From: Stappia sp. BW2 | Lineage (GTDB): Bacteria; Pseudomonadota; Alphaproteobacteria; Rhizobiales; Stappiaceae | DNA length: 64,000 nt | Direction of reading: 5' to 3' | NCBI RefSeq assembly: GCF_008107695.1 | Contig: NZ_VIRG01000060.1 | Coordinates: forward strand, 186,001 to 250,000 | In this document: positions 1 to 64,000 of the stretch, in pieces | How the letters are laid out: the number at the start of each line of letters is the position of its first letter | Numbering within the stretch: position 1 is the stretch's first letter | The notes under the pieces: generated by a model | Told to the model about the DNA's origin: nothing | Databases searched by the model: none | The model's input: only the letters and a program-made list of their open reading frames with translations | Position numbers and translations under genes: made by a program

Positions 1-141
1 CTGACGGCTGTCCGCGCCAGCGGTATGCAGGCACAAAACCGGGCGCCCGCTGCCAGCTTCCTCAAAATACACCCGGTTTTTCCGGCCGCCCACCTCAATG
101 GTGACGTAACGCCCGCATATGCTCTCGATCTTCGCGCTCAT
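1..141 (-). CDS. Alpha/beta hydrolase, N-terminal fragment (runs off the left edge)
   Basis: Reading the minus strand from an ATG at 139-141 gives 47 residues and then the window ends. The fragment has a short strand-rich start followed by GSGRPVLCLHTAGADSRQ, the first core strand and HxxG-type oxyanion loop of alpha/beta-hydrolase-fold enzymes. The nucleophile elbow and the Asp/His of the triad lie outside the window, so substrate class cannot be given. Its start codon overlaps the stop of the upstream SCP2-like gene (ATGA), so the two are translationally coupled and probably work together. The fold call is fairly safe; lactonase, esterase or C-C hydrolase cannot be told apart. Confidence 0.7.
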   Translation of the reverse strand, partial: MSAKIESICGRYVTIEVGGRKNRVYFEEAGSGRPVLCLHTAGADSRQ

Positions 142-512
142 TTGTTTCTCACCTCGCGTCCGAGAGCCATGAATTCCTTGAAAAACCGGAGGTTCTTGAC
201 CAGGATCAGAATGTCCCCGTCGATGCGGGCGCGGCCCATTTTGACCAGGCCGAATATGTCGTGATATCCGGGCTCCGGAATGTCCTGCCAGAAGGCATCA
301 AGTGCCGCGCTGTCGGTCTTCAGTGCAAAGCGCCAGGGCGTCTTGCGGCTTATTCCGGCGCGAATGGATGACACAATGCCGCGGTCGAAGTGGATGTAAT
401 ATTCCTCTTCTCCCACCTGCAGGAGCACGGTTTCTGAAAACAGGCTGCCCAGCCTTCGAAGATGCGCTTTTTCGGCCAGAAGCCGAGCCATTTCCTGCAA
501 CATATCAAGCAT
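138..512 (-). CDS. Small SCP2-like (sterol-carrier-type) protein
   Basis: Encodes about 124 residues. I place the start at the ATG at 510-512 because GGAAGG lies five bases before it; an ATG seven codons upstream (533) is the alternative and has weaker spacing. The body has the SCP2-like pattern: an amphipathic helix, a strand LLQVGEEEYYIHF, then a short segment around GLVKMGRARIDGDILILVKNLRFFKEFMALG. Such proteins bind hydrophobic ligands and often accompany alpha/beta hydrolases in aromatic or lipid catabolic operons. The stop overlaps the next start (ATGA). Its promoter region is shared with the intradiol dioxygenase on the other strand. No signal peptide or membrane segment is visible, so it is probably cytoplasmic. 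The family call is moderate; ligand unknown. Confidence 0.6.
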   Translation of the reverse strand: MLDMLQEMARLLAEKAHLRRLGSLFSETVLLQVGEEEYYIHFDRGIVSSIRAGISRKTPWRFALKTDSAALDAFWQDIPEPGYHDIFGLVKMGRARIDGDILILVKNLRFFKEFMALGREVRNK

Positions 513-585
513 ATGAACCTTCCGGGTTCTCATCCAGTCAGACGCCAGCTTGATCCGCTTGAACGGCTGGATTCAAGGTCGCTGA

Positions 586-644
586 AAGTATCGGCCGATA
601 CTTGGAGATAATGGCAATGTGGGGCAAAAGTATCGAGCGATACT
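586..644. promoter_or_regulatory. Two copies of an AGTATCG-N2-CGATACT operator
   Basis: A perfect 18-bp palindrome, AAGTATCGGCCGATACTT, spans 586-603, and a second copy, AGTATCGAGCGATACT, spans 629-644. Both have the same 7-bp arms, and their starts are 42 bp apart, about four helical turns, so two dimers would bind the same DNA face. They lie in the divergent promoter region between the SCP2-like gene and the intradiol dioxygenase. Arms and spacing fit a TetR-, GntR- or MarR-type dimer rather than the T-N11-A pattern of LysR proteins. The cognate regulator is not evident in the window. Confidence 0.75.
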
Positions 645-751
645 AAACCGCGTCTTGGACTATGCTCCCGCTTGCGGAAACATTGGTTCCCATACCGGCG
701 GATAATGGGAAGAAACACCGCCGTCGTTTGAAGGTTCAAGAGGAGGAACCA

Positions 752-1621
752 ATGCGGAATGTCACCATCGAAAACGTCACCGATCTCGTGATCGGCTCAC
801 TTGGCGAGAACGGCGAGATCACAGACAGGAATCGTCAGATCCTGTCAGCACTGGTTCGTCACCTCCACGACTTCTGCAAGGAGGTCAATCTGCAGCACCA
901 CGAGTTCCTGGGGGCGTGTGATTTCCTGGCGCGTGCTGGTCACGTGTGTGATGACAAGAGGCAGGAATTCATCCTTCTGGGCGATATCCTGGGCGTTGAA
1001 GTTCTGGTCGACATGCTCACCAACCGTGTCGGGGGAGCCGAGAGCGAGTCCACAATTCTCGGCCCGTTTTACCGCGAAAATCCGCCGGTTCTGCCGAAGG
1101 GTGCGTCCACGGTTCAGAAGCATTTCGACGATGAGGAATCTGTCTATTTCGAAGGCCATGTTCGCGACGCGGATGGCAGCCCGATTTCCGGAGTGATCAT
1201 CGACGTTTGGGAAGACGCGCCGAACGGCCTTTATGAAAACCATGATCCGGACCAGCCGGACTACAATCTGCGTGGACGGTTCATAACCGACGACAACGGA
1301 CACTATGCCTTCCGTGCCGTTCGCCCTGTGCCTTATCCGATCCCGGACAATGAAACCGCCGGCGAATTGCTGCGCGCGATGGGTCATCACCCGAACCGTC
1401 CGGGTCATATGCACTTTATCCTGTCCAGGGAGGGGTTCCGTCCGCTGGTCAGTCAGGTCTTCGACGGCAGCAGCGCGTGGCTCGACGATGACAGCGTCTT
1501 CGCTGTCAAGCAAAGCCTGGTCGCTGAATTCAAACCGGCTGGCGATGATTTGGATACGGACTTGCACGTGGAATTCGACTTCACCCTGAAACGGGAAGCC
1601 GTCGCGATGGCCGCGGAATAA
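752..1621 (+). CDS. Intradiol ring-cleavage dioxygenase (hydroxyquinol/catechol 1,2-dioxygenase type)
   Basis: A 289-residue non-heme Fe(III) enzyme that cleaves a catechol or hydroxyquinol ring between the two hydroxyls. The start is the ATG preceded by AGAGGAGG; the reading frame stays open upstream, but no better start is seen. The N-terminal helical domain (about residues 1-100, with RHLHDFCKEV and DDKRQEFILLGDILGVE) is the dimerisation domain of this family. The catalytic domain holds the four ligands: Tyr in NGLYENH, Tyr in PVPYPIPD, and the two His of RPGHMHF. Sequence around the ligands is closer to hydroxyquinol dioxygenases than to CatA. A textbook terminator follows at once, so it is a single-gene transcript, with a LysR gene next downstream. 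Two operator dyads lie upstream. A second, divergent paralogue lies at 8941-9798. Substrate preference is inferred. Confidence 0.9.
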   Translation: MRNVTIENVTDLVIGSLGENGEITDRNRQILSALVRHLHDFCKEVNLQHHEFLGACDFLARAGHVCDDKRQEFILLGDILGVEVLVDMLTNRVGGAESESTILGPFYRENPPVLPKGASTVQKHFDDEESVYFEGHVRDADGSPISGVIIDVWEDAPNGLYENHDPDQPDYNLRGRFITDDNGHYAFRAVRPVPYPIPDNETAGELLRAMGHHPNRPGHMHFILSREGFRPLVSQVFDGSSAWLDDDSVFAVKQSLVAEFKPAGDDLDTDLHVEFDFTLKREAVAMAAE

Positions 1622-1640
1622 CAACAGCAGCCCAACTTTG

Positions 1641-1668
1641 GCCCCGGCTTTGCCGGGGCTTTTCTTTT
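1641..1668 (+). terminator. Rho-independent terminator of the intradiol dioxygenase gene
   Basis: GCCCCGGC (1641-1648), a TTT loop, GCCGGGGC (1652-1659), then TTTTCTTTT. An 8-bp all-GC stem followed by a T run is the textbook form, 19 bases after the stop codon. Confidence 0.93.
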
Positions 1669-1702
1669 GTCGAGGGATGTGTCCATGTAGGTGGATGAAC
1701 CG

Positions 1703-2605
1703 ATGGAGAAAAGCTTGAATATCAAGCAAATGAGCTATTTCATCGCCGTCGCTGAAGAACTTCATTTTGGCCGGGCAGCCGAACGGCTGAATGTCGCCCA
1801 GCCTCCCTTGAGCCGTCAGATCAAGCAGATTGAGGAAGAACTTGGCGCCCTGCTTTTCAACCGGGGGCGCAACGCGGTCACGCTCACCCAGGCGGGGGAA
1901 CGGCTCTATGTCCGGCTGCAGAAGATCCTTGCCGATCTGGAGGACACCAAGCTGGAAATCAAGCGCCTTGGCCAGGGCGCAGAAGGGCGTCTTCGGATAG
2001 GCTTCGTCGGATCCTCGACCTATGGCGTGTTGCCTACCATCATCAAGTCGTTCAGAGCGAATTTTCCGCAGGTCAACCTGAGCCTGCTGCCCATGAACAA
2101 TGCCCAATTGCATCGGGCGTTGATCCGGCGCGAAATCGATATTGCGTTCGCCCGTCCGGCGCTGAACGATCTCGAATTCACGACGCGCCATCTCAGCAAG
2201 GAAGACATTGTGGCAGCCGTGCCGGACACGCTGGAAACAGCTTCGAACGGCGTGGTCTCGGGTGAGGAGGTCGCCGCGAATAACACCATTTTGTATCCCG
2301 AGTATCCACGGCCGAGCTTTGCCGATTTCATCATCGACAATTTCGAACGCCAGGGCATTCAGCTCACCAAGCGCGTCTTCACCATGGATCTGCAGACCGC
2401 GCTCAGTCTCGTTGCCATCGGCGAGGGCATTTGCATCGTGCCGGCGACGGTTGCCAGCACACGGCGGGTCGGTATCAAGTTCATGAAGATAGGGCTGAAA
2501 CTGGAGCAGACGGCCTTGTCTCTGAACCATCGGCTGGATGAGCGTGGTGTGCAGGTCAACAAATTTGTCACCATCGCCCAACAGGTTGCGAGAAAGACCA
2601 TCTAG
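1703..2605 (+). CDS. LysR-family transcriptional regulator (CatR/BenM-like)
   Basis: A 300-residue LysR-type regulator. The N-terminal winged HTH is clear: MSYFIAVAEELHFGRAAERL, then LNVAQPPLSRQIKQIEEELG and LFNRGRNAVTLTQAGERL. The rest is a two-lobed periplasmic-binding-like effector domain beginning about residue 90 (EGRLRIGFVGSSTYGVLPTII). I chose the ATG at 1703; an in-frame GTG at 1691 would add four residues. LysR proteins next to intradiol dioxygenases and cycloisomerases usually respond to a muconate or the ring substrate and activate those genes. The gene lies between the dioxygenase (same strand, after a terminator) and the cycloisomerase (opposite strand, convergent), so it could serve either. 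No obvious terminator follows in 2606-2820. Confidence 0.92.
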   Translation: MEKSLNIKQMSYFIAVAEELHFGRAAERLNVAQPPLSRQIKQIEEELGALLFNRGRNAVTLTQAGERLYVRLQKILADLEDTKLEIKRLGQGAEGRLRIGFVGSSTYGVLPTIIKSFRANFPQVNLSLLPMNNAQLHRALIRREIDIAFARPALNDLEFTTRHLSKEDIVAAVPDTLETASNGVVSGEEVAANNTILYPEYPRPSFADFIIDNFERQGIQLTKRVFTMDLQTALSLVAIGEGICIVPATVASTRRVGIKFMKIGLKLEQTALSLNHRLDERGVQVNKFVTIAQQVARKTI

Positions 2606-2820
2606 GGTTTGGCCCCCTGAATGAAAGGGTTTCACCGCGTGTCGTCAGCATGCCTGACCGGGCATAAAGCCCGCTTCACTCACCCGTCCTAACGCCATTT
2701 CATCTTTATTTATGGGGCCACATCCCAGCGCCGTTCGGCCCTGAAAACCGGGTCGCAAGCGTCGGAGACCCGGCCCCCTTCCAGTCGCTTTCCAGCAAAC
2801 CTCTCGAGTCCAATTCAGGA

Positions 2821-3975
2821 TCACGACACTTTCGCGACCGTTCGTACCTTGCTGACGGCAGAATCGCGACGGTAGAAGTTGACCTTGTCCATATCCAGAT
2901 CGACGCCGTTGCCGTCTCCTTGTGGGACATGCACGTGAAAGTCGCCGAACCGGATCGGTTGTTGCAGGATCTCATCGGTGAAGAGAAGCGGACCGAAGAA
3001 TTCACAGCCCCAGTCCAACCGGTCTGCGCAGGCGAACACATGCAGCGCCGCGGCTGTTCCCAGACCGCTCTCCAGCATGGTGCCGCCATAGACGCCGATA
3101 CCGGAAGCGTTGGCCAGCGCGCAGACCTCCTGGGCTCGCTTCAGGCCGCCCGACTGCATTATCTTGACGGCAAAGACATCGGCTGCGCGGGCACTTGCAA
3201 CCTTCTGCGCAGTCACAGGGCCACTCAGGGCCTCGTCGGCCATGATTGCGACGCGGTATCCAGCCGTCAGCTCGGCCATGGCCGCGATGTCCGTTGCGGC
3301 CACCGGCTGTTCGATCAGGTCGATACCGATTTCATCAAGACCGGCCACGCCCCACCGTGCTTCGGTCAGAGACCAGGCCTGATTGACATCCACCCGGATG
3401 CTAGCCTGATCGCCGAGCGCGGCCTTGATCGCCGCCACATGCTCGATGTCGTGGCGAACTGGCCGTTTGCCAATCTTGAGCTTGAAGATGTTGTGACGGC
3501 GCGAGGCAATCATCTCCTTGGCTTCTTCGATGTCCGTTTCCGCCGTGCCGCTGGCAAGTGTCCAGGCGACGGGCATGGAGGTTCGAAGCGCGCCGCCGAA
3601 CAAGGCGCTCAGCGACATGTTTCGCCGGCGTGCGAAGCCGTCCCAAAGCGCCATCTCGACTGCCGCCCGGGCAATGGGATTGCCGCGAACGGATCGTTCG
3701 ATCATTGCAATCAGCGCGTTGGGGTTGTCCCCGTCGGCTTTCAGGATCAGCGGGGCAATGTAATCCTGGATCGCGGAACAGATGCTTTCCGGGCTTTCGC
3801 TGCAGTAGCTCAACCCACCAATCGTGGTGCCTTCTCCTGTGCCGATGGAACCATCGGAAAAGCGGATCTGGACGATCACAAACGATTGCTTCCGCATGGT
3901 TGTCATCGCAAGGACATGACCGCGAATGGTCGGCACGTCGAGAATGATGACTTCAATCGTGTCGATATGGGGCAA
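2821..3975 (-). CDS. Muconate cycloisomerase-like enolase-superfamily enzyme
   Basis: A 384-residue mandelate racemase/muconate lactonizing enzyme family protein. I start it at the TTG at 3973-3975, six bases after GGAGG; the open frame extends 31 codons further with non-family sequence. The capping domain (about residues 1-130) has the MLE start IDTIEVIILDVPTIRGH. The barrel domain has the KxK pair in FKLKIGK, metal ligands in VDVNQAW, IEQP and MADEAL, and the second catalytic Lys in FAVKIMQSGGL. This is the syn-cycloisomerase/dipeptide-epimerase arrangement. Next to an intradiol dioxygenase, turning a cis,cis-muconate into a muconolactone is the likely job. The specific muconate (plain, chloro-, methyl- or hydroxy-) cannot be read from sequence. 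It is separated from the downstream dehydrogenase operon by a strong hairpin. Confidence 0.85.
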   Translation of the reverse strand: MPHIDTIEVIILDVPTIRGHVLAMTTMRKQSFVIVQIRFSDGSIGTGEGTTIGGLSYCSESPESICSAIQDYIAPLILKADGDNPNALIAMIERSVRGNPIARAAVEMALWDGFARRRNMSLSALFGGALRTSMPVAWTLASGTAETDIEEAKEMIASRRHNIFKLKIGKRPVRHDIEHVAAIKAALGDQASIRVDVNQAWSLTEARWGVAGLDEIGIDLIEQPVAATDIAAMAELTAGYRVAIMADEALSGPVTAQKVASARAADVFAVKIMQSGGLKRAQEVCALANASGIGVYGGTMLESGLGTAAALHVFACADRLDWGCEFFGPLLFTDEILQQPIRFGDFHVHVPQGDGNGVDLDMDKVNFYRRDSAVSKVRTVAKVS

Positions 3976-4167
3976 GTGTTTCCTCCGGGAGTGTTTCCCG
4001 GAGATTGACCGAATTAGACCGTTCGATCCATCACCGCCGTGGTCTTGGGTAATACTCAGATGATGCAAAACGTGAATGTTGAAGAATTGGCCGTTTGTTC
4101 AAAAATAGGCTGCCTGCCCTTCAAGGGTGAGGCTGCCCATAAAGGCGGCATCGCGCAGCATAGAGTT

Positions 4168-4202
4168 GACACCGGTGCGCGGAAGCGTCGGGCACCGGTG
4201 TC
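4168..4202 (-). terminator. Hairpin after the aldehyde dehydrogenase gene
   Basis: A perfect 11-bp inverted repeat, GACACCGGTGC (4168-4178) and GCACCGGTGTC (4192-4202), with a 13-base loop. It lies 26 bases past the aldehyde dehydrogenase stop in the minus direction. No T run follows, so it could act as a Rho-assisted or 3'-end-stabilising structure. Confidence 0.65.
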
Positions 4203-4228
4203 TGCAGTTTGAAAGCAAGCGACAGGCT

Positions 4229-5734
4229 TTATGAGTAGGCAACGCAGACCGACTTGGTCTCCAGGTAGTTGTCGAGCGCACCAGAGCCATGTTCGCGGCC
4301 GAGTCCCGACTGCTTGAAACCGCCAAAGGGCATGTTCTGATCCGGAATATTGTGGCTGTTGACCCAGACAGTTCCCGACTTGATGCGCGGTACGAGGTTC
4401 ATCACCCGGTTGATGTCACGGGTCCAGACGGAGGCACCCAGCCCGAAGCGGGTATCGTTGGCCATTGCCACGGCTTCGTCTTCGCTGTCGAAGGGCGTGA
4501 TGGTGGCGACCGGACCGAAGACTTCGTCCTGCATCAGGCTGGAGCCGCTGCGCGCATCTGTAAACAATTGCGGGGCCACGAAATAGCCGCCGCCGTTCGG
4601 AACGGACAGATCCAGAAGCGGCGTCGCTCCATCTGCGATGCCTTTCTTGACGGCCGAGGTGACATGCTTGTGATGCTTGGCGGAAACCACCGGGTTGATG
4701 TGATGCGCAGGGTCAAGACCAGGGCCGATGGACAGGCTTGAGACGATGCCCTTCAGGGTCGCAAGCGCTTCCTCGTAGATACCCTTCTGGATGTAGAGGC
4801 GCGTGCCCGCACAGCAGGTCTGGCCTGTGTTCAGAAAGACGCCGATGCCGGTTGCGGGGCCGAGCAGGGACAAGTCCATGTCATCGAAGAATACCATCGG
4901 GGCCTTGCCGCCCAACTCCAGCGTGACCGATTTGACGTCCTGCATCGCCTGAATGCCGATCAGCTTGCCGGTTTCCGTGGAGCCTGTGAAGGTGATCTTG
5001 TTGACGCCCGGATGTTTGACCAGGGCCGCTCCGGTGCCACCATCGCCGGTCACGACGTTGACGACACCGTCCGGGAAACCGGCCTCGCGCACCAGTTCAG
5101 CCAGGCGCATCGAGGTCAGCGGGGTTTCTTCGGCCGGCTTCAGCACAACCGTGCAACCGGCGGCAAGTGCAGGGGCAATCTTCCACACCGCCATGTTGAG
5201 CGGGAAGTTCCACGGGGTGATGGCGGCGACGACGCCGACAGGTTCCTTGCGGGTGAAGGCGGTGTATTTGGTTCCCGGCGGTATGGCGATGGACACGTCG
5301 AGGGTTTCGCCACGGATCTTGGTGGCCCACCCGGCCATGTATCGCAGATATTCAGCGGAGGACAGCACCTCGATCAGGCGCGACATCATGATCGACTTGC
5401 CATTTTCGAGCGTTTCAAGCTGGGCCAGTTCCTCGCCGTTTTCCTCGATCAAATCGGCCAGTTTGAGCATCAGCCGCGTGCGTTCAGCCGCCGGCATTCC
5501 GCTCCAGGCGCCGTCAAGGGCAGCGCGTGCGGCCTTGACCGCGTCATCAACATCCGCCTTGCCAGCAGAGGGAACGTTGGCGAGAACGGATCCGTCCGCC
5601 GGATTGTGAACGTCGAACGTCTCACCGCTTCCCGAAACGCTCTTGCCGCCGATGAGCATCTGCGGCTTCCGCAGAAAGCTGGTGACATCCGTGCTGATGC
5701 CGGATGGGGCCTGGTCTGGTGCGCCAATACGCAT
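4229..5734 (-). CDS. NAD(P)-dependent aldehyde dehydrogenase
   Basis: A 501-residue ALDH-superfamily enzyme of normal length, oxidising an aldehyde to its carboxylate with NAD(P)+. Visible landmarks are the cofactor and active-site segment ITPWNFPLNMAVWKIAPALAAG, the general base Glu in VTLELGGKAPM, the catalytic Cys near residue 305 in NTGQTCCAGTRLYI, and the C-terminal FGPVATI and MPFGGFKQSGLGRE. The sequence resembles the phenylacetaldehyde/betaine-aldehyde branch, but the substrate is not determined. It is the last gene of the minus-strand run that starts with a class III aminotransferase at 12267. Transaminase plus dehydrogenase is a standard way to turn a primary amine into an acid, so the aldehyde may come from that enzyme. 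Gap to tctA is 27 bases. Confidence 0.92.
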   Translation of the reverse strand: MRIGAPDQAPSGISTDVTSFLRKPQMLIGGKSVSGSGETFDVHNPADGSVLANVPSAGKADVDDAVKAARAALDGAWSGMPAAERTRLMLKLADLIEENGEELAQLETLENGKSIMMSRLIEVLSSAEYLRYMAGWATKIRGETLDVSIAIPPGTKYTAFTRKEPVGVVAAITPWNFPLNMAVWKIAPALAAGCTVVLKPAEETPLTSMRLAELVREAGFPDGVVNVVTGDGGTGAALVKHPGVNKITFTGSTETGKLIGIQAMQDVKSVTLELGGKAPMVFFDDMDLSLLGPATGIGVFLNTGQTCCAGTRLYIQKGIYEEALATLKGIVSSLSIGPGLDPAHHINPVVSAKHHKHVTSAVKKGIADGATPLLDLSVPNGGGYFVAPQLFTDARSGSSLMQDEVFGPVATITPFDSEDEAVAMANDTRFGLGASVWTRDINRVMNLVPRIKSGTVWVNSHNIPDQNMPFGGFKQSGLGREHGSGALDNYLETKSVCVAYS

Positions 5735-5761
5735 GAATGATCCTCCTTCAGGTCGTCTGCT

Positions 5762-7270
5762 TCACTGCGCAAGCGCAGTGGTTTCCTTGTTGTGTTTTTT
5801 CTGGAGCCGTTCGCGGATGCTGTTAAGCACGCTGACCACGACGATAAGAACGATGGCCGCTGCCAGAAGGCCTGAAATCGGCCGGTTGACGAAGTCCAGC
5901 GGACCGTTGATCTGGGCCATGGAAGCCCTGAGCTTCACTTCCATGATGCCGCCGAGCACCATGCCGAGGATGATCGGCACGATGGGAAGGTTGAGCCGCT
6001 TCAAAATCAGCCCGAAGACACCGAAGCCGGCAGCGATCAGGCAGTCGATCGATGAGTTCCTGAGCGAATAGACACCGACGAAACTCAGGATCAGGATGCC
6101 CATGCCAAGGAACCGTGTCGGCACCTTGATCAACCGGATCAGAAGATTGGAAGACCCGAGCATGAAGATGATCACGATCACATTGAGTAGCAGCAAGGCG
6201 ATATACAGGGCGTAGACGAAGTGAAGCTGACCCTGAAACAGGGCAGGGCCCGGCACCACGTTGTGGACGTAGAAGACCGACAACATCATGGCCGTCAGCG
6301 CCTCGCCCGGAATGCCGAGGGCCAGGAGGGGAATGAGGGCCGCGGCCGGAACCGCGTTGTTTGCACTTTCGGAAGCGACCAGTCCTTCCGGACTGCCTTT
6401 GCCGAAAAGCTCCGGAGCTTTGGAGGTGCGCCGCGCCGCTGTGTAGCTGAAGAATTGCGCGGTGAACTCGCCGACACCGGGGATCATGCCCATAAGCACG
6501 CCGAAGCCGCCGCCTGTGGCTGCAATCCGCTTGTAGCGGAAGACTTCGCGGATGGCTGAGCTCATCTTGCCCTTGACCCCATCCATCTTCGGAGACGCGT
6601 TCGGCTCGACCATCAGCAGGAAAGCCTGACTGATTGCGAACAGACCAAGGACCACAACGATCAGATCGAGCCCGGAGGTCAGCCAGGTCAATCCGAAGGT
6701 GAAGCGCATGGTGAAATTCACCGGTTCCATGCCGACCGAATTCAGCAAGATCCCGAGACCGGCGAGCATCCCGGCCGCTGCGATCTGGCCCTTGTGCGCC
6801 ACAATCACGAGAGTGATGCCGAGCAGTGCAGCGAGAAAGATTTCCCGGGAGCCGAACATTGGGGCGATTTTCGCCAGAACCGGCGAGAGCAGGATGAGCA
6901 GCACGATCGAAAGGATGGCGCCGAAGAAGGAGGCGCCATAGGCCAGCCCGAGCGCGCGCAGAGCCTCGCCGCGCTGGGTCATCGGGTAACCGTCGTAGGT
7001 CGTGAGCGCGTTGACCGCTGTCCCCGGGGTGTTGATCAGGATGGCTGGCAGGGAGCCGCCATACATGGAAGACCCGTAGATGCCGAGCAGCAGGGTCAAT
7101 CCGACCAGCGGATCGAGCGAGAAAGTCGCCGGCAGCAGGACGGCGATGGCGACCGCCGGTCCGACCCCCGGAATTGCGCCTATTATGACGCCGCCGATGG
7201 ACCCCAGGAGCAAGGCGGCAATAACCTGCCAGGACAGGACAAGATCGAGCGCTTGAAGCAGAACATGCAT
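5762..7270 (-). CDS. tctA: TTT transporter large permease TctA
   Basis: A 502-residue integral membrane protein with about 12 hydrophobic segments. The TctA hallmarks are present: GSIGGVIIGAIPGVGPAVAIAVLLP near the N-terminus, YGSSMYGGSLPAILINTPGTA, and MGMIPGVGEFTAQFFSY with ASESANNAVPAAALIPLLALGIPG in the second half. It forms the transport channel of a tripartite tricarboxylate transporter driven by a cation gradient. It follows tctB by 12 bases and precedes the aldehyde dehydrogenase by 27 bases. In the same run are a ring-cleavage dioxygenase and maleylacetate reductase, so the likely cargo is an aromatic or short organic acid rather than citrate; that is inference. Confidence 0.94.
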   Translation of the reverse strand: MHVLLQALDLVLSWQVIAALLLGSIGGVIIGAIPGVGPAVAIAVLLPATFSLDPLVGLTLLLGIYGSSMYGGSLPAILINTPGTAVNALTTYDGYPMTQRGEALRALGLAYGASFFGAILSIVLLILLSPVLAKIAPMFGSREIFLAALLGITLVIVAHKGQIAAAGMLAGLGILLNSVGMEPVNFTMRFTFGLTWLTSGLDLIVVVLGLFAISQAFLLMVEPNASPKMDGVKGKMSSAIREVFRYKRIAATGGGFGVLMGMIPGVGEFTAQFFSYTAARRTSKAPELFGKGSPEGLVASESANNAVPAAALIPLLALGIPGEALTAMMLSVFYVHNVVPGPALFQGQLHFVYALYIALLLLNVIVIIFMLGSSNLLIRLIKVPTRFLGMGILILSFVGVYSLRNSSIDCLIAAGFGVFGLILKRLNLPIVPIILGMVLGGIMEVKLRASMAQINGPLDFVNRPISGLLAAAIVLIVVVSVLNSIRERLQKKHNKETTALAQ

Positions 7271-7282
7271 CGGAAGCGTCCT

Positions 7283-7822
7283 TTAGAAATTCACCATGAA
7301 GGTGCTGCGTAGGGAAGGCGGCAGATACTGATAGATTGCGCCGCCGGGCAGCTTGACGCCGAGACCGGTCTTGAAGACCAGGACAACGGCGACGGCAAAG
7401 ACAGCCGCAAGACCGAGTTCCTGCCAGGATCTGAAGCCCAGCCGAGCCGAAAGCGCGACAGCGAAGGCCACGGTTCCCGGCAGATACCCGAGATAGGGCA
7501 CGGCGAAGACGTAGACGACAAACCAGGCGACATATTCCAGCGAGCGACCCCACAGAAGGACCTCTTTCAGCCTGCCGGGCAGACGCGGAGCATTCAGCGT
7601 GGTTATCAGATGGAACCCGCCGAACAGCAGCATCATGCCGACGCCGATCAGGGGCCAGAAACCCGGTTCGGAGACAAACTCCTTGTTACCGAGAAACTTG
7701 GCCTGGCTCGGAAGAGCGGCGGCGGCAAGAGCCGCAAGCACCAGAAAGGCAACAGCGAAAACCAGATCGCCCGGACGCCGCTCGCGACGAAACATCGCGA
7801 GAAAGGAAAGAATACGTATCAT
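7283..7822 (-). CDS. tctB: TTT transporter small permease TctB
   Basis: A 179-residue membrane protein with four hydrophobic segments (around DLVFAVAFLVLAALAAAAL, FWPLIGVGMMLLFGGFHLI, YVAWFVVYVFAVPYLGYLPGTVAFAVAL and LGLAAVFAVAVVLVFKTGLGVKLP). The pattern E(P)GFWPLIG and the late YLGYLPGT are typical of TctB. It assists TctA in the inner membrane. It sits between tctC (50-base gap) and tctA (12-base gap) in normal order. The sequence is weakly conserved in this family, so context carries part of the call. Confidence 0.9.
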   Translation of the reverse strand: MIRILSFLAMFRRERRPGDLVFAVAFLVLAALAAAALPSQAKFLGNKEFVSEPGFWPLIGVGMMLLFGGFHLITTLNAPRLPGRLKEVLLWGRSLEYVAWFVVYVFAVPYLGYLPGTVAFAVALSARLGFRSWQELGLAAVFAVAVVLVFKTGLGVKLPGGAIYQYLPPSLRSTFMVNF

Positions 7823-7872
7823 GAAGTGACCACCCTGTTCGGGGCCGAGGGACTGACCCTGGCCCGAGAGGC

Positions 7873-8811
7873 TTATTCGCCCAGGATTTCGGAAATGCGG
7901 GCCAGAGTGGCCTCGTCCTTCTTGATCTGCGCGTTCGAGGCTTCCGCGTCGAGCCAGTAGATCTCGGCGCCGGTTTCCTCGGCCACCTTCTTGGCTTCGT
8001 CGGAATTGATCACTTCAATGGCGGCCTCCGCAATCGCGGTGCGGGCTTGGGCCGGTGTATCCTTGTGAACGAACAGGCCGTTCCAGGTGGAAAGGGCCAG
8101 GTCTGGATAGATTTCACCCGCTGTCGGGACATCCGGCAGGATCGGGATACGCTGGTTGGTGACGCTCATCAGAACGTTGAGGTCATCCAGGCACGGGCGG
8201 ATCAATTGCAACGTGGTGTTGATCACGTCGACGTCGCCGGAGGCCAGGGTATTGCAGTCCAGGGCGTCGAAGGCTGCATCCGTGGAATAGGAGAAGTCCA
8301 GGGCTTTCGCGATGGCCTTGGTGTGGCGTGCCGGGGTCGTCGCATCGCCGAAATGTCCCAGCGTTACGTTGTGGTCCTTGGCGTAGGCGGCAAGCTCTTC
8401 CATCGTGGCGTAAGGCGCATCCCCCTTGGCAGCAAGCACGAAGGGATAGCTGAGGAAAATCCCGACCGGATCGAACGGATTGCCCTCAAGCGGCGGGATG
8501 CCGATATGCGGGCCAACGAGCGGCACGTCGATGACGAAGGAGCCGACTGTGTAGCCGTCCGCGGGCGCGAGTGCGACGGACACGGCTCCGGGGAAGGGAC
8601 CACCGCCGCCGCCGGGTTTGTTCACGACAGCCGCCGCTACGCCGTAGTCTTCCTGGAATTTGTCGGCGATCATCCGCGTCAGCACGTCTTCAAGATCCCC
8701 CGGGGGAAAGGGGATCACGAATTCAACCGGCTTTTCGGGGTATTCGGCGGCGGCTGAAAGGGGGAAGGCAGTTATGGCAGCTGCCAAACATGTTTTCGCT
8801 AGAGTGTTCAT
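7873..8811 (-). CDS. tctC: TTT transporter periplasmic binding protein TctC (Bug family)
   Basis: A 312-residue secreted solute-binding protein. The start is the ATG at 8809-8811, which gives a clean Sec signal peptide (MNTLAKTCLAAAITAFPLSAAA, cut before EYPEKP). The mature start EYPEKPVEFVIPFPPG, then NKPGGGGG and PADGYTVG, is the Bug/TctC signature. The protein captures a carboxylate in the periplasm and hands it to TctA/TctB. A variant is the acidic loop PPGDLEDVLTRMIAD where most family members have PGGxxD. It opens the tctCBA block; 129 bases separate it from the upstream hydroxyquinol dioxygenase, enough for an internal promoter. That gap holds a CGTGA-N4-TCACG dyad (8844-8857) and a doubled TATAGTT (8859-8872). 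Confidence 0.92.
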   Translation of the reverse strand: MNTLAKTCLAAAITAFPLSAAAEYPEKPVEFVIPFPPGDLEDVLTRMIADKFQEDYGVAAAVVNKPGGGGGPFPGAVSVALAPADGYTVGSFVIDVPLVGPHIGIPPLEGNPFDPVGIFLSYPFVLAAKGDAPYATMEELAAYAKDHNVTLGHFGDATTPARHTKAIAKALDFSYSTDAAFDALDCNTLASGDVDVINTTLQLIRPCLDDLNVLMSVTNQRIPILPDVPTAGEIYPDLALSTWNGLFVHKDTPAQARTAIAEAAIEVINSDEAKKVAEETGAEIYWLDAEASNAQIKKDEATLARISEILGE

Positions 8812-8843
8812 TGTGGTGTTCCATCTGGTAGGTTTCTTTATTG

Positions 8844-8872
8844 CGTGATTTTTCACGTTATAGTTATAGTTC
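8844..8872. promoter_or_regulatory. Possible operator region upstream of tctCBA
   Basis: A small dyad CGTGATTTTTCACG (8844-8857) is followed by two direct copies of TATAGTT (8859-8865 and 8865-8871). It lies 33-60 bases upstream of the tctC start, inside an otherwise AT-rich gap. This could be a regulator site for an internal promoter, but the signals are short. Confidence 0.35.
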
Positions 8873-8940
8873 TACGTTGAAATACGGATGGGATCAATGG
8901 CCGCTCGCGCTTGTTTTTTTGGCATTTGGCGAGCGATTGA

Positions 8941-9798
8941 TCAGGCTTCCGTAGAGTTTTCCGGCGGAAGGACGAAGTCGTAGGCAGCCTTCCACTTCGG
9001 GCTTCCGTCAGTCGCGTCCAGTTCCTGAAACCGCGTGATCAGCGGGGCTTTCACGGCGAAAACCGCATCGCTCTCGAGATATGGATCGCCCGCCACGAAT
9101 GTATGAGTGATCAGCCGCTGGTAGCCTGGTGCGGTGATCAGGAAGTGCATGTGCGCCGGACGGTAGGGATGGCGGCCCAAATGCCCGAGCATTTGTCCCA
9201 CCGGCCCGTTGTCGGGAATGGGGTAGGACACAGGTTTGATGCCGGTGAACCAGTAGCGTCCGTCAGGACCAGTTCTGAAAATGCCACGGTTGTTGTGTTG
9301 CGGCTGAATGTCAGGTTGCTGGACGTCATAAAATCCGTCCGCGTTGTCTGACCAGACATCGACGCAGGCCCCCTCGATAGGCTTGCCGTCGAGATCCAGA
9401 ACGCGGCCCTCGAACAGGCACGGCTCGCCTTTGCCATCGAGCGAAATCGATGCGCCCATCTCGCGTTCGGGCACACCATCGACATGGAATGGGCCGAAGA
9501 CGGTGGAGGGGGTGGACCCGGCAGGTTTCCGGTTGTTGACGGCATCGACCAGCATGGAGACACCAAGCACGTCGGATAGCAGAATGAATTCCTGCCGTGT
9601 GTCGGAGCACATGTGACCCGTTTGCGTCAGAAACGCGATGGCGGTTTCCCATTCCTTCTCCGTCAACCGCACGTCCTTGACGAAATCATGCAAATGCCGA
9701 ACGAGCGACTCCATCACCTGCTGCAGACGCTCAGGCGTTTTTGGGGACATCCGTGCGTTGACAGTCTCTTGCGATCCGTCTTCCGACAGGTACGTCAT
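8941..9798 (-). CDS. Hydroxyquinol 1,2-dioxygenase (intradiol)
   Basis: A 285-residue Fe(III) intradiol dioxygenase that opens hydroxyquinol to maleylacetate. The ATG at 9796-9798 follows GAGGGG by a normal distance; the open frame runs 29 codons further upstream without family similarity. Landmarks: helical domain RHLHDFVKDVRLTEKEWETAIAFLTQTGHMCSDTR, core TVFGPFHVDGVP, ligand Tyr in ADGFYDVQQP and VSYPIPDNGPVG, ligand His pair in RPAHMHFLITAPGY, then HTFVAGDPYLESDAVFAVK. The FHVDG, DGFYDVQ and RPAHMHF forms are those of hydroxyquinol rather than catechol dioxygenases. It lies 28 bases after the maleylacetate reductase gene, the next step of the same pathway, which strongly supports the substrate. 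It differs clearly from the intradiol enzyme at 752-1621. Confidence 0.92.
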   Translation of the reverse strand: MTYLSEDGSQETVNARMSPKTPERLQQVMESLVRHLHDFVKDVRLTEKEWETAIAFLTQTGHMCSDTRQEFILLSDVLGVSMLVDAVNNRKPAGSTPSTVFGPFHVDGVPEREMGASISLDGKGEPCLFEGRVLDLDGKPIEGACVDVWSDNADGFYDVQQPDIQPQHNNRGIFRTGPDGRYWFTGIKPVSYPIPDNGPVGQMLGHLGRHPYRPAHMHFLITAPGYQRLITHTFVAGDPYLESDAVFAVKAPLITRFQELDATDGSPKWKAAYDFVLPPENSTEA

Positions 9799-9826
9799 AT
9801 TCCCCTCCTCAGTTTGCCCGTCTTGC

Positions 9827-10903
9827 TTAAGCAGGATCTCCCGACCAGGCACGGTTGAGCGTGCTCCGTATGGCCTTTGCTTCAAGCGGTCTCGGGTTTG
9901 GGTATCTGGCCTTCAGGGCCAATTCGGTCGCAGTGTCGATGCCGTCTTCAGGCATGCCGATCTCAGCCAGGCTTTGCGGAGCACCGAGCCGTTTTGCGAA
10001 GTCCTGCAAACCCCGTGCGGGATCGGTGCCGAGCACCGGCCGCAGCCGTTCGATGACCGCCGGAATAGCCGGCGCGTTGTAGGCAAGGGCGTGGGGCAGA
10101 ACGACCGTGTGGGTTTCCGCATGGGGCAGAGCGAAGCTGCCGCCCAGCACGTGGCACAGCTTGTGATGCAGGGCCATGCCGACGCTGCCCAGACAAATAC
10201 CGCAGAGCCAGGCACCATAAAGAGCATTCTCGCGTCCGGTGGCGGATGTCTGGTCCTCAGCGATGTCGGGCAGGGCCTTGACCAGGGCTGCTATGCCTTC
10301 CAGCGCCAGCGTATCGACCACCGGATTGCCGTTGACCGCGTAAAGCGCCTCGATGCCGTGTGCTATGGCGTTGATGCCACTGATAACAGAGGTCGCAACC
10401 GGCAGCCCATGGGTCAACTCGACGTCATAGATCACGGTGCCGGGCAATATCTCCGGACCGGAGCGTGTTGTCTTGATGCCGTCCTTGGTTTCGCCAAGGA
10501 TGGGCGTCATTTCCGAACCCGAATAGGTTGTCGGCAGCACGATCTGAGGCAGGCCGGAGCGGGCCGCCAAGGCTTTTCCGAGGCCGATCGTCGAGCCGCC
10601 GCCAATGGCAAGGATGCCATCGGCCTCTTGAGTTTCCAGAACCTTCAGCGCCTTGTCGGTCACCTCGACCGGCGTATGCATGGCCGCGCCGTTGAACACA
10701 CCGGCAATCCGGGAGGCGGCGGACAAGCAGACCTCGTCGGCAAGCGCGCCGCGTCCGGGTGTGGTCAGAACCAGGACCCGCGACAGATTGGCGTGCGCCA
10801 GTTCCTCATCCAGTGTTTTGCGCGTGCCACTGCCGAACAGCACCCGGGACTGTATCGGCCCGAACTGAAAGGTCTCTCTTCGGATTGCGCCGGGGTAGGT
10901 CAA
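9827..10903 (-). CDS. Maleylacetate reductase (iron-containing alcohol dehydrogenase fold)
   Basis: A 358-residue NAD(P)H-dependent enzyme reducing maleylacetate to 3-oxoadipate. The family pattern is clear from the start (FQFGPIQSRVLFGSGTRKTLDEEL) through the nucleotide-binding segment DGILAIGGGSTIGLGKALAARSGLPQIVLPTTYSGSEMTPILG, which is diagnostic for maleylacetate reductases. The metal-region residues are present in INAIAHGIEALYA, HHKLCHVLGGSFALPHAETHTVVLPH. Its start overlaps the aminotransferase stop (ATGA), and the dioxygenase that makes maleylacetate follows 28 bases later. Together these two genes form the lower hydroxyquinol pathway, feeding 3-oxoadipate to central metabolism. Confidence 0.93.
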   Translation of the reverse strand: MTYPGAIRRETFQFGPIQSRVLFGSGTRKTLDEELAHANLSRVLVLTTPGRGALADEVCLSAASRIAGVFNGAAMHTPVEVTDKALKVLETQEADGILAIGGGSTIGLGKALAARSGLPQIVLPTTYSGSEMTPILGETKDGIKTTRSGPEILPGTVIYDVELTHGLPVATSVISGINAIAHGIEALYAVNGNPVVDTLALEGIAALVKALPDIAEDQTSATGRENALYGAWLCGICLGSVGMALHHKLCHVLGGSFALPHAETHTVVLPHALAYNAPAIPAVIERLRPVLGTDPARGLQDFAKRLGAPQSLAEIGMPEDGIDTATELALKARYPNPRPLEAKAIRSTLNRAWSGDPA

Positions 10904-12267
10904 TTTTCTTTCTCGAAACGGCTGCAGGCAACCGTCAGGGACCGCACGATCGTATCGATCTCGGTTTCGCTGATCACCAGCGGCGGCGACAGGATGATGA
11001 CATTGCCGGCCGGGCGTACGATGGCCCCTTCCTCACGGGCATAGGCGGAGATGCGTTCGACAATGCCGTTGCCCGGGTCCATCGGAGTTCTCTTCGCCTT
11101 GTCGGACACGAAATCGATACCGACCATCAGACCCTTGCCACGCACTTCGCCGACGATAGAGCAGGTCTCGGCCAGTGGCTTGAGACCCTCAAGCAGACGT
11201 GCCCCCATCTTCGCCGCATTGCCGGGCAGGTCTTCCTGTTCGACGATTTTCAGGCAGGCGAGGGCGGCGGCGCAGCCTACCGGATGACCGGTCGAGGTGT
11301 AGCCGTGCATGATGATGCCCTGCGGGCTGAATTCCTTGTACCAGGCACTGGCAACACGCTTGTTCAGGGCGGTCGCGCCTAGGGGGACATAGCCGGAGGA
11401 AATGCCCTTTGCCAGGCACATGATGTCCGGCTTCACGCCCCAGCCACGTGCGCCGAACATGGCCCCCGAGCGGCCGAAGCCGGTCACAACCTCATCGGAG
11501 ATCAGCAGCACGCCGTAGCGGTCGCAGACTTCGCGCAGTTTTTTCCAGAAACCGTCTGGCGGAACAATGACGCCGCCGGCGCCCTGAACCGGTTCGGCAA
11601 TGAAAGCCGCGACCGTGTGGGGCCCCTGGAATTCGATCAGCCGCTCGATCTGGGTGATGACGGCATCTGTCAATTCAGTCGGATCTTCCGAATAAGGGTT
11701 GCGGTAGGACCAGGGACTGTCGACCTGGAAGCATCCTGGCAACAATGGTTCGTAGGCGCTGCGATAGTAGGAGGCACCATTGACTGAAAGACCGCCGAAG
11801 TGGACGCCGTGATAGCCCTGCTTCAGGGAAATGAATTTGGTGCGCAGGGGCTCGCCCACGAGCTGCCAATACTGCCGTGCCAGCTTCAGGGCCGTTTCGA
11901 CCGCGTCCGATCCGTTGGCGGAAAACAGGACCTTGTCGACGTCTTCCTCTGCCGCCATGGCGCAAACCTTGGTCGACAGTTCGATGGAGGGTGGTGTCGC
12001 GGTACCCGCGAAGGACGAATAATAGCTGATCCGGTCCATCTGTGCGGTGATGGCGTCTTTCACTTCCTTGCGGTTATGGCCGACGTTGACGTTCCAAAGG
12101 CCACCAAGACCGTCCACCAGACGATTGCCGTCGATGTCCGTTACGTAACAGCCATCGGCCTCCACGATAACCTGGGGCGGATGTTCCGCGCTGGTCAGCG
12201 GATGGATCATCGGATGAAACTGATGACGAGCGTTTTTCTCCCGAAGGAAGTTTTCGTTTTCGAACAT
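10900..12267 (-). CDS. Class III (omega-amino acid/amine) aminotransferase, PLP-dependent
   Basis: A 455-residue fold-type I PLP enzyme of the beta-alanine/omega-amine:pyruvate group. It begins HQFHPMIHPLTSAEHPPQVIVEADGCYVTDIDGNRLVDGLGGLWNVNVG. PLP contacts are SANGSDAVETALK, YHGVHFGG, AFIAEPVQGAGG, LLISDEVVTGFGRSG, and the Schiff-base Lys near residue 287 in CLAKGISSGYVPLG. It transfers an amino group from a primary amine or omega-amino acid to pyruvate or 2-oxoglutarate and leaves an aldehyde. It heads the operon that later contains an aldehyde dehydrogenase, and overlaps maleylacetate reductase by four bases. An aromatic amine or taurine-like compound could be the natural substrate; the exact one is not visible. 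A TGAGAC-N2-GTCTCA dyad lies 17 bases upstream of the start. Confidence 0.92.
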   Translation of the reverse strand: MFENENFLREKNARHQFHPMIHPLTSAEHPPQVIVEADGCYVTDIDGNRLVDGLGGLWNVNVGHNRKEVKDAITAQMDRISYYSSFAGTATPPSIELSTKVCAMAAEEDVDKVLFSANGSDAVETALKLARQYWQLVGEPLRTKFISLKQGYHGVHFGGLSVNGASYYRSAYEPLLPGCFQVDSPWSYRNPYSEDPTELTDAVITQIERLIEFQGPHTVAAFIAEPVQGAGGVIVPPDGFWKKLREVCDRYGVLLISDEVVTGFGRSGAMFGARGWGVKPDIMCLAKGISSGYVPLGATALNKRVASAWYKEFSPQGIIMHGYTSTGHPVGCAAALACLKIVEQEDLPGNAAKMGARLLEGLKPLAETCSIVGEVRGKGLMVGIDFVSDKAKRTPMDPGNGIVERISAYAREEGAIVRPAGNVIILSPPLVISETEIDTIVRSLTVACSRFEKEN

Positions 12268-12281
12268 TTGTAGAACCCCGG

Positions 12282-12299
12282 ATTGAGACGTGTCTCATG
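12282..12299. promoter_or_regulatory. TGAGAC-N2-GTCTCA operator upstream of the aminotransferase
   Basis: The inverted repeat TGAGACGTGTCTCA (12284-12297) has perfect 6-bp arms. It lies 17 bases upstream of the aminotransferase ATG, in the 152-base gap shared with the divergent AraC gene, so a bound repressor would block the operon promoter or early transcript. Arm length and spacing suit a TetR- or GntR-type dimer. Confidence 0.5.
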
Positions 12300-12419
12300 T
12301 GCTGGAAGAGGTCGGGTCTTTGCGCCCGGCTTCGAAAAACAATGAAGACTGAAAATGGGTATCACCATTGATTGTTACGCCATTTATCCGATAATTTGCG
12401 CCAAACAGGGGGAGAGTGA

Positions 12420-13460
12420 ATGCCTTCGCGCACATCAGGCGGCGAAACTCCGCAGTTTTCAGCGATACGGGCGTCCTTGCTGACAGCCCTGATCGACCGG
12501 CTTGAAGCCAGCAATGAGAGCGCCCAGCCGATCCTCAATCGCATCGGTCTCAGTCCTGCGCAGCTCTCCGATCCCTACGGCTTCATTCCCATGCCTCAGT
12601 TCGTCGCGTTTCTCGAGGGGGCCAGTGCTTCGGTGAAGGACCCCGTTCTGGGCGCGCGCATCGGCGCCGGTCTGAAGGCCGGTGACATGGGACCGCTGGG
12701 GATCGTTCTGTCATTGTCGGAGAGTATTCAGGCCGGAATTTCCCGCCTCGTGCGCTATACCAATGCCTTGCAAAGCGGCACTCAAACCCAATGGATCCAG
12801 GTCGACGATCAATGGGTGTTCAGCTACCGGCTCACCGACAGCCGGATTTGGCCGCGGAGGCAGGATGCGGAATTCTCCCTGGCGTCTCTGGTGCAGGTGG
12901 TCCGCGACAATTTCAGTCGGGGATGGTCACCGCAGGAAGTTCACTTTGAGCATTCGGAACCGGAAGATACGGGGTTTCTTGTAAAGTTCTTCCATTGTCC
13001 GGTGCTGTTTCGCCAGCCAATCAATCGGCTATTCGCGAGGCAGGGCGATTGCAGCGCGGTCGTGCGGACGGAAGATCCGCACTTGCTTGCGACCTTGGAA
13101 CGCCATGTTTCGGATCTCGTTTCGCCGGGCAAGGAAGCCGACAGTCTTGAGCAGGCGGTGAGGGAAATCATCGAAGTCAATCTCGGCCTGGCGCCCGTAT
13201 CGGTGGAACGGATTGCCCAGGCCTTCGGATATTCGCCAAGAACATTGCAGCGCAAACTTGCCCTCGAAGGCACGACCTTCAGATTTCTTGTCGAAACGAT
13301 ACGTCGGCAAAAAGCGGAGAAAATGCTGGCCTTGCCCGGAGCCAGGGTCAACCAGGTGGCAATGGCACTCGGTTACGGGGATGCCACCGCCTTCTGGCGG
13401 GCATATCGAGACTGGAACGGAATGCCGCCCTCGGAGGGGATGCCGCCGACCGGCATCTGA
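12420..13460 (+). CDS. AraC-family regulator with N-terminal sensing domain (OruR/ArgR2-like layout)
   Basis: A 346-residue regulator. The ATG follows GGGGGAG at good spacing. Residues about 20-230 form the arabinose-binding-like sensing domain seen in long AraC proteins (IRASLLTALIDRLEASNESAQPILNRIGLSPAQLSDPYGFIPMPQFVAFLEGA). The C-terminal 100 residues carry two HTH motifs: LGLAPVSVERIAQAFGYSPRTLQRKLALEGTTFRFLVETIRRQKAEKML and VNQVAMALGYGDATAFWRAYRDWNGMPPSE. In this second motif the usual S(A/N)FSRAFKRW(T/F)G is recognisable. It is divergent from the aminotransferase-maleylacetate reductase operon, the usual position for an activator of that operon; control is inferred. No membrane segments, so cytoplasmic. 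Confidence 0.9.
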   Translation: MPSRTSGGETPQFSAIRASLLTALIDRLEASNESAQPILNRIGLSPAQLSDPYGFIPMPQFVAFLEGASASVKDPVLGARIGAGLKAGDMGPLGIVLSLSESIQAGISRLVRYTNALQSGTQTQWIQVDDQWVFSYRLTDSRIWPRRQDAEFSLASLVQVVRDNFSRGWSPQEVHFEHSEPEDTGFLVKFFHCPVLFRQPINRLFARQGDCSAVVRTEDPHLLATLERHVSDLVSPGKEADSLEQAVREIIEVNLGLAPVSVERIAQAFGYSPRTLQRKLALEGTTFRFLVETIRRQKAEKMLALPGARVNQVAMALGYGDATAFWRAYRDWNGMPPSEGMPPTGI

Positions 13461-13610
13461 ATGGACGCCTTCGTGTGTCCGGCCCAAAGCCCGGACTTCG
13501 GATTGTTGCCTAAGACCAAAAGGTGTCTTGAAATAAATACGGGAGTCACCGCATTCACAACGGGATAGAAATCATATATCCGCAGGTTGCGATGAACAGA
13601 CAGGCATAAA

Positions 13611-14066
13611 ATGACAAAAAGTCGATACGACAGCCCTGCACACGTTAAGGAAAACTGGCCCTTTTACTGGATCAGCCAGATCAATGCGGCTTACTCCGAC
13701 GCCCTGGAGCGCAGAATTAAGTTGCATGGCATCGATATTCCACGCTGGCGGGCCATGATGAGCCTCTATGAAGACAAATATCTGTCTGTCTCGGAGATTG
13801 CTCAGTTTTCCGCTCAAAAGCTGAATACCACGACAAAAGTCATTCAACGGATGCTCAACGACGGCCTTGTCACAACGCGCATCAGCCCGCAAGACGGTCG
13901 GGTTACGGAAGTCTGCCTGACCGAAAAAGGCGACAATCTGCGCAAGGAAGCCTTTGTTGAAGCCCGCTACGTCTTTGACAACTCGTTTTCTGAATTGACC
14001 CAGGAAGAAATCGACATTCTCAACAGCACGCTGTCGGGTGTGCTGAAAAAATTGCGCAAGCTGTAA
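13611..14066 (+). CDS. MarR-family transcriptional regulator
   Basis: A 151-residue winged-helix regulator. It follows the MarR plan: N-terminal dimer helix (WPFYWISQINAAYSDALERRIKLHGIDIPRWRAMMSLYE), HTH in KYLSVSEIAQFSAQKLNTTTKVIQRMLNDGLV, wing with TTRISPQDGRVTEVCLTEKGDNL, and C-terminal dimer helix (ELTQEEIDILNSTLSGVLKKLRKL). MarR proteins usually repress catabolic or efflux genes and release DNA on binding a phenolic ligand. No neighbour is divergent with it at close range, so its target is unclear; the preceding AraC gene is 150 bases upstream on the same strand and the following amidohydrolase is convergent. The Shine-Dalgarno is weak. Confidence 0.9.
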   Translation: MTKSRYDSPAHVKENWPFYWISQINAAYSDALERRIKLHGIDIPRWRAMMSLYEDKYLSVSEIAQFSAQKLNTTTKVIQRMLNDGLVTTRISPQDGRVTEVCLTEKGDNLRKEAFVEARYVFDNSFSELTQEEIDILNSTLSGVLKKLRKL

Positions 14067-14074
14067 AGCGTCTC

Positions 14075-14106
14075 AAGCCAGCGGTTACGACTGTCCCCAC
14101 TGGCTT
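14075..14106. terminator. Hairpin between convergent marR-type and amidohydrolase genes
   Basis: Arms AAGCCAG (14075-14081) and CTGGCTT (14100-14106) with an extra GG/CC pair inside, in the 64-base gap between two convergent genes. The T run is short, so bidirectional termination is plausible but not certain. Confidence 0.5.
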
Positions 14107-14130
14107 TGCCGGCCACCATGACTGTGCCCG

Positions 14131-14898
14131 TCAGATCGTGATGCCGTAAAGCGCCTCGGCTGCGCTGGCATCGTCGTAGTCTTCACCGAGCGCCAGCAGT
14201 CCTTCGTAGACGGCGTAATTCTCGTGCCTGGTGTGCGGCCAGTCGCTGCCCCAGACGAAGCGGCCGTCACCCAGCAAATCCCGTAGGCGCGCGATGTGGT
14301 CGCGAGGATCCGGGATGCCGCGATAAGGTGCACTCAGCTTGACGAAAAAGGACGAACGATCAGAGAGCGCCGCCAGCGCATCGATCCAGGGTTCGTTCTG
14401 TGCGTCCAGTGAAACCGGTAGGCCGATATGATCGATAACGACAGGCAGCCCCAAACGCGACAACGGCTGAAGCCAGTCTGCGAGCCGCGGGCTCTCAAGC
14501 TGAATCTCGACATGCATCCCGAGGTCGCGCAACCGGCCGGCGAAGTGGTGCAGACTTTCCGACTCCAGATCCGGAAGCGGGGTGTCCCCGACGAGGTTCC
14601 AGCGCAGACCACGCACCCCGCCGCGGCAAAGCTCCTCCAGTTCCTGTTCCGGCACATCAAGGTCGGTCACCGCAACCCCCGCGAAACGGTGCTTGTCCAG
14701 GTCCGCAAGTGCGCAGAGAAGCTGGCTGTTGTCTGTGCCGAGAAAACTGACCTGAACGATCACGCCTCCCGTCAGGGCGTTTGAGGTGATTTTCGAAAGC
14801 CACTGGGTGAGCGGGGCGGGATGCTCCGGAAGATACCGAACGGGACCCGTGGGCACGACTTGTTCATAGACATGTGCGTGGCAATCGAACCTGAACAT
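14131..14898 (-). CDS. Amidohydrolase family TIM-barrel hydrolase (PDC hydrolase/LigI-like)
   Basis: A 255-residue amidohydrolase-2 family protein. It starts MFRFDCHAHVYEQVVP, giving the HxH metal/substrate motif (His7, His9). It then shows GLRWN, HVEIQLES, VVIDHIGLP and the C-terminal VWGSDWPHTRHENY with the catalytic Asp. This set matches the 2-pyrone-4,6-dicarboxylate lactonase/4-sulfomuconolactonase branch, which hydrolyses lactones. It therefore may open a lactone made in aromatic degradation, but related proteins have other lactone or decarboxylation roles. It is divergent from a GntR gene across an 87-base region carrying an AT-rich operator-like dyad, so that regulator probably controls it. 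The downstream second TTT transporter may import the substrate. Confidence 0.85.
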   Translation of the reverse strand: MFRFDCHAHVYEQVVPTGPVRYLPEHPAPLTQWLSKITSNALTGGVIVQVSFLGTDNSQLLCALADLDKHRFAGVAVTDLDVPEQELEELCRGGVRGLRWNLVGDTPLPDLESESLHHFAGRLRDLGMHVEIQLESPRLADWLQPLSRLGLPVVIDHIGLPVSLDAQNEPWIDALAALSDRSSFFVKLSAPYRGIPDPRDHIARLRDLLGDGRFVWGSDWPHTRHENYAVYEGLLALGEDYDDASAAEALYGITI

Positions 14899-14916
14899 TC
14901 CGTCTCCTTAAATGAA

Positions 14917-14932
14917 AGTTATATATAGAACT
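14917..14932. promoter_or_regulatory. GntR/HutC-type operator candidate AGTTATATATAGAACT
   Basis: A 16-bp near-palindrome with a TATATA core and AGTT/AACT ends, 14 of 16 positions symmetric. It lies between the amidohydrolase start (14898) and the GntR-family start (14986). HutC-group GntR proteins often bind AT-cored dyads of this kind, so autoregulation and control of the hydrolase are plausible. Confidence 0.5.
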
Positions 14933-14985
14933 GGTTGACTAGATGGGTCAAATGCTGTTTCGTGTGCCGCGAGGAGGACGAGCGT

Positions 14986-15714
14986 ATGGTCGAAACTGCG
15001 TCGACGATCGATACCAGATTGCCCGCTTATCTGCGGCTACGGGATGACCTTGCCGCGCGCATTGCCGCTGGTGAATGGCGCACTGATGAAGCGCTTCCCT
15101 CCGATAACCGCCTCGCGCGTGACGGCGGCCTTTCCGTCGGTACGGTCCGCAAGGCCGTTCAGATGCTGGTGGATGAAGGCCTTCTCGAACGGCGTCAGGG
15201 GTCAGGCACCTATCTTCGCAAACCGGCCTTCAATGCAACCTTGTTCCGTTTTTTCCAGATGCGTGACGCTGGAAGCGGCCAGAGTATTCCCACAAGCCGG
15301 CTGCTCTCACGCTCGCGCGTCAAGGCACCAGACTCTGTTGCAAAGGTGCTGGGCACGGATGACGTCATCCGGATCGAGCGCCTGCGCGATTTCGCCGACA
15401 AGCCGTTCCTGTCCGAAGACATTTACATACCGGCCAATCTGTTCGCTGGTTTTGAAATGATCCCGGACAATGAAGTAGGCCCACTTCTCTACCCGGTTTA
15501 TCTCGACCGTTTCGATGTCTTCGTCGCATCGGCCGATGATGAGGTCAGTTTTGGAACTGCGGACGAAATCACAGCTGCCCGCCTTGAAATAAAGCCAGGT
15601 GAAGCGGTCGCGGTGATCGAACGCACCGCCTATTCCATCAAGGGTATTCCGATCGAATGGCGTATCGCTCGTGGCCCCGCAAACCGGTTCCGCTATCGCA
15701 GCCGCATCGGTTGA
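14986..15714 (+). CDS. GntR-family regulator, HutC subfamily (UTRA domain)
   Basis: A 242-residue regulator. I start it at the ATG at 14986 because GAGGAGG lies just upstream; an ATG at 14935 would add a 17-residue cysteine-rich tail unlike the family. The N-terminal winged HTH is YLRLRDDLAARIAAGEWRTDEALPSDNRLARDGGLSVGTVRKAVQMLVDEGLLERRQGSGTYL. Residues about 85-240 form the chorismate-lyase-like UTRA effector domain (FRFFQM..., VIRIERLRDFADKPFLSEDIYIP, AVAVIERTAYSIKGIPIEWRIARGPANRFRYRSRIG). It precedes tctC on the same strand by 27 bases and diverges from the amidohydrolase, so it probably senses a compound handled by both. Confidence 0.92.
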   Translation: MVETASTIDTRLPAYLRLRDDLAARIAAGEWRTDEALPSDNRLARDGGLSVGTVRKAVQMLVDEGLLERRQGSGTYLRKPAFNATLFRFFQMRDAGSGQSIPTSRLLSRSRVKAPDSVAKVLGTDDVIRIERLRDFADKPFLSEDIYIPANLFAGFEMIPDNEVGPLLYPVYLDRFDVFVASADDEVSFGTADEITAARLEIKPGEAVAVIERTAYSIKGIPIEWRIARGPANRFRYRSRIG

Positions 15715-15741
15715 GCGAACACACAACAAGGAGGACTCACG

Positions 15742-16692
15742 TTGAAAAAACTGCTACTTGGCATTGCCTTGCTGCCGCTTGTCGCTGCGCCGGCACTGGC
15801 GGAATACCCCGAGCGCGCTATCGAGGTGACCGTGCCCGCGCCAGCTGGCGGCGGCACCGATACCAGTGCCCGTAAACTGGCGATCCTGCTTGAAAAGGAG
15901 CTCGCTGCCTCGATGGCGATCCTGAACGTCGCCGGCGGTGGCGGTTCGGTTGGCGTGACCCAGTTCATGCAGGCGCAACCCGATGGCTATTCCCTGCTCG
16001 CAACCTGGAACAGCCCGATTACCACGGTGCCGCAGGTTCAGAAGACCGCCTATGGTCTCGACAGTTTCACGCCAATCGCTTCCACGTCTGAAACTGCGTA
16101 CACGATGTGCGTCAAACCGGACTTTCCGGCAGAAGACGGGGCTCAGTTCCTGGACGAACTTGCAGCCAATCCGAACAAATACACCTACGGAAACGACGGT
16201 ATCGGCGGCACCATGCAACTTGCTGCCGAACGTATCTTTCAGCAGCGTGACATCAAGGCAGTGGCCATTCCCTTCGGCGGAGCGGGCGAGACGCTGCAGA
16301 ACTTCCTCGGCGGTCATATCGACATCTATGGCGGATCCATCTCGCCGGTCCTTCCTTACGTGGAATCGGGCGAGGCGAAATGCCTGATCGTTACATCGGC
16401 GTCCACGGTTGACGCTCTTCCGCAAGCGGCCGGTCTCGAAAGCCTCGACCTCGCGGCCCAGGAAACCTTGCTGTGGCGCATGTTCCTTGCTCCGGCAGGG
16501 CTAGACCAGGCCATTGCCGACCGGCTCGTCGCCGCACTGGAAAAAACCGTCAACGACCCGGAATATGTCGAGTTCCTAGCGACCAAGGGCGAAATCCCGC
16601 ATGTCGTTACCGGAGAAGCGCTCTCAGCACGGCTGCAGTCCGAATTCGACGGTCTGGCAGAAGCTGCCAAAAACCTCGGTCTCTCTCAGTGA
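15742..16692 (+). CDS. tctC: TTT transporter periplasmic binding protein TctC, second system
   Basis: A 316-residue secreted Bug-family protein. The start is a TTG at 15742, seven bases after AAGGAGG, and it gives a proper signal peptide (KKLLLGIALLPLVAAPALA, cut before EYPERA). The mature start EYPERAIEVTVPAPAGGGTDTSARKLA has the family glycine loop, followed by NVAGGGGSVG and QPDGYSLL. The signature is only loosely related to the first TctC, so the two systems probably take different ligands. It lies 27 bases after the GntR gene and its stop overlaps the GTG start of tctB (GTGA). Translation of the three subunits is therefore coupled. Confidence 0.92.
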   Translation: MKKLLLGIALLPLVAAPALAEYPERAIEVTVPAPAGGGTDTSARKLAILLEKELAASMAILNVAGGGGSVGVTQFMQAQPDGYSLLATWNSPITTVPQVQKTAYGLDSFTPIASTSETAYTMCVKPDFPAEDGAQFLDELAANPNKYTYGNDGIGGTMQLAAERIFQQRDIKAVAIPFGGAGETLQNFLGGHIDIYGGSISPVLPYVESGEAKCLIVTSASTVDALPQAAGLESLDLAAQETLLWRMFLAPAGLDQAIADRLVAALEKTVNDPEYVEFLATKGEIPHVVTGEALSARLQSEFDGLAEAAKNLGLSQ

Positions 16693-17126
16693 CCGAGCAG
16701 CGGCAAGACATACTGCTCGGCGTCGTTTTCGCAGTGATAGGGGTGGCAGCGGCTATAAAAGCCGCCGCTTATTCCGGTGCCTCCGGCGGATATCCGATGG
16801 TGCTGGGGGTGATCCTGGCCGGGCTTGGCGGTCTCGTTTCTTTGAAGGCGCTCAAGCGAAAGCGGCTCGACGAGCGGCCGCTTACCCAGCACACGCCTCG
16901 CATGCTGCTGACACTCGTGTGCGCTGCGCTCTACCTTGCACTCGTCCCCGCTCTCGGCTTCTACACCACATCCGCGCTGCTCGTGATCGCCTTGCCCGTT
17001 GTGCTTGGCTTCCGGCAGCCAATCTATCTCGGCTTGGTCACGGTGGTCTTCATCGGCATCGTCTGGTCGGTCTTCTCGCTATTGCTCGAAAAACCGCTGC
17101 CCACTGAAATCTGGAAGCGGTTTTAG
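16689..17126 (+). CDS. tctB: TTT transporter small permease TctB, second system
   Basis: A 145-residue membrane protein beginning at a GTG that overlaps the tctC stop. It has four hydrophobic stretches: ILLGVVFAVIGVAAAIKAAAY, YPMVLGVILAGLGGLVSL, MLLTLVCAALYLALVPALGFYTTSALLVIALPVVLG, and YLGLVTVVFIGIVWSVFSLLLEKPLP. The final LLEKPLP(x) is common in TctB proteins. No RBS of its own is needed given the coupling. It lies 12 bases before tctA. Confidence 0.9.
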   Translation: MTEQRQDILLGVVFAVIGVAAAIKAAAYSGASGGYPMVLGVILAGLGGLVSLKALKRKRLDERPLTQHTPRMLLTLVCAALYLALVPALGFYTTSALLVIALPVVLGFRQPIYLGLVTVVFIGIVWSVFSLLLEKPLPTEIWKRF

Positions 17127-17138
17127 GTCTGGCCCCTC

Positions 17139-18656
17139 ATGGAAACGATCACCTCCATATTATCCAGCGTTTTGGCAACAGGGCCAATCCTGGCCATGAT
17201 CGGCTCCTCCATTCTCGGTGTCTTCATCGGCGCGCTGCCGGGACTGAATCCCGTCATGGCAATTGCCTTGCTGCTGCCGCTTACCTATTCCATGGATCCG
17301 CTGGTCGCCCTTGCGATGGTCGCCGGCATCTATAACGGCTCGATGTACGGTGGCGCCATCCCCGCGATCCTTCTGCGTATTCCAGGCACACCGGCAGCAA
17401 TCGCGACCACCTTTGACGGCTACCCGATGGCGCAGAAGGGGCAGGCCGCACGCGCGCTGAAGATTGCCTGCTGGTCCTCTGCACTCGGCGGTACGGCGTC
17501 GGCTTTGGCGCTGATCACTGTCGGTCCTCTGCTCGCCCGGGCAACGCTCGCCTTCGGACCGGCTGAATATTTCTGGATTGCCGTCTTCGGCATGGCCTCT
17601 GTCGGGGTTCTGGTTGGTAACGACGCGGTAAAAGGCCTGATGGCCGCGGTCTTCGGACTGCTGCTCGGCACGGTCGGCCTCGACCAGCTCTCTGGCGCAC
17701 CACGTTACACCTTCGACCAGACCTGGCTGCTGAGCGGCCTGGACCTGATCGTGATCCTCGTCGGCCTTTACGCACTGCCGCCTGTTCTTTCGCTCGCAGA
17801 AAGGGCGGATCTGGACGGACTGTCGGCCAGCGACCTCAAGCTCGACAACGTTCGGGTTCCCTGGAGCGAGGTCAAAACGCTGATCCCGACCTGGATCCGC
17901 TCCTCGCTGATCGGCATCAGCGTGGGCATTCTGCCGGGCGCGGGCGGCAACGTCGCGGCTTTTCTCAGCTACAACGCGGCAAAGAACGCCAGCGACGACC
18001 CGAAGAGCTTCGGCAAGGGTAATCCGAGAGGCGTCGCGGCCGCCGAATGCGGCAACAATGCCGATAACGCGGCGTCGATGATCCCGGCACTCGCGCTCGG
18101 CATTCCGGGCAACGTCATTGCCGCTCTGGTGCTGGGGGCCCTTCTGATCCACGGCCTCCAGCCAGGACCCCAGCTGTTCCACCAGAACCCTCAACTGGTC
18201 GGCGGGTTCATGGTCGAAATGCTGCTGACGTCGCTGATCATCCTCATTGTCGGCGGCGCGGCGGCGACGCGTGTCTTCGCGCAGGTCCAGCGTCTGCCCG
18301 GCGTGCTGCTCGTTCCCACCGTTCTCGTCCTCATGGCTGTTGGTGTCTACGTCATCAACGGCCGTGTCATCGATCTGTGGATCATGTTCGTCGCGGGGGC
18401 GTGCGGCTATTTTCTTGAAAAGATGGAAGTGCCTCTCGCTCCGATCGTGCTTGGCCTTATCCTGGGGCCGATGGCCGAGCAGAACATCCGCCGCGCCCTG
18501 CTGATCAGCCGCGGCGACTTCAGTGATCTCGTGACGCGGCCGATTTCTGCGACTATTGCGATCGCCACCCTGGCCCTCATCATATGGCCAATCGGCTCAG
18601 CGCTTTTCCGGCGCAGAAAAACGTCAAACGACGCCCAAAACGAAGAGGTACGGTAG
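17139..18656 (+). CDS. tctA: TTT transporter large permease TctA, second system
   Basis: A 505-residue multi-spanning membrane protein with TctA motifs: IGALPGLNPVMAIALLLPLTYSMDPLVALAMVAGIYNGSMYGGAIPAILLRIPGTPAAIATTFDGYPMAQKG, and in the second half GISVGILPGAGGNVAAFLSYNAAKNASDDPKSFGKGNPRGVAAAECGNNADNAASMIPALALGIPG. It is the channel subunit of the second TTT system. It is only a distant paralogue of the TctA at 5762-7270. The last codons and the TAG stop lie inside the stem of the terminator hairpin at 18644-18683. Confidence 0.94.
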   Translation: METITSILSSVLATGPILAMIGSSILGVFIGALPGLNPVMAIALLLPLTYSMDPLVALAMVAGIYNGSMYGGAIPAILLRIPGTPAAIATTFDGYPMAQKGQAARALKIACWSSALGGTASALALITVGPLLARATLAFGPAEYFWIAVFGMASVGVLVGNDAVKGLMAAVFGLLLGTVGLDQLSGAPRYTFDQTWLLSGLDLIVILVGLYALPPVLSLAERADLDGLSASDLKLDNVRVPWSEVKTLIPTWIRSSLIGISVGILPGAGGNVAAFLSYNAAKNASDDPKSFGKGNPRGVAAAECGNNADNAASMIPALALGIPGNVIAALVLGALLIHGLQPGPQLFHQNPQLVGGFMVEMLLTSLIILIVGGAAATRVFAQVQRLPGVLLVPTVLVLMAVGVYVINGRVIDLWIMFVAGACGYFLEKMEVPLAPIVLGLILGPMAEQNIRRALLISRGDFSDLVTRPISATIAIATLALIIWPIGSALFRRRKTSNDAQNEEVR

Positions 18657-18683
18657 CACTCCGGAAGGTGCTTCCGTACCTCT
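18644..18683 (+). terminator. Strong hairpin ending the GntR-tctCBA operon
   Basis: An outer stem AGAGGTACGG (18644-18653) / CCGTACCTCT (18674-18683) encloses an inner stem AGCAC (18655-18659) / GTGCT (18668-18672) with an 8-base loop. The outer stem begins before the tctA stop codon (18654-18656), so a terminating ribosome would compete with folding. The T run after it is modest. Confidence 0.8.
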
Positions 18684-18771
18684 TGTTGGCTTCGGTTGCC
18701 GGGTTGCGGACGGTTTGAGGCAAAGCCGCTTTGTTGTCGGTCATTGCCTCCCGGCTAAAGGTGAGCTCCAG

Positions 18772-18802
18772 GACAGAACACTCATCTGATGCGTGTTCTG
18801 TC
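18772..18802. terminator. Hairpin past the chemoreceptor gene
   Basis: GACAGAACAC (18772-18781) and GTGTTCTGTC (18793-18802) form a perfect 10-bp stem with an 11-base loop, seven bases beyond the end of the minus-strand chemoreceptor gene. The plus side is followed by TTT. It probably ends transcription of the chemoreceptor gene and may also back up the tctA terminator. Confidence 0.7.
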
Positions 18803-18808
18803 TTTCGC

Positions 18809-20287
18809 TCACATCAATGACTGGGATGCTTCCCTGACATTCTGCGTGGCGACATCAATTTGGGCCGTTGCCGAGGAAATCGACTGCATGCTCGCGGTAA
18901 TGTGCTCAACGCCTTGCGCCGCAGATTGCATGTTGGCGGAAATGTCGTTGGTAACGGCGGTCTGTTCTTCCACGGACGAGGCGATACTGGCGGCGATGTC
19001 CCCGATGTTTGTAATCACCGCCATGATGGCTTCGATTGCGGTGACCGCATGTCCTGTCGTGTCTTGCATTGCACTGATTTGACTGGAAATTTCTTCGGTC
19101 GCGCTACTGGTTTGCGAAGCCAGGCTCTTGACCTCGGAGGCGACCACGGCAAATCCCTTGCCTGCCTCTCCGGCACGCGCGGCTTCAATCGTCGCGTTCA
19201 GGGCCAGAAGATTGGTTTGGCTGGCAATGCCATCGATCAATTCGATGACAGAACCGATCGTCTTGGCATTTTCGGAAAGCCCGGACATGATCTCGCCGGA
19301 ACGTTGTGCCTCATTGGAGGCGTCCTTGGACACATCCAGCGCGGTCTGCACCTGTCGGCTGATTTCCTGAATAGACGCGACGAGTTCCTCGGCGGCTGCT
19401 GCCACGGTTTGCACACTGGAGGAAGTCTCTTCCGAAGCCGATGCCGAACTCGTGGCCTGATCTTTCGCACTTGAAATCGCCTCTGCGATCTCCGAAAGAT
19501 CCTTGTCGATTTGTTCCTGCAGGACAAGTCGGCGCTGCCGTTCCAATACCTGTTCGGTTATGTCGAAGGCAAATTTGACAACTTTGTAAGGGTTTCCCGC
19601 AGGATCGAAAAGGGGATTGTAAGTTGCCTGAATCCACACCTCCTTGCCGCCCTTGCCGATGCGCTTGAACTCATTGGACTGGAATTTTCCCGCCTTGAGC
19701 TCATCCCAGAAGCGGCGGTATTCCTCGGACTCACGCTCCTTTGGGTCCACGAAAAGGCTGTGGTGTTGGCCTCGAATTTCATCGAGTGAGTACTCGAAAG
19801 CACTCAGGAAATTCTCGTTTGCATCGAGAACCGTGCCTTTCATGTCGAATTCGATTACGGCCTGAGACCGACTGATAGCGAACAGCTTTTCCTTGAATTC
19901 CAGGTTCTGAAGCCGTTCTTCGGCGTTGGCCCATTCAACGACGGTGCCAATTCGCTTCTTACCCTGCCAGACGTGGCTCGCAATGAGATCAAAGAACGTA
20001 TCACCGATCTTGATGGTCGCCCGATGCGTATTGGTGAGGCTGTCGAGCAGATTTCTCTGGTGAGCAGGGTTCTGGTGGAAGATGTCGATCGACTTGCCGA
20101 GAAGTTGGTTCGCCCGAAAGTCAGGGAATTTCGTTCGAATTTCTTCTTCTGCTTCCTGCAACAGTTCCTGCACAGCCGAGTTCATGTAAGTGATGTTGTA
20201 ATCGCCATCGGCGATCATGACATTAGCGGTCAACTTTTCCACGGCAGCGGCAACAAGTGCGCTTTGCGCTTTTCCAAACATTCCCAC
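18809..20287 (-). CDS. Soluble methyl-accepting chemotaxis protein with two PAS domains
   Basis: A 492-residue chemoreceptor without any hydrophobic segment, so it is cytoplasmic. PAS 1 spans about residues 15-120 ([21 protein letters not shown]), PAS 2 about 130-250 with its PAC ([50 protein letters not shown]... [12 protein letters not shown]). The signalling domain follows from about 290 to the end, with the hairpin tip [40 protein letters not shown], which contacts CheA and CheW. It likely senses an internal cue such as redox state, oxygen or a metabolite through a PAS cofactor, in the manner of Aer. There is no C-terminal CheR-binding pentapeptide; it ends SQSLM. It stands alone, near catabolic transporters, which is a common arrangement for metabolism-linked taxis. 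Confidence 0.93.
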
Positions 20288-20604
20288 GCTCCATAAACAC
20301 GGTTCTGGTATTTATTTCTGGCAGAAATGTATTAACAGACTAACCATACGTAAATTTCCATAAATCGATTGTTTAATTGCACGTTGTCTCTGTGTTGTTG
20401 AGTGAGTATTGTGGGATTTGACAAGGATATATTTGCAATCAGTGGATAATAATACTACTATTGGTTGTGAGAATGTTTTGCCTGATTGGGATTTTCATTC
20501 TGTGCAGTGTTATGCGACACACTTTGAAGTTGCGCATACCCGCCACAGCCATGCTGGCACATAGCGAAGAGGATGGTATTTGCAAATGTCAGGATCGTGC
20601 AGAT
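20288..20604. other. AT-rich intergenic stretch
   Basis: About 317 bases between the chemoreceptor start and the P450 stop, clearly richer in A and T than the genes around it. It must hold the chemoreceptor promoter. I see no convincing ORF, RNA gene or strong hairpin in it. Confidence 0.6.
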
Positions 20605-22953
20605 CTACAGCGCCAGCTTGAGTTTGCCACCCCTCACCGAACGCGAGCAGCAAGACATCATGCGCCGGTTTTCTGCTCGTTCAGTGCGCGTCAGCACCAC
20701 GTCGCGATGATCGATCTCTCCTTCGAGCACCTCGACCTCGCAACTGCCACAGAGGCCTTCCCGACAATCGCAGGAAATGTCGATACCTGAAGCAAGAAGC
20801 GCGTCGAGCAGCGTCACATTGGCGGCGACTTCAACAGTCAGGCCGGAGTCTTTCAAGTCGACCTGAAAGGCGTGTTCCTTCGATGGATCGAGAGTGGTCT
20901 CCTGCGCTGAGAAATGTTCGAAGTGCAATGTGCCATCGGGAAGTCCGGCGGTGAGATCTTCCAGTTCGGTGATCATTCGTTCCGGTCCGCAGGCATAGAT
21001 CTGTCCGCCTTCAGGCAAGCGCGCAACGATGTCTGCCAAATTGGCGCGCGGGCTTTCGTCTCTGGCATGTACTGAAAGCCGCTCGGCGTGGTCGGCTTGC
21101 AACCGGTCCAGAAAAGCCATGCTGCGGCGAGAACGCCCGCAATAGTGGATGGCATAATCTCGTCCCAAGTTCTTCAGACGGTCTGCCATCGCGAGGATAG
21201 GGGTAATGCCGATCCCTCCGGCTATGAGGATGTATGAGGGTGCATGCTCATTGAGCCGGAAGAGGTTGCTGGGACCGCGAAGGCGTAGTTCCACCCCCTC
21301 TGCGGCGACTTCGTGGAGGCGGCGGGACCCGCCACGTCCTTCCTTTTCCAGGAGCACGGCGATGTCGTAGGCCCCGGCATCGGCTCTGCCGCACAGCGAA
21401 TATTTGCGATCAAAGCCGTCCAGGCACAGTTCGATATGGGCTCCGGCGCTCCAGCGCGGCAGAGGTCGTCCTTTGGCGTCCTCAATCGTCAGACCCAGGA
21501 TACCGTCTGCTTCCCGGCGGACAGTCTTGATGCGGATTTTGCGGGCAATGTCGCGGCGTGCGGGCGCTCCGACTGTGAAGTGGTGATTGCCTTGGGCAAT
21601 CGAAGGGTTTGCCCTCTCGGGGTTCCTTGCCGGATCCCATTCGACCCAGACATGATCGGGACCTCTGAAAGAGGTGTTGGACAGATAAGTAAACTGCTGT
21701 TCAGCCAACTGAAGATGAGGCAGCCGGCGGGTGATCTCTTCAAGAAAGATCCGCATTTCCATGCGGGCGATATTCTTGCCCATGCATTGATGGCTGCCAT
21801 AACCGAAGGTCAGATGATCGACGGCATTGTCGCGGTAGATATCAAACTGGTCGGCATCTTCGAAGTGCCGTTCATCCTGATTGCCGGACGCTTGAACGAT
21901 GAGCAGCTTTGCGCCTTCCGGGATGTCTACGCCACCGATGCTGGTCGCCGCCGTCGCCTGCCGCCGCCAGGCAACGATGGAGCCGGAATAGCGCAGGCAT
22001 TCTTCCACCGCGTTCGGGATCAGGCTCGGATCCTCACAGATATCCAGCCAGGCCTGCCTGTTGCTGAGCAGTGTCTTGAACATGCCGGCCGAGGCAAGTG
22101 ACGTCGTTTCGTGGGCGGCGACGATGATCGCCATCATCATCGAATGCACGTAGCTGTCCGGCACGACATCAGGCATTTCCGCGTTCTTGCGGATCGTTTC
22201 ATGCATCCAGCCGGTTCCTTCCGGCTCCTTGCGCATCTTTTCGATGATCTTGCCGGCATAGTTCCAGAACTGGCCCACGTCATGCGCGATGGCGACCTGC
22301 TGTTCGTCGGTGGGCTTGCCCCAGGTATTGACCGAGTGGGCGACAGAAAAGTTTTTCAGAACGGCAATGTCGTCTTCCGGTACGCCGAGAAAATGCAGGG
22401 CGACATTCAGCGGAACTTCGTAGAGCATGGCGTCGACCAGATCGACCCGGCCGCTGTCGATGAAGGCATCGATCTTTTCGCGGGTCAGCCGGCGCACCAT
22501 ATCCTGCCTGGCTTCCAGATTGTCCGGCAGGAAATGATCCATCAGGGCGCGTCGCCGTTCCATGTGAACAGGTTCGTCCTCGTTCACCATGGTCCGGTTC
22601 ATGGCGTAGCCGTAGCCCTTGAGAACCTCCATGGCCTCCGGTGTCGCCGGCGTGATTTTTTCCAGAGCGTTTCGGGGCGAAAAAAGAATGTTGTCGCGGA
22701 AGACAGCCTTGATGTCGTCGTAGCGGCTGACCACCCAATACCCGAGTTTGGGGCTGAAGAAGACGGGCAGTTGATCGCGTGACCAGCGCAAGGCCTCTGC
22801 CGGGTCTGCCTGATAGGGGCCGGCGAAGGCGTCGAAATCTGCTGCCATCTTCGAAAACGGGCACTGGGCTTCAGCCACCGCCGGAGTGCGCCCTTCGTCT
22901 CCTGAAGACTTTCCGCCTTTTGGCACGTCTGCGGGGTTCGCAGTGCGTTCCAT
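20605..22953 (-). CDS. Self-sufficient cytochrome P450 fused to FMN/2Fe-2S reductase (CYP116B type)
   Basis: A 782-residue fusion monooxygenase; the ATG at 22951-22953 follows GGAGGAAAAA. Residues about 30-450 are the P450: I-helix AAHETT (279-284), ExxR (Glu318-Arg321), and heme loop FGYGSHQCMG with ligand Cys390. Residues about 480-700 are a phthalate-dioxygenase-reductase module with FMN motif RKYSLCG, nucleotide-binding GGIGITP and CGPERMI. The last 85 residues are a plant-type 2Fe-2S ferredoxin: CDCREGLCGSC plus a late Cys in MMSCCS. Electrons run NAD(P)H, FMN, 2Fe-2S, heme in one chain. Size and domain order match CYP116B enzymes (P450RhF-like), which hydroxylate or O-dealkylate aromatics and terpenes. 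It follows dctM by 115 bases on the same strand, so its substrate may be what that TRAP system imports. Confidence 0.95.
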   Translation of the reverse strand: MERTANPADVPKGGKSSGDEGRTPAVAEAQCPFSKMAADFDAFAGPYQADPAEALRWSRDQLPVFFSPKLGYWVVSRYDDIKAVFRDNILFSPRNALEKITPATPEAMEVLKGYGYAMNRTMVNEDEPVHMERRRALMDHFLPDNLEARQDMVRRLTREKIDAFIDSGRVDLVDAMLYEVPLNVALHFLGVPEDDIAVLKNFSVAHSVNTWGKPTDEQQVAIAHDVGQFWNYAGKIIEKMRKEPEGTGWMHETIRKNAEMPDVVPDSYVHSMMMAIIVAAHETTSLASAGMFKTLLSNRQAWLDICEDPSLIPNAVEECLRYSGSIVAWRRQATAATSIGGVDIPEGAKLLIVQASGNQDERHFEDADQFDIYRDNAVDHLTFGYGSHQCMGKNIARMEMRIFLEEITRRLPHLQLAEQQFTYLSNTSFRGPDHVWVEWDPARNPERANPSIAQGNHHFTVGAPARRDIARKIRIKTVRREADGILGLTIEDAKGRPLPRWSAGAHIELCLDGFDRKYSLCGRADAGAYDIAVLLEKEGRGGSRRLHEVAAEGVELRLRGPSNLFRLNEHAPSYILIAGGIGITPILAMADRLKNLGRDYAIHYCGRSRRSMAFLDRLQADHAERLSVHARDESPRANLADIVARLPEGGQIYACGPERMITELEDLTAGLPDGTLHFEHFSAQETTLDPSKEHAFQVDLKDSGLTVEVAANVTLLDALLASGIDISCDCREGLCGSCEVEVLEGEIDHRDVVLTRTERAENRRMMSCCSRSVRGGKLKLAL

Positions 22954-23067
22954 TTTTTCCTCCCAGAAAAATTTCAGACAGCACACACCGGAAGTTACGG
23001 TGATTGCGCTCCCGTTGCCAGCGCCCATCGATGAGGTTTGCCGGCTGCTGTCACTAAGTATCCGGCT

Positions 23068-24381
23068 TTACATCTGGTTTGGCAGCAGGAGCACAAGCCC
23101 CGGCAGTGTCAGCAAGATGATCAGCCGAAGAATGTCGACCATCCAGAACGGCGTGACACCCTTGAAGATGGTGGCTGTCGGCACATCGCCGACCACAGCC
23201 CGCAACACGAAGACGTTGAGGCCGACCGGAGGTGTGATCAGGCTGATTTCTGTCACCACGACGACGATAATGCCGAACCATACCGGATCATAACCGAGCC
23301 CGGTCACGACTGGAAAGAAGATCGGCACGGTCAACAGCAGCATCGACAGGCTTTCAAAGACACAGCCAAGCGCAATATAGATCAGCAGGATCAGGCCCAT
23401 GACCATCCATGGCGGCAGATTGTAGGCGGTCACCAGATTGCTGAGCGCGGTCGGCAGGCCTGCGATGTTGACGAAGTTTGAAAAGATCCAGGCACCAATC
23501 AGCACGGCAAACAGGCTGGCTGCGGTCATGGCCGTTTCGCGCAGGGCTTCCAGGGTATCGGCGAGGGACAGACGCCTGCGGGCAAGGGCAATCAGAAAAG
23601 CCCCCATTGCGCCCATGCCGGCAGCTTCCGTCGGTGAGAAGGTCAGGTTGATCGGGGGCACGTCGAAGACCCCGTAAAGCCCGCCAATCACCAGAAAGAA
23701 CAGCAACAGAACGGCCCAGACTTCCTTCAAGGCGGACAGTCTGCCGCTCAGGCTCACCCGTTCGCCCGCCGGACCGGCTTTCGGATCGCGCCAGACTGTG
23801 AACTGAACCGCGACGAGGTAAAGAATGACCCCCAGAAGACCGGGAAGGATGCCGGCGACAAAAAGCTTTCCGATAGAGGTTTCGGTCAGGAGACCGTAAA
23901 TGACCAGGATCACTGACGGCGGGATCAGGATGCCGAGCGTACCGCCTGCGGCAATCGAGGCCGTCGACAATTTGTCGGCGTAGCCGAACCGGCGCATTTC
24001 CGGCATGGCCACTTTCGACATGGTGGCGGCAGTTGCAAGTGACGATCCGGAGATGGCGGCAAAGCCACCGCAGGCAACGATGGTTGCCATGGCCAGTCCA
24101 CCGCGGAAATGACCGAGAAACGCATTGGACGCGGCATAGAGCTCGCGGCTGATCCCGGCCTTGTTGACGAGCAGGCCCATGAGAATGAACAGCGGCACGA
24201 CCGAAAGGCCATAGTCCTGGCTTGTGTCGATGATCAGGCGGGCGGTCATGGAAATCGAGGCACGGTACCCCATTTCAATTGTGAAGCCGACCATGCCCAC
24301 AAAGCCCATGGCAAAGGCGATGGGAACGCGCAGCAGAACAAGTGCCAGAACCGCCGCGAATCCGAGAAGTCCTTCAAGCAT
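23068..24381 (-). CDS. dctM: TRAP transporter large permease (DctM)
   Basis: A 437-residue inner-membrane protein with about 12 hydrophobic segments. TRAP DctM features include FAMGFVGMVGFTIEMG, VPLFILMGLLVNKAGISRELYAASNAFLGHFRGGLAMATIVACGGFAAISGSSLATAATM, GTLGILIPPSVILVIYGLLTETSIGKLFVAGILPG, and the late ITPPVGLNVFVLRAVVGDVP. It moves the cargo bound by DctP, driven by a sodium gradient. It overlaps dctQ by eight bases and is followed by the P450 fusion. Confidence 0.95.
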   Translation of the reverse strand: MLEGLLGFAAVLALVLLRVPIAFAMGFVGMVGFTIEMGYRASISMTARLIIDTSQDYGLSVVPLFILMGLLVNKAGISRELYAASNAFLGHFRGGLAMATIVACGGFAAISGSSLATAATMSKVAMPEMRRFGYADKLSTASIAAGGTLGILIPPSVILVIYGLLTETSIGKLFVAGILPGLLGVILYLVAVQFTVWRDPKAGPAGERVSLSGRLSALKEVWAVLLLFFLVIGGLYGVFDVPPINLTFSPTEAAGMGAMGAFLIALARRRLSLADTLEALRETAMTAASLFAVLIGAWIFSNFVNIAGLPTALSNLVTAYNLPPWMVMGLILLIYIALGCVFESLSMLLLTVPIFFPVVTGLGYDPVWFGIIVVVVTEISLITPPVGLNVFVLRAVVGDVPTATIFKGVTPFWMVDILRLIILLTLPGLVLLLPNQM

Positions 24382-24871
24382 GCTGGGGGCTCATCAATTT
24401 CGGTGCGAATATATGGCCGAGACCGCGGACAATGAGGACTGCGGCGGTAATTGCCGTGACGACGGCAATGAACCATCCGACATAGTGCAAGGGCAGGCGC
24501 AGGTATTCCATGACGTCGCCGTAAGACCGGCTCCGTTCGGCGAGATCAAACACGCGCATGGCCGGCAGGATCAGTATCAGGCCGCAAAAGAGATCCGTGA
24601 AGGCGTTGCGCCAGCGGGTCAGTCCGGCCCGCTTGAACATGCCGTCTGTCAGGTCGACGCAGATGTGGCCCTCCTTGGCGGAGACGACCGGCAGGACGGA
24701 GAAAACCATGATTGCCATGAGCAGGCGCGTCATGTCGGCGGCAACTTCAATCGGAGCGTTGAACACCGACCGGAGCACCACGTCGCAAAATGTCATGACC
24801 ATGAGGACGAACAATGCAAACGAGGCTAGAAGCGCCGGCAGACTGGCCGCAAACTTGAGAAGACGGGGCAC
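24374..24871 (-). CDS. dctQ: TRAP transporter small permease (DctQ)
   Basis: A 165-residue membrane protein with four hydrophobic segments. It begins at a GTG after AAGGATCAGGAC. The typical DctQ centre is present: TFCDVVLRSVFNAPIEVAADMTRLLMAIMVFSVLPVVSAKEGHICVDL. It pairs with DctM in the inner membrane. The stop overlaps the dctM start by eight bases; 53 bases separate it from dctP. Confidence 0.92.
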   Translation of the reverse strand: MPRLLKFAASLPALLASFALFVLMVMTFCDVVLRSVFNAPIEVAADMTRLLMAIMVFSVLPVVSAKEGHICVDLTDGMFKRAGLTRWRNAFTDLFCGLILILPAMRVFDLAERSRSYGDVMEYLRLPLHYVGWFIAVVTAITAAVLIVRGLGHIFAPKLMSPQHA

Positions 24872-24924
24872 GTCCTGATCCTTAAGCTACGGGCGGTCCG
24901 GACAAACCGGACCGCCCGGACTCG

Positions 24925-25941
24925 TTAGTTTCCGGCCATTTCCTTCTTGACCATCTCATAGGCGGCTTTCGCATCCACCCCGGCTTCCTCAAGTTCTCCT
25001 AGAACCTTGTCCGTGACTTCCTTGCTGATTTCCTTGAACTTCGCGATGTCATCGTCGCTCGCGGGCGTGATTTTCGTGCCTTCTGCGTTCTTGGTCGCTT
25101 CATAGGCAATCTTGTCGGACTCGTCCCAGGATGCACCTGCCATCCGGCTGGCGGGCTCCCCAAAGACTTGCTCGTCCAGGGCCTTCTGGACATCTTCCGG
25201 CAGGCTATCGAATTTTTCCTGGCTCATGATCACAGCAAAGGAGCCGCGATAGAGACCGCCCGGCATGTCATAAAGATACTTGGCCACTTCGTTCAGCTTG
25301 AAGCCAACACGCTCGCCGACGTTCATCGCCACAGCGTCGGCCGCACCGGATTCCAGTGTTTCATAAACCTTGGGAGCCGGAACGTTGATGCCTATCAGAC
25401 CCAGCGCCGATCCAACGTCACCAGCAACACCGCCGCCGATGCGCGTTTTCAGGCCGTTCATGTCGGCAAGACTGGAAACTTCCTTGCTGGAATGGATCTG
25501 ACCGGGGCCATGGGTGTTGAGCGAAATGACCTTGACGCCGCGATGCTCTTTCAGGTCGGCGAGGTATTTTTCATAAACGCGCCAATAGGCGACGGATGCA
25601 GCTTCCGCGTTGCCTTCATAACCCGGCAGTTCGATCAGCTTCGTCCCGACGAAACGGCCCGGTTGATACCCGTGGAAAATAATAGCCATGTCTGCGGCCC
25701 CATCAAGAACCAGGTCCATCTGGGCCGGGGGCGGTGCGAGTCCGAAGACAAGCTCGCCTGTGACTTCTCCGCCGGTGGCTTCTTCCATCATCGTGATGAG
25801 ATTGGCAAAAATGCCGGTATTCACGCTATGGGTTGGCGGCAGCCAGCTTGAAATCTTGAGAACGGTTTCTGCCGAAAGCGCCGAAACGCTGAGGCTCAGT
25901 GAAACTGCGGCAGCGCCAACAATCCTGAAAAGCGACTTCAT
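24925..25941 (-). CDS. dctP: TRAP transporter periplasmic substrate-binding protein (DctP)
   Basis: A 338-residue secreted protein. Signal peptide about residues 1-24 (MKSLFRIVGAAAVSLSLSVSALSA, cut before ETVLKISSWLPPTHSVNTGIF). The motif LKTRIGGGVAGDVGSALGLIGINVPAPKVYETLESGAADAVAMNVGERVGFKLNEVAKY contains the conserved Arg that binds the ligand carboxylate in TRAP receptors. It opens the dctPQM-P450 run and its promoter region (25942-26320) is shared with the divergent thioesterase gene. A 13/16 match to the palindrome at the head of the oxygenase operon lies about 98 bases upstream, so both may answer to the same MarR protein. The imported acid is probably aromatic, on that basis only. Confidence 0.93.
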   Translation of the reverse strand: MKSLFRIVGAAAVSLSLSVSALSAETVLKISSWLPPTHSVNTGIFANLITMMEEATGGEVTGELVFGLAPPPAQMDLVLDGAADMAIIFHGYQPGRFVGTKLIELPGYEGNAEAASVAYWRVYEKYLADLKEHRGVKVISLNTHGPGQIHSSKEVSSLADMNGLKTRIGGGVAGDVGSALGLIGINVPAPKVYETLESGAADAVAMNVGERVGFKLNEVAKYLYDMPGGLYRGSFAVIMSQEKFDSLPEDVQKALDEQVFGEPASRMAGASWDESDKIAYEATKNAEGTKITPASDDDIAKFKEISKEVTDKVLGELEEAGVDAKAAYEMVKKEMAGN

Positions 25942-26320
25942 CTTCCTCTCCCTTGAACGATGCGTCTATCTGGCTGGGCACCTCCGCATGCCGAGACCGT
26001 TATGAATACTTTCATTGATGAGCCGGTCTTGTCAATAAATATGAAACTGCATGTATTTTTTGCAATTGCTCAGAGATTGTATTGAGGTGTCACAATCAGT
26101 CTTTCGACTGGTCAGGTCTCGGTGAGGTGCCAGTATTTGAAGAAATTTCAATGATATAGAGACTGTTGATGTGGCGGAAAGAGTCTCGAACAAGCCCGGA
26201 GACACCGGTCGTGCGAATGACGCTCGTGTTGAAGCGTGTCCGCGATATGTGCAAAATCAAATAAAATATTTTCAGCCTCCGTAGAGAGGCAGACTGTTCA
26301 AAGGCAGGGAGACGCGCATC
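25942..26320. promoter_or_regulatory. Divergent promoter region of dctP and the thioesterase gene
   Basis: This 379-base AT-rich gap holds three operator-like elements. ATATGAAACTGCATGT (26039-26054) matches 13 of 16 positions of the perfect palindrome at 35060-35075. ATGAATACTTTCAT (26002-26015) is an ATGAA/TTCAT dyad with a 4-base spacer. GAAATTTCA (26142-26150) repeats the core of the same palindrome. I see no ORF or RNA gene in the gap. Confidence 0.55.
26039..26054. promoter_or_regulatory. MarR-type box upstream of dctP
   Basis: ATATGAAACTGCATGT differs from the perfect palindrome ATATGAAATTTCATAT (35060-35075) at three positions. It is about 98 bases upstream of dctP. The shared box suggests that the TRAP-P450 genes and the oxygenase operon form one regulon, probably under the MarR protein encoded at 35158. 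Confidence 0.55.
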
Positions 26321-26749
26321 TTGGACGTACCATTCAAAACCACCCGCATGCTCAACTTCGGAGATTGCGATATCTCCGGAACAGCCTATTTTCCCTCATA
26401 CCTGAACATTCTCAACGGTGTGAACGAGGAATTCTGGCTGAAACTTGGTTATCCCTGGCACAAGATCATCTGGGAGGAACGCTGGGGAACGCCGACCGTC
26501 CATCTTTCCAGCGACTTCTCAAGCCCTTCTTTCTTCGGGGAAGAGCTGGAATTCGAGGTAACCGTACAGCGGGTCGGTCGGTCGTCGGTCACCATGCATC
26601 ACGAAATCAGCTGCAAGGGCGAAAAGCGCTGGTCGAGCACTCAGGTGCTGGCGGCCAGCAATCTCGACGAACATTGCTCCATTCCCTGGCCGGAAGATGT
26701 CAAGGCGGCCTTGCTGGCCTGTATGCCACAGGAACAAAAAGACAGCTGA
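26321..26749 (+). CDS. Acyl-CoA thioesterase, 4-hydroxybenzoyl-CoA thioesterase type (hotdog fold)
   Basis: A 142-residue hotdog protein. I accept the TTG at 26321 because the frame from there (DVPFKTTRMLNFGDCDISGTAYFPSYLNILNGVNEEFW) covers the whole first strand; the next start, ATG at 26348, would cut it. The FGDCDISGTAYFPSY segment corresponds to the 4HBT motif in which an Asp activates water (usually D-x-D-x-x-G-x-x-F/Y). The helix and later strands (WGTPTVHLSSDFSSPSFFGEELEFEVTVQRVGRSSVTMHHEI) fit the fold. It hydrolyses an acyl-CoA thioester, releasing CoA. It faces the acyl-CoA ligase-containing operon, whose last gene converges with it, so clearing stalled CoA esters from that pathway is a reasonable role. 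It is divergent from dctP. Confidence 0.85.
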   Translation: MDVPFKTTRMLNFGDCDISGTAYFPSYLNILNGVNEEFWLKLGYPWHKIIWEERWGTPTVHLSSDFSSPSFFGEELEFEVTVQRVGRSSVTMHHEISCKGEKRWSSTQVLAASNLDEHCSIPWPEDVKAALLACMPQEQKDS

Positions 26750-26765
26750 ACGTTAGGCAGTTCAG
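26746..26765. terminator. Small hairpin over two convergent stop codons
   Basis: CTGAAC (26746-26751) and GTTCAG (26760-26765) with an 8-base loop. The stems include the thioesterase stop on the plus strand and the SDR stop on the minus strand, so one hairpin could serve both genes. The stem is short and there is no T run. Confidence 0.35.
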
Positions 26766-27487
26766 ATCGTCAGGGTTCCGACGCTCGCACCGCCGCAGAC
26801 GTATAACGTCTGTCCGGTCACGAAGCTGTTTTCCGGATCGCAGAAAAACAGGAACGCATTGGTCACGTCCCGGACGTTGCCGATGCGCCCGACCGGAATG
26901 CGTTTGGCAAGGGCTTCCTGTTGCGGGCTGTCCTTTTCGATGATGCCCCAGAAATTGTCGGTCAGGATCGGCCCGGGGGCGACCACATTGACTGTGATGC
27001 CGTGAGGGGCAAGCTCCAGGGCCCAGGTCCGGGCCATGCCGATCATGCCGGCCTTGCTGGCGCTGTAGGCCGTGCGGGTCGGTGCGCCGAGCGCCGCCCG
27101 GGAGGCATTGAACATGACACGTCCGAACTGGCGCGCCTTCATACCCGGCAGGGCCGCCTGCAGAAGCGTCAAGGCCGATCCCAGGTGCAACTGCGCAAGT
27201 CCGGTGATGTCCTCGGGCTTGGCGTCCTCGACAAGGTTGGGCCAGATGAGCCCGGCATTGTGGATCAGGTGGGTGACATCGAACTCCGCCGCAATGGTGT
27301 GGGCAGCGGTCGCAACGGCTTCCGCATCAAGCAGATCGGCTTCCACCGAATGCAGGTTCGGGTGAGACTTTTCCGGGGCGGATCTTGCAACGGACACGAC
27401 CTTGTAGCCCTGACCGAGAAGCCGTTCGGCCAGGTCAGCACCAATCCCCTTGTTGCCACCGGTAACGACTGCCGTAAATTCACTCAT
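26762..27487 (-). CDS. Short-chain dehydrogenase/reductase (SDR), classical
   Basis: A 241-residue classical SDR. Start at the ATG overlapping the cyclase stop (ATGA). N-terminal MSEFTAVVTGGNKGIGADLAERLL is the TGxxxGIG cofactor motif, NAG lies at 77-79, and the triad is complete: Ser129, Tyr141 and Lys145 in NASRAALGAPTRTAYSASKAG. It oxidises an alcohol or reduces a ketone with NAD(P). It is the last gene of the eight-gene oxygenase operon. If the operon degrades indole-3-acetate, interconversion of dioxindole and isatin is one possible reaction, but this is a guess from position. Unlike the SDR-like half of the DUF35 fusion two genes upstream, it looks catalytically competent. Confidence 0.9.
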   Translation of the reverse strand: MSEFTAVVTGGNKGIGADLAERLLGQGYKVVSVARSAPEKSHPNLHSVEADLLDAEAVATAAHTIAAEFDVTHLIHNAGLIWPNLVEDAKPEDITGLAQLHLGSALTLLQAALPGMKARQFGRVMFNASRAALGAPTRTAYSASKAGMIGMARTWALELAPHGITVNVVAPGPILTDNFWGIIEKDSPQQEALAKRIPVGRIGNVRDVTNAFLFFCDPENSFVTGQTLYVCGGASVGTLTI

Positions 27488-28257
27488 TCCGCCACCATCG
27501 CCAGAACCCGAAGCGGGCTGCCGGTTCCATTCTTGATTTTGAGGGGGGCTGCGATCAGCACGGCGCCGGTCGCCGGCAGTTGATCCAGATTGGCCAGACA
27601 TTGCAGCCCGTATTTTCCTGCGCCATGGAGAAAGTAGTGGGCAGGATAGGGCGGAACGTAATGTGCGCCCTGACCTGCATCCGTTCCGACCGTCTCTGTG
27701 CCGAAACCGCGGATGTTCCGCTCCTCGATCAGGAAGCGGATGGCCTCCGGCGTTGGTCCGGGCGAATGCGGCCCGTCCGCGCGCATGTTCAGATACTCGG
27801 CGCCTCTACGCTTGGACCAGTCGGTACGCATCAGCACCCAGGCATCTGCCGGAATACGGCCATGGTCACTTTCCCAGCCGGCGATGATCTCGGGCGTCAG
27901 TTCGAAATCGTCGTTCTCTGCCGCGCCTTTGGAGCAATCGATCACCACAACAGGCCCGACAAAAGCCTCTGCCGGTATCTCGTCAACCGAGCCGTTCGGC
28001 ACGTCCTTGCCGGAAATCCAGTGCGAGGGCGCATCAAAATGGGTGCCGGTGTGCTCGCTCATGGAAATGTTGTGCCATTTCCATGCCGGACCGCGGTGAT
28101 CGTAGGCGCTGACTTCCTCCATCCGGAAACGTGCGCACTGACCGAATTCGGGCGGCAGAACGATCACCGGAAAATCCGGGTCGAGCGTGTGGGTCAGGTC
28201 GACAATTCTGACGGCTCCGGAAGCAAGGCCGGAAACAAGCATGTTCAGAGTGCTCAT
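27484..28257 (-). CDS. Cyclase-family metal hydrolase, isatin-hydrolase-like
   Basis: A 257-residue member of the cyclase/kynurenine-formamidase fold. The start is the ATG at 28255-28257 that overlaps the preceding stop. The metal-binding signature HxGTHxDxPxH is intact: His69, His73, Asp75, His79 in EHTGTHFDAPSHW; further features are DLTHTLDPDFPVI, VVVIDCSKGAAEN, WVLMRTDWSKR, and GTETVGTDAGQGAHYVPPYPAHYFLHGAGKYGLQCLANLDQLP. The aromatic residues around the metal (AWKWHN, GFGTETVGTD) and overall layout resemble isatin hydrolases, the best studied of which come from the genus Labrenzia. Such an enzyme hydrolyses isatin to isatinate using a manganese ion. Its operon contains enzymes able to make isatin from indole-3-acetate. 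Other cyclase-family activities remain possible. Confidence 0.85.
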   Translation of the reverse strand: MSTLNMLVSGLASGAVRIVDLTHTLDPDFPVIVLPPEFGQCARFRMEEVSAYDHRGPAWKWHNISMSEHTGTHFDAPSHWISGKDVPNGSVDEIPAEAFVGPVVVIDCSKGAAENDDFELTPEIIAGWESDHGRIPADAWVLMRTDWSKRRGAEYLNMRADGPHSPGPTPEAIRFLIEERNIRGFGTETVGTDAGQGAHYVPPYPAHYFLHGAGKYGLQCLANLDQLPATGAVLIAAPLKIKNGTGSPLRVLAMVAE

Positions 28258-29510
28258 GCGCCTTCTCCCCCTTGCGTGAGTTCGCGTTCCAGAACCTTCG
28301 GGTCCCGTCGCCAGCGTTCGCGGATCTCCATGGCAACGTCGCCGCACCACACATCTTCAAGGCCCTGCTGCAGCCCTTTGACGACTGCCTTTGCCAACGC
28401 CTTTGACGTGACCTTGGGCGGCGGCACCGGCTGGGTCCAGTCGTCGTCATCCGGCCCGGTGAAGACGGTCATCACACGCAGCCCCGATGACCGGAATTCA
28501 CCGCGCAGAGACTGACACAGCGAATACGCCGCCGCGTTCGTGGCGGAAAAGCAGCCGAAGTCCGGGGCGTTGGAGAGCGCGAAGACGGAAAGAACATTCA
28601 CCCAGGCCACCGCCGAATTGACGCCATCGTTGGTGCGGGCGCACATGCCGGGCCCGAAGGCCTGGGCAAGGCGCATCAGGCCGAGATAGTTGGTCTCCAT
28701 TTCTTCGCGCGCGAAGGTGGTATCGCTGCGCGCCAGAACGCCGCCCGGCCGGAGGAAGCGGGCGTTGTTGACCAGAATATCCGTCTTGCCGCCGATTTCC
28801 CCGGCCAGCCGCTGCACCGATGCGGTATCCGTTACATCGAGTGGCAGCACGCTGACACCATCGAGCCCGGAAAGCAGATCGCGGTTGGCGTGCGGTCGCC
28901 AGCTTTCCGCTTCGCCAACAAAGACGGTTGAGGCACCCGCTTCCAGCAGCGAGGTCACCAGAGCTGGTGTGTTCGGGTTTCGCAGGTCCGTGATCAGGAT
29001 GCGCCTGTGCTTTGGATCGGCCGAAAGGGCACGCATTTGCGGATCGTCTTCCATATTGCTTGTCCTGTTCGTGGGCACTGCCAGCAAGACGCCCTGGCCG
29101 GATGCGTCGAGACGATTGAGAAGGGTTACCGCCTCACCGCGTGCGCAGTCGCCATGCAAATGGCACAGGACCACGGGGCCGGCCTCCAGTTTCACAGAGC
29201 CCATGCGCCAGGGTGTTCGTTCCCGGAAATAAAGATTGATCGATGTGCGGATACTGGTCTCCGCCAACAGCGTGCCCGCCGGTGAGATGTCCTGCCATTC
29301 CAGTCCGGTTGACAGACAGTGGCCGCAAACGTCCCGGGGGGGATATTGCACCGTGCCACAGTCTTCGCAGACCTGCAGTGCGAAGCGGCCCTCCGCCGCT
29401 GCTGCCGTCAGTCCGAGGGCCGCACGGGAGCGGGCTTCCGGTGGGCGCAGGGGAGACTGCGTGCGCTTTTGCGGGTCTTTTTTGGGGGGAGGAGAAAGCG
29501 GTGTGCTCAT
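28254..29510 (-). CDS. DUF35 zinc-ribbon/OB protein fused to a degenerate SDR domain
   Basis: A 418-residue two-domain protein. Residues about 40-150 are a DUF35 unit: zinc ribbon Cys48, Cys51, Cys62, Cys65 (CEDC and CGHC), then an OB-fold (SPAGTLLAETSIRTS...GSVKLEAGPVVLCHLHG). Residues about 168-400 follow SDR layout with LPLDVTD, LVNNA (246-250) and Ser308. However, the glycine-rich cofactor loop is absent (ILITDLRNPNTPALV), and the YxxxK pair is Phe321 and Asn325 in CFSATNAAAY. The SDR half therefore looks non-catalytic or altered. DUF35 proteins partner thiolase-fold enzymes; here the thiolase-like gene overlaps directly upstream (ATGA). The pair recalls Ltp2-ChsH2 aldolases of steroid side-chain breakdown, where DUF35 completes the active site and binds the acyl-CoA. 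The SDR part may dock or shield the released ketone. Confidence 0.88.
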   Translation of the reverse strand: MSTPLSPPPKKDPQKRTQSPLRPPEARSRAALGLTAAAAEGRFALQVCEDCGTVQYPPRDVCGHCLSTGLEWQDISPAGTLLAETSIRTSINLYFRERTPWRMGSVKLEAGPVVLCHLHGDCARGEAVTLLNRLDASGQGVLLAVPTNRTSNMEDDPQMRALSADPKHRRILITDLRNPNTPALVTSLLEAGASTVFVGEAESWRPHANRDLLSGLDGVSVLPLDVTDTASVQRLAGEIGGKTDILVNNARFLRPGGVLARSDTTFAREEMETNYLGLMRLAQAFGPGMCARTNDGVNSAVAWVNVLSVFALSNAPDFGCFSATNAAAYSLCQSLRGEFRSSGLRVMTVFTGPDDDDWTQPVPPPKVTSKALAKAVVKGLQQGLEDVWCGDVAMEIRERWRRDPKVLERELTQGGEGA

Positions 29511-30682
29511 GCCGTGCTACCTGCTTTCAGGATAGCCGCGCTCGTACAGACGCCGCGGTCGTAATTGATCATGCCGAAGCCGGACACCATCGCGGTCGTG
29601 GCATCCGCCACTTGGGTGCCTCCCGCAGTACCCAGAACCTGGCGAAGCGCTTCCACCAGGCCGATGAAACCGCCCGCAGCGCCAGCCTGGCCTGCCGATA
29701 GTTGGCCACCAGACGTGTTGTGCGGAAAATCTCCAGAAATCGTCAGGTCGCGGCTTCGGACGAAATCCGGGCCGTCGCCCTTTTCGCAGAACCCGAGATC
29801 CTCGATCTGCATCATCGAGATGACGGGATAATCATCATAGGTCTGCAAGAGATCAATGTCGTCCGGCGTACAGTCCGCCATGGCATAAAGTTCTTCCACG
29901 TCGAGCGTCCAGCCACCGCGCAGCTGCACGGGATCTTCTGCATGGGCGTTGTGGCGCTCGATCGTGCCGCCGATCACGGCATAGGGCAGGTCCCGACGCT
30001 CTGCTTCCTCAACGGACATGACAAGAAAACATTCGGACCCGGCACAGGGCATGACACAGTCAAATAGAGCGATCGGGTCTGCAATCGGACGGGCGCGAAG
30101 ATATTGTTCGAGCGTCAGCGATGTTTTCATCACCGCGTTCGGATTGCGCAGGGCATTGGCGCGCTGCGCCACGCAGATCCTGCCGAAATCCTCTCGTGTA
30201 GCGCCATATTCGTGCATGTATCTGTCGGTCAGAAGAGCGAAATTGGCATTAGGGCCGCCAAAACCGTAGGGGTAGGACGCGTCCTGGGCGAAGCGGGAAA
30301 AGCTCGACAGCAGATTTCTGAAGCTGTCGATATGGTTGGTGTCGCCGGCAACGCAGGCGACGATATCGGCATCGCCCGCCTGGACCGCACGTGCGGCCCG
30401 GCGCAGGGCGATAACACCACTGGCGCCGCCCATCGGAATATTGTCCAGCCATCTGGGACACAGGCCAAGATGCTGCGTCAACCCGACGGCCGTATCCGGA
30501 AACAGGGTGAAACTGGCAACCGAAAACCCGTCGACATCTGCAAGTCTCAAGCCTGCGGCCTGAAGGGACCCACGCAACGCGCCTGCAATCCACCAATGGG
30601 CTGTCTCGATGGAGTAACGCTGATAGGGCACTGAAACCGGTGCAGTGATCGCGACACCCTCATAGCTCTGTCGTTTTCCCAT
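29507..30682 (-). CDS. Thiolase-fold acyl-CoA lyase (Ltp2-like aldolase) lacking thiolase catalytic residues
   Basis: A 391-residue thiolase-superfamily protein. The start is the ATG at 30680-30682 (TGATG with the ligase stop). The fold is clear: IETAHWWIAGALRGSLQAAGL, NIPMGGASGVIALRRAARAVQAGDADIVACVAGD, MPCAGSECFLVMSVEEAERR, HNTSGGQLSAGQAGAAGG, MVSGFGMINYDRG. But the acylated Cys of thiolases (CxSG) is Gly86, the His of GHPxG is Gln332, and the C-terminal CxGGG Cys is missing. Claisen chemistry is thus unlikely. Ltp2-type proteins have the same losses and do retro-aldol cleavage of beta-hydroxyacyl-CoA with Tyr residues; Tyr282 and Tyr285 (LLQTYDDYP) are candidates here. With DUF35 next door, a retro-aldolase making acetyl-CoA (or another acyl-CoA) and a ketone is the best reading. 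Confidence 0.85.
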   Translation of the reverse strand: MGKRQSYEGVAITAPVSVPYQRYSIETAHWWIAGALRGSLQAAGLRLADVDGFSVASFTLFPDTAVGLTQHLGLCPRWLDNIPMGGASGVIALRRAARAVQAGDADIVACVAGDTNHIDSFRNLLSSFSRFAQDASYPYGFGGPNANFALLTDRYMHEYGATREDFGRICVAQRANALRNPNAVMKTSLTLEQYLRARPIADPIALFDCVMPCAGSECFLVMSVEEAERRDLPYAVIGGTIERHNAHAEDPVQLRGGWTLDVEELYAMADCTPDDIDLLQTYDDYPVISMMQIEDLGFCEKGDGPDFVRSRDLTISGDFPHNTSGGQLSAGQAGAAGGFIGLVEALRQVLGTAGGTQVADATTAMVSGFGMINYDRGVCTSAAILKAGSTA

Positions 30683-32295
30683 CAACTGGCCTGCCGTTTT
30701 TTCATGTGTCCGGTGAAGACTGTATCGGGATGGTCCAGAAGCTGCAGGGCCAAATCCTTCAAGGCAGCTCGCTGGATCTTCTGTGTCGGCGTCAACGGCA
30801 GCTTGTCGACAAAGGCGATGTAGCCCGGAGCCTTGTAATAGGCCATCTGCTCCAGACACCAGCGTGTGATTGCCGCGGCCTTTTCAGGGCTCGGGGTCTT
30901 CACCTTCAGGCAGGCAAAAACCTCGTCGCCGCGCACAGGGTCAGGGACGGGGGCAATGCCGGCGGCCTCAATGTCGGGATGACGCATCAGGATCGACTCC
31001 ACCTCCACAGCCGCAATGTTTTCGCCCGACCGCCGGATGACGTTTTTCTTGCGGTCGACAAAAAACAGGTTGCCGTCAGTTCCCCGGCGCACAATGTCGC
31101 CGGTGTGGAACCAGCCGTCTTTCCAGGCTTCTTCCGTTGCCGCCTCGTCCTTGTAGTATTCCGAAAAGAAGCCGTAACGCGGATCCGGCCCCGCGTGGCG
31201 TACTAGCAATTCACCTTGAACTGCCTCATCGCCATTCTCGTCGACAATCCGGCAGTTCACGCCCTTGCTCGGCTTGCCGATGCTCGCCTGGGCCACCAGC
31301 CGATCTTCGCCAGAGGCGGCAATCACGGCGCCAGCGCCGGTCTCGGTCATCGCCCAGGCTTCCACCAGCGGAAAGCCGAAACGGTTCTCAAAAGCGATCT
31401 GCAGCTTCGGGTCCACACCTGCGCCAAACCCGAAGCGGACTTCATGCGCGCGATCCGCAGGGGAGGGGTCAAAGCCCGTCAGCATGGAGGGCATCACACC
31501 CAGATAATGCAGGCAGGTTGCCCGGGACGCAGCGACATCCTGCCACCACGTGCGTGGGTGAAAACGATCCAGCACGGTGAGGCAGCCGCCGACCGTGACC
31601 ATTGCCATGAACGAGTAGGCCATGGCGTTCATATGAAAGACGGGCAGGGGCGTGATCATGCGCTCGCCCTCTTCCGTCAGCGTCGCTAATCCGCCCACAC
31701 CGGCATACCAGCGCCCGGCGAGCAGGAAATAGGTATTGGGCAGCACGCAGCCCTTCGGTTTGCCGGTGGTGCCCGAGGTATAGAGGATAGCTGCCTCGCG
31801 GGCCTCTCCTTCCAGTAGCCGGGCAGTGACAGCCTCGTCCCGTGGCCGGGGGATCGGCTCTCCGGGAGCGATCACAGTCGCGGCGATGCCGGCAGCGGCG
31901 ACAGCTCTCTCAAGCTCCGTCTTGCGGTCGGCAATCGAAACGAGCAGCGCCGGTTCGGAATGACCGATGAGATATTCCAGCTCCGCGGCTCGCAAGTCAG
32001 GATTGACCGGCACCACGGACCCGCCAATCCGGTTCACCGCAAGCCAATGGAGGAAGAACGTGGGCCGGTTCTCCAGAAGCAGGGCCACGCGCATGCCGGC
32101 GCCATAGCCTGCCTCCATCAGGTCCCGTGCGAGCGCGTCGACCGTCTGCAAGGCCGCCCCGTAGGTCAGGTCCCCGGCTGGTATGCCGTAGATATCCGCA
32201 GTCTTGGGCAGAACCTTCAGAAACGGCCGGTCCGGAAATTTCTCAGCCGCGGCAGCGAAGGCGGCATAGACTGTATCTGGCGGTGTCGCGGTCAT
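30682..32295 (-). CDS. Acyl-CoA ligase (ANL superfamily), probably aryl-acetate/aromatic acid specific
   Basis: A 537-residue AMP-forming CoA ligase. Motifs: P-loop A3 AAILYTSGTTGKPKGCVLPN, A5 VEAWAMTETGAG, A7 DGWFHTGDIV, A8 GNLFFVDRKKNVIRRSGENIAAVEVE, and A10 LTPTQKIQRAALK with the catalytic Lys. It activates a carboxylic acid as adenylate, then forms the CoA thioester. It overlaps the oxygenase beta gene upstream (ATGA) and the thiolase-like gene downstream (TGATG). Order implies that the oxygenase product is CoA-activated before C-C cleavage. In the auxin reading it would make dioxindole-3-acetyl-CoA. Specificity cannot be read directly. Confidence 0.93.
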   Translation of the reverse strand: MTATPPDTVYAAFAAAAEKFPDRPFLKVLPKTADIYGIPAGDLTYGAALQTVDALARDLMEAGYGAGMRVALLLENRPTFFLHWLAVNRIGGSVVPVNPDLRAAELEYLIGHSEPALLVSIADRKTELERAVAAAGIAATVIAPGEPIPRPRDEAVTARLLEGEAREAAILYTSGTTGKPKGCVLPNTYFLLAGRWYAGVGGLATLTEEGERMITPLPVFHMNAMAYSFMAMVTVGGCLTVLDRFHPRTWWQDVAASRATCLHYLGVMPSMLTGFDPSPADRAHEVRFGFGAGVDPKLQIAFENRFGFPLVEAWAMTETGAGAVIAASGEDRLVAQASIGKPSKGVNCRIVDENGDEAVQGELLVRHAGPDPRYGFFSEYYKDEAATEEAWKDGWFHTGDIVRRGTDGNLFFVDRKKNVIRRSGENIAAVEVESILMRHPDIEAAGIAPVPDPVRGDEVFACLKVKTPSPEKAAAITRWCLEQMAYYKAPGYIAFVDKLPLTPTQKIQRAALKDLALQLLDHPDTVFTGHMKKRQAS

Positions 32296-32765
32296 GGCAG
32301 CAACTGAATATTGCCGAAGGCGGCGTCGCAGTTGAGGATGTCGACCCGCTTGTTGGCAATCCTGATCGCGCCGTCGACCACCTTCAGTTCGTGCGTAGCC
32401 GTCAGCGCCAGCAGAAACTGCTCGTCGAGGCGTGTTTCGACGTAATGCATGGAAGTGTTGGTGACGATCCGGTCACCCTCCATCTCATCGATGAAGGGCC
32501 GCTGGATGACATGGTGACAGCGGCTCTTGGGCTTCTGGCTGAAGGTTCTGGCCCCGTTCAGTCGTTCCACCCGCAAACGCAACATGAATATGTCCTCATA
32601 CAGCAGCGACGTCACGAGATGCGGATCGGTCTGCTTGTAGTCGAGTGGCATCCAGTAATGCCCGTCCTCCAGCCAAAGCGACAGCCATTCGCTGAAGCGT
32701 CCCTCGTCCAGCATCCTTGCTTCGTCGTAGATGAAGTCGATGACCTCTTCCCTGGAAATTGCCAT
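32292..32765 (-). CDS. Ring-hydroxylating oxygenase beta subunit
   Basis: A 157-residue NTF2-like (cystatin-like fold) small subunit. The start is the ATG at 32763-32765, sharing one base with the alpha-subunit stop (TGATG); upstream frame is non-homologous. Sequence features: REEVIDFIYDEARMLDEGRFSEWLSLWLEDGHYWMPLDYKQTDPH, MLRLRVERLNGARTFSQKPKSRCHHVIQRPFIDE, LALTATHELKVVDGAIRIANKRVDIL. It has no cofactor and stabilises the alpha3beta3 hexamer. It lies between the alpha subunit and the CoA ligase. Confidence 0.93.
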   Translation of the reverse strand: MAISREEVIDFIYDEARMLDEGRFSEWLSLWLEDGHYWMPLDYKQTDPHLVTSLLYEDIFMLRLRVERLNGARTFSQKPKSRCHHVIQRPFIDEMEGDRIVTNTSMHYVETRLDEQFLLALTATHELKVVDGAIRIANKRVDILNCDAAFGNIQLLP

Positions 32766-34075
32766 CACGCCTTCTCCATCGTAGCTGTCATGAATTTCAC
32801 CCAGGCATCGAACTGGTTGCGCATCTGCCGTTCCGTGGTGCCGTTTTCCACGGCCTCCTCGGTGAAGTCTTCGTCTCCGGTTTTCAGGCGTTGAATGTTC
32901 ACCCATTCCATGCCGTTGGACATGAGGCCTTCCTGGGCGCGCTCGTACATTTCCAGATCGTCGTGCCCGACCATCGACGTCGGTGCATTGATCATCCGGT
33001 TGTACATGGCGGTGCGTGCCAGCAGTTCATCCGGTGCCCCGACGAGTCGGTAGATGTAACTTTCAACCAGCGTCTTGTCCGGCCCCAGCGGAATGAAGTT
33101 CCGCAGCTGCTGGATCGGACCCTTGATCATGATGTTCGGGAAATAGACCGTGTTGTGCCGGTTCTCGTCGAGAATTTCCTTGGCGCGGTCCTTGCCATGG
33201 GTCGCGCTCAGAGCCTCGAAATAGCCCGGTATCGCGGAATAGTCGGAGTGGATCGAGTGATGCACGCCCGTATGTCCGTGGCCGTTCGGCCAGGTGCGGA
33301 TGCCCATGTTCTCGAAGAACTCGTAAGGCGACATGAAGGGCGCAATGATTTCCATTGCGGGTGGGCGTGGCTCCGGATTTCCCATCTCCTTCCAGATGTT
33401 CACCGCGGTTCCGGCGGAACTTTCATGGGCAACCATCGGGTGGCAGGTGTCGGTCTGGTTTTCAACCAGCATCTTCCAATTGCACTTGTGCATGTAGCGC
33501 AGCGGCGGCCCGGCGATTTCCAGCCGCCCTTCGGGGGACCGGTCGACCATGTTGTCGATGGAGCTGATGCTGTCGCCGAAATAGTCTTCAAAACCGATGC
33601 CTTCGGCAGCCAGCCGGGCAAAGACAAAACCGCGATAGTTCCGGACCGCACCGACCGGTGTCATGCCCTTGGCATTCTCGGTCTCTTCGAAACCGGTATT
33701 CTCATAGCCCTTCTTCAGGGGGATCGCGAGCAGACAGCCATTCGTCTTGAACGACCAGGCATGGTAGGGGCAACGGAAGAACTTGCCGGTGTTGCCTTCC
33801 CGGTCGATGGCGATCTTTGTGCCCTTGTGCGGGCAACGATTGTAAAGAACGTAGATCTCATCATCCGAGTGACGCACCTGAATGACCGGCTGATCGCCAA
33901 TCTGCGTGGTGAAATAGTCGCCTTTTTTCGGGGTCTGGCTTTCGTGGCCGACAAACACCCAGGTGTTTGCGAACAGGTGCTGCATTTCCAGTTTGTAGAT
34001 TTCCGGGCACGTATAGACGTCCCGGTGGACTTGCGGCCCCGTAAACAGAGCGGCGATCTGGCTGGCCGTTCGCAT
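32765..34075 (-). CDS. Rieske ring-hydroxylating oxygenase alpha subunit (IadD-like candidate)
   Basis: A 436-residue catalytic subunit. The Rieske centre is CPH...CPYH: Cys81, His83, Cys102, His105. The mononuclear iron site is in VENQTDTCHPMVAH: bridging Asp209, ligands His212 and His217, with the third acidic ligand further on. It adds one or two oxygen atoms to an aromatic ring using electrons from the adjacent reductase. In the plus-strand antisense direction the frame is open for 765 codons, but codon pattern and motifs make the minus strand the real one. Oxygenases of this group attack benzoate-, anthranilate-, salicylate- or indole-acetate-type acids. The presence of an isatin-hydrolase-like gene and retro-aldolase in the operon points to indole-3-acetate, as reported for iad-type loci of Variovorax and Bradyrhizobium. 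Confidence 0.95.
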   Translation of the reverse strand: MRTASQIAALFTGPQVHRDVYTCPEIYKLEMQHLFANTWVFVGHESQTPKKGDYFTTQIGDQPVIQVRHSDDEIYVLYNRCPHKGTKIAIDREGNTGKFFRCPYHAWSFKTNGCLLAIPLKKGYENTGFEETENAKGMTPVGAVRNYRGFVFARLAAEGIGFEDYFGDSISSIDNMVDRSPEGRLEIAGPPLRYMHKCNWKMLVENQTDTCHPMVAHESSAGTAVNIWKEMGNPEPRPPAMEIIAPFMSPYEFFENMGIRTWPNGHGHTGVHHSIHSDYSAIPGYFEALSATHGKDRAKEILDENRHNTVYFPNIMIKGPIQQLRNFIPLGPDKTLVESYIYRLVGAPDELLARTAMYNRMINAPTSMVGHDDLEMYERAQEGLMSNGMEWVNIQRLKTGDEDFTEEAVENGTTERQMRNQFDAWVKFMTATMEKA

Positions 34076-34102
34076 GCTGGCTCCTCCCTGGAATGCGAAA
34101 CC

Positions 34103-35035
34103 CTAAAGATCGAGGACAAGCCGCGCACATTTCGCGCGGCTGACACAAATCTGCATAACCTTTCCGGATGCCTTTTCTGCATCCGACAGCACAACGTCAC
34201 GGTGATCGGGCGTTCCGCTGATCACATCCGCCTGGCAGATGCCGCAGTCGCCGCGTTGACAGTCGTACAACACGTCGACACCGGCAGCTTCCAGAGCCTC
34301 GATGATGGTCTGGTCCGAAGCAACCGTCACCACCTGACCCGTGCTGTGAATTTCCACTTCGAATGGCGCGTCACCGGTTTGCGCCTGCGGTGCACTGAAG
34401 AGCTCAACATGAATGGCGTCTTCCGGAAGCCCTGCATCGGCTGCGGCCGTACGTGCGGCATCGATCATCCCCTTGGGGCCGCAGACGTAAAGATGCGTTC
34501 CGGAGGGCTGGGCTTTCATCAAGGCCGTCAGGTCGAGCGGATCGGTGTCGTCAAAATAGAAATGGGTGCTATCGCCAAAGGCAGCCTTGAGCTTGCCGGC
34601 AAACCCCATTCTGGATGCCGTCCGGGCCGAATAATGCAATTCGAAGGAACGATCTTTCAACTTCAACCGCGTCGCCATCGAGATCAGCGGTGTGATGCCG
34701 ATGCCGCCTGCCAGAAGCAGGACGTGAGCCGCGTCTTCAACAAGCGGAAAGTCGTTGTTCTGTTCGCTGACGGAGATCGATTGACCAGCGTTCAAGGCAT
34801 GCATGGCCTTGGAGCCGCCCTGGCCATCCTCTTCCCGCTGCACAGCCACGGTATAGAGCTCATCAGCCTCTGGCCAGTCGATGAGGGAGTAGTCGCGCTC
34901 CCCCAGGGGGCCGAGGTCAAATGTAATATGAGCGCCGGCTTCATAGGCAGGCAATGGCGCGCCTGCCTCCGCGCGGAACCTGAAAACACGAATCTGATCG
35001 GTTTCCGGTTCTATGCTTTCAAGAACAAGATCCAC
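34103..35035 (-). CDS. FMN/2Fe-2S oxygenase reductase (phthalate dioxygenase reductase/VanB type)
   Basis: A 310-residue reductase starting at a GTG that follows AGGAGGAGG at eight bases. FMN binding is in ERDYSLIDW, NAD binding in LLLAGGIGITPLISMA and VCGPKGMIDAA, and the plant-type 2Fe-2S cluster in CQRGDCGICQADV with a fourth Cys in MQICVS. It passes electrons from NAD(P)H to the Rieske oxygenase encoded 27 bases downstream. It is the first gene of the operon; the 16-bp palindrome lies 25 bases upstream of its start. The module is a relative of the C-terminal half of the P450 fusion at 20605-22953. Confidence 0.94.
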   Translation of the reverse strand: MDLVLESIEPETDQIRVFRFRAEAGAPLPAYEAGAHITFDLGPLGERDYSLIDWPEADELYTVAVQREEDGQGGSKAMHALNAGQSISVSEQNNDFPLVEDAAHVLLLAGGIGITPLISMATRLKLKDRSFELHYSARTASRMGFAGKLKAAFGDSTHFYFDDTDPLDLTALMKAQPSGTHLYVCGPKGMIDAARTAAADAGLPEDAIHVELFSAPQAQTGDAPFEVEIHSTGQVVTVASDQTIIEALEAAGVDVLYDCQRGDCGICQADVISGTPDHRDVVLSDAEKASGKVMQICVSRAKCARLVLDL

Positions 35036-35059
35036 CTTAAATGCCTCCTCCTTTAAAAA

Positions 35060-35075
35060 ATATGAAATTTCATAT
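35060..35075. promoter_or_regulatory. Perfect 16-bp palindrome, MarR operator candidate
   Basis: ATATGAAATTTCATAT is a perfect palindrome in the 122-base divergent region between the oxygenase-operon start (35035) and the MarR gene (35158). Size, AT-richness and position fit a MarR dimer site that controls both directions. A 13/16 copy lies upstream of dctP. Confidence 0.8.
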
Positions 35076-35157
35076 ATAATGAGTCAAGACTCTTTTTTTC
35101 TTGATTGGTCCGGGATAAAGGACGCTTTCAAAAGTGTGCATTGATGGAGGAAGGGTT

Positions 35158-35616
35158 TTGACCCAGACGCCGGGAAAATTCGTTTCTTCTTACCTGCTGT
35201 ACCTTCTGGCGGCGTCGAGTGAAGCGGCCAGCCACCAGTTTCACGCGCGTGTCCGGGAATTGGGCCTGCGAGTGCCGGAATGGCGCGTCCTGGCCTGTCT
35301 TTACGATCAGGACGGACTGATGATCACGCAGCTGGCGCGATATTCTCTGATGGAACAATCCAGAATGACACGCATTGTCGACCAGATGGAAAAGCGCGGT
35401 CTGGTCGTTCGCAAAAGCGATGAGGGCGATGGCCGCCGTGTCCGCGTCCATCTGACGGAGGCTGGGCAGAAATTGAGCTCAGACGTGGTCGAAGAGGCAA
35501 GGGAACACGAAAGAACCCTGCTGTCGGCCCTCCAGGAGGTCGATGCGGAGCGCATCAAGCCGTCTCTGGAAAGGCTTCTGGACTCTCTCAACAGCTGGAA
35601 CAGTGCCAAGCAATAG
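35158..35616 (+). CDS. MarR-family regulator, divergent from the oxygenase operon (IadR-like candidate)
   Basis: A 152-residue MarR protein. I start it at the TTG at 35158, seven bases after GGAGG; a GTG at 35134 would add eight residues without a clear RBS. Fold features: SYLLYLLAASSEAASHQFHARVRELGLRVPEWRVLACLYDQDGLMITQLARYSLMEQSRMTRIVDQMEKRGLVVRKSDEGDGRRVRVHLTEAG. This has the recognition helix and the DxRRxxxxLT wing. It probably binds the palindrome at 35060-35075 and releases it on contact with an aromatic acid. MarR regulators of this position control iad-type auxin catabolism and bind indole-3-acetate; whether this one does is inference. It also may act at the dctP box. Confidence 0.92.
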   Translation: MTQTPGKFVSSYLLYLLAASSEAASHQFHARVRELGLRVPEWRVLACLYDQDGLMITQLARYSLMEQSRMTRIVDQMEKRGLVVRKSDEGDGRRVRVHLTEAGQKLSSDVVEEAREHERTLLSALQEVDAERIKPSLERLLDSLNSWNSAKQ

Positions 35617-35619
35617 GAT

Positions 35620-35638
35620 CCGGAAAGAGGTCTTCCGG
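35620..35638. terminator. Short hairpin between marR-type gene and ftsK
   Basis: CCGGAA (35620-35625) and TTCCGG (35633-35638) with a 7-base loop, four bases past the MarR stop, in a 70-base gap between convergent genes. Plausible terminator for the plus strand; no T run. Confidence 0.4.
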
Positions 35639-35686
35639 GCCCCTAGGCCGATACTCCGTCTGCCCATACCCCGCGTGCCGAGTTGC

Positions 35687-38188
35687 CTATTCTTCGGAAG
35701 GCGGCTCTTTTTTCGTGGCCAGAATTTCGCGCTTGCCAACGTGGTTGGGCGCTCCCACAAGGCCATCGTTTTCCATTTTCTCGACCAGGGTAGCGGCGCG
35801 GTTGTAACCAATGCCGAGGCGGCGCTGGATGTAGGAGGTCGAACAGCGCTTGTCGCGCAGAACGATTTTCACCGCCTTTTCATAGAGATCGTCCCCGTCT
35901 TCGGAAGCGATTGCACCCTTGTCGAAGACGGCTTCGTCTTCTTCCGGCTCCTCCTCCTCTTCCGCGGTCACGGTTTCGAGATAGGCGGGCCGGCCCTGGC
36001 TCTTCAGATGTGCGACAACCTGTTCGACTTCCTCATCCGAGACGAAAGCACCGTGGACACGGTTGATGCGTCCGCCACCTGACATGTGAAGCATATCGCC
36101 CATGCCGAGCAGCTGTTCTGCACCCTGCTCGCCCAGGATCGTGCGGCTGTCGATCTTCGAGGTGACCTGGAAGGAAATCCGGGTCGGGAAGTTTGCCTTG
36201 ATCGTGCCGGTGATAACGTCCACCGACGGGCGCTGCGTCGCCATGATAAGATGGATGCCAGCGGCGCGAGCCATCTGCGCCAGTCGCTGGATCGCCCCTT
36301 CAATTTCCTTGCCGGCGACCATCATCAGGTCGGCCATCTCGTCAACGATGATGACGATATAGGGCATCGGAGCGAGGTCCATTTCCTGCTGCTCGTAGAG
36401 CGGCTCACCCGTATCCCGGTCAAATCCGGTCTGCACGGTCACAACAACCGGTTCGCCCTTCTGACTTGCAGCCGCAGCCCGCTGGTTGAAGCCGTTGATG
36501 TTGCGCACACCAAGTCGCGCCATCTTGCGATAACGGTCTTCCATTTCACGGACGGCCCATTTGAGCGCTGTCACTGCTTTTTTCGGATCGGTAACGACCG
36601 GTGTCAGAAGGTGCGGAATGTCATCGTAGATCGAGAGTTCCAGCATCTTCGGATCCACCATGATCAGGCGGCACTCTTCCGGCTTCAACCGGTAGAGCAG
36701 CGATAGGATCATGGTGTTGATGGCGACCGATTTGCCCGAGCCGGTCGTTCCGGCGACCAGGAGATGCGGCATCTTCGCCAAATCGGCGACAACGGGCTCT
36801 CCGCCGATTGTCTTGCCGAGGCTCAGCGCGAGCTTGCAATTGGTGGCACGGAAACTGTTCGAGTCGATCAGTTCACGGAAATAGACGGTTTCACGCTCCG
36901 TGTTCGGCAGTTCGATCCCGATGACATTGCGGCCGGGCACGACCGCAACACGTGCCGAAATGGCTGACATGGAGCGCGCAATGTCATCCGCCAGATTGAC
37001 GATGCGCGATGACTTGATGCCCGGAGCCGGTTCGAACTCGTAAAGGGTGACGACAGGGCCAGGCCGGACGTGAATGATCTCGCCGCGCACCTTGAAGTCT
37101 TCCAGAACGCTTTCCAGAAGCCCGGCGTTTCGTTCCAGTTGCTCCTGCGTCATCTGGAAGCCGGGGCCATCCTGAGGAACTTGCAGCAGATCGCCCGACG
37201 GAAACTCGTAGCTGCCGAACAGCGACTGCTGACCCGTTCTTGCGCCAATGGGCGGAAGGGCCTGCGTGCTGGAGGACAAGGGACGGGATGCAGGGGTTGG
37301 CATTGAAACCTGCACCTTCGCCGCAACATGTTCACGCTGGTTGCCATCGGCGCCAGAAGGAACTTCCGTCCTTTGGCTACTGCGTTGCGCCGCCGGTCTT
37401 GAAGGCGTGGCCCCAATCTGTCTGGCAGAGGAAGGCTTGGGTTCCGCCGGTGCGGACCCGTTGCATTCGACGACGCGGTACAGCGATACGATGCCTTCCG
37501 CTGGCCGTGCGCTTTGTCCGGCAACTGGAACTTCTTCATAAACCGTCCGGACCGGCCGCACCGGTTCCGGAGCTTTCTGAACGGGTGCCACGGTGCTCGC
37601 TTGCGGGGCGAGGGCATCGTCAGACATGAACTCAAAGAATGCGTGATCGGACAGGAACCCAAGGTGTGTCGCAGAGGATCCCGTATCGTTTGCGACGGCT
37701 TGCACATCCACCGGTCTACCATCGGCGGTGGGGCCGCGCATATGCGTGACCGGTAGCGATGGAGCGACGGCAGGGACGGGTGTTGCTGCGGTCAGGGGGG
37801 GCTGGTCAATGGTGTCTGCCTCGACCGGCAAAACCGTTTCAGGAAGCGTGTCTTCGCTAACGTTTTCCGCTGGAACAGACCGCTGTTTCGAGCCACGGTC
37901 CGGCGTCCGGGTGAAGCGGACGTTGGGCGCGAGATAGAAGTAACTCTGACAGGATTCGTCTGAAGGGGAACTCACCGTCCGGCTTCCATCTGCTGTTGTG
38001 TGTTGTGGGGTGGCTTCAATGCGCGGCACCTGGTGCATCTCTGCGGGCCGCTCACCGTCTGTGATGCCGGTTTGCGCGAGCACACTTCCGCCATGAGCTT
38101 CCCGATTGGTTTCATCGGCAGGAGCTGACTGGCCGGCATCGTTCGAATTCGAAATTGAGAAATTCTTCCGGGAAATACGCATGGACAA
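35687..38188 (-). CDS. ftsK: FtsK/SpoIIIE-type DNA translocase without membrane domain
   Basis: An 833-residue motor. Residues 1 to about 330 are low-complexity, polar, and rich in Pro, Ser and Ala, with no hydrophobic helix; the usual four-helix membrane anchor is missing. From about 340 the conserved alpha-beta motor follows: [55 protein letters not shown] with the Walker A near residue 480, [26 protein letters not shown], and Walker [14 protein letters not shown]. The C-terminal gamma domain ([47 protein letters not shown]) would recognise KOPS sequences. It pumps DNA during chromosome segregation at division. Many Alphaproteobacteria have a second, membrane-anchored copy; I cannot see one here. 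It is flanked by unrelated genes. Confidence 0.93.
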
Positions 38189-38613
38189 AGAAGACTAGTG
38201 TTTCGGGTTGAACGCCTTTGAAAGAGATGTAGGAAAATAAGGTTAAGAGTCTCTATCCAAACCCGGTCCGTCCTGGGTCGATATCCCTGTTTGTCCACAT
38301 GCACGATAGACATTTTTCGGCAGAAATCCGCCAAAAAATGCCTTTATACCGGCGTTGTTGATGACGTGATTATGTGCAGAGAGTTTTTGCTGGCCTGCGC
38401 CTGTCTGACCGATGCGGAAACGGAAGCTGGCAGAGATGCCCTGTCCCTCTAAGTGCCGCAGCGGCAAAGAACTTCGGCCCTGCCGTTGGACCGAAACGCA
38501 GAACAAAGGCGGCAGTCCTGAACCGGATTGCAAAATTGCCCGTTCTGAGCGGTCTGATGAGACAGCTTCCCTTGTTGCAGCAAACGGCTGTGCTGACCGG
38601 GTTTGAGAACCTT
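38189..38613. other. Intergenic region upstream of ftsK
   Basis: 425 bases between the ftsK start and the copA stop, both on the minus strand. It must hold the ftsK promoter and any copA terminator. Small open frames on both strands show no start context or family pattern. I found no convincing hairpin with a T run. Confidence 0.5.
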
Positions 38614-41124
38614 CTACTCGGCAGCCACCGCCGTTGCATTCGGGGGGGCAGAGGTTCCGGGTCTTGCTTCAGCCATCACCGGCGCGATCCTGCGAAGCCG
38701 CAGCGCATTGGTCAGCACAAACACGGATGACAAAGCCATGGCGCCGGCCGCAAGAACAGGCGATAGCAGCACGCCGAAGGCGGGATAGAGTGCTCCGGCG
38801 GCCACGGGTATCAAGGCCGTGTTATAGGCAAACGCCCAGAAGAGGTTTTCCTTGATGTTGCGCATGGTCCGGCGAGAGACCTCGTAAGCATTCACGACGC
38901 CCCTCAGATCGCCCGACATCAAGACGACATCGGCCGATTCTATTGCCACATCGGTCCCGGTGCCGATCGCGATGCCGACATCCGCATGGGCGAGGGCAGG
39001 GGCATCGTTGATACCATCCCCGACGAAGGCGATACGGCGGTTGTCGCTGCCCTTGAGGTTGGTCAGGGCGTCGACCTTGCCGTCGGGCAGAACGCCCGCG
39101 ATGACGGTGTCGATCCCGGTTTCCGCGGCGATCGCCTCTGCGGTCTCCCGTTTGTCGCCGGTAATCATCGCGACCTTCAACCCCCGCTCGTGGAGAGCTG
39201 CGATTGTGGGCCGGCTCGAGGATTTCACCGGATCGGAAACTCCGATAACAGCCGCAATCCTGCCGTCAATGGCGGCATAAAGCGCCGTACGCTCGCGTTT
39301 CGCCAACCCGGTTTCCTCGTTCGACAGGGCATCCGTCGCAATCCCTTCGCGTGCCATCAGCCTGTCGGCACCGACAAGCACCCGTTGACCGTCCACGACA
39401 GCGGAAACGCCATGACCGGTGATGGAGTTGAACTCGCTCACCGCAAGCTTCTCCACGCCTTCCTTGGCTGCTGCCCGCACGATGGCCTCGGCGACCGGAT
39501 GTTCCGAGCGGGCCTCGACGGCTGCAATGCGCGACAACACCAATGAGCGTTCAAATCCATCTGCCAGAACCAGATCGGTCAGTTCCGGTCGGCCTTCCGT
39601 CACGGTTCCCGTCTTGTCCAGGGCGACAATGTCGACGTCGGCAAGTTGCTGAAGCGCGTCACCCTTGCGAAACAGAACGCCCATTTCGGCGGCCCTGCCT
39701 GTGCCCACCATGATGGATGTGGGCGTCGCAAGGCCCATGGCACACGGGCAGGCAATGATGAGCACCGACACACCGGCCACCAGGGCGAGTGTCAGCGCCG
39801 GGTTCGGACCAACGATCAGCCACACCACGACCGTCGCCAGGGCGGCGGCCATGACGGCGGGCACGAACCACAACGTGATGCGGTCCACCAGTCCCTGAAT
39901 TGGAAGCTTGGCGCCCTGAGCTTCTTCGACCATGCGGATGATCTGCGACAGCGTCGTGTCGGCGCCGACACGCGTCGCCTTGAATTGAAGTCCACCGCTG
40001 CCGTTCACCGTGCCGCCGGTCACCGCGCTGCCGGCCGACTTTGCGACCGGCTGGGGCTCACCCGTGATCATGCTTTCATCGACGTGAGAGATCCCTTCGA
40101 CCACTTCACCGTCAACCGCGAGCCGCTCTCCGGGGCGAACGACCACGACGTCGCCGATGGCCAGCGTTTCAAGAGGCACATCCACCATCTCGCCGTTCCG
40201 CAGTACCCGGGCCGACTTGACCTGCAGGCCCAGCAGGCTCTGGATGGCCGCCCCGGTGCGCCCCTTTGCCCTGGCTTCAAGAAAGCGCCCCATCAGGATC
40301 AGAACGACAATCACAGCCGCTGCCTCGTAATAGACCGCGCGAACCTCGGTCGGAACCATGTCCGGCAAAAAGGTGGCAACCACCGAATAGAGATAGGCGG
40401 CGCCGGTCCCGACAGCCACCAGACTGTTCATGTCGGGAGCGCCTTTCAAAAGGGCCGGAATGCCCTTCAGGTAGAAAGTCCGGCCCGGACCGAAAAGCAC
40501 GATACTTGTCAGCACAAATTGCAGGATCCAGCTCGTTTGCTGACCGATTGTCGCTGCAATCAGGTGATGAATGGCGGGGATCAGATGTCCCCCCATCTCG
40601 ATCAGAAACACGGGCAGGGCAAAAGCGGCTGCGATGGCCATCTTGCGCGCCAGTTCCCGTGCTTCTTCCGCCTTGCGTTCGGTCCGATCCTGTGACGTTC
40701 CCGCGTCTGCGAGGCTTGCCGGATAGCCGGCGTCTGTGCTCGCTTTGATGAGATCCTGAACGCTCGTGGCACCTTCCGCGAAGACGACCGTTGCCGTCTC
40801 GGCCGCAAGGTTGACGCTGGCGCTGATGACACCGGGAACAGCTTGCAGCGCCTTGTCGACGCGGCCGACGCACGACGCACAGGACATGGACTGAATGGTC
40901 AGCGTGACCGTTTGCGTTCGGGCGGGATAGCCGAGATCGTCCAGCTTGGCGACAGCAGCTGCAATCTTGTCCGGGGCGGCAGAAAATTGAGCGCTTTCGG
41001 TTGCCAGGTTCACGCCGACGTCTCCAAGGCCCTCGACAGAGGCAAGGCCGCGCTCGACGCGCCCCACACAGGATGCGCATGACATTCCCTGAACCGACAA
41101 GGAGATTTTCTGTTGCCCAGACAT
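38614..41124 (-). CDS. copA: Copper-exporting P1B-type ATPase CopA
   Basis: An 836-residue Cu(I) pump of the inner membrane. Two N-terminal heavy-metal-associated domains each contain MSCASCVGR (Cys pair near residues 15-18 and again about 67 residues later). The metal-site motif CPC lies near residue 458 in [15 protein letters not shown], followed by the phosphorylation loop [13 protein letters not shown] near 504, HP motif SEHPVAEA, nucleotide loop GHGVSA, and [27 protein letters not shown]. Eight membrane segments are visible. It exports Cu(I) from the cytosol at the cost of ATP. It is divergent from a copZ-type chaperone gene across a 159-base gap with a CueR-like dyad. Confidence 0.97.
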
Positions 41125-41166
41125 GGGTCCGACTCCGGCATGGATTGTTCGATTGCTGTCAAATGG

Positions 41167-41188
41167 GCTCTCCAGTCACTGGAAGGTC
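41167..41188 (-). promoter_or_regulatory. CueR/MerR-type operator-promoter of copA
   Basis: On the minus strand, a TTGACC -35 box overlaps a dyad CTTCCAG-TGA-CTGGAG. A MerR-type activator such as CueR binds dyads placed between -35 and -10 elements with a 19-20-base spacer. The dyad arms TCCAG/CTGGA are perfect over five bases. No CueR gene is in the window. Confidence 0.6.
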
Positions 41189-41283
41189 AAGAACCAGCTC
41201 CGCATTTTCAGGTTTTTTTCTTCTTGACCCTCCTGCTGCTGGATGTACGAGAACCGGAAAATCAAACAGCTACGGAGCAAATC

Positions 41284-41490
41284 ATGAAGTTCAGCATTCC
41301 AGACATGAGCTGTGGTCACTGCAAGGCGGCCATCGGAAAGTCCATTGAGCAAACGGATGGTGCTGCCCAGGTCGAGTTCGACATGGAAAACAGAACCGTG
41401 ACCGTCAAAAGCACCCGGTCCGCACAGGAAATTGCAGGCGCTCTCAACGAGGCGGGCTACAGCTCCGAGTTGCTTCAGGCAAGCTTCTGA
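41284..41490 (+). CDS. copZ: Copper chaperone CopZ (heavy-metal-associated domain)
   Basis: A 68-residue single HMA domain. The start is the ATG at 41284; the frame extends far upstream only by chance. The Cu(I)-binding motif MSCGHC (Cys10, Cys13) follows the first strand MKFSIPD, and the fold ends ALNEAGYSSELLQ. It carries Cu(I) to the CopA HMA domains. It is transcribed away from copA, probably from the same copper-responsive intergenic region, and ends in a clear hairpin. It is also a distant relative of the HMA repeats of CopA itself. Confidence 0.94.
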   Translation: MKFSIPDMSCGHCKAAIGKSIEQTDGAAQVEFDMENRTVTVKSTRSAQEIAGALNEAGYSSELLQASF

Positions 41491-41499
41491 AGAGTGCAA

Positions 41500-41524
41500 G
41501 CCGTCTCGGTTTCGCCGAGACGGC
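41500..41524 (+). terminator. Hairpin terminating copZ
   Basis: GCCGTCTCGG (41500-41509) and CCGAGACGGC (41515-41524) make a perfect 10-bp stem with a 5-base loop, nine bases past the copZ stop. The T run is missing. Confidence 0.75.
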
Positions 41525-41797
41525 AATACGGAAGCCTGTTTTGACGGGGGCCGCCCTCACCAGATTGACAAGAAAACAGTCTGACATGTTTCGATGCGGT
41601 TGCCTTAAGAATCGATCCCTTGATGAGGGCTGAAGTGTGGAATGCATGGATCGGCTTCTGGATCACTTCTGGATCATCAAATTAACGTAACGTTAATGTG
41701 TCCAGATGCCCTGCGTTTTCGCAGATCTCTCCCCCGCACGGTCACGTATCGAAGTGGCTGGTGCAAAGCCAGTTTCATAACTGACGAGGAGGATCAG

Positions 41798-42271
41798 ATG
41801 AAAATTGCCAAGTATCTTGCTATCGGTATCGTAGCATCCGTGATGTCTCTTCCGGCCAAGGCGGCCGATATTGTCGACACTGCGGTCAATGCAGGTTCGT
41901 TCGGCACGCTTGTCGCCGCCGTTCAAGCTGCCGGACTGGTTGAAACCTTGAAAGGCGACGGTCCGTTCACCGTTTTCGCGCCCACGGATGAAGCCTTTGC
42001 CGCGCTGCCCGCCGGCACCGTCGACGACCTTCTGAAGCCGGAAAACAAGGGAAAGCTTGTCGCTATCCTGACGTACCATGTGGTTCCCGGCAAAGTCATG
42101 TCGACGGATCTTTCGGATGGAATGACGGCGAAGACCGTGGAAGGCAGCGAAATCACGGTTGATCTCGATAACGGTGTCATGGTCAACGACGCCAATGTCG
42201 TGACCGCAGACGTTGCCGCCGACAATGGCGTCATTCACGTGATCGACAAAGTCATCATGCCGCCGATGTAA
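41798..42271 (+). CDS. Secreted fasciclin-domain protein
   Basis: A 157-residue protein. The ATG at 41798 follows GAGGAGG at good spacing. Signal peptide about residues 1-22 ([22 protein letters not shown], cut before ADIVDTA). The rest is one FAS1 domain with both conserved boxes: H1 [17 protein letters not shown] and H2 [15 protein letters not shown], plus [10 protein letters not shown]. Single FAS1 proteins are extracellular or periplasmic and take part in adhesion or surface attachment; the exact partner is not known. The 300-base region upstream is intergenic. A long 3' hairpin follows. Confidence 0.93.
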
Positions 42272-42280
42272 TTCGGCCCC

Positions 42281-42325
42281 GGAAAGAAGGTTTGCCGGGG
42301 ACTAAACGCCGGCAAACCTTCTTCC
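42281..42325 (+). terminator. Long hairpin after the fasciclin gene
   Basis: The segment 42281-42298 pairs with 42309-42325 (17 base pairs, one bulge) around a 10-base loop. Core arms AAGGTTTGCCGG and CCGGCAAACCTT are perfect. It sits nine bases after the stop and should act as terminator or 3' stabiliser, also shielding the convergent autotransporter gene. Confidence 0.75.
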
Positions 42326-42479
42326 GACTTACGAAAAGCCTTTGGTTTGAACGGCGGAACTCATCTCCAGCCTCTGTTCAGCAACATCTCGCAGATCCTG
42401 TCTTGCCCCAACCTCTACCGGCCTTGCCCGTCGCTTTTCCAACGGCGGGACTTGGCCTCCCGGTATTTGTCCTGCTGAC

Positions 42480-45400
42480 CTAAAACGGAATGCTGAGCCT
42501 CAGAGATCCGCTGTTGGTGGCCAGTTTTTCCGAGAAGCGGCCGTTGTACTCAAGCCGCAGGTCGACCCCTTCGATAGACGTGAGCTGAAGGCCGGCGCCA
42601 ATGGTGGCAAACAGGTCTTCATGTTCGACAGATGTCTTGAAAGACCCGGTTCCCCCGGAGCGGTTGGTGAAGCGGGCATCGGTTTGCCACTCGTTGCTGG
42701 ACAGAAACGAGACGCCGAGTTTGCCGTAAACCCGCAGGTCCTTGCCATCCTTGTAGCGCAGACGGCTGCCGAACTCGACGGAAGGCGTTGCGGCGAAATT
42801 CCAATGGCCCGTGGAGTCGAATTCCAGCCCGTAATCTCCGCTTTCCCGGTAGTTGCCGACCCTGGAATAGATCGCGTCAAAGTCGATGTAGGGTTTGACG
42901 TAGACGTTTGTTGCCGCAAACGTGCGGGCGATACGCGCCCTGATGGAGCCTGCCAGCACGTCGGGCGAGCTTGAGATGGTTTCGTTTAGGTCTGAAATCG
43001 ACAGGTTGCGGTCGAACCGCGTGCTGCCATAGCTGCCGGCGGCGGCGGCAGAAAGGGTCCATGCACCCATCTCCCGCTTCAGGCTCGCCCCGAGATATCC
43101 CGACTTGCCGTCTCCCTTGACGGTTCCGGAGGCCTGGGAAATCCAGGTCTGCTGAAAGGCCGCGGCGCCGCCGATGAACCAGCCCGGAGCGATTTCCCGT
43201 TGCCCGCCGAGCTGATAGGTCAGCGCGTCGGCTTTATAGCTCGGCGAATTGCCGATGGCCGCGCGGTGGCCTGTGCCGCCGGTTGCCCGTGCCCAGCCAC
43301 AGGAGCCCTCTGTTATGCCCGCGCCATCGCCTTCGAAGACGGGGCAGCTCATCAAGCTGTCACCGAAGGTCAGCATTTCGAATGTCTGTTCAACGACGGC
43401 AGCGAGCCCGGTGCGCGGCAGAAGCTGGTTCAGGGTGTCTGCATAGTCTCCAGACTGATTGTCGACCTCATCGGCAATAGCCCCGAACAACGTGCCGAAC
43501 ACGTTGTTGCCGCCACGATCCCAGATATTCTGAAGGTTTTCCGCAACGGCCTTCTGATCCCGGTTGAGCTTCACCTTGCCGTTGGGGGTAAAGTCGGCGC
43601 CGGTTACCTGGAAATAATAGTCGGAGCCTTCCGGATTGAACAGGTAATCAAAAATGAGAGAGTTCTGCGGGGTGAGGGTACCTGAAACAGATCCGCCGAC
43701 CGACAGAACCTTTGTCTTCCTGTCCGGAAGAAGGCTGATGGTCTTCAGGCCGAGTGTGCCTGCCAGCGTCGCGTCGCCGCGCACCTCCAGCCAATCGGAA
43801 TCGAAATTGTTCAGGTCGATGTCCGCGACCAGAAAACCCTGTGCGCTTTGCGTGAAGTTGCCGGTAATCACTGTCTTGCCGGGGTCGCGTGTGCGGCCCA
43901 AAACGAAACGGCCGTTGTTGATCACATTTGCATCATACAGATAGCCGTCAGCAAGGGTGTTGGGGGAATTGTTGGTGACCGTCCCGGCGCTGCCGCCGTC
44001 GGCATTGGTCAGGACGACATCGCCGTAAAGCGATGCGGTGTCGTTGACCGTTACATCGAGGGTTGCCCCGTCAGCGGTCGTTCCTGTGCCGGTGTACCAG
44101 ACGGCATAGGAGCCGCTGTCGTCGGTTCCGTTGCGCGATGCGCCCGACTGGACAATGGCATCGTCGTTCAGAACCAGCGTGTTGTTGAGCCCGTTGGAGA
44201 CCCTGATAGCCGCTGCGTCTGTGTCCGTGCCGCCCTGAACACTGCCGTTTCCGTCAACCGTAATCCCGACTGTCCCGTTGCCGTCAGCACCCTGGCTTTG
44301 CGCAAAGACGCCTGACGAACGCGCGCCGGTGGCTGCCACCTGGCTTGCGATGTCCAGATTGATAGCGCCTCCGGTTCCCGTGCTGTCCGTTGACATGAGG
44401 CCGGCCGAGCCGCCCGAGCCAGTGCCCGAAATGCCACCGCCGCCGCCAATGGACTGAGCGATAATGCCAATTGACTCGTCGCCGGTGACGGTGATCGGCG
44501 CATCGATATCCAGTGTGATCTGCCCGCCGTTGCCGCTGGCACCGCCGGAGGTCAGGTTCGCGGTGGCATTGGTCATGGAACTGCCGGTCGCATCGCCTGC
44601 CAATCCGCCGCCGCCACCGATGGATTGGGCCACCAGGCCGAAAGCGCCGTCGCCGCTGGTCTGGATACCGGCACCGCCGGTTAGCTGGAACGTGACCGTA
44701 TCGCCATTGCCAGCCGCCCCGCCCGTGCCGCCAAGAGCCAGATCAAGCCCGCCTTCAACGCTGCCGGTGACACCATACCCGCCGCCGCCGCCAATGGACT
44801 GGAGCAGGACGCCATGAGAGCGGTTGCCGTAGGTCGCAATTGTCGTGTCCATTGCCAGATCGATTGTGCCGCCATTGCCGGCCACACCGCCTGAACCACC
44901 CACAGAGACGCTCAGCTCACTGCCGTCGACGCGCGTTGTTTCCGCGCTGCTGCCGACCCCGCCGGTGCCGCCGCCACCGCCGATTGACTGGGCAACCAGG
45001 GCAACAGCATCATTGCCGTTGGTCGTGATCGTTACGGCGCTGGTGTCATAGGTGTGAACCTGGCCGCCATCGCCGCCTGCACCACCTGTACCGCCGCCGT
45101 CGCCACCGATTGCCAGTGTGCCCGTCTGGTTGTCCGAGCCATCACCGCCTTGGCCGCCACCACCACCAATGGATTGCAGCGTCATGCCGGTGGCGCCGAA
45201 ACCGGCCGTGTTGACGAAATTGTTGTCGCCGCTATTGAGCCAGACAGCGACTTCACCACCGTCCCCGCCGGAGCCGCCCTTGCCGCCGACGGCAAGCTCG
45301 ATGGAGGCGCTGACTTCGCTGCCGCTGGCCGTGGACGAGCCGCCCTGACCGCCGCCGCCGCCAATTGATTGCAGGACGACACCGTCCGCCCAGGCACCTT

Positions 45401-48400
45401 GCGTGATGATCTGGCCATCATGGTAATATTTGACCTGATTGCCGTTCCCGCCGGACCCGCCGCCGCCGCCGACATCAACCGTGAACGAATAGGAAGCTCC
45501 CGCATCCGACAGGCGCTTGATCTGTTTCTTCAAGGCCCCAATGGCGTCAAGAACCTTGTGAGACGACGCATCGTTGCCAAGCGAACCGCCGATACCCCCG
45601 CCGCCGCCGATGGATTGCAGCACGACACCGTCCGAGTCGCCGCCGAAGGTTTCGATGCGGCCGTATTGTTCGGCGTAGATGGTGCCGCCGTCGCCGCCGC
45701 TGCCGCCAATCGCGCCTACACCCAGGGACATGCTGCCGGAGACGCTGCTGGCGCCAACGCCAAGGTAGACGGTGCCACCCTGCGAGTTGCCGCCACCGCC
45801 ACCGATGGACTGTCCGACCAGGCCTTTGGAGCCCGATCCCTGCGTCTGGACCGTGTAGCCGGCAAAGTTATGGATCTCGACGGAGGAGCCGTGACCGCCC
45901 GAACCACCTTGGCCGCCCAGGGAAATCTTCGCTTCAAGTGACGCGATGCCACCTTGCGAATAGGCATTGCTGTTGCCCAGACCGCCGTTGCCGCCGCCGC
46001 CGCCAATCGATTGCGCCAGAACGCCATGGGCACCGTCGCCGAAAGTGAAAAGCGTGCTTTCCGGGGCCAGAGTTGTCAGTTTCGTTGCAGTGGTGCCGCC
46101 TGAATTGGAGGACGAGCCGTAGGTTCCAAGGGTTACTTTGACTGCCCCGCCATTGCCGCCACCGGATGTCGTGAACGCATAATCCGAATTGAAGTCACTC
46201 AGGGCATTGCCGGTGCCGCCTCCCAAGGCAACGGTAGCGGTAGATTCCACCGTGTCCTTGTCGCCAAGGGTGGCTGTCAGCGCGGACGCATCGCCGCCGT
46301 TGCCGCCGCCGCCACCAACCGATTGGGCCAGGATCCCGTGAGAGGCATCGCCAATTGTGGAGAGGCTGGAGGGCTGGTCGTAGGTGACGGTCACGTTGCC
46401 GCCTGCCCCCGCATTGCCGCCGTTGCCGCCGACGGTTGCCACATAGTTGAAGGCGAGGGGAACACCGGTGCCGGTTGGAGCGGCAACAAGGAAATCGCCG
46501 GCGGATGTCGACCCGCCATTGCCGCCGCCACCGCCAATGGATTGAGCCAGAATGCCGGTCGCATTGTTGGGGGCGTATTTGGATGTGGAAGACGCGGAAA
46601 GGCCGGTGGCAATGGTGCCGCTCGATAGGTCGATTGAGACGTCGTCCCCGTCACCTCCGGCACCACCGCTTCCGCCCAGGACAAAGGCGGCATTGAAGCC
46701 GATGGTTGCGTCGAAGTAATTCGCGCTGCCACCCGTGCCGCCGCCGCCGCCGATGGACTGGGCGAGGACAGCCGTCGACTGAGCGCCTGAGGTCGCGGCG
46801 TAGAACTCGTTCTGGACAAGGGAAACAGTTCCCCCGTCACCGCCATCGCCGCCGCTGCCCCCCATCTGGAAGGCGAGGAAGGACAGGACGCTGAAATTCT
46901 TGACGCTGCCGCCGTTACCGCCACCGCCGCCGATGGACTGGGCGATCAGCCCCGGCGCGAATACGCCGGTTGTGGTGATGTTGGCGTTGCCTTCGCTTGT
47001 GGCGGTCAACAGGGAAGACAGGTCAGCGTAAACGCATCCGCCGGTGTTGTTGACGCAGACCTCACCGCCGTCACCGCCGAGATCGGCAGACCCGCCGACA
47101 CCGATGGAGGCGATGGTCGACAGGGTCTGCACGCTGCCGCCGTTGCCGCCGCCGCCACCAACTGACTGGAAGATGGCTCCAGGAGAATAGCCGCCGGAGG
47201 TGACGATGGTTCCGATGTTCGGAATGGCGACCGTTCCGCCATTTCCGCCCGCTGAGCCTTGGCCACCCACGCCGACAGTACCGGTGCTGTCGCCGCCGGA
47301 CCCGCCGCCACCGCCAATCGATTGCGCCAGGATACCGGCCGAGGAAGCGCCTTTGGTTGTCACTGTGTCCGTATTCGAAACGCCGACGTAACTTCCATTG
47401 GACACTGTCGATCCGGCCGCACTGCCGCCGATGCTGACAAACCCGCTGGAAGACCCGGCGGCACCGCCACCACCGCCAATGGACTGGGCGATGATGCCAA
47501 GCGAATTGAAGCCATTGGTCGTGATATCGGCGCTTGAATTGACCGTTACGGTGCCGGCTGCGCCTCCACCGGCGCCATCGCCGCCCAGTCCAACCAGGGT
47601 TGAAGCATCGATCCCGCCGGTTCCACCACTTCCCGCGATCGACTGCGCGACGACACCGAAAGCATGGTCAGCTGCTGTCGAGACCGTGGCATCGCCGAGC
47701 GAGAGGGTGACGTTTCCGGCATCGCCGCCATTGCCGCCGTTGCCGCTCTGGCCGCCGAGAACACTTTGGAAATCGCTGCCTGTTCCGCCACCGCCTCCGA
47801 TGGAGTGCAGCGCGATGGCTGCGGAAAAGACGCCGCTTGTCTCAATGCTGGTGCCACCTGAAACGGTGACGGAAACCGTGCCGGCATCACCGCCGAAGCC
47901 GCCGCCGCCTCCAGTGCCGGCCAGCGCCGTCCCGTCGCCGCCGTCTCCGCCTTCACCACCGATGCTCTGCGCCAGAACGCCGTACACATTGGCGCCACTT
48001 GTCTCGATGGATTTTCCGTTTTCAAGAGACACCGAAACGGTCCCGGCTGTGCCACCGTCGCCGCCGCTGTGATCCTTGGTGGGGCCGGTTCCACCCTTGC
48101 CGCCGAGGCTTTTCGCGCCGATTGCCGCGCTCGGTTCGTAGCTGCCGCCGGTAACGTCGAGGACGAGTCTGGCTGAGTTGGTGATCGAGACGGTGCCGCC
48201 GTTGCCGCCATCGCCCCCGTCGTCGCTGTTGTCCGTCGAGGCGGTGCCGGCGCCGCCTTCGCTTAACCCATAGAGAACGAACAGGCCGTCGCCCCCGGTC
48301 GTGGTGACATCCCAGTAGATGTCGCCGTTCATGGCGTTGTTGATCGTGACTGTTCCGCCAGCACCGGCATTGCCGTTGTTGTCGCCGCCGCTGCCGCCAA

Positions 48401-49196
48401 AGGATCTGGCGATGAACCCGCCGCCTTCTCCAAGCCCCTGAAAGCGGTTGCTGCTCGAACCGACAGTAAAATCGCTCGGGGCGGTGTTGTTGACGGTGAC
48501 GCTGCCGCCGCTGCCGCCCTGGCCGCCGTATTGGTCCGACAGGATGCTGTTGTTCTGGTTGCCGCCGGTCCCACCGTTGCTCTCGGCAACGAAGATGGCA
48601 AATCCGAAGTTGGCGTAGCCGACGGCGGAATAGCTTGCAACGCCTGTGTTGGTGACCTGAACGGAGCCACCGTTGCCGCCGGAGCCGCCGTTCGAGTTGT
48701 TGTTCCCATTGGACTGGTCGCCTTCGCCGCCGCTGGAACGGGCGAAGATGCCCATGGCAAATTGGCTGACTTCCGACACATCTATGTCGAGACTGCTCTG
48801 ATTGACGATCGTAACCGTTCCGCCTGCCCCGGCCGGACCGGCGTCCTCGCCGTCCGCGCCTCTGGATTCGACATACCAGTTTGCGTACAGCCCCTCGCTG
48901 GTGGGGATGTTCATGTTCTGCTGGCCGGAATTCTGGATCGTGATGCCGGGTGCTTGCGCGCCAGCGGATGCGCCCGTTGCGGTCAGATCGACGTAACTGA
49001 CATCGGATGCGGCATCGAATGTGCAAACCCAGGGGTCGCCAGATTGATCGCACAGGGAATTTGCCAGCGCGGGGGACGCAAGGCAAAGGCTTGCCAGGGA
49101 TGCGGTCGAAAGCAAAAGAGACTTTTTTCGGCTGGTTCCCCTGTGAGAAGGGTAAGAAGCCTGTGCTTTTCCAGCGGTTGCGAGGCCGCGGTCCAT
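42480..49196 (-). CDS. Giant glycine-rich type V autotransporter (QSIGGGGG repeats, C-terminal beta-barrel)
   Basis: A 2238-residue surface protein. The N-terminus (MDRGLATAGKAQASYPSHRG...KKSLLLSTASLASLCLASPALA) is a long signal peptide cut near residue 46. The passenger, to about residue 1950, is built of glycine-rich units ending in variants of (L/V)(A/L)QSIGGGGGxGG, about 19 copies, spaced roughly 60-90 residues apart, as expected for a long beta-solenoid. A short linker follows, and then the autotransporter barrel (about 1955-2238), which ends in ...LSIPF, the terminal Phe needed for BamA recognition. It is exported by Sec, and its barrel displays the solenoid at the surface, for adhesion or biofilm. 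It is single-gene, convergent with the fasciclin gene and divergent from a LytS/LytTR pair with three phased repeats in between. Confidence 0.93.
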   Translation of the reverse strand: MDRGLATAGKAQASYPSHRGTSRKKSLLLSTASLASLCLASPALANSLCDQSGDPWVCTFDAASDVSYVDLTATGASAGAQAPGITIQNSGQQNMNIPTSEGLYANWYVESRGADGEDAGPAGAGGTVTIVNQSSLDIDVSEVSQFAMGIFARSSGGEGDQSNGNNNSNGGSGGNGGSVQVTNTGVASYSAVGYANFGFAIFVAESNGGTGGNQNNSILSDQYGGQGGSGGSVTVNNTAPSDFTVGSSSNRFQGLGEGGGFIARSFGGSGGDNNGNAGAGGTVTINNAMNGDIYWDVTTTGGDGLFVLYGLSEGGAGTASTDNSDDGGDGGNGGTVSITNSARLVLDVTGGSYEPSAAIGAKSLGGKGGTGPTKDHSGGDGGTAGTVSVSLENGKSIETSGANVYGVLAQSIGGEGGDGGDGTALAGTGGGGGFGGDAGTVSVTVSGGTSIETSGVFSAAIALHSIGGGGGTGSDFQSVLGGQSGNGGNGGDAGNVTLSLGDATVSTAADHAFGVVAQSIAGSGGTGGIDASTLVGLGGDGAGGGAAGTVTVNSSADITTNGFNSLGIIAQSIGGGGGAAGSSSGFVSIGGSAAGSTVSNGSYVGVSNTDTVTTKGASSAGILAQSIGGGGGSGGDSTGTVGVGGQGSAGGNGGTVAIPNIGTIVTSGGYSPGAIFQSVGGGGGNGGSVQTLSTIASIGVGGSADLGGDGGEVCVNNTGGCVYADLSSLLTATSEGNANITTTGVFAPGLIAQSIGGGGGNGGSVKNFSVLSFLAFQMGGSGGDGGDGGTVSLVQNEFYAATSGAQSTAVLAQSIGGGGGTGGSANYFDATIGFNAAFVLGGSGGAGGDGDDVSIDLSSGTIATGLSASSTSKYAPNNATGILAQSIGGGGGNGGSTSAGDFLVAAPTGTGVPLAFNYVATVGGNGGNAGAGGNVTVTYDQPSSLSTIGDASHGILAQSVGGGGGNGGDASALTATLGDKDTVESTATVALGGGTGNALSDFNSDYAFTTSGGGNGGAVKVTLGTYGSSSNSGGTTATKLTTLAPESTLFTFGDGAHGVLAQSIGGGGGNGGLGNSNAYSQGGIASLEAKISLGGQGGSGGHGSSVEIHNFAGYTVQTQGSGSKGLVGQSIGGGGGNSQGGTVYLGVGASSVSGSMSLGVGAIGGSGGDGGTIYAEQYGRIETFGGDSDGVVLQSIGGGGGIGGSLGNDASSHKVLDAIGALKKQIKRLSDAGASYSFTVDVGGGGGSGGNGNQVKYYHDGQIITQGAWADGVVLQSIGGGGGQGGSSTASGSEVSASIELAVGGKGGSGGDGGEVAVWLNSGDNNFVNTAGFGATGMTLQSIGGGGGQGGDGSDNQTGTLAIGGDGGGTGGAGGDGGQVHTYDTSAVTITTNGNDAVALVAQSIGGGGGTGGVGSSAETTRVDGSELSVSVGGSGGVAGNGGTIDLAMDTTIATYGNRSHGVLLQSIGGGGGYGVTGSVEGGLDLALGGTGGAAGNGDTVTFQLTGGAGIQTSGDGAFGLVAQSIGGGGGLAGDATGSSMTNATANLTSGGASGNGGQITLDIDAPITVTGDESIGIIAQSIGGGGGISGTGSGGSAGLMSTDSTGTGGAINLDIASQVAATGARSSGVFAQSQGADGNGTVGITVDGNGSVQGGTDTDAAAIRVSNGLNNTLVLNDDAIVQSGASRNGTDDSGSYAVWYTGTGTTADGATLDVTVNDTASLYGDVVLTNADGGSAGTVTNNSPNTLADGYLYDANVINNGRFVLGRTRDPGKTVITGNFTQSAQGFLVADIDLNNFDSDWLEVRGDATLAGTLGLKTISLLPDRKTKVLSVGGSVSGTLTPQNSLIFDYLFNPEGSDYYFQVTGADFTPNGKVKLNRDQKAVAENLQNIWDRGGNNVFGTLFGAIADEVDNQSGDYADTLNQLLPRTGLAAVVEQTFEMLTFGDSLMSCPVFEGDGAGITEGSCGWARATGGTGHRAAIGNSPSYKADALTYQLGGQREIAPGWFIGGAAAFQQTWISQASGTVKGDGKSGYLGASLKREMGAWTLSAAAAGSYGSTRFDRNLSISDLNETISSSPDVLAGSIRARIARTFAATNVYVKPYIDFDAIYSRVGNYRESGDYGLEFDSTGHWNFAATPSVEFGSRLRYKDGKDLRVYGKLGVSFLSSNEWQTDARFTNRSGGTGSFKTSVEHEDLFATIGAGLQLTSIEGVDLRLEYNGRFSEKLATNSGSLRLSIPF
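44426..47985 (-). repeat. Imperfect tandem coding repeats of the autotransporter passenger
   Basis: Within the autotransporter the DNA repeats runs of CCGCC/ACCGCC and ATTGACTG-like blocks that encode QSIGGGGG and neighbours. About 19 copies are spread over 3.5 kb. They vary at most codons, so recent slippage is not obvious, but unequal exchange between copies could change passenger length. Confidence 0.75.
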
Positions 49197-49276
49197 ATGC
49201 GTTTCCCTGAAGCAATTGTCTTGATTGTTTTAAGCGGGCATTTTTTGATCTTCTTCAGGAGGCACTATGGTTGCCG

Positions 49277-49327
49277 GTTCATGAATTTCACTGCAAATTC
49301 GATGAACCTGCTGAAATCTTCGATGAA
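49277..49327. promoter_or_regulatory. Three 9-bp direct repeats with 21-bp phasing (LytTR-type site)
   Basis: TTCGATGAA occurs at 49298-49306 and 49319-49327; an imperfect third, GTTCATGAA, lies at 49277-49285. The ATGAA part recurs exactly every 21 bases, two helical turns. LytTR regulators bind pairs of 9-bp direct repeats separated by 12-13 bases, which is this pattern. The site lies between the autotransporter and the LytS/LytTR genes. Confidence 0.7.
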
Positions 49328-49396
49328 ATTGTCAGCTGTCCCGACATGGGTATCCTATATTGAGCAACGTCATTTCATAATGAGATCGCTTGAAAC

Positions 49397-50539
49397 ATGT
49401 TGTTAGACGAAGCCCTTCCGGGGAAGGCGCGCGGAACTTTCGCGTCAGCAGATGACATACGAAACGGGCAAAACGCAGGTGCGTTTGCTTCGGGCGAAAT
49501 CCTGCAGCCTGAGACAGAGCATCTCTTCTGGAAGCTGCAGATCGGCGGCTGGCTGTTCATCGCCATTTACGGTTTCTTCGCGCGAATGGTGACGTTTTCC
49601 GACGCCAAGCTCGCCCTCACATTGACCCTTTCGATGGACACCGTCGGCTTTCTGCTGACAAGCGCGGCACATCTTTATTTCTTCCGAAAAGTTCAGCGGC
49701 TCATTACGCTTCCTGTGTTTCTGGCAGCCGCAGCCTTCTCGCTCGTCGGTGGCACCGTGCAGATGGCTGTGGCATGGGTGATCCGTGATACGTTTTTTCC
49801 CGAGGCGCTGCCGTTCAACAATTCCTTCACGCCGGCGGTCTTTTACACCTCGGTTCTCCTCGGTTGGATGCTCGCCTATTTCTGTCTGAGGTCCGACTAC
49901 GAAGCGCGCATTGCGCGGCTGCGGCAAAGCGAGGCGCTGGCGGAGACCATGCGGTCCGAGCTGGAACAATTACGGCTGCAACTCGCGCCGCATTTCCTGT
50001 TCAACGCGCTGAACTCCGTTGCATCGGAAATTCACGAAAGACCGGATACAGCGCTCGAAATGGTGCGGGAAATCGCAAGTTACCTGCGTTATTGCCTCAA
50101 TCAGCAGCGGCGTGACCTTTGCCCGCTTTCAGAAGAAGTGGAGGCGATGAACGCCTATCTGCGGATCCAGGAAATCCGCTTTGAGGACAAACTCCAATGC
50201 ACTGTAAGCGTTGATGAAACCGTCAGGAACATGATCGTCCCGCACATGATGCTTCAGGGGCTGGTTGAAAATGCCGTCAAGCACGGGTTGAAACAGCAGT
50301 CCAACCGGATCGACATCCAGGTGACCGTCCGCGAGCTTGACGGCCAGACCGTCGAGATTGCCGTTACCAACTCCGGAGAGATTTCAGAGGGCGATCCGAC
50401 GCGAAAATCCATCGGCCATGCCAATCTGCGAAAACGTCTGCAGCTGCACTATCCGGACAAGCACGACTTCAGCTTGAGCGAACATCAGGGAACCGTCGTT
50501 GCGCGTATCCTGCTGAAGGGGCCAGCATGTTCCGTGTAG
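49397..50539 (+). CDS. LytS/YehU-type sensor histidine kinase
   Basis: A 380-residue membrane kinase. The N-terminal half has about four hydrophobic segments (WLFIAIYGFFARMVTF, LALTLTLSMDTVGFLLTSAAHLYFF, LITLPVFLAAAAFSLVGGTVQMAVAWVI, FYTSVLLGWMLAYFCL) and little extracytoplasmic sequence. Then comes the His_kinase domain with the phospho-acceptor near residue 198 in QLRLQLAPHFLFNALNSVASEI, and an ATPase domain with MLQGLVENAVKHGL and IGHANLRKRLQLHY. It senses a membrane or envelope signal and phosphorylates the next gene's product; the two overlap by 13 bases. The ATG at 49397 has no clear RBS. It is divergent from the autotransporter gene. Confidence 0.92.
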   Translation: MLLDEALPGKARGTFASADDIRNGQNAGAFASGEILQPETEHLFWKLQIGGWLFIAIYGFFARMVTFSDAKLALTLTLSMDTVGFLLTSAAHLYFFRKVQRLITLPVFLAAAAFSLVGGTVQMAVAWVIRDTFFPEALPFNNSFTPAVFYTSVLLGWMLAYFCLRSDYEARIARLRQSEALAETMRSELEQLRLQLAPHFLFNALNSVASEIHERPDTALEMVREIASYLRYCLNQQRRDLCPLSEEVEAMNAYLRIQEIRFEDKLQCTVSVDETVRNMIVPHMMLQGLVENAVKHGLKQQSNRIDIQVTVRELDGQTVEIAVTNSGEISEGDPTRKSIGHANLRKRLQLHYPDKHDFSLSEHQGTVVARILLKGPACSV

Positions 50540-51273
50540 TTCTTGTCGATGACGAGCCATCCGCCAGGCGCGGGCTCAGGCGCATGCTTGGAGAATTTCC
50601 CGAGATCACGATTGCCGGAGAAGCGGGGGATCTCGTTTCCGCCCGGAAGTTGATGCAGGAGGTCCGTCCGGACGCGGTTTTCCTGGACGTGGAGCTGACC
50701 AACGGCAAGGGCTTCGATCTTGCAACGGATCTGCCGCCCGAAACCTTCGTGATCGTCGTCAGCGCCTATGATCTTTACGCAATCAATGCCTTTGACGTTG
50801 CAGCGCTCGATTTTCTCGTCAAACCGGTCAAACCGGAGCGACTGGAAACCGCAATCGGCCGCTTGCGGGACAGGTTGCCAGAGCGTCTTTCCACGCCGGA
50901 AAAGTCTGGAGTGCCCTCCCAGGAAACGGCAAGCGACCGCCTTCAGCTCAAGACCAGCTCGGCTTCGATCCTCGTTTCCCACAACGCGGTTTCCTTCCTG
51001 CGGGCAGAAGGGGACTACACCCGCGTTTATCTTGAAAACGGGCAGCAACATCTGGCCAGCGGATTGCTGCGTGTCTTTGAAACGAAACTGCCGTCACCGC
51101 CGTTTCACCGGCTGGACCGCTCCACCATCGTGAACTGCGCACAGATCCAGCGTGTCAATTGGCAAGTGTCGGGACGCAGTACCATCCACTTCACCACCAA
51201 CGCCCATGTCGTTGAAATCGGCCGACCCGCTTCAAAGCGACTGCGGTCCATCCTGGCGCCGCGGGCGAGATAA
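50527..51273 (+). CDS. LytTR-family response regulator
   Basis: A 248-residue regulator. The receiver domain (1-120) has acidic Asp8/Asp9, phospho-acceptor Asp54 in AVFLDVEL, and the conserved Lys in FLVKPVKPERLETAI. The C-terminal LytTR DNA-binding domain is residues about 140-245 (ILVSHNAVSFLRAEGDYTRVYLENGQQHLASGLLRVFETKLPSPPFHRLDRSTIVNCAQIQRVNWQVSGRSTIHF). It is activated by the overlapping kinase. The phased direct repeats at 49277-49327 are candidate sites, so autoregulation and control of the giant autotransporter are plausible. Confidence 0.94.
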   Translation: MFRVVLVDDEPSARRGLRRMLGEFPEITIAGEAGDLVSARKLMQEVRPDAVFLDVELTNGKGFDLATDLPPETFVIVVSAYDLYAINAFDVAALDFLVKPVKPERLETAIGRLRDRLPERLSTPEKSGVPSQETASDRLQLKTSSASILVSHNAVSFLRAEGDYTRVYLENGQQHLASGLLRVFETKLPSPPFHRLDRSTIVNCAQIQRVNWQVSGRSTIHFTTNAHVVEIGRPASKRLRSILAPRAR

Positions 51274-51366
51274 CAGCCCGAAGGCGGGTGATATCGACGA
51301 CCGGTTCAAGACGTCATTTCAAGAGGTGCGGGCGATTGCTCACTGCCTTGATACGACGCCTGATCC

Positions 51367-51699
51367 TCAGGTGTTCTTGCGCACAAGAATGACCGTTCCG
51401 GCAGGGTCGCTGGTCCAATGGCCGCAAATGCCGTCCAGCGGTTCCAGTTCGTCGCGTTTGGGAGACCCCAATTCCGCCAGTGCAGTTTCCGGGTCGTCGT
51501 CGAACAATTCCAACCAGACGTCTGTCTGGCTTTGATGCGGAACCCGGTCGATCCACAAGGTCATCGATCCGAAGGAAAAGCCGGTACTGTTGTCCAGCTC
51601 TCGCGCCACCTTCAGTCCGATCTTGTCCCGATAGAACGCAACGGTTTCCTCCCACCTGTGGAGGGGCACCTTGATAGCGATGTTTCTGCCAGGTTCCAT
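51367..51699 (-). CDS. VOC (glyoxalase/bleomycin-resistance fold) protein
   Basis: A 110-residue single-module VOC protein. The ATG at 51697-51699 follows GGGAGG by nine bases; the open frame starts eight codons earlier. Pattern: NIAIKVPLHRWEETVAFYRDKIGLKVARELDNSTGFSFGSMTLWIDR, then WLELFDDDPETALAEL and a C-terminal DPAGTVILVRKN with the typical D-P-x-G-x. Metal ligands of true glyoxalase I are not all recognisable. It could bind or modify a small molecule; the reaction is unknown. It follows an SRPBCC gene by 27 bases on the same strand. Confidence 0.85.
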   Translation of the reverse strand: MEPGRNIAIKVPLHRWEETVAFYRDKIGLKVARELDNSTGFSFGSMTLWIDRVPHQSQTDVWLELFDDDPETALAELGSPKRDELEPLDGICGHWTSDPAGTVILVRKNT

Positions 51700-51726
51700 C
51701 TTCGAACACCTCCCGAAACGCAACGC

Positions 51727-52173
51727 CTATTTGTAAAATCCGTCCCGAAGCTTGATGCCGTGTTCCAGCCAGACCTTCATGGCGCAGAGCATTCCCGTCC
51801 AGCCTTCGCAATTTCCCAGACAGGATTTCAAACCCGTGTCGGTTTCCGGCCAGCCATATTCGCTGATGCGGACGTACGTGCGCCCGTCTTCAAGCGCTTT
51901 AAAGGTGATGGTCACGGTCGTCCAGGTGCCAGGGTCGCCATCCGCTTCCCATTGCAAGACGATCTTTTCGTTTGTCACCACCTCCTGCACAAGCACCGGG
52001 GTTGCGCCGGGAAAATCATGGAAGTCCCAGGTGACTTCAGCTCCCGGCACAATGCGGCCACGCGCGCCGCCGGTTGTGAAAAATTCCGAGAGCTGATCCG
52101 GGTTGACGACAGCTTCGAACACCTCTGCGACGGGTTTTGAAATTCGCCCGCCAACAGTGAATTTCAGGTCCAT
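51727..52173 (-). CDS. SRPBCC/AHSA1-domain protein
   Basis: A 148-residue START-like protein. It follows the AHSA1 pattern: FTVGGRISKPVAEVFEAVVNPDQLSEFFTTGGARGRIVPGAEVTWDFHDFPG, KIVLQWEADGDPGTWTTVTITFKAL, TYVRISEYGWP, and a final GWTGMLCAMKVWLEHGIKLRDGF. Such proteins often pair with ArsR-type repressors and bind hydrophobic ligands. It is divergent from the ArsR gene over a shared 20-bp operator. The function beyond ligand binding is unknown. Confidence 0.88.
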   Translation of the reverse strand: MDLKFTVGGRISKPVAEVFEAVVNPDQLSEFFTTGGARGRIVPGAEVTWDFHDFPGATPVLVQEVVTNEKIVLQWEADGDPGTWTTVTITFKALEDGRTYVRISEYGWPETDTGLKSCLGNCEGWTGMLCAMKVWLEHGIKLRDGFYK

Positions 52174-52205
52174 GGCCGTGTTCCTTGTTGCCTCTCGGAT
52201 CTATT

Positions 52206-52225
52206 ATGTTATAGAATTATAACAT
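52206..52225. promoter_or_regulatory. ArsR-type operator ATGTTATA-N4-TATAACAT
   Basis: ATGTTATAGAATTATAACAT has perfect 8-bp arms around a 4-base spacer. Its last two bases are the first two bases of the ArsR start codon (52224-52226), and it lies 33 bases upstream of the divergent SRPBCC start. A bound ArsR dimer would block both genes. Confidence 0.8.
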
Positions 52226-52601
52226 GTCAACAGATGATCAGGATGACGCGCTTTTCAAGGCGCTAGGCCACCGGGCACGCAGGCACATTCTCGACCTTTT
52301 AAAGAATGGCCCAAAGACCACCGGCCATCTGTGCGAAGCGCTGCCGCAGATGGATCGCTGCACCGTGATGCAGCATCTCAAGGTTCTGGAAAAAGCAGAC
52401 CTTGTGGTGGTCGAACGGCGGGGGCGGGAACGGTGGAACCACCTGGATGCGCTCCCGATTCATGCGGTTCACGAACGCTGGATCGGTCCCTACGCGGCGT
52501 ATGCCGCAAATATGCTGGGCGCTCTGTGCAAGAGCGTAGAAACTGACAGCAACGCATCAGTGCCGGCAGAAGGTGATGGTGACGACAGCGCAAAGGCATG
52601 A
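52224..52601 (+). CDS. ArsR-family winged-helix repressor
   Basis: A 125-residue repressor. HTH region: DALFKALGHRARRHILDLLKNGPKTTGHLCEALPQMDRCTVMQHLKVLEKADLVVVERRGRERWNHLDALPIHAVHERW. The metal box ELCVCD of arsenic sensors is not present, so this belongs to the non-metal branch that often sits with SRPBCC genes. The start codon overlaps the operator at 52206-52225 and no Shine-Dalgarno precedes it, so translation may be leaderless. It most likely represses itself and the SRPBCC-VOC pair. Confidence 0.9.
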   Translation: MSTDDQDDALFKALGHRARRHILDLLKNGPKTTGHLCEALPQMDRCTVMQHLKVLEKADLVVVERRGRERWNHLDALPIHAVHERWIGPYAAYAANMLGALCKSVETDSNASVPAEGDGDDSAKA

Positions 52602-52793
52602 CGACACTCACCGGCTGGAAATCGGCTCCAAGGGGTGGTGCTTGCTGCGGAAGTATTTTCGAAATAGCGGCGCCATACGCGCGGCACGAGATGCGGGATC
52701 CCGGCGATTGAAGCTTGCTTCTTGGCGGAGAGCAAAACCGTCCGCGATATCCTTCAGGTTTCTTGAACTGGGAACAGGCCCCAGCTTCAGTGC

Positions 52794-53060
52794 TTACGCA
52801 TGTTCTGCGCTTCGCGACACACAGCAGACCATGGTTTCGGGATGACACTGCCCGGAACTGAACAGACCGGCCTTGGTCCCGATGAGATAAAGCGGAAACG
52901 CTCTTCCAAGCTTTTGAATCCAGTAATCAATTTCCAGATTTTCAAGGCTATTGCAGGTCTTGCAATAACTGCTGAGCGAATATCCCCTGTCCTGCAGATC
53001 TTCAAGCGTCGTGCAGTTGTTTGTGTCCAATGGCTCGAGAATTCTCAAGTTGAAAGACAT
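52794..53060 (-). CDS. Possible small zinc-ribbon-like protein, second knuckle degenerate
   Basis: An 88-residue ORF, AT-richer than its surroundings. It contains YCKTC (Cys34, Cys37) and a following LEIDYWIQKLGRAFPLYLIG that looks like small rhizobial proteins made of CxxC, then L...LG, then a second CxxC. At the second position there is FSSGQC rather than CxxC, and the end is irregular, so it may be a decaying copy. No RBS is obvious before the ATG at 53060. It stands alone between the ArsR and PAS genes. It could be spurious; the function is unknown. Confidence 0.4.
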   Translation of the reverse strand: MSFNLRILEPLDTNNCTTLEDLQDRGYSLSSYCKTCNSLENLEIDYWIQKLGRAFPLYLIGTKAGLFSSGQCHPETMVCCVSRSAEHA

Positions 53061-53395
53061 TTGGGTGCACCGTTGCTATTGTCTCAAGCAGTTCCAACGC
53101 CCCAATTTTTTCATTCTTGACGACAGGGCGCCTGAAAGGTGCTGTTGTTTTAAAAGTCTGGCGAGGTTATCGCAATTCGGGGGAGTACTTAAGTATAATT
53201 CTAAATCTTGATCGAGCGGTACTCTGCGTTCCATGTTGTCGGATACTTGGCACTTGCCTCCCATCCGGCGGGGCGGCGAACTTTTTTGCTATTTCAGCAG
53301 GATAAGCCGATTTCAAATATGAGGATTCAGGCTTTCTTCAGCTTTGGATTGCTCAATGATCTGGTGCAAGTTGGCGCTAATCATGAAGTCGCAGC
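53061..53395. other. AT-rich intergenic stretch
   Basis: 335 bases of relatively AT-rich DNA between the small zinc-ribbon ORF and the PAS protein. I see no convincing ORF, RNA gene, or strong hairpin. The adjoining 52602-52793 is likewise without an obvious feature. Confidence 0.5.
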
Positions 53396-54574
53396 ATGTC
53401 TACAGAAGTCAACGTCCTCATTCGTTCCATGCGGCAGCTCGTTCCCAACCCGGAAACGAGCGCTATTCTGACGGCCATGGGTGTTTCGTACTGGGCGTAC
53501 GACCCTGTTGCCGAAGAGTTATGCTGGCAAAGAACGGATCCGACGTCTGTCAGGGGATATCGTCTGGCAAAACTGTCGATTCAAAAGGCGCTTAACTACT
53601 ACGTTCAACGGGACAGAACCCGTTTCCTGAAGGTGATTTCCAACGCAGTGGAACATGGCCTGTCGCAGACGACCCGCGTCACCATGAAAGCGGATGGCCG
53701 GCTCAAGTCCTACGATCTGGTCGCCTCCCGAATTTCTGGCAAACCGGCGTTCCTGATCATCGGATTGATGAAGGAATGTCCGCCGGAAGCACCTGTCAAC
53801 GCAGAACTGCCAGACATCCTGGAGAACCTGTCCAGCATCTTCGTTTCCCATGCCAGCGCCGTGATGATTACGGACACCAAGGGGGTGGTTCGGTCCGCCA
53901 ATCGCCAGTTCCTGAAACTCTTCGGCATCAGCAACGCCAAACAGATCGTCGGCCGGGATGCAAGAACGATCCCCAACCACATTGGCAAGAAGCTCGCCTT
54001 GGCATTCACCGATATCTTGAGAAGCAGCCTTGCCTCGCAGGGAACGCTGAAACTGCCTCAGTCCACTGGCGAGGCTGTCGACATACTTTACGATTTGCAC
54101 CCGATGGCGCTCGACAATCCAAACGGCGGTATCATCTTCGCAGGCGAACTTGCCGCCCATTCCATGGAGATCTCTGCCTCTGAAGTTCTGGATGCGGTGC
54201 CAACGCCCATTCTGGTTGCCGATCTGGACTCCCGCCGGATCAAATACGCCAACAAGGCCGGGCGCGGCGAACTCGGCCTTTCCCCGCGGCAGATCGGCAC
54301 TGAACGGCTTTCGGACACGTTGATGAGCGCGAACGACGTGCGCGATCTGACCCTTGTCCTCGACAAGGTCGGCTGGGATGCCGGGCGGGTGTGGCAGGTT
54401 CAAAGCCACATCGGCCTCAAGCGGCATTATCGCATCCGCACCTGTTTCATCGGCAAACAGTCGGCCCGGCAAATCGTGCTCGAGTTTCTGCCTGTCCGGC
54501 TTGAAAAAGACAAACCCGGCAATGAGAAGGCTCAGAACTTCTTTACGCGTCTGCTGGACATGAGTTTCAACTGA
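53396..54574 (+). CDS. PAS-repeat protein without an output domain
   Basis: A 392-residue protein made of three PAS-like units and little else. First unit about 20-125 (AMGVSYWAYDPVAEELCWQRTDPTSVRGYR...). Second about 145-260 (SSIFVSHASAVMITDTKGVVRSANRQFLKLFGISNAKQIVGRDARTIPNH). Third about 268-380 (VLDAVPTPILVADLDSRRIKYANKAGRGELGLSPRQIGTERLSDTL). No kinase, GGDEF, HTH or methyl-accepting domain follows; it ends NFFTRLLDMSFN. It has no membrane segment. It could be a small-molecule or redox sensor that signals by contacting another protein. No partner gene is adjacent. The start has no strong RBS. Confidence 0.75.
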   Translation: MSTEVNVLIRSMRQLVPNPETSAILTAMGVSYWAYDPVAEELCWQRTDPTSVRGYRLAKLSIQKALNYYVQRDRTRFLKVISNAVEHGLSQTTRVTMKADGRLKSYDLVASRISGKPAFLIIGLMKECPPEAPVNAELPDILENLSSIFVSHASAVMITDTKGVVRSANRQFLKLFGISNAKQIVGRDARTIPNHIGKKLALAFTDILRSSLASQGTLKLPQSTGEAVDILYDLHPMALDNPNGGIIFAGELAAHSMEISASEVLDAVPTPILVADLDSRRIKYANKAGRGELGLSPRQIGTERLSDTLMSANDVRDLTLVLDKVGWDAGRVWQVQSHIGLKRHYRIRTCFIGKQSARQIVLEFLPVRLEKDKPGNEKAQNFFTRLLDMSFN

Positions 54575-54605
54575 ACCGGCGGCGATTGTGCGCCGAAGCT
54601 TGCCG

Positions 54606-55520
54606 TCAGATCGAGACCGTCATTTCCTCCATGACGGATCCATAGCCACCCGCCATCAGGCCGGTGATCTTGCCGTCCTCCAGGTCAAGCTCCACGGTTA
54701 TGACACTTGGCGAAGCCGGGGTCATGAAGTGGCCCTGTTCAATGACGAACCGGGATTTCTTCTCGCCGAGCAGGTCATAAAGCACGCAGGCGAGGGGACC
54801 TGCGGCCATTCCGGTGGCGGATTCCTCTTCGATTGCATAGCGCGGTGCGAACATGCGTGTGGTGGCGTCGGCCTGTGTCGCGTTCCGGTCGGTGGTGAAG
54901 ACGTAATATCCTATCAGGTCCAGCCTGTTGCTGATGTCGTTGATCTTTGACTGGTCCGGAACGATCTGCTTCAGGACAGCGGCATCGCGGACGGCGACGA
55001 CAACAAAACTGTTGCCTGTGTTCACGAGCACCGGCCGCAGGCGCGCATCCAGGACGCCTTCCTTCAGACCGAGCGAAGCCAGAACGTCGGCTTCACTGAC
55101 ACCGCGGTCGGCCCAGGCTGGGCTCCTTTCATGTTTCGGCGCGAGCTGTTCCATGTAGGCGGCACCGTTCTTGATGACGATCTTTCGTGGGCCATCGACG
55201 GTTTCCTTTGAGGTGACACCCTCCAGCACCTTGCCCAGTTCGGCCATGTAGCTGAAGGTTGCAATCGTCGCGTGGCCGCAATGGGCAATCCGCCGGTTTG
55301 GCGTGAAGAAATCCAGCTTGAAACCTTCCGTTGCCGATTTCGACACGAAGGCTGTTTCTGAGAGCCCGATCTTGCCGGCAACAGCCAGCATGTCCGCTTC
55401 CGACAGGCTGTCAGCGTCCAGAACGACACCCGCCGGATTTCCACCAAAGGCTTCCGAACCGTTCTTTCGGGTCACGAACCCGTTCACGATGCGGGCAACA
55501 ACGTCTTTTGCGTCATTCAT
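54606..55520 (-). CDS. PhzF-family isomerase/epimerase-like protein
   Basis: A 304-residue PhzF-fold enzyme. The ATG at 55518-55520 follows GGAAGG by eight bases; a GTG three codons earlier is possible. Hallmarks: VARIVNGFVTRKNGSEAFGGNPAGVVLDADSLSEADMLAVAGKIGLSETAFVSKSATEGFKLDFFTPNRRIAHCGHATIATFSYMAEL, with the general acid/base Glu in LSETAFV, the PNRRIAHCGHAT motif, and a C-terminal EESATGMAAGPLACVLYDLLG. Such enzymes catalyse proton shifts on small dienes or epimerise amino acids; the reaction here is unknown. It is divergent from a LysR gene with an 84-base promoter region. Confidence 0.92.
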   Translation of the reverse strand: MNDAKDVVARIVNGFVTRKNGSEAFGGNPAGVVLDADSLSEADMLAVAGKIGLSETAFVSKSATEGFKLDFFTPNRRIAHCGHATIATFSYMAELGKVLEGVTSKETVDGPRKIVIKNGAAYMEQLAPKHERSPAWADRGVSEADVLASLGLKEGVLDARLRPVLVNTGNSFVVVAVRDAAVLKQIVPDQSKINDISNRLDLIGYYVFTTDRNATQADATTRMFAPRYAIEEESATGMAAGPLACVLYDLLGEKKSRFVIEQGHFMTPASPSVITVELDLEDGKITGLMAGGYGSVMEEMTVSI

Positions 55521-55575
55521 TTCATGCACCTTCCATCATTATCTGGACACAAGAATGATGTCGAAATATGCTTTG

Positions 55576-55588
55576 TTCAATGCCTGAA
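55576..55588. promoter_or_regulatory. LysR-type T-N11-A box in the PhzF/LysR divergent region
   Basis: TTCAATGCCTGAA is a T-N11-A interval with TTCA/TGAA arms, the classical LysR box, in the region between the divergent phzF-like and lysR genes. Both genes would be controlled from this site by autoregulation. The arms are short. Confidence 0.45.
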
Positions 55589-55604
55589 TACATGAGTGAA
55601 ATTC

Positions 55605-56534
55605 ATGAATGACCGGGACGACCTGCAAAGCAGGCTGATGCTGAACGCAGTGCTGCTCAACGCCATTGCGGAAGAGGGAAACTTCTCCCGTGCTGCCGTC
55701 GCAGTTGGGCTGGAGCAATCGGCTGTCAGCCATCGCATCAAGTCTCTGGAAGCCGCGCTCGGCATCCGGCTTTTCGAGCGGACAACCCGGCGGATCGTCC
55801 CCACGGAAACCGGACGGATCGTCTGCGACGCCGCCAAGCGCTGTCACGAGGTCTGGGACAGTGCGCAGTCCCGGATAGCGGACGCAAGGACCTCCAGGAC
55901 CATCCGCCTGTCCGTGTCGTCCTCGCTCGCCATGAAGTGGGTCATTCCGGCCCTCCACCGCGCCCAGGCCGCTGGCCTCGATCTGGTAGTCGACGTGGAG
56001 GACAGGCTTGTCGACCTGCACGAAGGCGAAGCCCAGGCCGCAATCCGCTATGGTTCCGGGCCTTATCCCGGTTTCCATGCCGAAGCGTTGTTAACCGCAC
56101 ATCTTGTCCCGGTTGCTCGGCCCGGTCTGTTGAAAGGCCAGATGACCCCTGGCGGGCAGGAGCTTGCCCTTCTTTCCGACAGAAACGGCGTGTCGGACGG
56201 TACGGGGTTCAGTTGGAACGACTATTTCAAAGGCCGGGACTGGATGGAACCGCCGGCAAGGCCTCTCAGCTCCTTCGCGCGGGCGGATCTGGCGATCCAG
56301 GCTGCCATCAGCGGCATGGGTGTGGCGCTTGGACGAACACTTCTGGTCGAAAACGACATTGAGGCGGGATTTCTGGAGGCCGTCGGTGAGCCTGTCGCAT
56401 CCAGAGCAAAATACTGGCTGATCACCACGCCAGCCTATGCAGGCACGGAAGGGTATCGGGACCTGCGCGCCTGGATCGTCAGTGAGGTCGAGATGGCGCG
56501 CACGCAGTTCAGGCAATTGATCGCCCGGGTCTGA
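55605..56534 (+). CDS. LysR-family regulator divergent from the PhzF-like gene
   Basis: A 309-residue LysR-type protein. I use the ATG at 55605; an in-frame GTG at 55596 adds three residues. The HTH is clear: LLNAIAEEGNFSRAAVAVGLEQSAVSHRIKSLEAALGIRLFERTTRRIVPTETGR. Residues about 92-300 form the effector domain (TIRLSVSSSLAMKWVIPALHRAQAAGLDLVVDVEDRLVDL). The strong resemblance is to GcvA-type LysR proteins. It most likely controls the divergent phzF-like gene. Confidence 0.92.
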   Translation: MNDRDDLQSRLMLNAVLLNAIAEEGNFSRAAVAVGLEQSAVSHRIKSLEAALGIRLFERTTRRIVPTETGRIVCDAAKRCHEVWDSAQSRIADARTSRTIRLSVSSSLAMKWVIPALHRAQAAGLDLVVDVEDRLVDLHEGEAQAAIRYGSGPYPGFHAEALLTAHLVPVARPGLLKGQMTPGGQELALLSDRNGVSDGTGFSWNDYFKGRDWMEPPARPLSSFARADLAIQAAISGMGVALGRTLLVENDIEAGFLEAVGEPVASRAKYWLITTPAYAGTEGYRDLRAWIVSEVEMARTQFRQLIARV

Positions 56535-56610
56535 CCTGGTTTCTTTTCAGGGGGCGATCCATCTGGCGCTATCCGGTTCCGCGGTGAGGCTTGTGCGCCG
56601 TGCCGCTGCT

Positions 56611-57354
56611 TCAGCGCACCTTCTCGATCGGGTCGTGGTAGGTATCCAGCCACTTCTGCAGGTCCCGCTCTGCACTTTCCAGGCTTTCGGCGTTGATGGC
56701 GCGCAGGTTCAGGGCGCGTGTGATGGCGCGCGTCCGCTTGTTGATCGCAAAGTCGGCGGGAACCGTTTCAAGATTATCGACGCCCAGTTTGTCATAGAGC
56801 GACAAAAGCCGGTTCTGAACGGTCCGCAACGACAGACCTTGTCGCACGGCGATGATCTTGTCCGACAGGCCGAGGGCCATGTCGAGAAGAACCGCATATT
56901 CGCTGTCGGTGAGCGTGTCGTGTGTGCGGATGTGGCGTTGCTGAACCCGGTGGATTTCCTGATCCACCACGATCTGGGATTCCAGGAACACGCCCCGCAG
57001 TGCCAGGTGAAGCCGCTCCTGTGTGGCCGTCTTCAGCACATAGCCATAGGATGTTTCCTGAGGCACGATCCGCGCAATGCCGCGCAGGTAGGCCTCGTCG
57101 GAATAGTTGGACCAGAACAGGATGCGGGTCTGGGGGCGCTCTCGCCAGATTGTCCGGGCCGCATCAATCCCGTTGCGTTCCTTCATTTGCAGGTCCATCA
57201 CCACCGACTGAATGGAATGCTTGCGGGCCAGCAGTTCACCTTCCAGGCCGTTGGTTGCGTGAAAGATGTCTTTCACGTCCGGCAAAGCCAGCTGCAGGGC
57301 TTCACTCAGGTAGCCGGCATGAAACTGATCGTCTTCGACGAGAAGCACCTTCAT
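56611..57354 (-). CDS. Response regulator with LuxR/NarL-type HTH
   Basis: A 247-residue response regulator. The receiver begins MKVLLVEDDQFHAGYLSEAL and has Asp54 in VVMDLQMKERNG; the switch segment is ILFWSNYSDEAYLRG and the Lys is in YGYVLKTATQERL. After a spacer comes an HTH LTDSEYAVLLDMALGLSDKIIAVRQGLSLRTVQNRLLSLYDKLGV (about 152-196), and a C-terminal extension of about 50 residues that does not match a known domain. It is encoded next to, and its start overlaps, the stop of the GAF kinase gene (ATGA). It probably controls genes in response to that kinase. Confidence 0.92.
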   Translation of the reverse strand: MKVLLVEDDQFHAGYLSEALQLALPDVKDIFHATNGLEGELLARKHSIQSVVMDLQMKERNGIDAARTIWRERPQTRILFWSNYSDEAYLRGIARIVPQETSYGYVLKTATQERLHLALRGVFLESQIVVDQEIHRVQQRHIRTHDTLTDSEYAVLLDMALGLSDKIIAVRQGLSLRTVQNRLLSLYDKLGVDNLETVPADFAINKRTRAITRALNLRAINAESLESAERDLQKWLDTYHDPIEKVR

Positions 57355-58682
57355 GCCAGCTCTTCCTCGACCGTCTGCGGCATATTCTCCTGGGTCGTGG
57401 CGCAGCTCAGCGGCAGCTTCACCGTTATGGTGGTGCCGGCCTTGCTCGCCATGCTGAATTCCGCGGCGATCAGCCGGGCCCGTGTGCGCATGTGGGCAAT
57501 GCCACCTGTTGCCTTGCTGGGCTGACGGCCAAACCGGTAGCCGGGAAGCCCCTTGCCGTTGTCCTTGATCGTCATCTGCAGGCCGGATTTCACGCGCTTT
57601 ACGGTGACGCTTATCTGGTCGGCGCCGGAATGGCGGGCGGCGTTGTTGATCGCTTCCTGGGCAATGCGAAACAGGGCGATGCGGATGGTGGGGTCGAGGG
57701 TGTCGATCTCGCCGTCCGTTTCGTCCAGCGTTTCAAGGCTCGTGGACGAGACATCCTCGACAGCGCGTTCCAGGTGTATCCGCAAGGCGTGGGCAAATCC
57801 GAACAGATCCAGGATCGTCGGAACGGCGGTGTCGATGATCCGCCTGAGATCGCCGATGCAATGCTGAATGCTGCTGATGACCTGCGCCTTGTCCGTGGCC
57901 GCGTCCATTTTCTCGACATCGCGCATGATCCGGGTCAGGTCGGCCAATGTCTGGTCATGCAGATCCATGCCGATGCGCTGACGTTCCTGTTCGAGCACCC
58001 GCGTCAGCTCCAGCGCGCCTTGCCGCAGGCCTTCTTCGCGGGCCTGGGCTTCCGCGCGCACCACGGCCGCGCGCTTGGCTTTTTCGTTGGCCCGCAGGGA
58101 ATAGAAATACGGCGCGAGCACATCGGCAATCTGCCTGACCCGCACAACCGTTGCCTCGTCGTAGATGTCCGGGGTGCAGGAAGAACAGTTGAGTGCGCCA
58201 ATCGTGCGGCCAAGCACCTTCATGGCAACATTCACGCGGCTGCGCAGCTTGTGCTTGATGATCGGCTGGGCCAGCGCACCCTCGTAGGTGTAGCGTTCGT
58301 CTTCCATCGCGTTGCTGGTGAGCATGTAATCCGTTTCACCAAGCAGGATGCTGCGTATGGGCGAGATGGCCACGGGCGTGCGCGACAGGCTCCACCGCGT
58401 CTTGATGCCCACTTCATAGCTTGTGTTCCAGGTTACCTTGTCATCCACCAGGCAGACATCCAGGTGATCGATCGGCAACAGGTTCTCGATCTCGGCCTTG
58501 ACCGATCTCAAGGCGGCCCGAATTTCCACCTGGCCGGCCAGATGACTGGAAATGCGCAGCAGGGAGACGAGAGCCGTCGGCTCTGACATCTCCTGATTTT
58601 CATTGGCTTCCTGTCGCATGGCAACAACAAGCTCCTCCCGTTTCTTGTTCGCCAGTGTGCGGTACGGCGCCTGCATCGGCAA
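57351..58682 (-). CDS. Cytosolic GAF-domain sensor histidine kinase (HisKA_3/NarX-like)
   Basis: A 443-residue kinase with no membrane segment. A GAF-like sensing domain lies at about 30-190 (SLLRISSHLAGQVEIRAALRSVKAEIENLLPIDHLDVCLVDD ... KHKLRSRVNVAMKVLGRTIGALNCSS). The dimerisation/phospho-acceptor helix has ERQRIGMDLHDQTLADLTRIM with the His near residue 241. The ATPase domain follows (RIAQEAINNAARHSGADQISV, IKDNGKGLPGYRFGR, GGIAHMRTRARLIAAEFSM). GAF domains usually bind a small molecule or respond to redox state. The gene is divergent from the sugar ABC operon, suggesting a link, over a region with a 34-bp inverted repeat. Confidence 0.92.
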   Translation of the reverse strand: MPMQAPYRTLANKKREELVVAMRQEANENQEMSEPTALVSLLRISSHLAGQVEIRAALRSVKAEIENLLPIDHLDVCLVDDKVTWNTSYEVGIKTRWSLSRTPVAISPIRSILLGETDYMLTSNAMEDERYTYEGALAQPIIKHKLRSRVNVAMKVLGRTIGALNCSSCTPDIYDEATVVRVRQIADVLAPYFYSLRANEKAKRAAVVRAEAQAREEGLRQGALELTRVLEQERQRIGMDLHDQTLADLTRIMRDVEKMDAATDKAQVISSIQHCIGDLRRIIDTAVPTILDLFGFAHALRIHLERAVEDVSSTSLETLDETDGEIDTLDPTIRIALFRIAQEAINNAARHSGADQISVTVKRVKSGLQMTIKDNGKGLPGYRFGRQPSKATGGIAHMRTRARLIAAEFSMASKAGTTITVKLPLSCATTQENMPQTVEEELA

Positions 58683-58704
58683 CCCATCTGTTAGGCGTTC
58701 AAGT

Positions 58705-58738
58705 GCATCACGGTTGCGGGTTCCCGCAACCGTGATGC
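58705..58738. promoter_or_regulatory. 34-bp inverted repeat in the kinase/ABC-transporter divergent region
   Basis: A perfect 16-bp inverted repeat, 58705-58720 with 58723-58738, has only TT between the arms. Arm ends GCATCACGG and core GGTTGCGGG are easy to see. It is 22 bases upstream of the kinase start and 108 bases upstream of the binding-protein start. No gene ends here, so a terminator would be out of place; an operator or 5' UTR structure is more likely. Confidence 0.65.
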
Positions 58739-58846
58739 GTTTCTCCTGCTTTACGCAACTCCTTCAGCTCCGCAATCTGACCACGGGATGCGTTGGGAGA
58801 ACCGTGTCCCGTTATCAAAGGCGCCTGTTGGCGTCAGGGAGGAAAC

Positions 58847-59863
58847 ATGAACACCAAAGCCAAGCTCCTGGGGGCTGCCGCGCTCGTTGCGGTCACCCTG
58901 CCGGGTCACGCTGTCGCGGACACCGCCGACAAACGTATCGCTCTTTCCAACAATTACGCCGGCAATTCCTGGCGGCAGGCCATGCTGGAAAGCTGGGCCA
59001 AAGTTGGCGACAAGGCCGTGGAAGACGGCGTGGTCGCCGCCGCCGATGCATTCACCACATCCGAAAACCAGGCCACCGAACAAGCCGCCCAGATTCAGAA
59101 CATGATTCTGCAGGGCTACGACGCAATCGTGGTCAACGCAGCTTCGCCGACCGCCCTGAATGGTGCGATCAAGGAAGCGTGTGACGCGGGCATCACTGTC
59201 GTTTCCTTCGACGGCATTGTCACCGAACCCTGTGCGTGGCGCATTGCTGTCGATTTCAAGGAAATGGGCCGCCAGCAGGTCGAATATCTCGCCGGGCGCC
59301 TGCCGGATGGTGGCAACCTTCTGGAAATTCGCGGTCTTGCCGGTGTCTTCGTGGATGACGAAATCCATGCGGGTATCGAAGAGGGTGTCGCGGAGTTTCC
59401 GAAGTTCAAGATCGTCGGATCGGTGCATGGCGACTGGGCACAGGATGTCGCTCAAAAAGCGGTTGCCGGTGTTTTGCCAAGCCTGCCGGAGATCTCTGGC
59501 GTCGTGACGCAGGGCGGCGATGGCTACGGTGCCGCACAGGCGATCAAGGCCGCCGGCCGGGATATGCCGATCATCGTGATGGGCAACCGTCAGGACGAAA
59601 TGAAGTGGTGGGCCGAAGCTCGTGATGAAAACGGTTATGAGACCCTCTCGCTTTCCATCGCACCGGGCGTTGGCACGCTCGCCCTCTGGGTCGCCCAGCA
59701 GGTTCTTGATGGTGCCGAAGTGCCCAAGGACCTCACCGTTCCTTTCCTGAAGGTGACCCAGGACACGCTCGACGAGACGCTTGCCGCGACACCGGAAGGG
59801 TCGGTGGCGAACGTCGAATACAGTCAGGAAGACGCCAAGTCCGTCATTGCTGCTGCCAAATAA
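58847..59863 (+). CDS. Ribose-type ABC transporter periplasmic binding protein
   Basis: A 338-residue secreted protein. The start at 58847 follows GGGAGGAAAC. Signal peptide about residues 1-24 (MNTKAKLLGAAALVAVTLPGHAVA, cut before DTADKRIALS). It is a type I periplasmic-binding fold of the RbsB kind: NNYAGNSWRQAMLESW, QAAQIQNMILQGYDAIVVNAASPTALNGAIKEACDAGITVVSFD, and GVVTQGGDGYGAAQAIKAAG. It captures a sugar or sugar-like compound. The operon continues with an ATPase, two permeases and an SMP-30/gluconolactonase, so an aldose, aldonate or related lactone is a likely ligand; unproven. Confidence 0.93.
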   Translation: MNTKAKLLGAAALVAVTLPGHAVADTADKRIALSNNYAGNSWRQAMLESWAKVGDKAVEDGVVAAADAFTTSENQATEQAAQIQNMILQGYDAIVVNAASPTALNGAIKEACDAGITVVSFDGIVTEPCAWRIAVDFKEMGRQQVEYLAGRLPDGGNLLEIRGLAGVFVDDEIHAGIEEGVAEFPKFKIVGSVHGDWAQDVAQKAVAGVLPSLPEISGVVTQGGDGYGAAQAIKAAGRDMPIIVMGNRQDEMKWWAEARDENGYETLSLSIAPGVGTLALWVAQQVLDGAEVPKDLTVPFLKVTQDTLDETLAATPEGSVANVEYSQEDAKSVIAAAK

Positions 59864-59875
59864 GGAGTGACGGAA

Positions 59876-61357
59876 TTGGAAGTGGCAACTGGCGCCGGTA
59901 GGTCGATACCGGATGTCCCGTTGGTTGCCCTTTCGGGCGCGTGTGTCCACTTCGGTGCGGTGCGCGCGCTCGACGGGGTCAGTCTGTCTGTCAGTGCCGG
60001 CGAATGTGTCGGTCTGATGGGACACAACGGAGCGGGCAAGTCGACAGCCGTCAACGTGATCAACGGCGGACTGACACCAACGGATGGAGAGGTCCGGTAC
60101 GGGCATGAAGATGGCAAGAACGGTACGGGCGTGGCTCGTGCGCGGGCGTGCGGTATCCGCAGCGTTTTTCAGGAGCTTTCGCTGTGCCCCAACTTGTCTG
60201 TTCTGGAAAACCTGAGGGTTCCACATCGTGATCTGACAGGCTTCGGCTGGCGCAGAACCGCTGCCGGGCGGATTGCCGGTGCGCTTGACGAGATCTTTCC
60301 GGGACACCGGATCCAACCCGGTATGATCGTTGGCGACCTGACCCTGGCCGAACGGCAAATGGTGGAAATCGCAGCCGGTTTTGCCGGTGGCCCGACACCG
60401 CCGCGCCTCGTCATTCTCGACGAGCCGACGTCGTCGCTCGATGCCTCCATTGCCCGGCAATTGCTCGACCATGTGCGCCGCTTCTGCACCAACGGCGGTG
60501 CTGTCATTTTCATCTCGCACATGCTGGGCGAGGTTTTCGAAGTCGCTTCGCGCATCGACGTGATGAAAGACGGCAAGATCATTGCCAGCAGACCGGCGTC
60601 GGAGTTTACCCAACAGGGTCTGATCGATGCCATGGGGCATGTTGCTGCCGAGAAGACCGCCGCTCGAGCCACGGTTGAAAGCAGCCAGCGCATTGGCGAG
60701 GAAGTTCTGAAAACCCCTGAGGGCCTCAACGCCCGAAAGGGCGAGGTCGTTGGCCTGGCGGGCCTTGCCGGGCATGGACAGGCCGAAGCCCTGGCCCGGT
60801 ATTTCATGTCGCGGTCTGGAAAACCCGGACGGGTGAAAGATCCTGAAGTGGCCTTTGTTGCCGGTGACCGTGGACGGGACGGCGTGATGCCGCTCTGGTC
60901 GATCCTTCAAAATCTTACCCTGACCCACCTTCCGAGCCTGACCCGGCGGGGGCTGGTCGACGCGGTGGCGGAACAGGCTCTGGGGGCGGACTGGAAGAAG
61001 CGCATCGGCATTCGGACCGACAATCTGGACAACCTCATCCTGTCCCTGTCCGGCGGCAACCAGCAGAAAGTGCTGTTTGCCCGTGCGCTGGCCTCAACCG
61101 CTCCCATCGTGGTGATGGACGATCCCATGCGCGGTGTCGATGTCGGCACCAAACAGGAAGCATACGACATGATCCGAACGGAAGCTGCCAACGGGCGAAC
61201 CTTCCTCTGGTATTCAACGGAAACGGAGGAAGTCCGCCAGTGCGACCGGGTGTTTGTGTTCCGCAATGGCCAGATTTCAGCAGAACTGACCGGTGACGGC
61301 ATCACCGAAGAGAACATTCTGGCGGCCTCCTTCCAGATGCAGGGAGCCGGGGCATGA
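59876..61357 (+). CDS. Ribose-type ABC transporter ATPase (RbsA-like, two nucleotide-binding domains)
   Basis: A 493-residue double ATPase. I start it at the TTG at 59876, eight bases after AAGGAG; a GTG at 59867 lies immediately at the SD and is unlikely. Domain 1: GHNGAGKST Walker A, Q-loop SVFQELSLCPNLSVLEN, LVILDEPTSSLDASIA Walker B; the signature is LTLAERQMVEIA rather than LSGGQ. Domain 2: GEVVGLAGLAGHGQ (no Walker A, as usual in this family), LSGGNQQKVLFARALAS signature, IVVMDDPMRGVDVGTKQEAY. It overlaps the permease start by four bases (ATGA). It powers uptake through the two permeases. Confidence 0.93.
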   Translation: MEVATGAGRSIPDVPLVALSGACVHFGAVRALDGVSLSVSAGECVGLMGHNGAGKSTAVNVINGGLTPTDGEVRYGHEDGKNGTGVARARACGIRSVFQELSLCPNLSVLENLRVPHRDLTGFGWRRTAAGRIAGALDEIFPGHRIQPGMIVGDLTLAERQMVEIAAGFAGGPTPPRLVILDEPTSSLDASIARQLLDHVRRFCTNGGAVIFISHMLGEVFEVASRIDVMKDGKIIASRPASEFTQQGLIDAMGHVAAEKTAARATVESSQRIGEEVLKTPEGLNARKGEVVGLAGLAGHGQAEALARYFMSRSGKPGRVKDPEVAFVAGDRGRDGVMPLWSILQNLTLTHLPSLTRRGLVDAVAEQALGADWKKRIGIRTDNLDNLILSLSGGNQQKVLFARALASTAPIVVMDDPMRGVDVGTKQEAYDMIRTEAANGRTFLWYSTETEEVRQCDRVFVFRNGQISAELTGDGITEENILAASFQMQGAGA

Positions 61358-62295
61358 ACGGCAAGTACCGCATTCTGCTTCCTGTGCTGTCCCTGACGGT
61401 TCTGCTGGCGGCCGTTTTTTATCTTCAGCCCCGGGCGATGAGCTATTTCGGCCTGAACCTGCTCTTCAATCTCGCCGTGCCCATCGCGCTAGCAACGATC
61501 GCGCAGATGATGATCATCATGGTCAACGACATTGATCTGTCGGTGGGAACGTTCGTCAGCTTCGTGGCCTGCGTGACGGCAACTTTCCTGAACGACGCAC
61601 CGCTCATAGGCGTGGCCATCCTGTTGGCGTCGATCCTCGCCTATGCGGCCATCGGCGCGCTTATTCACATCCGCCAGCTTCCGGCCATCGTGGTTACGCT
61701 CGGCATGTCGTTCGTCTGGGGCGGTCTGGCGGTTTTACTGCTGCCTTCACCGGGCGGCGCGGCTCCCGCCTGGATCCGAACGGTCATGACCGTCAAGCCG
61801 CCGCTGGTACCGATGGCAGTGGTGGCCTGCATCCTCATTGCCGGACTGACGCATCTTCTCATCATGCGCTCCTCGACAGGCACGCTCCTGCGGGCCGTCG
61901 GCGGGAATGCTCAGGCCGTAGCCCGCTCTGGCTGGTCGGTCACGAAACTGAAAGCCGGCGCCTATGCGCTGGCGGGTGTCTTCGGCGTTCTCGCCGGAGT
62001 GTGCCTGGTCGGTCTGACCACTTCCGCCGATGCCAACATTGCCCTGCGCTACACGCTGCTTTCCATCGCAGGCGTGATCCTGGGGGGAGGGGAGTTCACC
62101 GGAGGTCGGGTGTCGCCTGTCGGGGCTGTTCTTGGTGCATTGACGCTTGCCCTGGCCGGCAGCTTCCTGTCGTTCATGCGCCTGTCACCTGACTGGCAGA
62201 TCGGCGCCCAGGGCGCCATCCTCATCCTTGTGCTTGCCGTGCGGCTGATCTTCTCCCGCCGCGGCCGGAAATGGAAGGGAGCCGAAAATGGATAA
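61354..62295 (+). CDS. Ribose-type ABC transporter permease, first
   Basis: A 313-residue membrane protein with about nine hydrophobic segments. The RbsC pattern is visible: ATIAQMMIIMVNDIDLSVGTFVSFVACVTATFL, RQLPAIVVTLGMSFVWGGLAVLLL, and ANIALRYTLLSIAGVILGGGEFTGGRVSPVGAVLGALTLALAGSFLSFM. It forms half of the transmembrane pore. Overlaps the ATPase by four bases and the next permease by eight. Confidence 0.93.
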   Translation: MNGKYRILLPVLSLTVLLAAVFYLQPRAMSYFGLNLLFNLAVPIALATIAQMMIIMVNDIDLSVGTFVSFVACVTATFLNDAPLIGVAILLASILAYAAIGALIHIRQLPAIVVTLGMSFVWGGLAVLLLPSPGGAAPAWIRTVMTVKPPLVPMAVVACILIAGLTHLLIMRSSTGTLLRAVGGNAQAVARSGWSVTKLKAGAYALAGVFGVLAGVCLVGLTTSADANIALRYTLLSIAGVILGGGEFTGGRVSPVGAVLGALTLALAGSFLSFMRLSPDWQIGAQGAILILVLAVRLIFSRRGRKWKGAENG

Positions 62296-63250
62296 CTCCC
62301 GTCTTTCGACAGTGCTTGCCATCCCCAGACGCCCCTGGTTCTGGGCGTTTGCGGCCAGTGCCATCGCCTATTTCGCAACCCTTTCACTGACGGAAGGCCG
62401 GGGCGGCGGAGAACTGCTGTCCGCAGCACTGACGTTCGCGTCCTTCTCGGCCATTGTCGGGCTGGGCCAGATGTTCGTCATCACGCTGGGACCCGGCAAT
62501 GTCGATCTGTCGATACCGGCCACCATGACGCTGGCAGGCACCCTGTCTCTCAAGTTCATGGATGGCGCGGCGGCTCTCATCCTGCCGGGACTGGCGCTCG
62601 CGCTGGCCGTCGGCATTGGCGCCGGGATCTTCAACTACCTGCTGATCCGTCTCTTGCGGATCCCACCGATCATCGCGACCCTGTCAGCGTCCTTCCTCTA
62701 CCAGTCGCTGGCAATCTGGTGGAACCGCGGTCTCAGGATCAAACCACCGGAAGCGCTTGCGGATTTTTCGACCGGTTCGCTCGCAGGCCTTCCAAACCTG
62801 ACGATCATCGGTGTGCTGATCGCACTCATGAGCTGGGTGGTGCTGGAGCGCTCTCTTTTCGGTCGCTGGGTGTCCGCCTTCGGTCAGAACACCCGTGCAG
62901 CCCGCCTGAGCGGGATACCGGTGGAGACGGTCCGGGCGGTCACCTATATCGCGTCCGCCGTGCTCGCCTCCTTCACCGGATACCTTCTGGCAAGTTTCTC
63001 GGGAGGGGCCGCACTCAACATGGGCACGGAATACCTTCTGATCTCCATCGCCGTCGTCGTTATCGGCGGCTGCTCCATCGCCGGTGGCAATTCGAATGTG
63101 CCGGGTATCTGGGGCGGGGCGCTGCTGATGTTCCTGGTCGTCTCGATGTTGAATTCCTATGGGTTTGGCGCAGGCGTGCGCCTGATCATGACCGGCGCAA
63201 TCATCATCGCCATTGTCGCTGCCGCATCCGGAAAGGGCAGATCCGCATGA
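62288..63250 (+). CDS. Ribose-type ABC transporter permease, second
   Basis: A 320-residue RbsC-like membrane protein. Features: IVGLGQMFVITLGPGNVDLSIPATMTLAGTLSL, RLLRIPPIIATLSASFLYQSLAIWW, FGRWVSAFGQNTRAARLSGIPVETVRAVTYIASAVLASFTGYLLA, and MGTEYLLISIAVVVIGGCSIAGGNSNVPGIWGGALLM. The two permeases are divergent, so the pore is probably a heterodimer. It overlaps the upstream permease by eight bases and the SMP-30 gene by four. Confidence 0.93.
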   Translation: MDNSRLSTVLAIPRRPWFWAFAASAIAYFATLSLTEGRGGGELLSAALTFASFSAIVGLGQMFVITLGPGNVDLSIPATMTLAGTLSLKFMDGAAALILPGLALALAVGIGAGIFNYLLIRLLRIPPIIATLSASFLYQSLAIWWNRGLRIKPPEALADFSTGSLAGLPNLTIIGVLIALMSWVVLERSLFGRWVSAFGQNTRAARLSGIPVETVRAVTYIASAVLASFTGYLLASFSGGAALNMGTEYLLISIAVVVIGGCSIAGGNSNVPGIWGGALLMFLVVSMLNSYGFGAGVRLIMTGAIIIAIVAAASGKGRSA

Positions 63251-64000
63251 ACAGTTTCTCGTCCCCCTATCAGATCGATGATCCGCGGTTCACGGCGCTG
63301 ATCCAGAAGAACGCCAGGCTGCGCCAGCTTGCGACCGGTTTCGAATGGACGGAAGGGCCTGTCTGGTTTGCCGATCACCAGGTGCTGCTGTTCTCCGACA
63401 TCCCCGCAAACCGGATGATGCGCCTGACCCTCGACGGCCAGGTCAGCACCTATCGCCAGCCTGCGGACTACGCCAACGGCAACACAAGGGACTGTCAGGG
63501 GCGTCTGGTTTCCTGCCAGCACGGAACGAGGTCCGTAACCCGCACCGAGCTGGACGGCAGCCTGACCGTGGTTGCTGACCGCTACCAGGGAAAGCGTCTC
63601 AATTCGCCAAATGACGTCATCGTGCAGTCGACCGGGGCCATCTGGTTTACTGATCCGACCTACGGCATTTTGAGCGATTACGAAGGCTTCCTGGCAGAAC
63701 CGGAACAGACCGCGCGCAACGTCTATCGCATCGAACCCGCAACGGGCGAGGTGGAAGCGATGATTACCGATTTCACCCAGCCGAACGGCCTGGCGTTTTC
63801 TGCGGACGAGCGGGTTCTTTATGTGGCGGAGTCCGGCTCCAGTCACGATCCGGACGTGCCGTCCGTCATTCGCGCCTTCAAACTGGACGACACCGGCCGG
63901 ATCCTGTCGGACGAGGTGTTTGCCACGATTGACCGGGGACTGCCTGACGGCATGCGGGTCGACGCTGCCGGTCACCTGTGGAGCTCAGCCTCAGATGGAG
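63247..64000 (+). CDS. SMP-30/gluconolactonase family protein (cut by the right edge)
   Basis: At least 251 residues, running off the window. The start ATG overlaps the permease stop (ATGA). The six-bladed propeller pattern is clear: GFEWTEGPVWFADHQVLLFSDIPANRMMRL, ADYANGNTRDCQGRLVSCQHGTRSVTRTELDGSLTVVADRYQGKRLNSPNDVIVQSTGAIWFTDPTYGIL, and TQPNGLAFSADERVLYVAESG; the Glu in TEGPVW and Asn in SPNDV and QPNG are the calcium ligands of this family. It hydrolyses a sugar lactone. As last gene of the import operon it may open the lactone made from the transported sugar. Confidence 0.92.
   Translation, partial: MNSFSSPYQIDDPRFTALIQKNARLRQLATGFEWTEGPVWFADHQVLLFSDIPANRMMRLTLDGQVSTYRQPADYANGNTRDCQGRLVSCQHGTRSVTRTELDGSLTVVADRYQGKRLNSPNDVIVQSTGAIWFTDPTYGILSDYEGFLAEPEQTARNVYRIEPATGEVEAMITDFTQPNGLAFSADERVLYVAESGSSHDPDVPSVIRAFKLDDTGRILSDEVFATIDRGLPDGMRVDAAGHLWSSASDG

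Follow-up and report, generated by a model that had tools for sequence, protein, structure and literature searches.

A locus within the 64,000 nucleotides of DNA analysed here, referred to as the window, bears on how the acetyl side chain is removed from auxin in the iad pathway. The original prediction had read this locus as an auxin operon that releases isatin by retro-aldol cleavage. Judging from the sequence, we consider it likely that the locus is an iad operon in which IadG and IadH cleave DOAA-CoA, the CoA thioester of dioxindole-3-acetate (DOAA), to isatin and acetyl-CoA. Eight minus-strand genes and a diverging MarR gene, all nine, were present where they had been predicted, and the Pfam domains agreed with the predicted domain calls (Table 1). 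Six of the seven junctions within the operon overlap, either by TGATG (iadD/iadE, iadF/iadG) or by ATGA (iadE/iadF, iadG/iadH, iadH/iadI, iadI/iadJ), and the exception is, as foreseen, the iadC/iadD pair with its 27-base gap.

Table 1. Positions of the iad-type genes and adjoining features in the window. Several starts in the automated list of open reading frames were too early; corrected starts are given.
Feature	Position	Strand	Basis
TRAP transporter dctPQM, candidate uptake system	23068..25941	-	DctP, DctQ, DctM
4HBT-type thioesterase, convergent with iadJ, accessory at most	26321..26749	+	4HBT_2
iadJ-like SDR dehydrogenase, proposed dioxindole-3-acetate maker	26762..27487	-	adh_short_C2; 50-56% to Variovorax-type position
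Isatin hydrolase (iadI-like; isatin hydrolase A)	27484..28257	-	Cyclase domain; ~97% identical to 5nna/5nnb
iadH-like DUF35 zinc-ribbon/OB domain and SDR-fold half without YxxxK or GxxxGxG	28254..29510	-	zf-ChsH2, OB_ChsH2_C, adh_short
iadG-like lyase with thiolase fold (proposed retro-aldolase); Tyr282 and Asp284 (YDDY), Gln327 and Gln332 as catalytic candidates	29507..30682	-	Thiolase_C_1; Sal/Ltp2 matches
iadF-like acyl-CoA ligase, proposed dioxindole-3-acetate:CoA ligase	30682..32295	-	AMP-binding; 52-54% to Variovorax-type position
iadE-like beta subunit	32292..32765	-	Ring_hydroxyl_B; 42-47% to Variovorax-type position
iadD-like Rieske oxygenase alpha subunit	32765..34075	-	571 bits to PDB 9o71 (Variovorax IadD)
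iadC-like 2Fe-2S domain reductase, starting with GTG	34103..35035	-	Pfam Fer2 and NAD_binding_1; 43-44% to same-position Variovorax-type gene
Perfect palindrome ATATGAAATTTCATAT, proposed operator, between iadR and iadC	35060..35075	.	ATGAnnnnTCAT and TATGAnnnnTCATA recur in R-C gaps
iadR-like MarR regulator	35134..35616	+	MarR domain; 175 bits to 3cdh, 86 bits to 7kfo/7kki

By its sequence, the locus is a Roseibium version of the iad operon for auxin catabolism and as such belongs to an already known operon type; the operon kind, the product route and several structures have been published before, and the new part is the chemistry. For comparison, 80 loci were found via two IadG peptides, IETAHWW and FDCVMPC, and represent the best 80 of at least 508 relatives. 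Alignment rows with a query coverage below 80% were left out, by which 81 of 81 IadG, 77 of 81 IadH and 75 of 77 IadI rows were kept, window included. The complete order C-D-E-F-G-H-I-J was located on a single strand in 47 of these best 80 loci, with many others rearranged or ended by a contig edge, and it was also found in beta-proteobacteria; because of this recurrence, the gene arrangement is not chance. Throughout the same 80 loci iadH followed iadG, and the isatin hydrolase gene came next after iadH in 76, the remaining four being ended by a contig edge.

The original prediction had suggested comparing gene order and domain content with iad loci, and CDEFGHIJ proved colinear in all seven Variovorax-type loci examined (with a broken iadH frame in L193); together with the oxygenase pocket residues and MarR contacts described below, this bears out the assignment to the iad type. 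The group is taken to be Variovorax on the basis of matches of up to 98% to 9o71 and of prevalence, as 29 of its 31 genomes matched Variovorax IadD at E<=1e-110, with the best match being 85-98% identical. The window shares the eight genes and their order, an IadR-type MarR, the pocket for indole-3-acetate (IAA) and isatin hydrolase with the iad locus of Variovorax paradoxus CL14 (PMC9613470, PMC10374108, PMC12633357). However, the MarR gene adjoins iadC divergently in the window, whereas it lies beside iadA in Variovorax; a TRAP transporter adjoins the operon in the window, and a second oxygenase pair is found in Variovorax-type loci. According to the papers, the iac operon of Pseudomonas putida 1290 likewise proceeds via dioxindole-3-acetate, but ends in catechol with different enzymes.

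IadD kept all seven published metal ligands and eight of the nine published IAA-pocket residues, two of which double as iron ligands; the one change is Leu211 to Gln207. An unrelated Rieske substrate was ruled out by these conserved pocket residues. In Variovorax, others have shown that IAA is used by IadCDE, that IadJ is the source of C10H9NO4 and that F, G, H and I are needed. The in vitro product of IadCDE was reported as 2-oxindole-3-acetate (PMC10374108), while the 2025 preprint PMC12633357 describes IadCDE as a monooxygenase and has its product undergo hydration before IadJ oxidises it, with mutants and isotope tracing placing IadJ as the dehydrogenase that gives dioxindole-3-acetic acid. 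Two predictions have to be corrected on the strength of that paper: the oxygenase does not turn IAA into dioxindole-3-acetate alone but also requires the IadJ oxidation, and the last SDR, regarded as the only gene without a fit, is IadJ itself. Its dehydrogenase motifs TGxxxGIG and Y[SG]A[ST]K were present in 64 and 52, respectively, of the 64 J rows obtained from the best 80 of at least 508 relatives.

The IAA contacts Ser28, His32, Arg46, Trp45 and Tyr15 of MarR_73 are retained in IadR as Ser33, His37, Arg51, Trp50 and Tyr20, thereby including the Ser/His/Arg carboxylate contacts of the IadR type, and differences occur at the Ala18 and Val65 positions. Out of 43 R matches, 34 loci from the best 80 of at least 508 relatives and the window provided a usable R-C gap (n=35). 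Here, ATGAnnnnTCAT was found in 31 and TATGAnnnnTCATA in 23 of the 35 gaps, whereas base shuffles (n=200) gave means of 0.135 and 0.01, respectively, and TATGAnnnnTCATA occurs only once in the window. With regards to the neighbouring genes, DctM and DctP matches were found together in 35 of the best 80 iad loci out of at least 508 relatives, and 11 of the 100 sequences searched, counting the window, gave a match to the thioesterase. An IorAB-type (indolepyruvate-oxidoreductase-like) pair is located near many iad loci (beta in 39 and alpha in 30 of 100 sequences searched), and such a pair also adjoins an isatin hydrolase B paralogue in the window's genome. Its role in the isatinate step is a guess, because PMC12633357 restored anthranilate with cloned iadC-K2 and without iadAB.

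The predicted label of an isatin-hydrolase-like cyclase was too weak for IadI, which has an identity of approximately 97% to isatin hydrolase A from Labrenzia aggregata, an enzyme with crystal structures (5nna, 5nnb). IadI differs from 5nnb in 8 of 257 residues and agrees with it at each of the seven metal and catalytic positions inspected. These residues (His69, His73, Asp75, His79, Asp193, His207 and Gln219) were present in 75 of 75 rows from the best 80 of at least 508 relatives and the window after the coverage filter, and the HxG[T/A]HxDxPxH metal site of isatin hydrolases is present as well. PMC6117287 reports Mn-dependent isatin hydrolysis by the near-identical L. aggregata enzyme and names Gln219 as the residue setting isatin hydrolase apart from kynurenine formamidase; in its text the words 'operon' and 'gene cluster' are absent. 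The glutamine is also kept in beta-proteobacterial IadI. A broad amidase or kynurenine formamidase was ruled out for IadI by Gln219 and the near-identity to isatin hydrolase A.

Among the PDB sequence matches of IadG, Sal (9myr) was first and Ltp2 (6ok1) third, and a Foldseek search with a predicted model (of poor confidence over residues 122-142) ranked Sal first and Ltp2 second, closely followed by thiolase-fold entries of thiolase or unproven function. In all 81 rows (best 80 of at least 508 relatives and the window), the YDDY motif with the catalytic tyrosine of Sal and Ltp2 was found, the thiolase nucleophile site was Gly (Gly85/86), the second thiolase Cys position was Asp284 and the counterpart of Ltp2 Tyr344 was Gln332. 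The His position of NxHGG, Ser324 in the window, was occupied by Ser (75), Asn (5) or Gly (1) in the same rows. YDDY was absent from the search patterns that found the loci; it was also unbroken in 20 beta-proteobacterial rows and the window, with Ser, Asn or Cys at the His site, and it is not unique to IadG, as it recurs in the distant relatives L013, L014 and L015, with YDDF in L021. A ketothiolase or SCP2-type thiolase was ruled out for IadG, as the nucleophilic Cys, the second Cys and the catalytic His are all missing. The predicted thiolase fold without Cys/His/Cys therefore held at the three catalytic positions, but cysteines are conserved elsewhere, namely C110, C209 and C299 in 81 and C213 in 79 of 81 rows (best 80 of at least 508 relatives and the window). 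The conservation of the IETAHWW and FDCVMPC stretches, including Cys209 and Cys213, is partly selected since those peptides found the loci. Together with the likewise conserved His244, these cysteines make another catalytic group possible in IadG.

Compared with Sal-Shy(DUF35) (9myr; PMC12329534) and Ltp2-ChsH2(DUF35) (6ok1), IadG has in common the thiolase fold, the loss of the nucleophile, the YDxx tyrosine and a DUF35 partner within a two-domain protein. It carries YDDY instead of YDCY (Sal) or YDHF (Ltp2), its DUF35 partner is fused to an SDR half rather than a hydratase, and the proposed substrate is heterocyclic rather than a steroid. The equivalent Tyr acts as base in Sal and Ltp2, and replacing Sal Cys304 with Ala, Ser or His abolished activity (PMC12329534). 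A point against the retro-aldolase reading is that IadG lacks the second acid of either characterised aldolase (Sal Cys304, Ltp2 Tyr344), with Asp284 and Gln332 instead. In a quick FastTree of part of the rows, IadG formed its own branch apart from Sal and Ltp2, with a support of 0.239 at the node uniting the IadG rows.

For the partner IadH, four Zn-ligand Cys were present in 77 of 77 rows from the best 80 of at least 508 relatives and the window after the coverage filter. Its SDR half could, with the retro-aldol step being correct, also reduce isatin to dioxindole in some species and thereby make dioxindole a real intermediate or reservoir there, an addition that we regard as unlikely. YSASK is kept in 2 of 20 beta-proteobacterial rows (L135 and L142), so that certain species may have an active SDR half. 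The Lys is retained in all seven Variovorax-type rows, where the catalytic Tyr is Phe (FSASK), and dioxindole is present in cultures (PMC9613470). However, GxxxGxG and YxxxK were found in none of the 77 window-type rows, again from the best 80 of at least 508 relatives and the window, and the substrate of isatin hydrolase is isatin.

In the proposed retro-aldol route, IadC would pass electrons to IadDE, which would oxidise IAA at the pyrrole ring, and IadF would subsequently form DOAA-CoA, a beta-hydroxyacyl-CoA with its hydroxyl on the fully substituted C3. Such a tertiary C3 alcohol is not oxidisable to the beta-ketone required by a thiolase. Instead, the C3-CH2 bond would be cut by the IadG-IadH complex: Tyr282 would accept the C3-OH proton, the acetyl-CoA enolate would depart and be reprotonated by Asp284 or a neighbour, and C3 would become the isatin ketone. 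The DUF35 half of IadH would cap IadG as in Sal and Ltp2, with the SDR half as scaffold or substrate gate. Isatin would then be converted to isatinate by IadI, and isatinate to anthranilate by enzymes outside the operon set, while IAA binding would make IadR let go of the ATATGAnnnnTCATAT operator. The mass balance agrees, with DOAA (C10H9NO4) equalling isatin (C8H5NO2) plus acetate (C2H4O2). Against the route speaks that C8H7NO2, the formula of dioxindole, and not isatin accumulates in an iadI deletion and in a strain with iadCDEFGH/JK2 without iadI (PMC12633357). Since isatin + 2H equals C8H7NO2, this compound may stem from cellular reduction of isatin; host enzymes reduce isatin. We infer the CoA thioester, the retro-aldol step, isatin as direct product and the operator; the thioester is likewise inferred in PMC12633357. 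As predicted, side-chain decarboxylation was ruled out, since the operon is without a decarboxylase gene and the published F, G, H and I deletions lower anthranilate (PMC12633357).

The published reading gives IadG the role of an acetyl-CoA acetyltransferase (ketothiolase) and IadH that of an alcohol dehydrogenase, which together with IadF would remove the side chain reductively to dioxindole (C8H7NO2), with IadI as a broad amidase acting on it. We consider this quite improbable, although C8H7NO2 accumulates without IadI, the authors infer reductive removal (PMC12633357), and Variovorax cultures were found to contain dioxindole as well as isatin and isatinic acid (PMC9613470). IadG and IadH were assigned by annotation, and between dioxindole-3-acetate and C8H7NO2 the other projected intermediates were not detected (PMC12633357). 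However, the three thiolase residues are missing in every IadG row examined, C3 of DOAA-CoA cannot turn into a beta-ketone, IadH is without SDR motifs in the 77 window-type rows (best 80 of at least 508 relatives and the window) and has Phe for Tyr in seven of seven Variovorax-type rows, and IadI retains the isatin hydrolase glutamine. A different aromatic acid as substrate, with a resemblance to iad in parts only, is hardly credible: Gln at pocket position Leu211 and two differing repressor contacts would allow it, but eight of nine IAA-pocket residues, the repressor carboxylate triad, the full Variovorax-type colinearity and the 97% identity of IadI to a characterised isatin hydrolase stand against it.

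The predicted joint reading of ligase, lyase, DUF35 protein and isatin hydrolase as a retro-aldol set thus fits sequence, fold, synteny and chemistry and is better supported than the ketothiolase reading of PMC12633357, with the retro-aldol activity of IadG being the part that we infer. In the literature searched, consisting largely of work outside subscription journals, neither a retro-aldol auxin route nor an assay of IadG was found. The sole paper found with both 'retro-aldol' and 'isatin' (PMC6390333, accessible text) uses the former for vanillin and the latter for indigo, and 'aldol' is absent from the accessible text of PMC6221969.

Beyond this operon, we lean with some hesitation towards a wider view, in which IadG-IadH would add a third branch to the thiolase-fold retro-aldolases (YDDY, with Asp for the Cys of Sal or the His of Ltp2), a non-steroid one that splits a heterocyclic tertiary alcohol. 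Isatin would be the true first ring product and dioxindole in cultures a side product, and the F-G-H-I cassette would also run without IadCDE in some rhizobia, fed by other oxidases or plant-made oxidised auxins; no close IadD was found in the draft genomes of four rhizobia with this cassette (L084, L089, L103 and L108). The retro-aldol step predicts isatin and acetyl-CoA as products, no need for NAD(P)H and a dead Y282F variant. If true, the assignments of two enzymes would change in a pathway that is already being transferred to root bacteria, and thiolase-fold aldolases would extend beyond steroids.

The operon is of the already known iad type. A Pfam domain search returned the domains that had been predicted for its genes, and the order C-D-E-F-G-H-I-J equals that of seven Variovorax-type loci (L169 and L192-L197), in line with the comparison to iad loci originally proposed. 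Variovorax-type denotes a genus with a close IadD in 29 of 31 genomes (best matches 85-98% identity), from which the name Variovorax was taken. Identities between both types are approximately 44, 56, 45, 53, 64, 52, 62 and 55% for C to J, and the H frame is broken in one of the seven loci (L193). All seven also carry a second oxygenase alpha/beta pair within the same stretch (e.g., L192 5453-7200; 46-48% to D of the window), and each of the 29 genomes with the first IadD-like match has another one. As predicted, the genes overlap everywhere except between reductase and alpha subunit: six of seven junctions share TGATG (two) or ATGA (four), and C/D is a 27-base gap. IadG also occurs, at 94-95% identity, in nine plasmid records bearing the names Roseibium or Labrenzia, which shows that plasmids of the genus can carry this gene.

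Features of the operon and its surroundings in the window
Feature	Position	Strand	Remark
Cytochrome P450 fused to reductase with 2Fe-2S domain	20605-23028	minus	adjoins TRAP genes; matched at 91% in R. aggregatum (L037)
4HBT thioesterase	26321-26749	plus	converges on iadJ
J, iadJ-like SDR	27487-26762	minus	
I, isatin hydrolase	28257-27484	minus	
H, iadH-like DUF35-SDR fusion	29510-28254	minus	
G, iadG-like thiolase-fold lyase	30682-29507	minus	
F, iadF-like CoA ligase	32295-30682	minus	
E, iadE-like beta subunit	32765-32292	minus	
D, iadD-like Rieske alpha	34075-32765	minus	
C, iadC-like reductase	35035-34103	minus	GTG start
Perfect palindrome	35060-35075		between R and C
R, iadR-like MarR regulator	35134-35616	plus	
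2238-residue ORF	42480-49196	minus	zero Pfam matches at 1e-5

The closest solved structures to the alpha subunit are the IadD entries 9o71 and 7yls. Aligned with the nine indole-3-acetate (IAA) pocket residues defined in PMC10374108, it retains eight of them, together with 7/7 metal ligands. For R, the closest structures are 3cdh, then MarR_73 entries. The IAA carboxylate in MarR_73 is held by Ser, His and Arg, as described in PMC9613470; R retains these as well as Trp45 and Tyr15, while two further contacts differ. The palindrome core, ATGAnnnnTCAT, was found in 31 of 35 R-C gaps; base shuffles gave a mean of 0.135. The cyclase I, initially called isatin-hydrolase-like, is isatin hydrolase A by structure-database match.

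In the CoA ester of dioxindole-3-acetate (DOAA), the beta carbon is ring C3, bearing the hydroxyl, the aryl, the amide carbonyl and the side chain. Since C3 is not oxidisable to a ketone before cleavage, thiolysis would be left without a substrate. Retro-aldol cleavage would release isatin, with C3 as the ketone, and acetyl-CoA in a single step. An equivalent cleavage by Ltp2 at the C17 hydroxyl of the steroid ring is reported in PMC12329534. From sequence and model, we infer that IadG-IadH is a retro-aldolase acting on DOAA-CoA; this assignment was not found for the auxin route in the literature searched, with most subscription papers outside its reach.

In an alignment of 81 IadG rows (the window and 80 loci, the best 80 of at least 508 relatives), Gly85, Gly86, Tyr282, Asp283, Asp284, Tyr285, Gln327 and Gln332 are invariant (81/81), and position 324, the thiolase His site, is Ser in 75, Asn in five and Gly in one. 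Counterparts in the steroid retro-aldolase Sal, read off a sequence alignment, are Tyr302 (base), Cys304, Gln347 and Gln352. The AlphaFold2 model (mean pLDDT 82.3, pTM 0.87) matched Sal best (E 7.1e-27), followed by Ltp2 (2.6e-25), a putative thiolase (9.6e-25) and other thiolases. This ranking supports the aldolase reading but is not proof, because the margin over thiolases is modest. The tree places the IadG rows and L012 in one group, with low support (0.239) for the node uniting the rows, adjoining two more distant proteins (L013, L014) with the Tyr282-Tyr285 motif YDDY and separate from Sal-like YDCY and Ltp2-like YDHF proteins; outside the group, L015 shares YDDY, and L021 has YDDF. As the second catalytic residue of Sal and Ltp2 is absent from IadG, the relation is kept as 'works like', not as family membership. 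The choice of the enolate-protonating acid is a guess, against which several conserved cysteines and one histidine stand as alternative candidates.

IadH keeps its four-cysteine ribbon in 77/77 rows. Its SDR half, with 5u4s as the nearest fold, lacks YxxxK and GxxxGxG in 77/77 rows, unlike IadJ, whose cofactor motif is kept in 64/64. In 18 of 20 beta-proteobacterial rows, Phe or Trp replaces the catalytic Tyr; L135 and L142 differ from these and from the window in retaining YSASK. Among the same best 80 of at least 508 relatives, H follows G in all 80 and I follows H in 76, the remaining four ending inside H. The G-H pair was thus not observed without an adjoining hydrolase in these loci, as expected if the lyase product is isatin. 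The isatin hydrolase B paralogue of the own genome (50% identical) is located elsewhere, without G-H.

According to the preprint PMC12633357, anthranilate fell when iadCDE, F, G, H, I or J was deleted, C10H9NO4 (the formula of DOAA) built up in F, G, H and I deletions with IadJ assigned as its source, and C8H7NO2 (the formula of dioxindole) built up without IadI, while the roles of F, G and H were derived from annotation. The accumulation of C8H7NO2 is the main problem for the retro-aldol reading. By mass, C8H7NO2 corresponds to isatin with two hydrogens added, so that cleavage by retro-aldol reaction and a subsequent reduction would give a net loss of C2H2O2, the same as the authors' reductive removal. 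The four aromatic deuteriums retained downstream, as traced in PMC12633357, do not separate these two routes.

A strong D (250 bits) was absent from the available stretch in 16 of the best 80 of at least 508 relatives, eight of them with the full 10 kb on each side. Of these eight, four genomes carry D elsewhere (67-92% identity). The draft genomes of L084, L089, L103 and L108, from Mesorhizobium, Ochrobactrum and two Neorhizobium, showed no close IadD, just distant Rieske proteins (32-34%, partial length). The genes near F-G-H-I include, shared between L084 and L089, those for copper amine oxidase (79%) and aldehyde dehydrogenase (80%), in L103 one for a luciferase-like monooxygenase, and in L108 one for a flavin reductase.

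Next to the operon, the 4HBT thioesterase (87-96% in four other Roseibium/Labrenzia loci, 64-72% in L051, L053 and L072) may remove stalled CoA esters. The P450-reductase fusion we take to be CYP116B-like. The isatin hydrolase B paralogue (L204, C28:414500-434400) lies near an indolepyruvate-oxidoreductase-like alpha/beta pair and two FAD oxidoreductases; the alpha/beta pair could catalyse the oxidative decarboxylation of isatinate, given that this is a 2-oxo acid. Left of the window, with an overlap of about 500 bases at its start, L205 (C61:169000-186500) holds an acyl-CoA-dehydrogenase-type flavin monooxygenase, an amidase, Rieske alpha and beta subunits, a 2Fe-2S reductase, a flavin reductase and TRAP parts. 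By domain content this locus is iac-like, and a single contig of the genome may carry the two aerobic routes of auxin breakdown.
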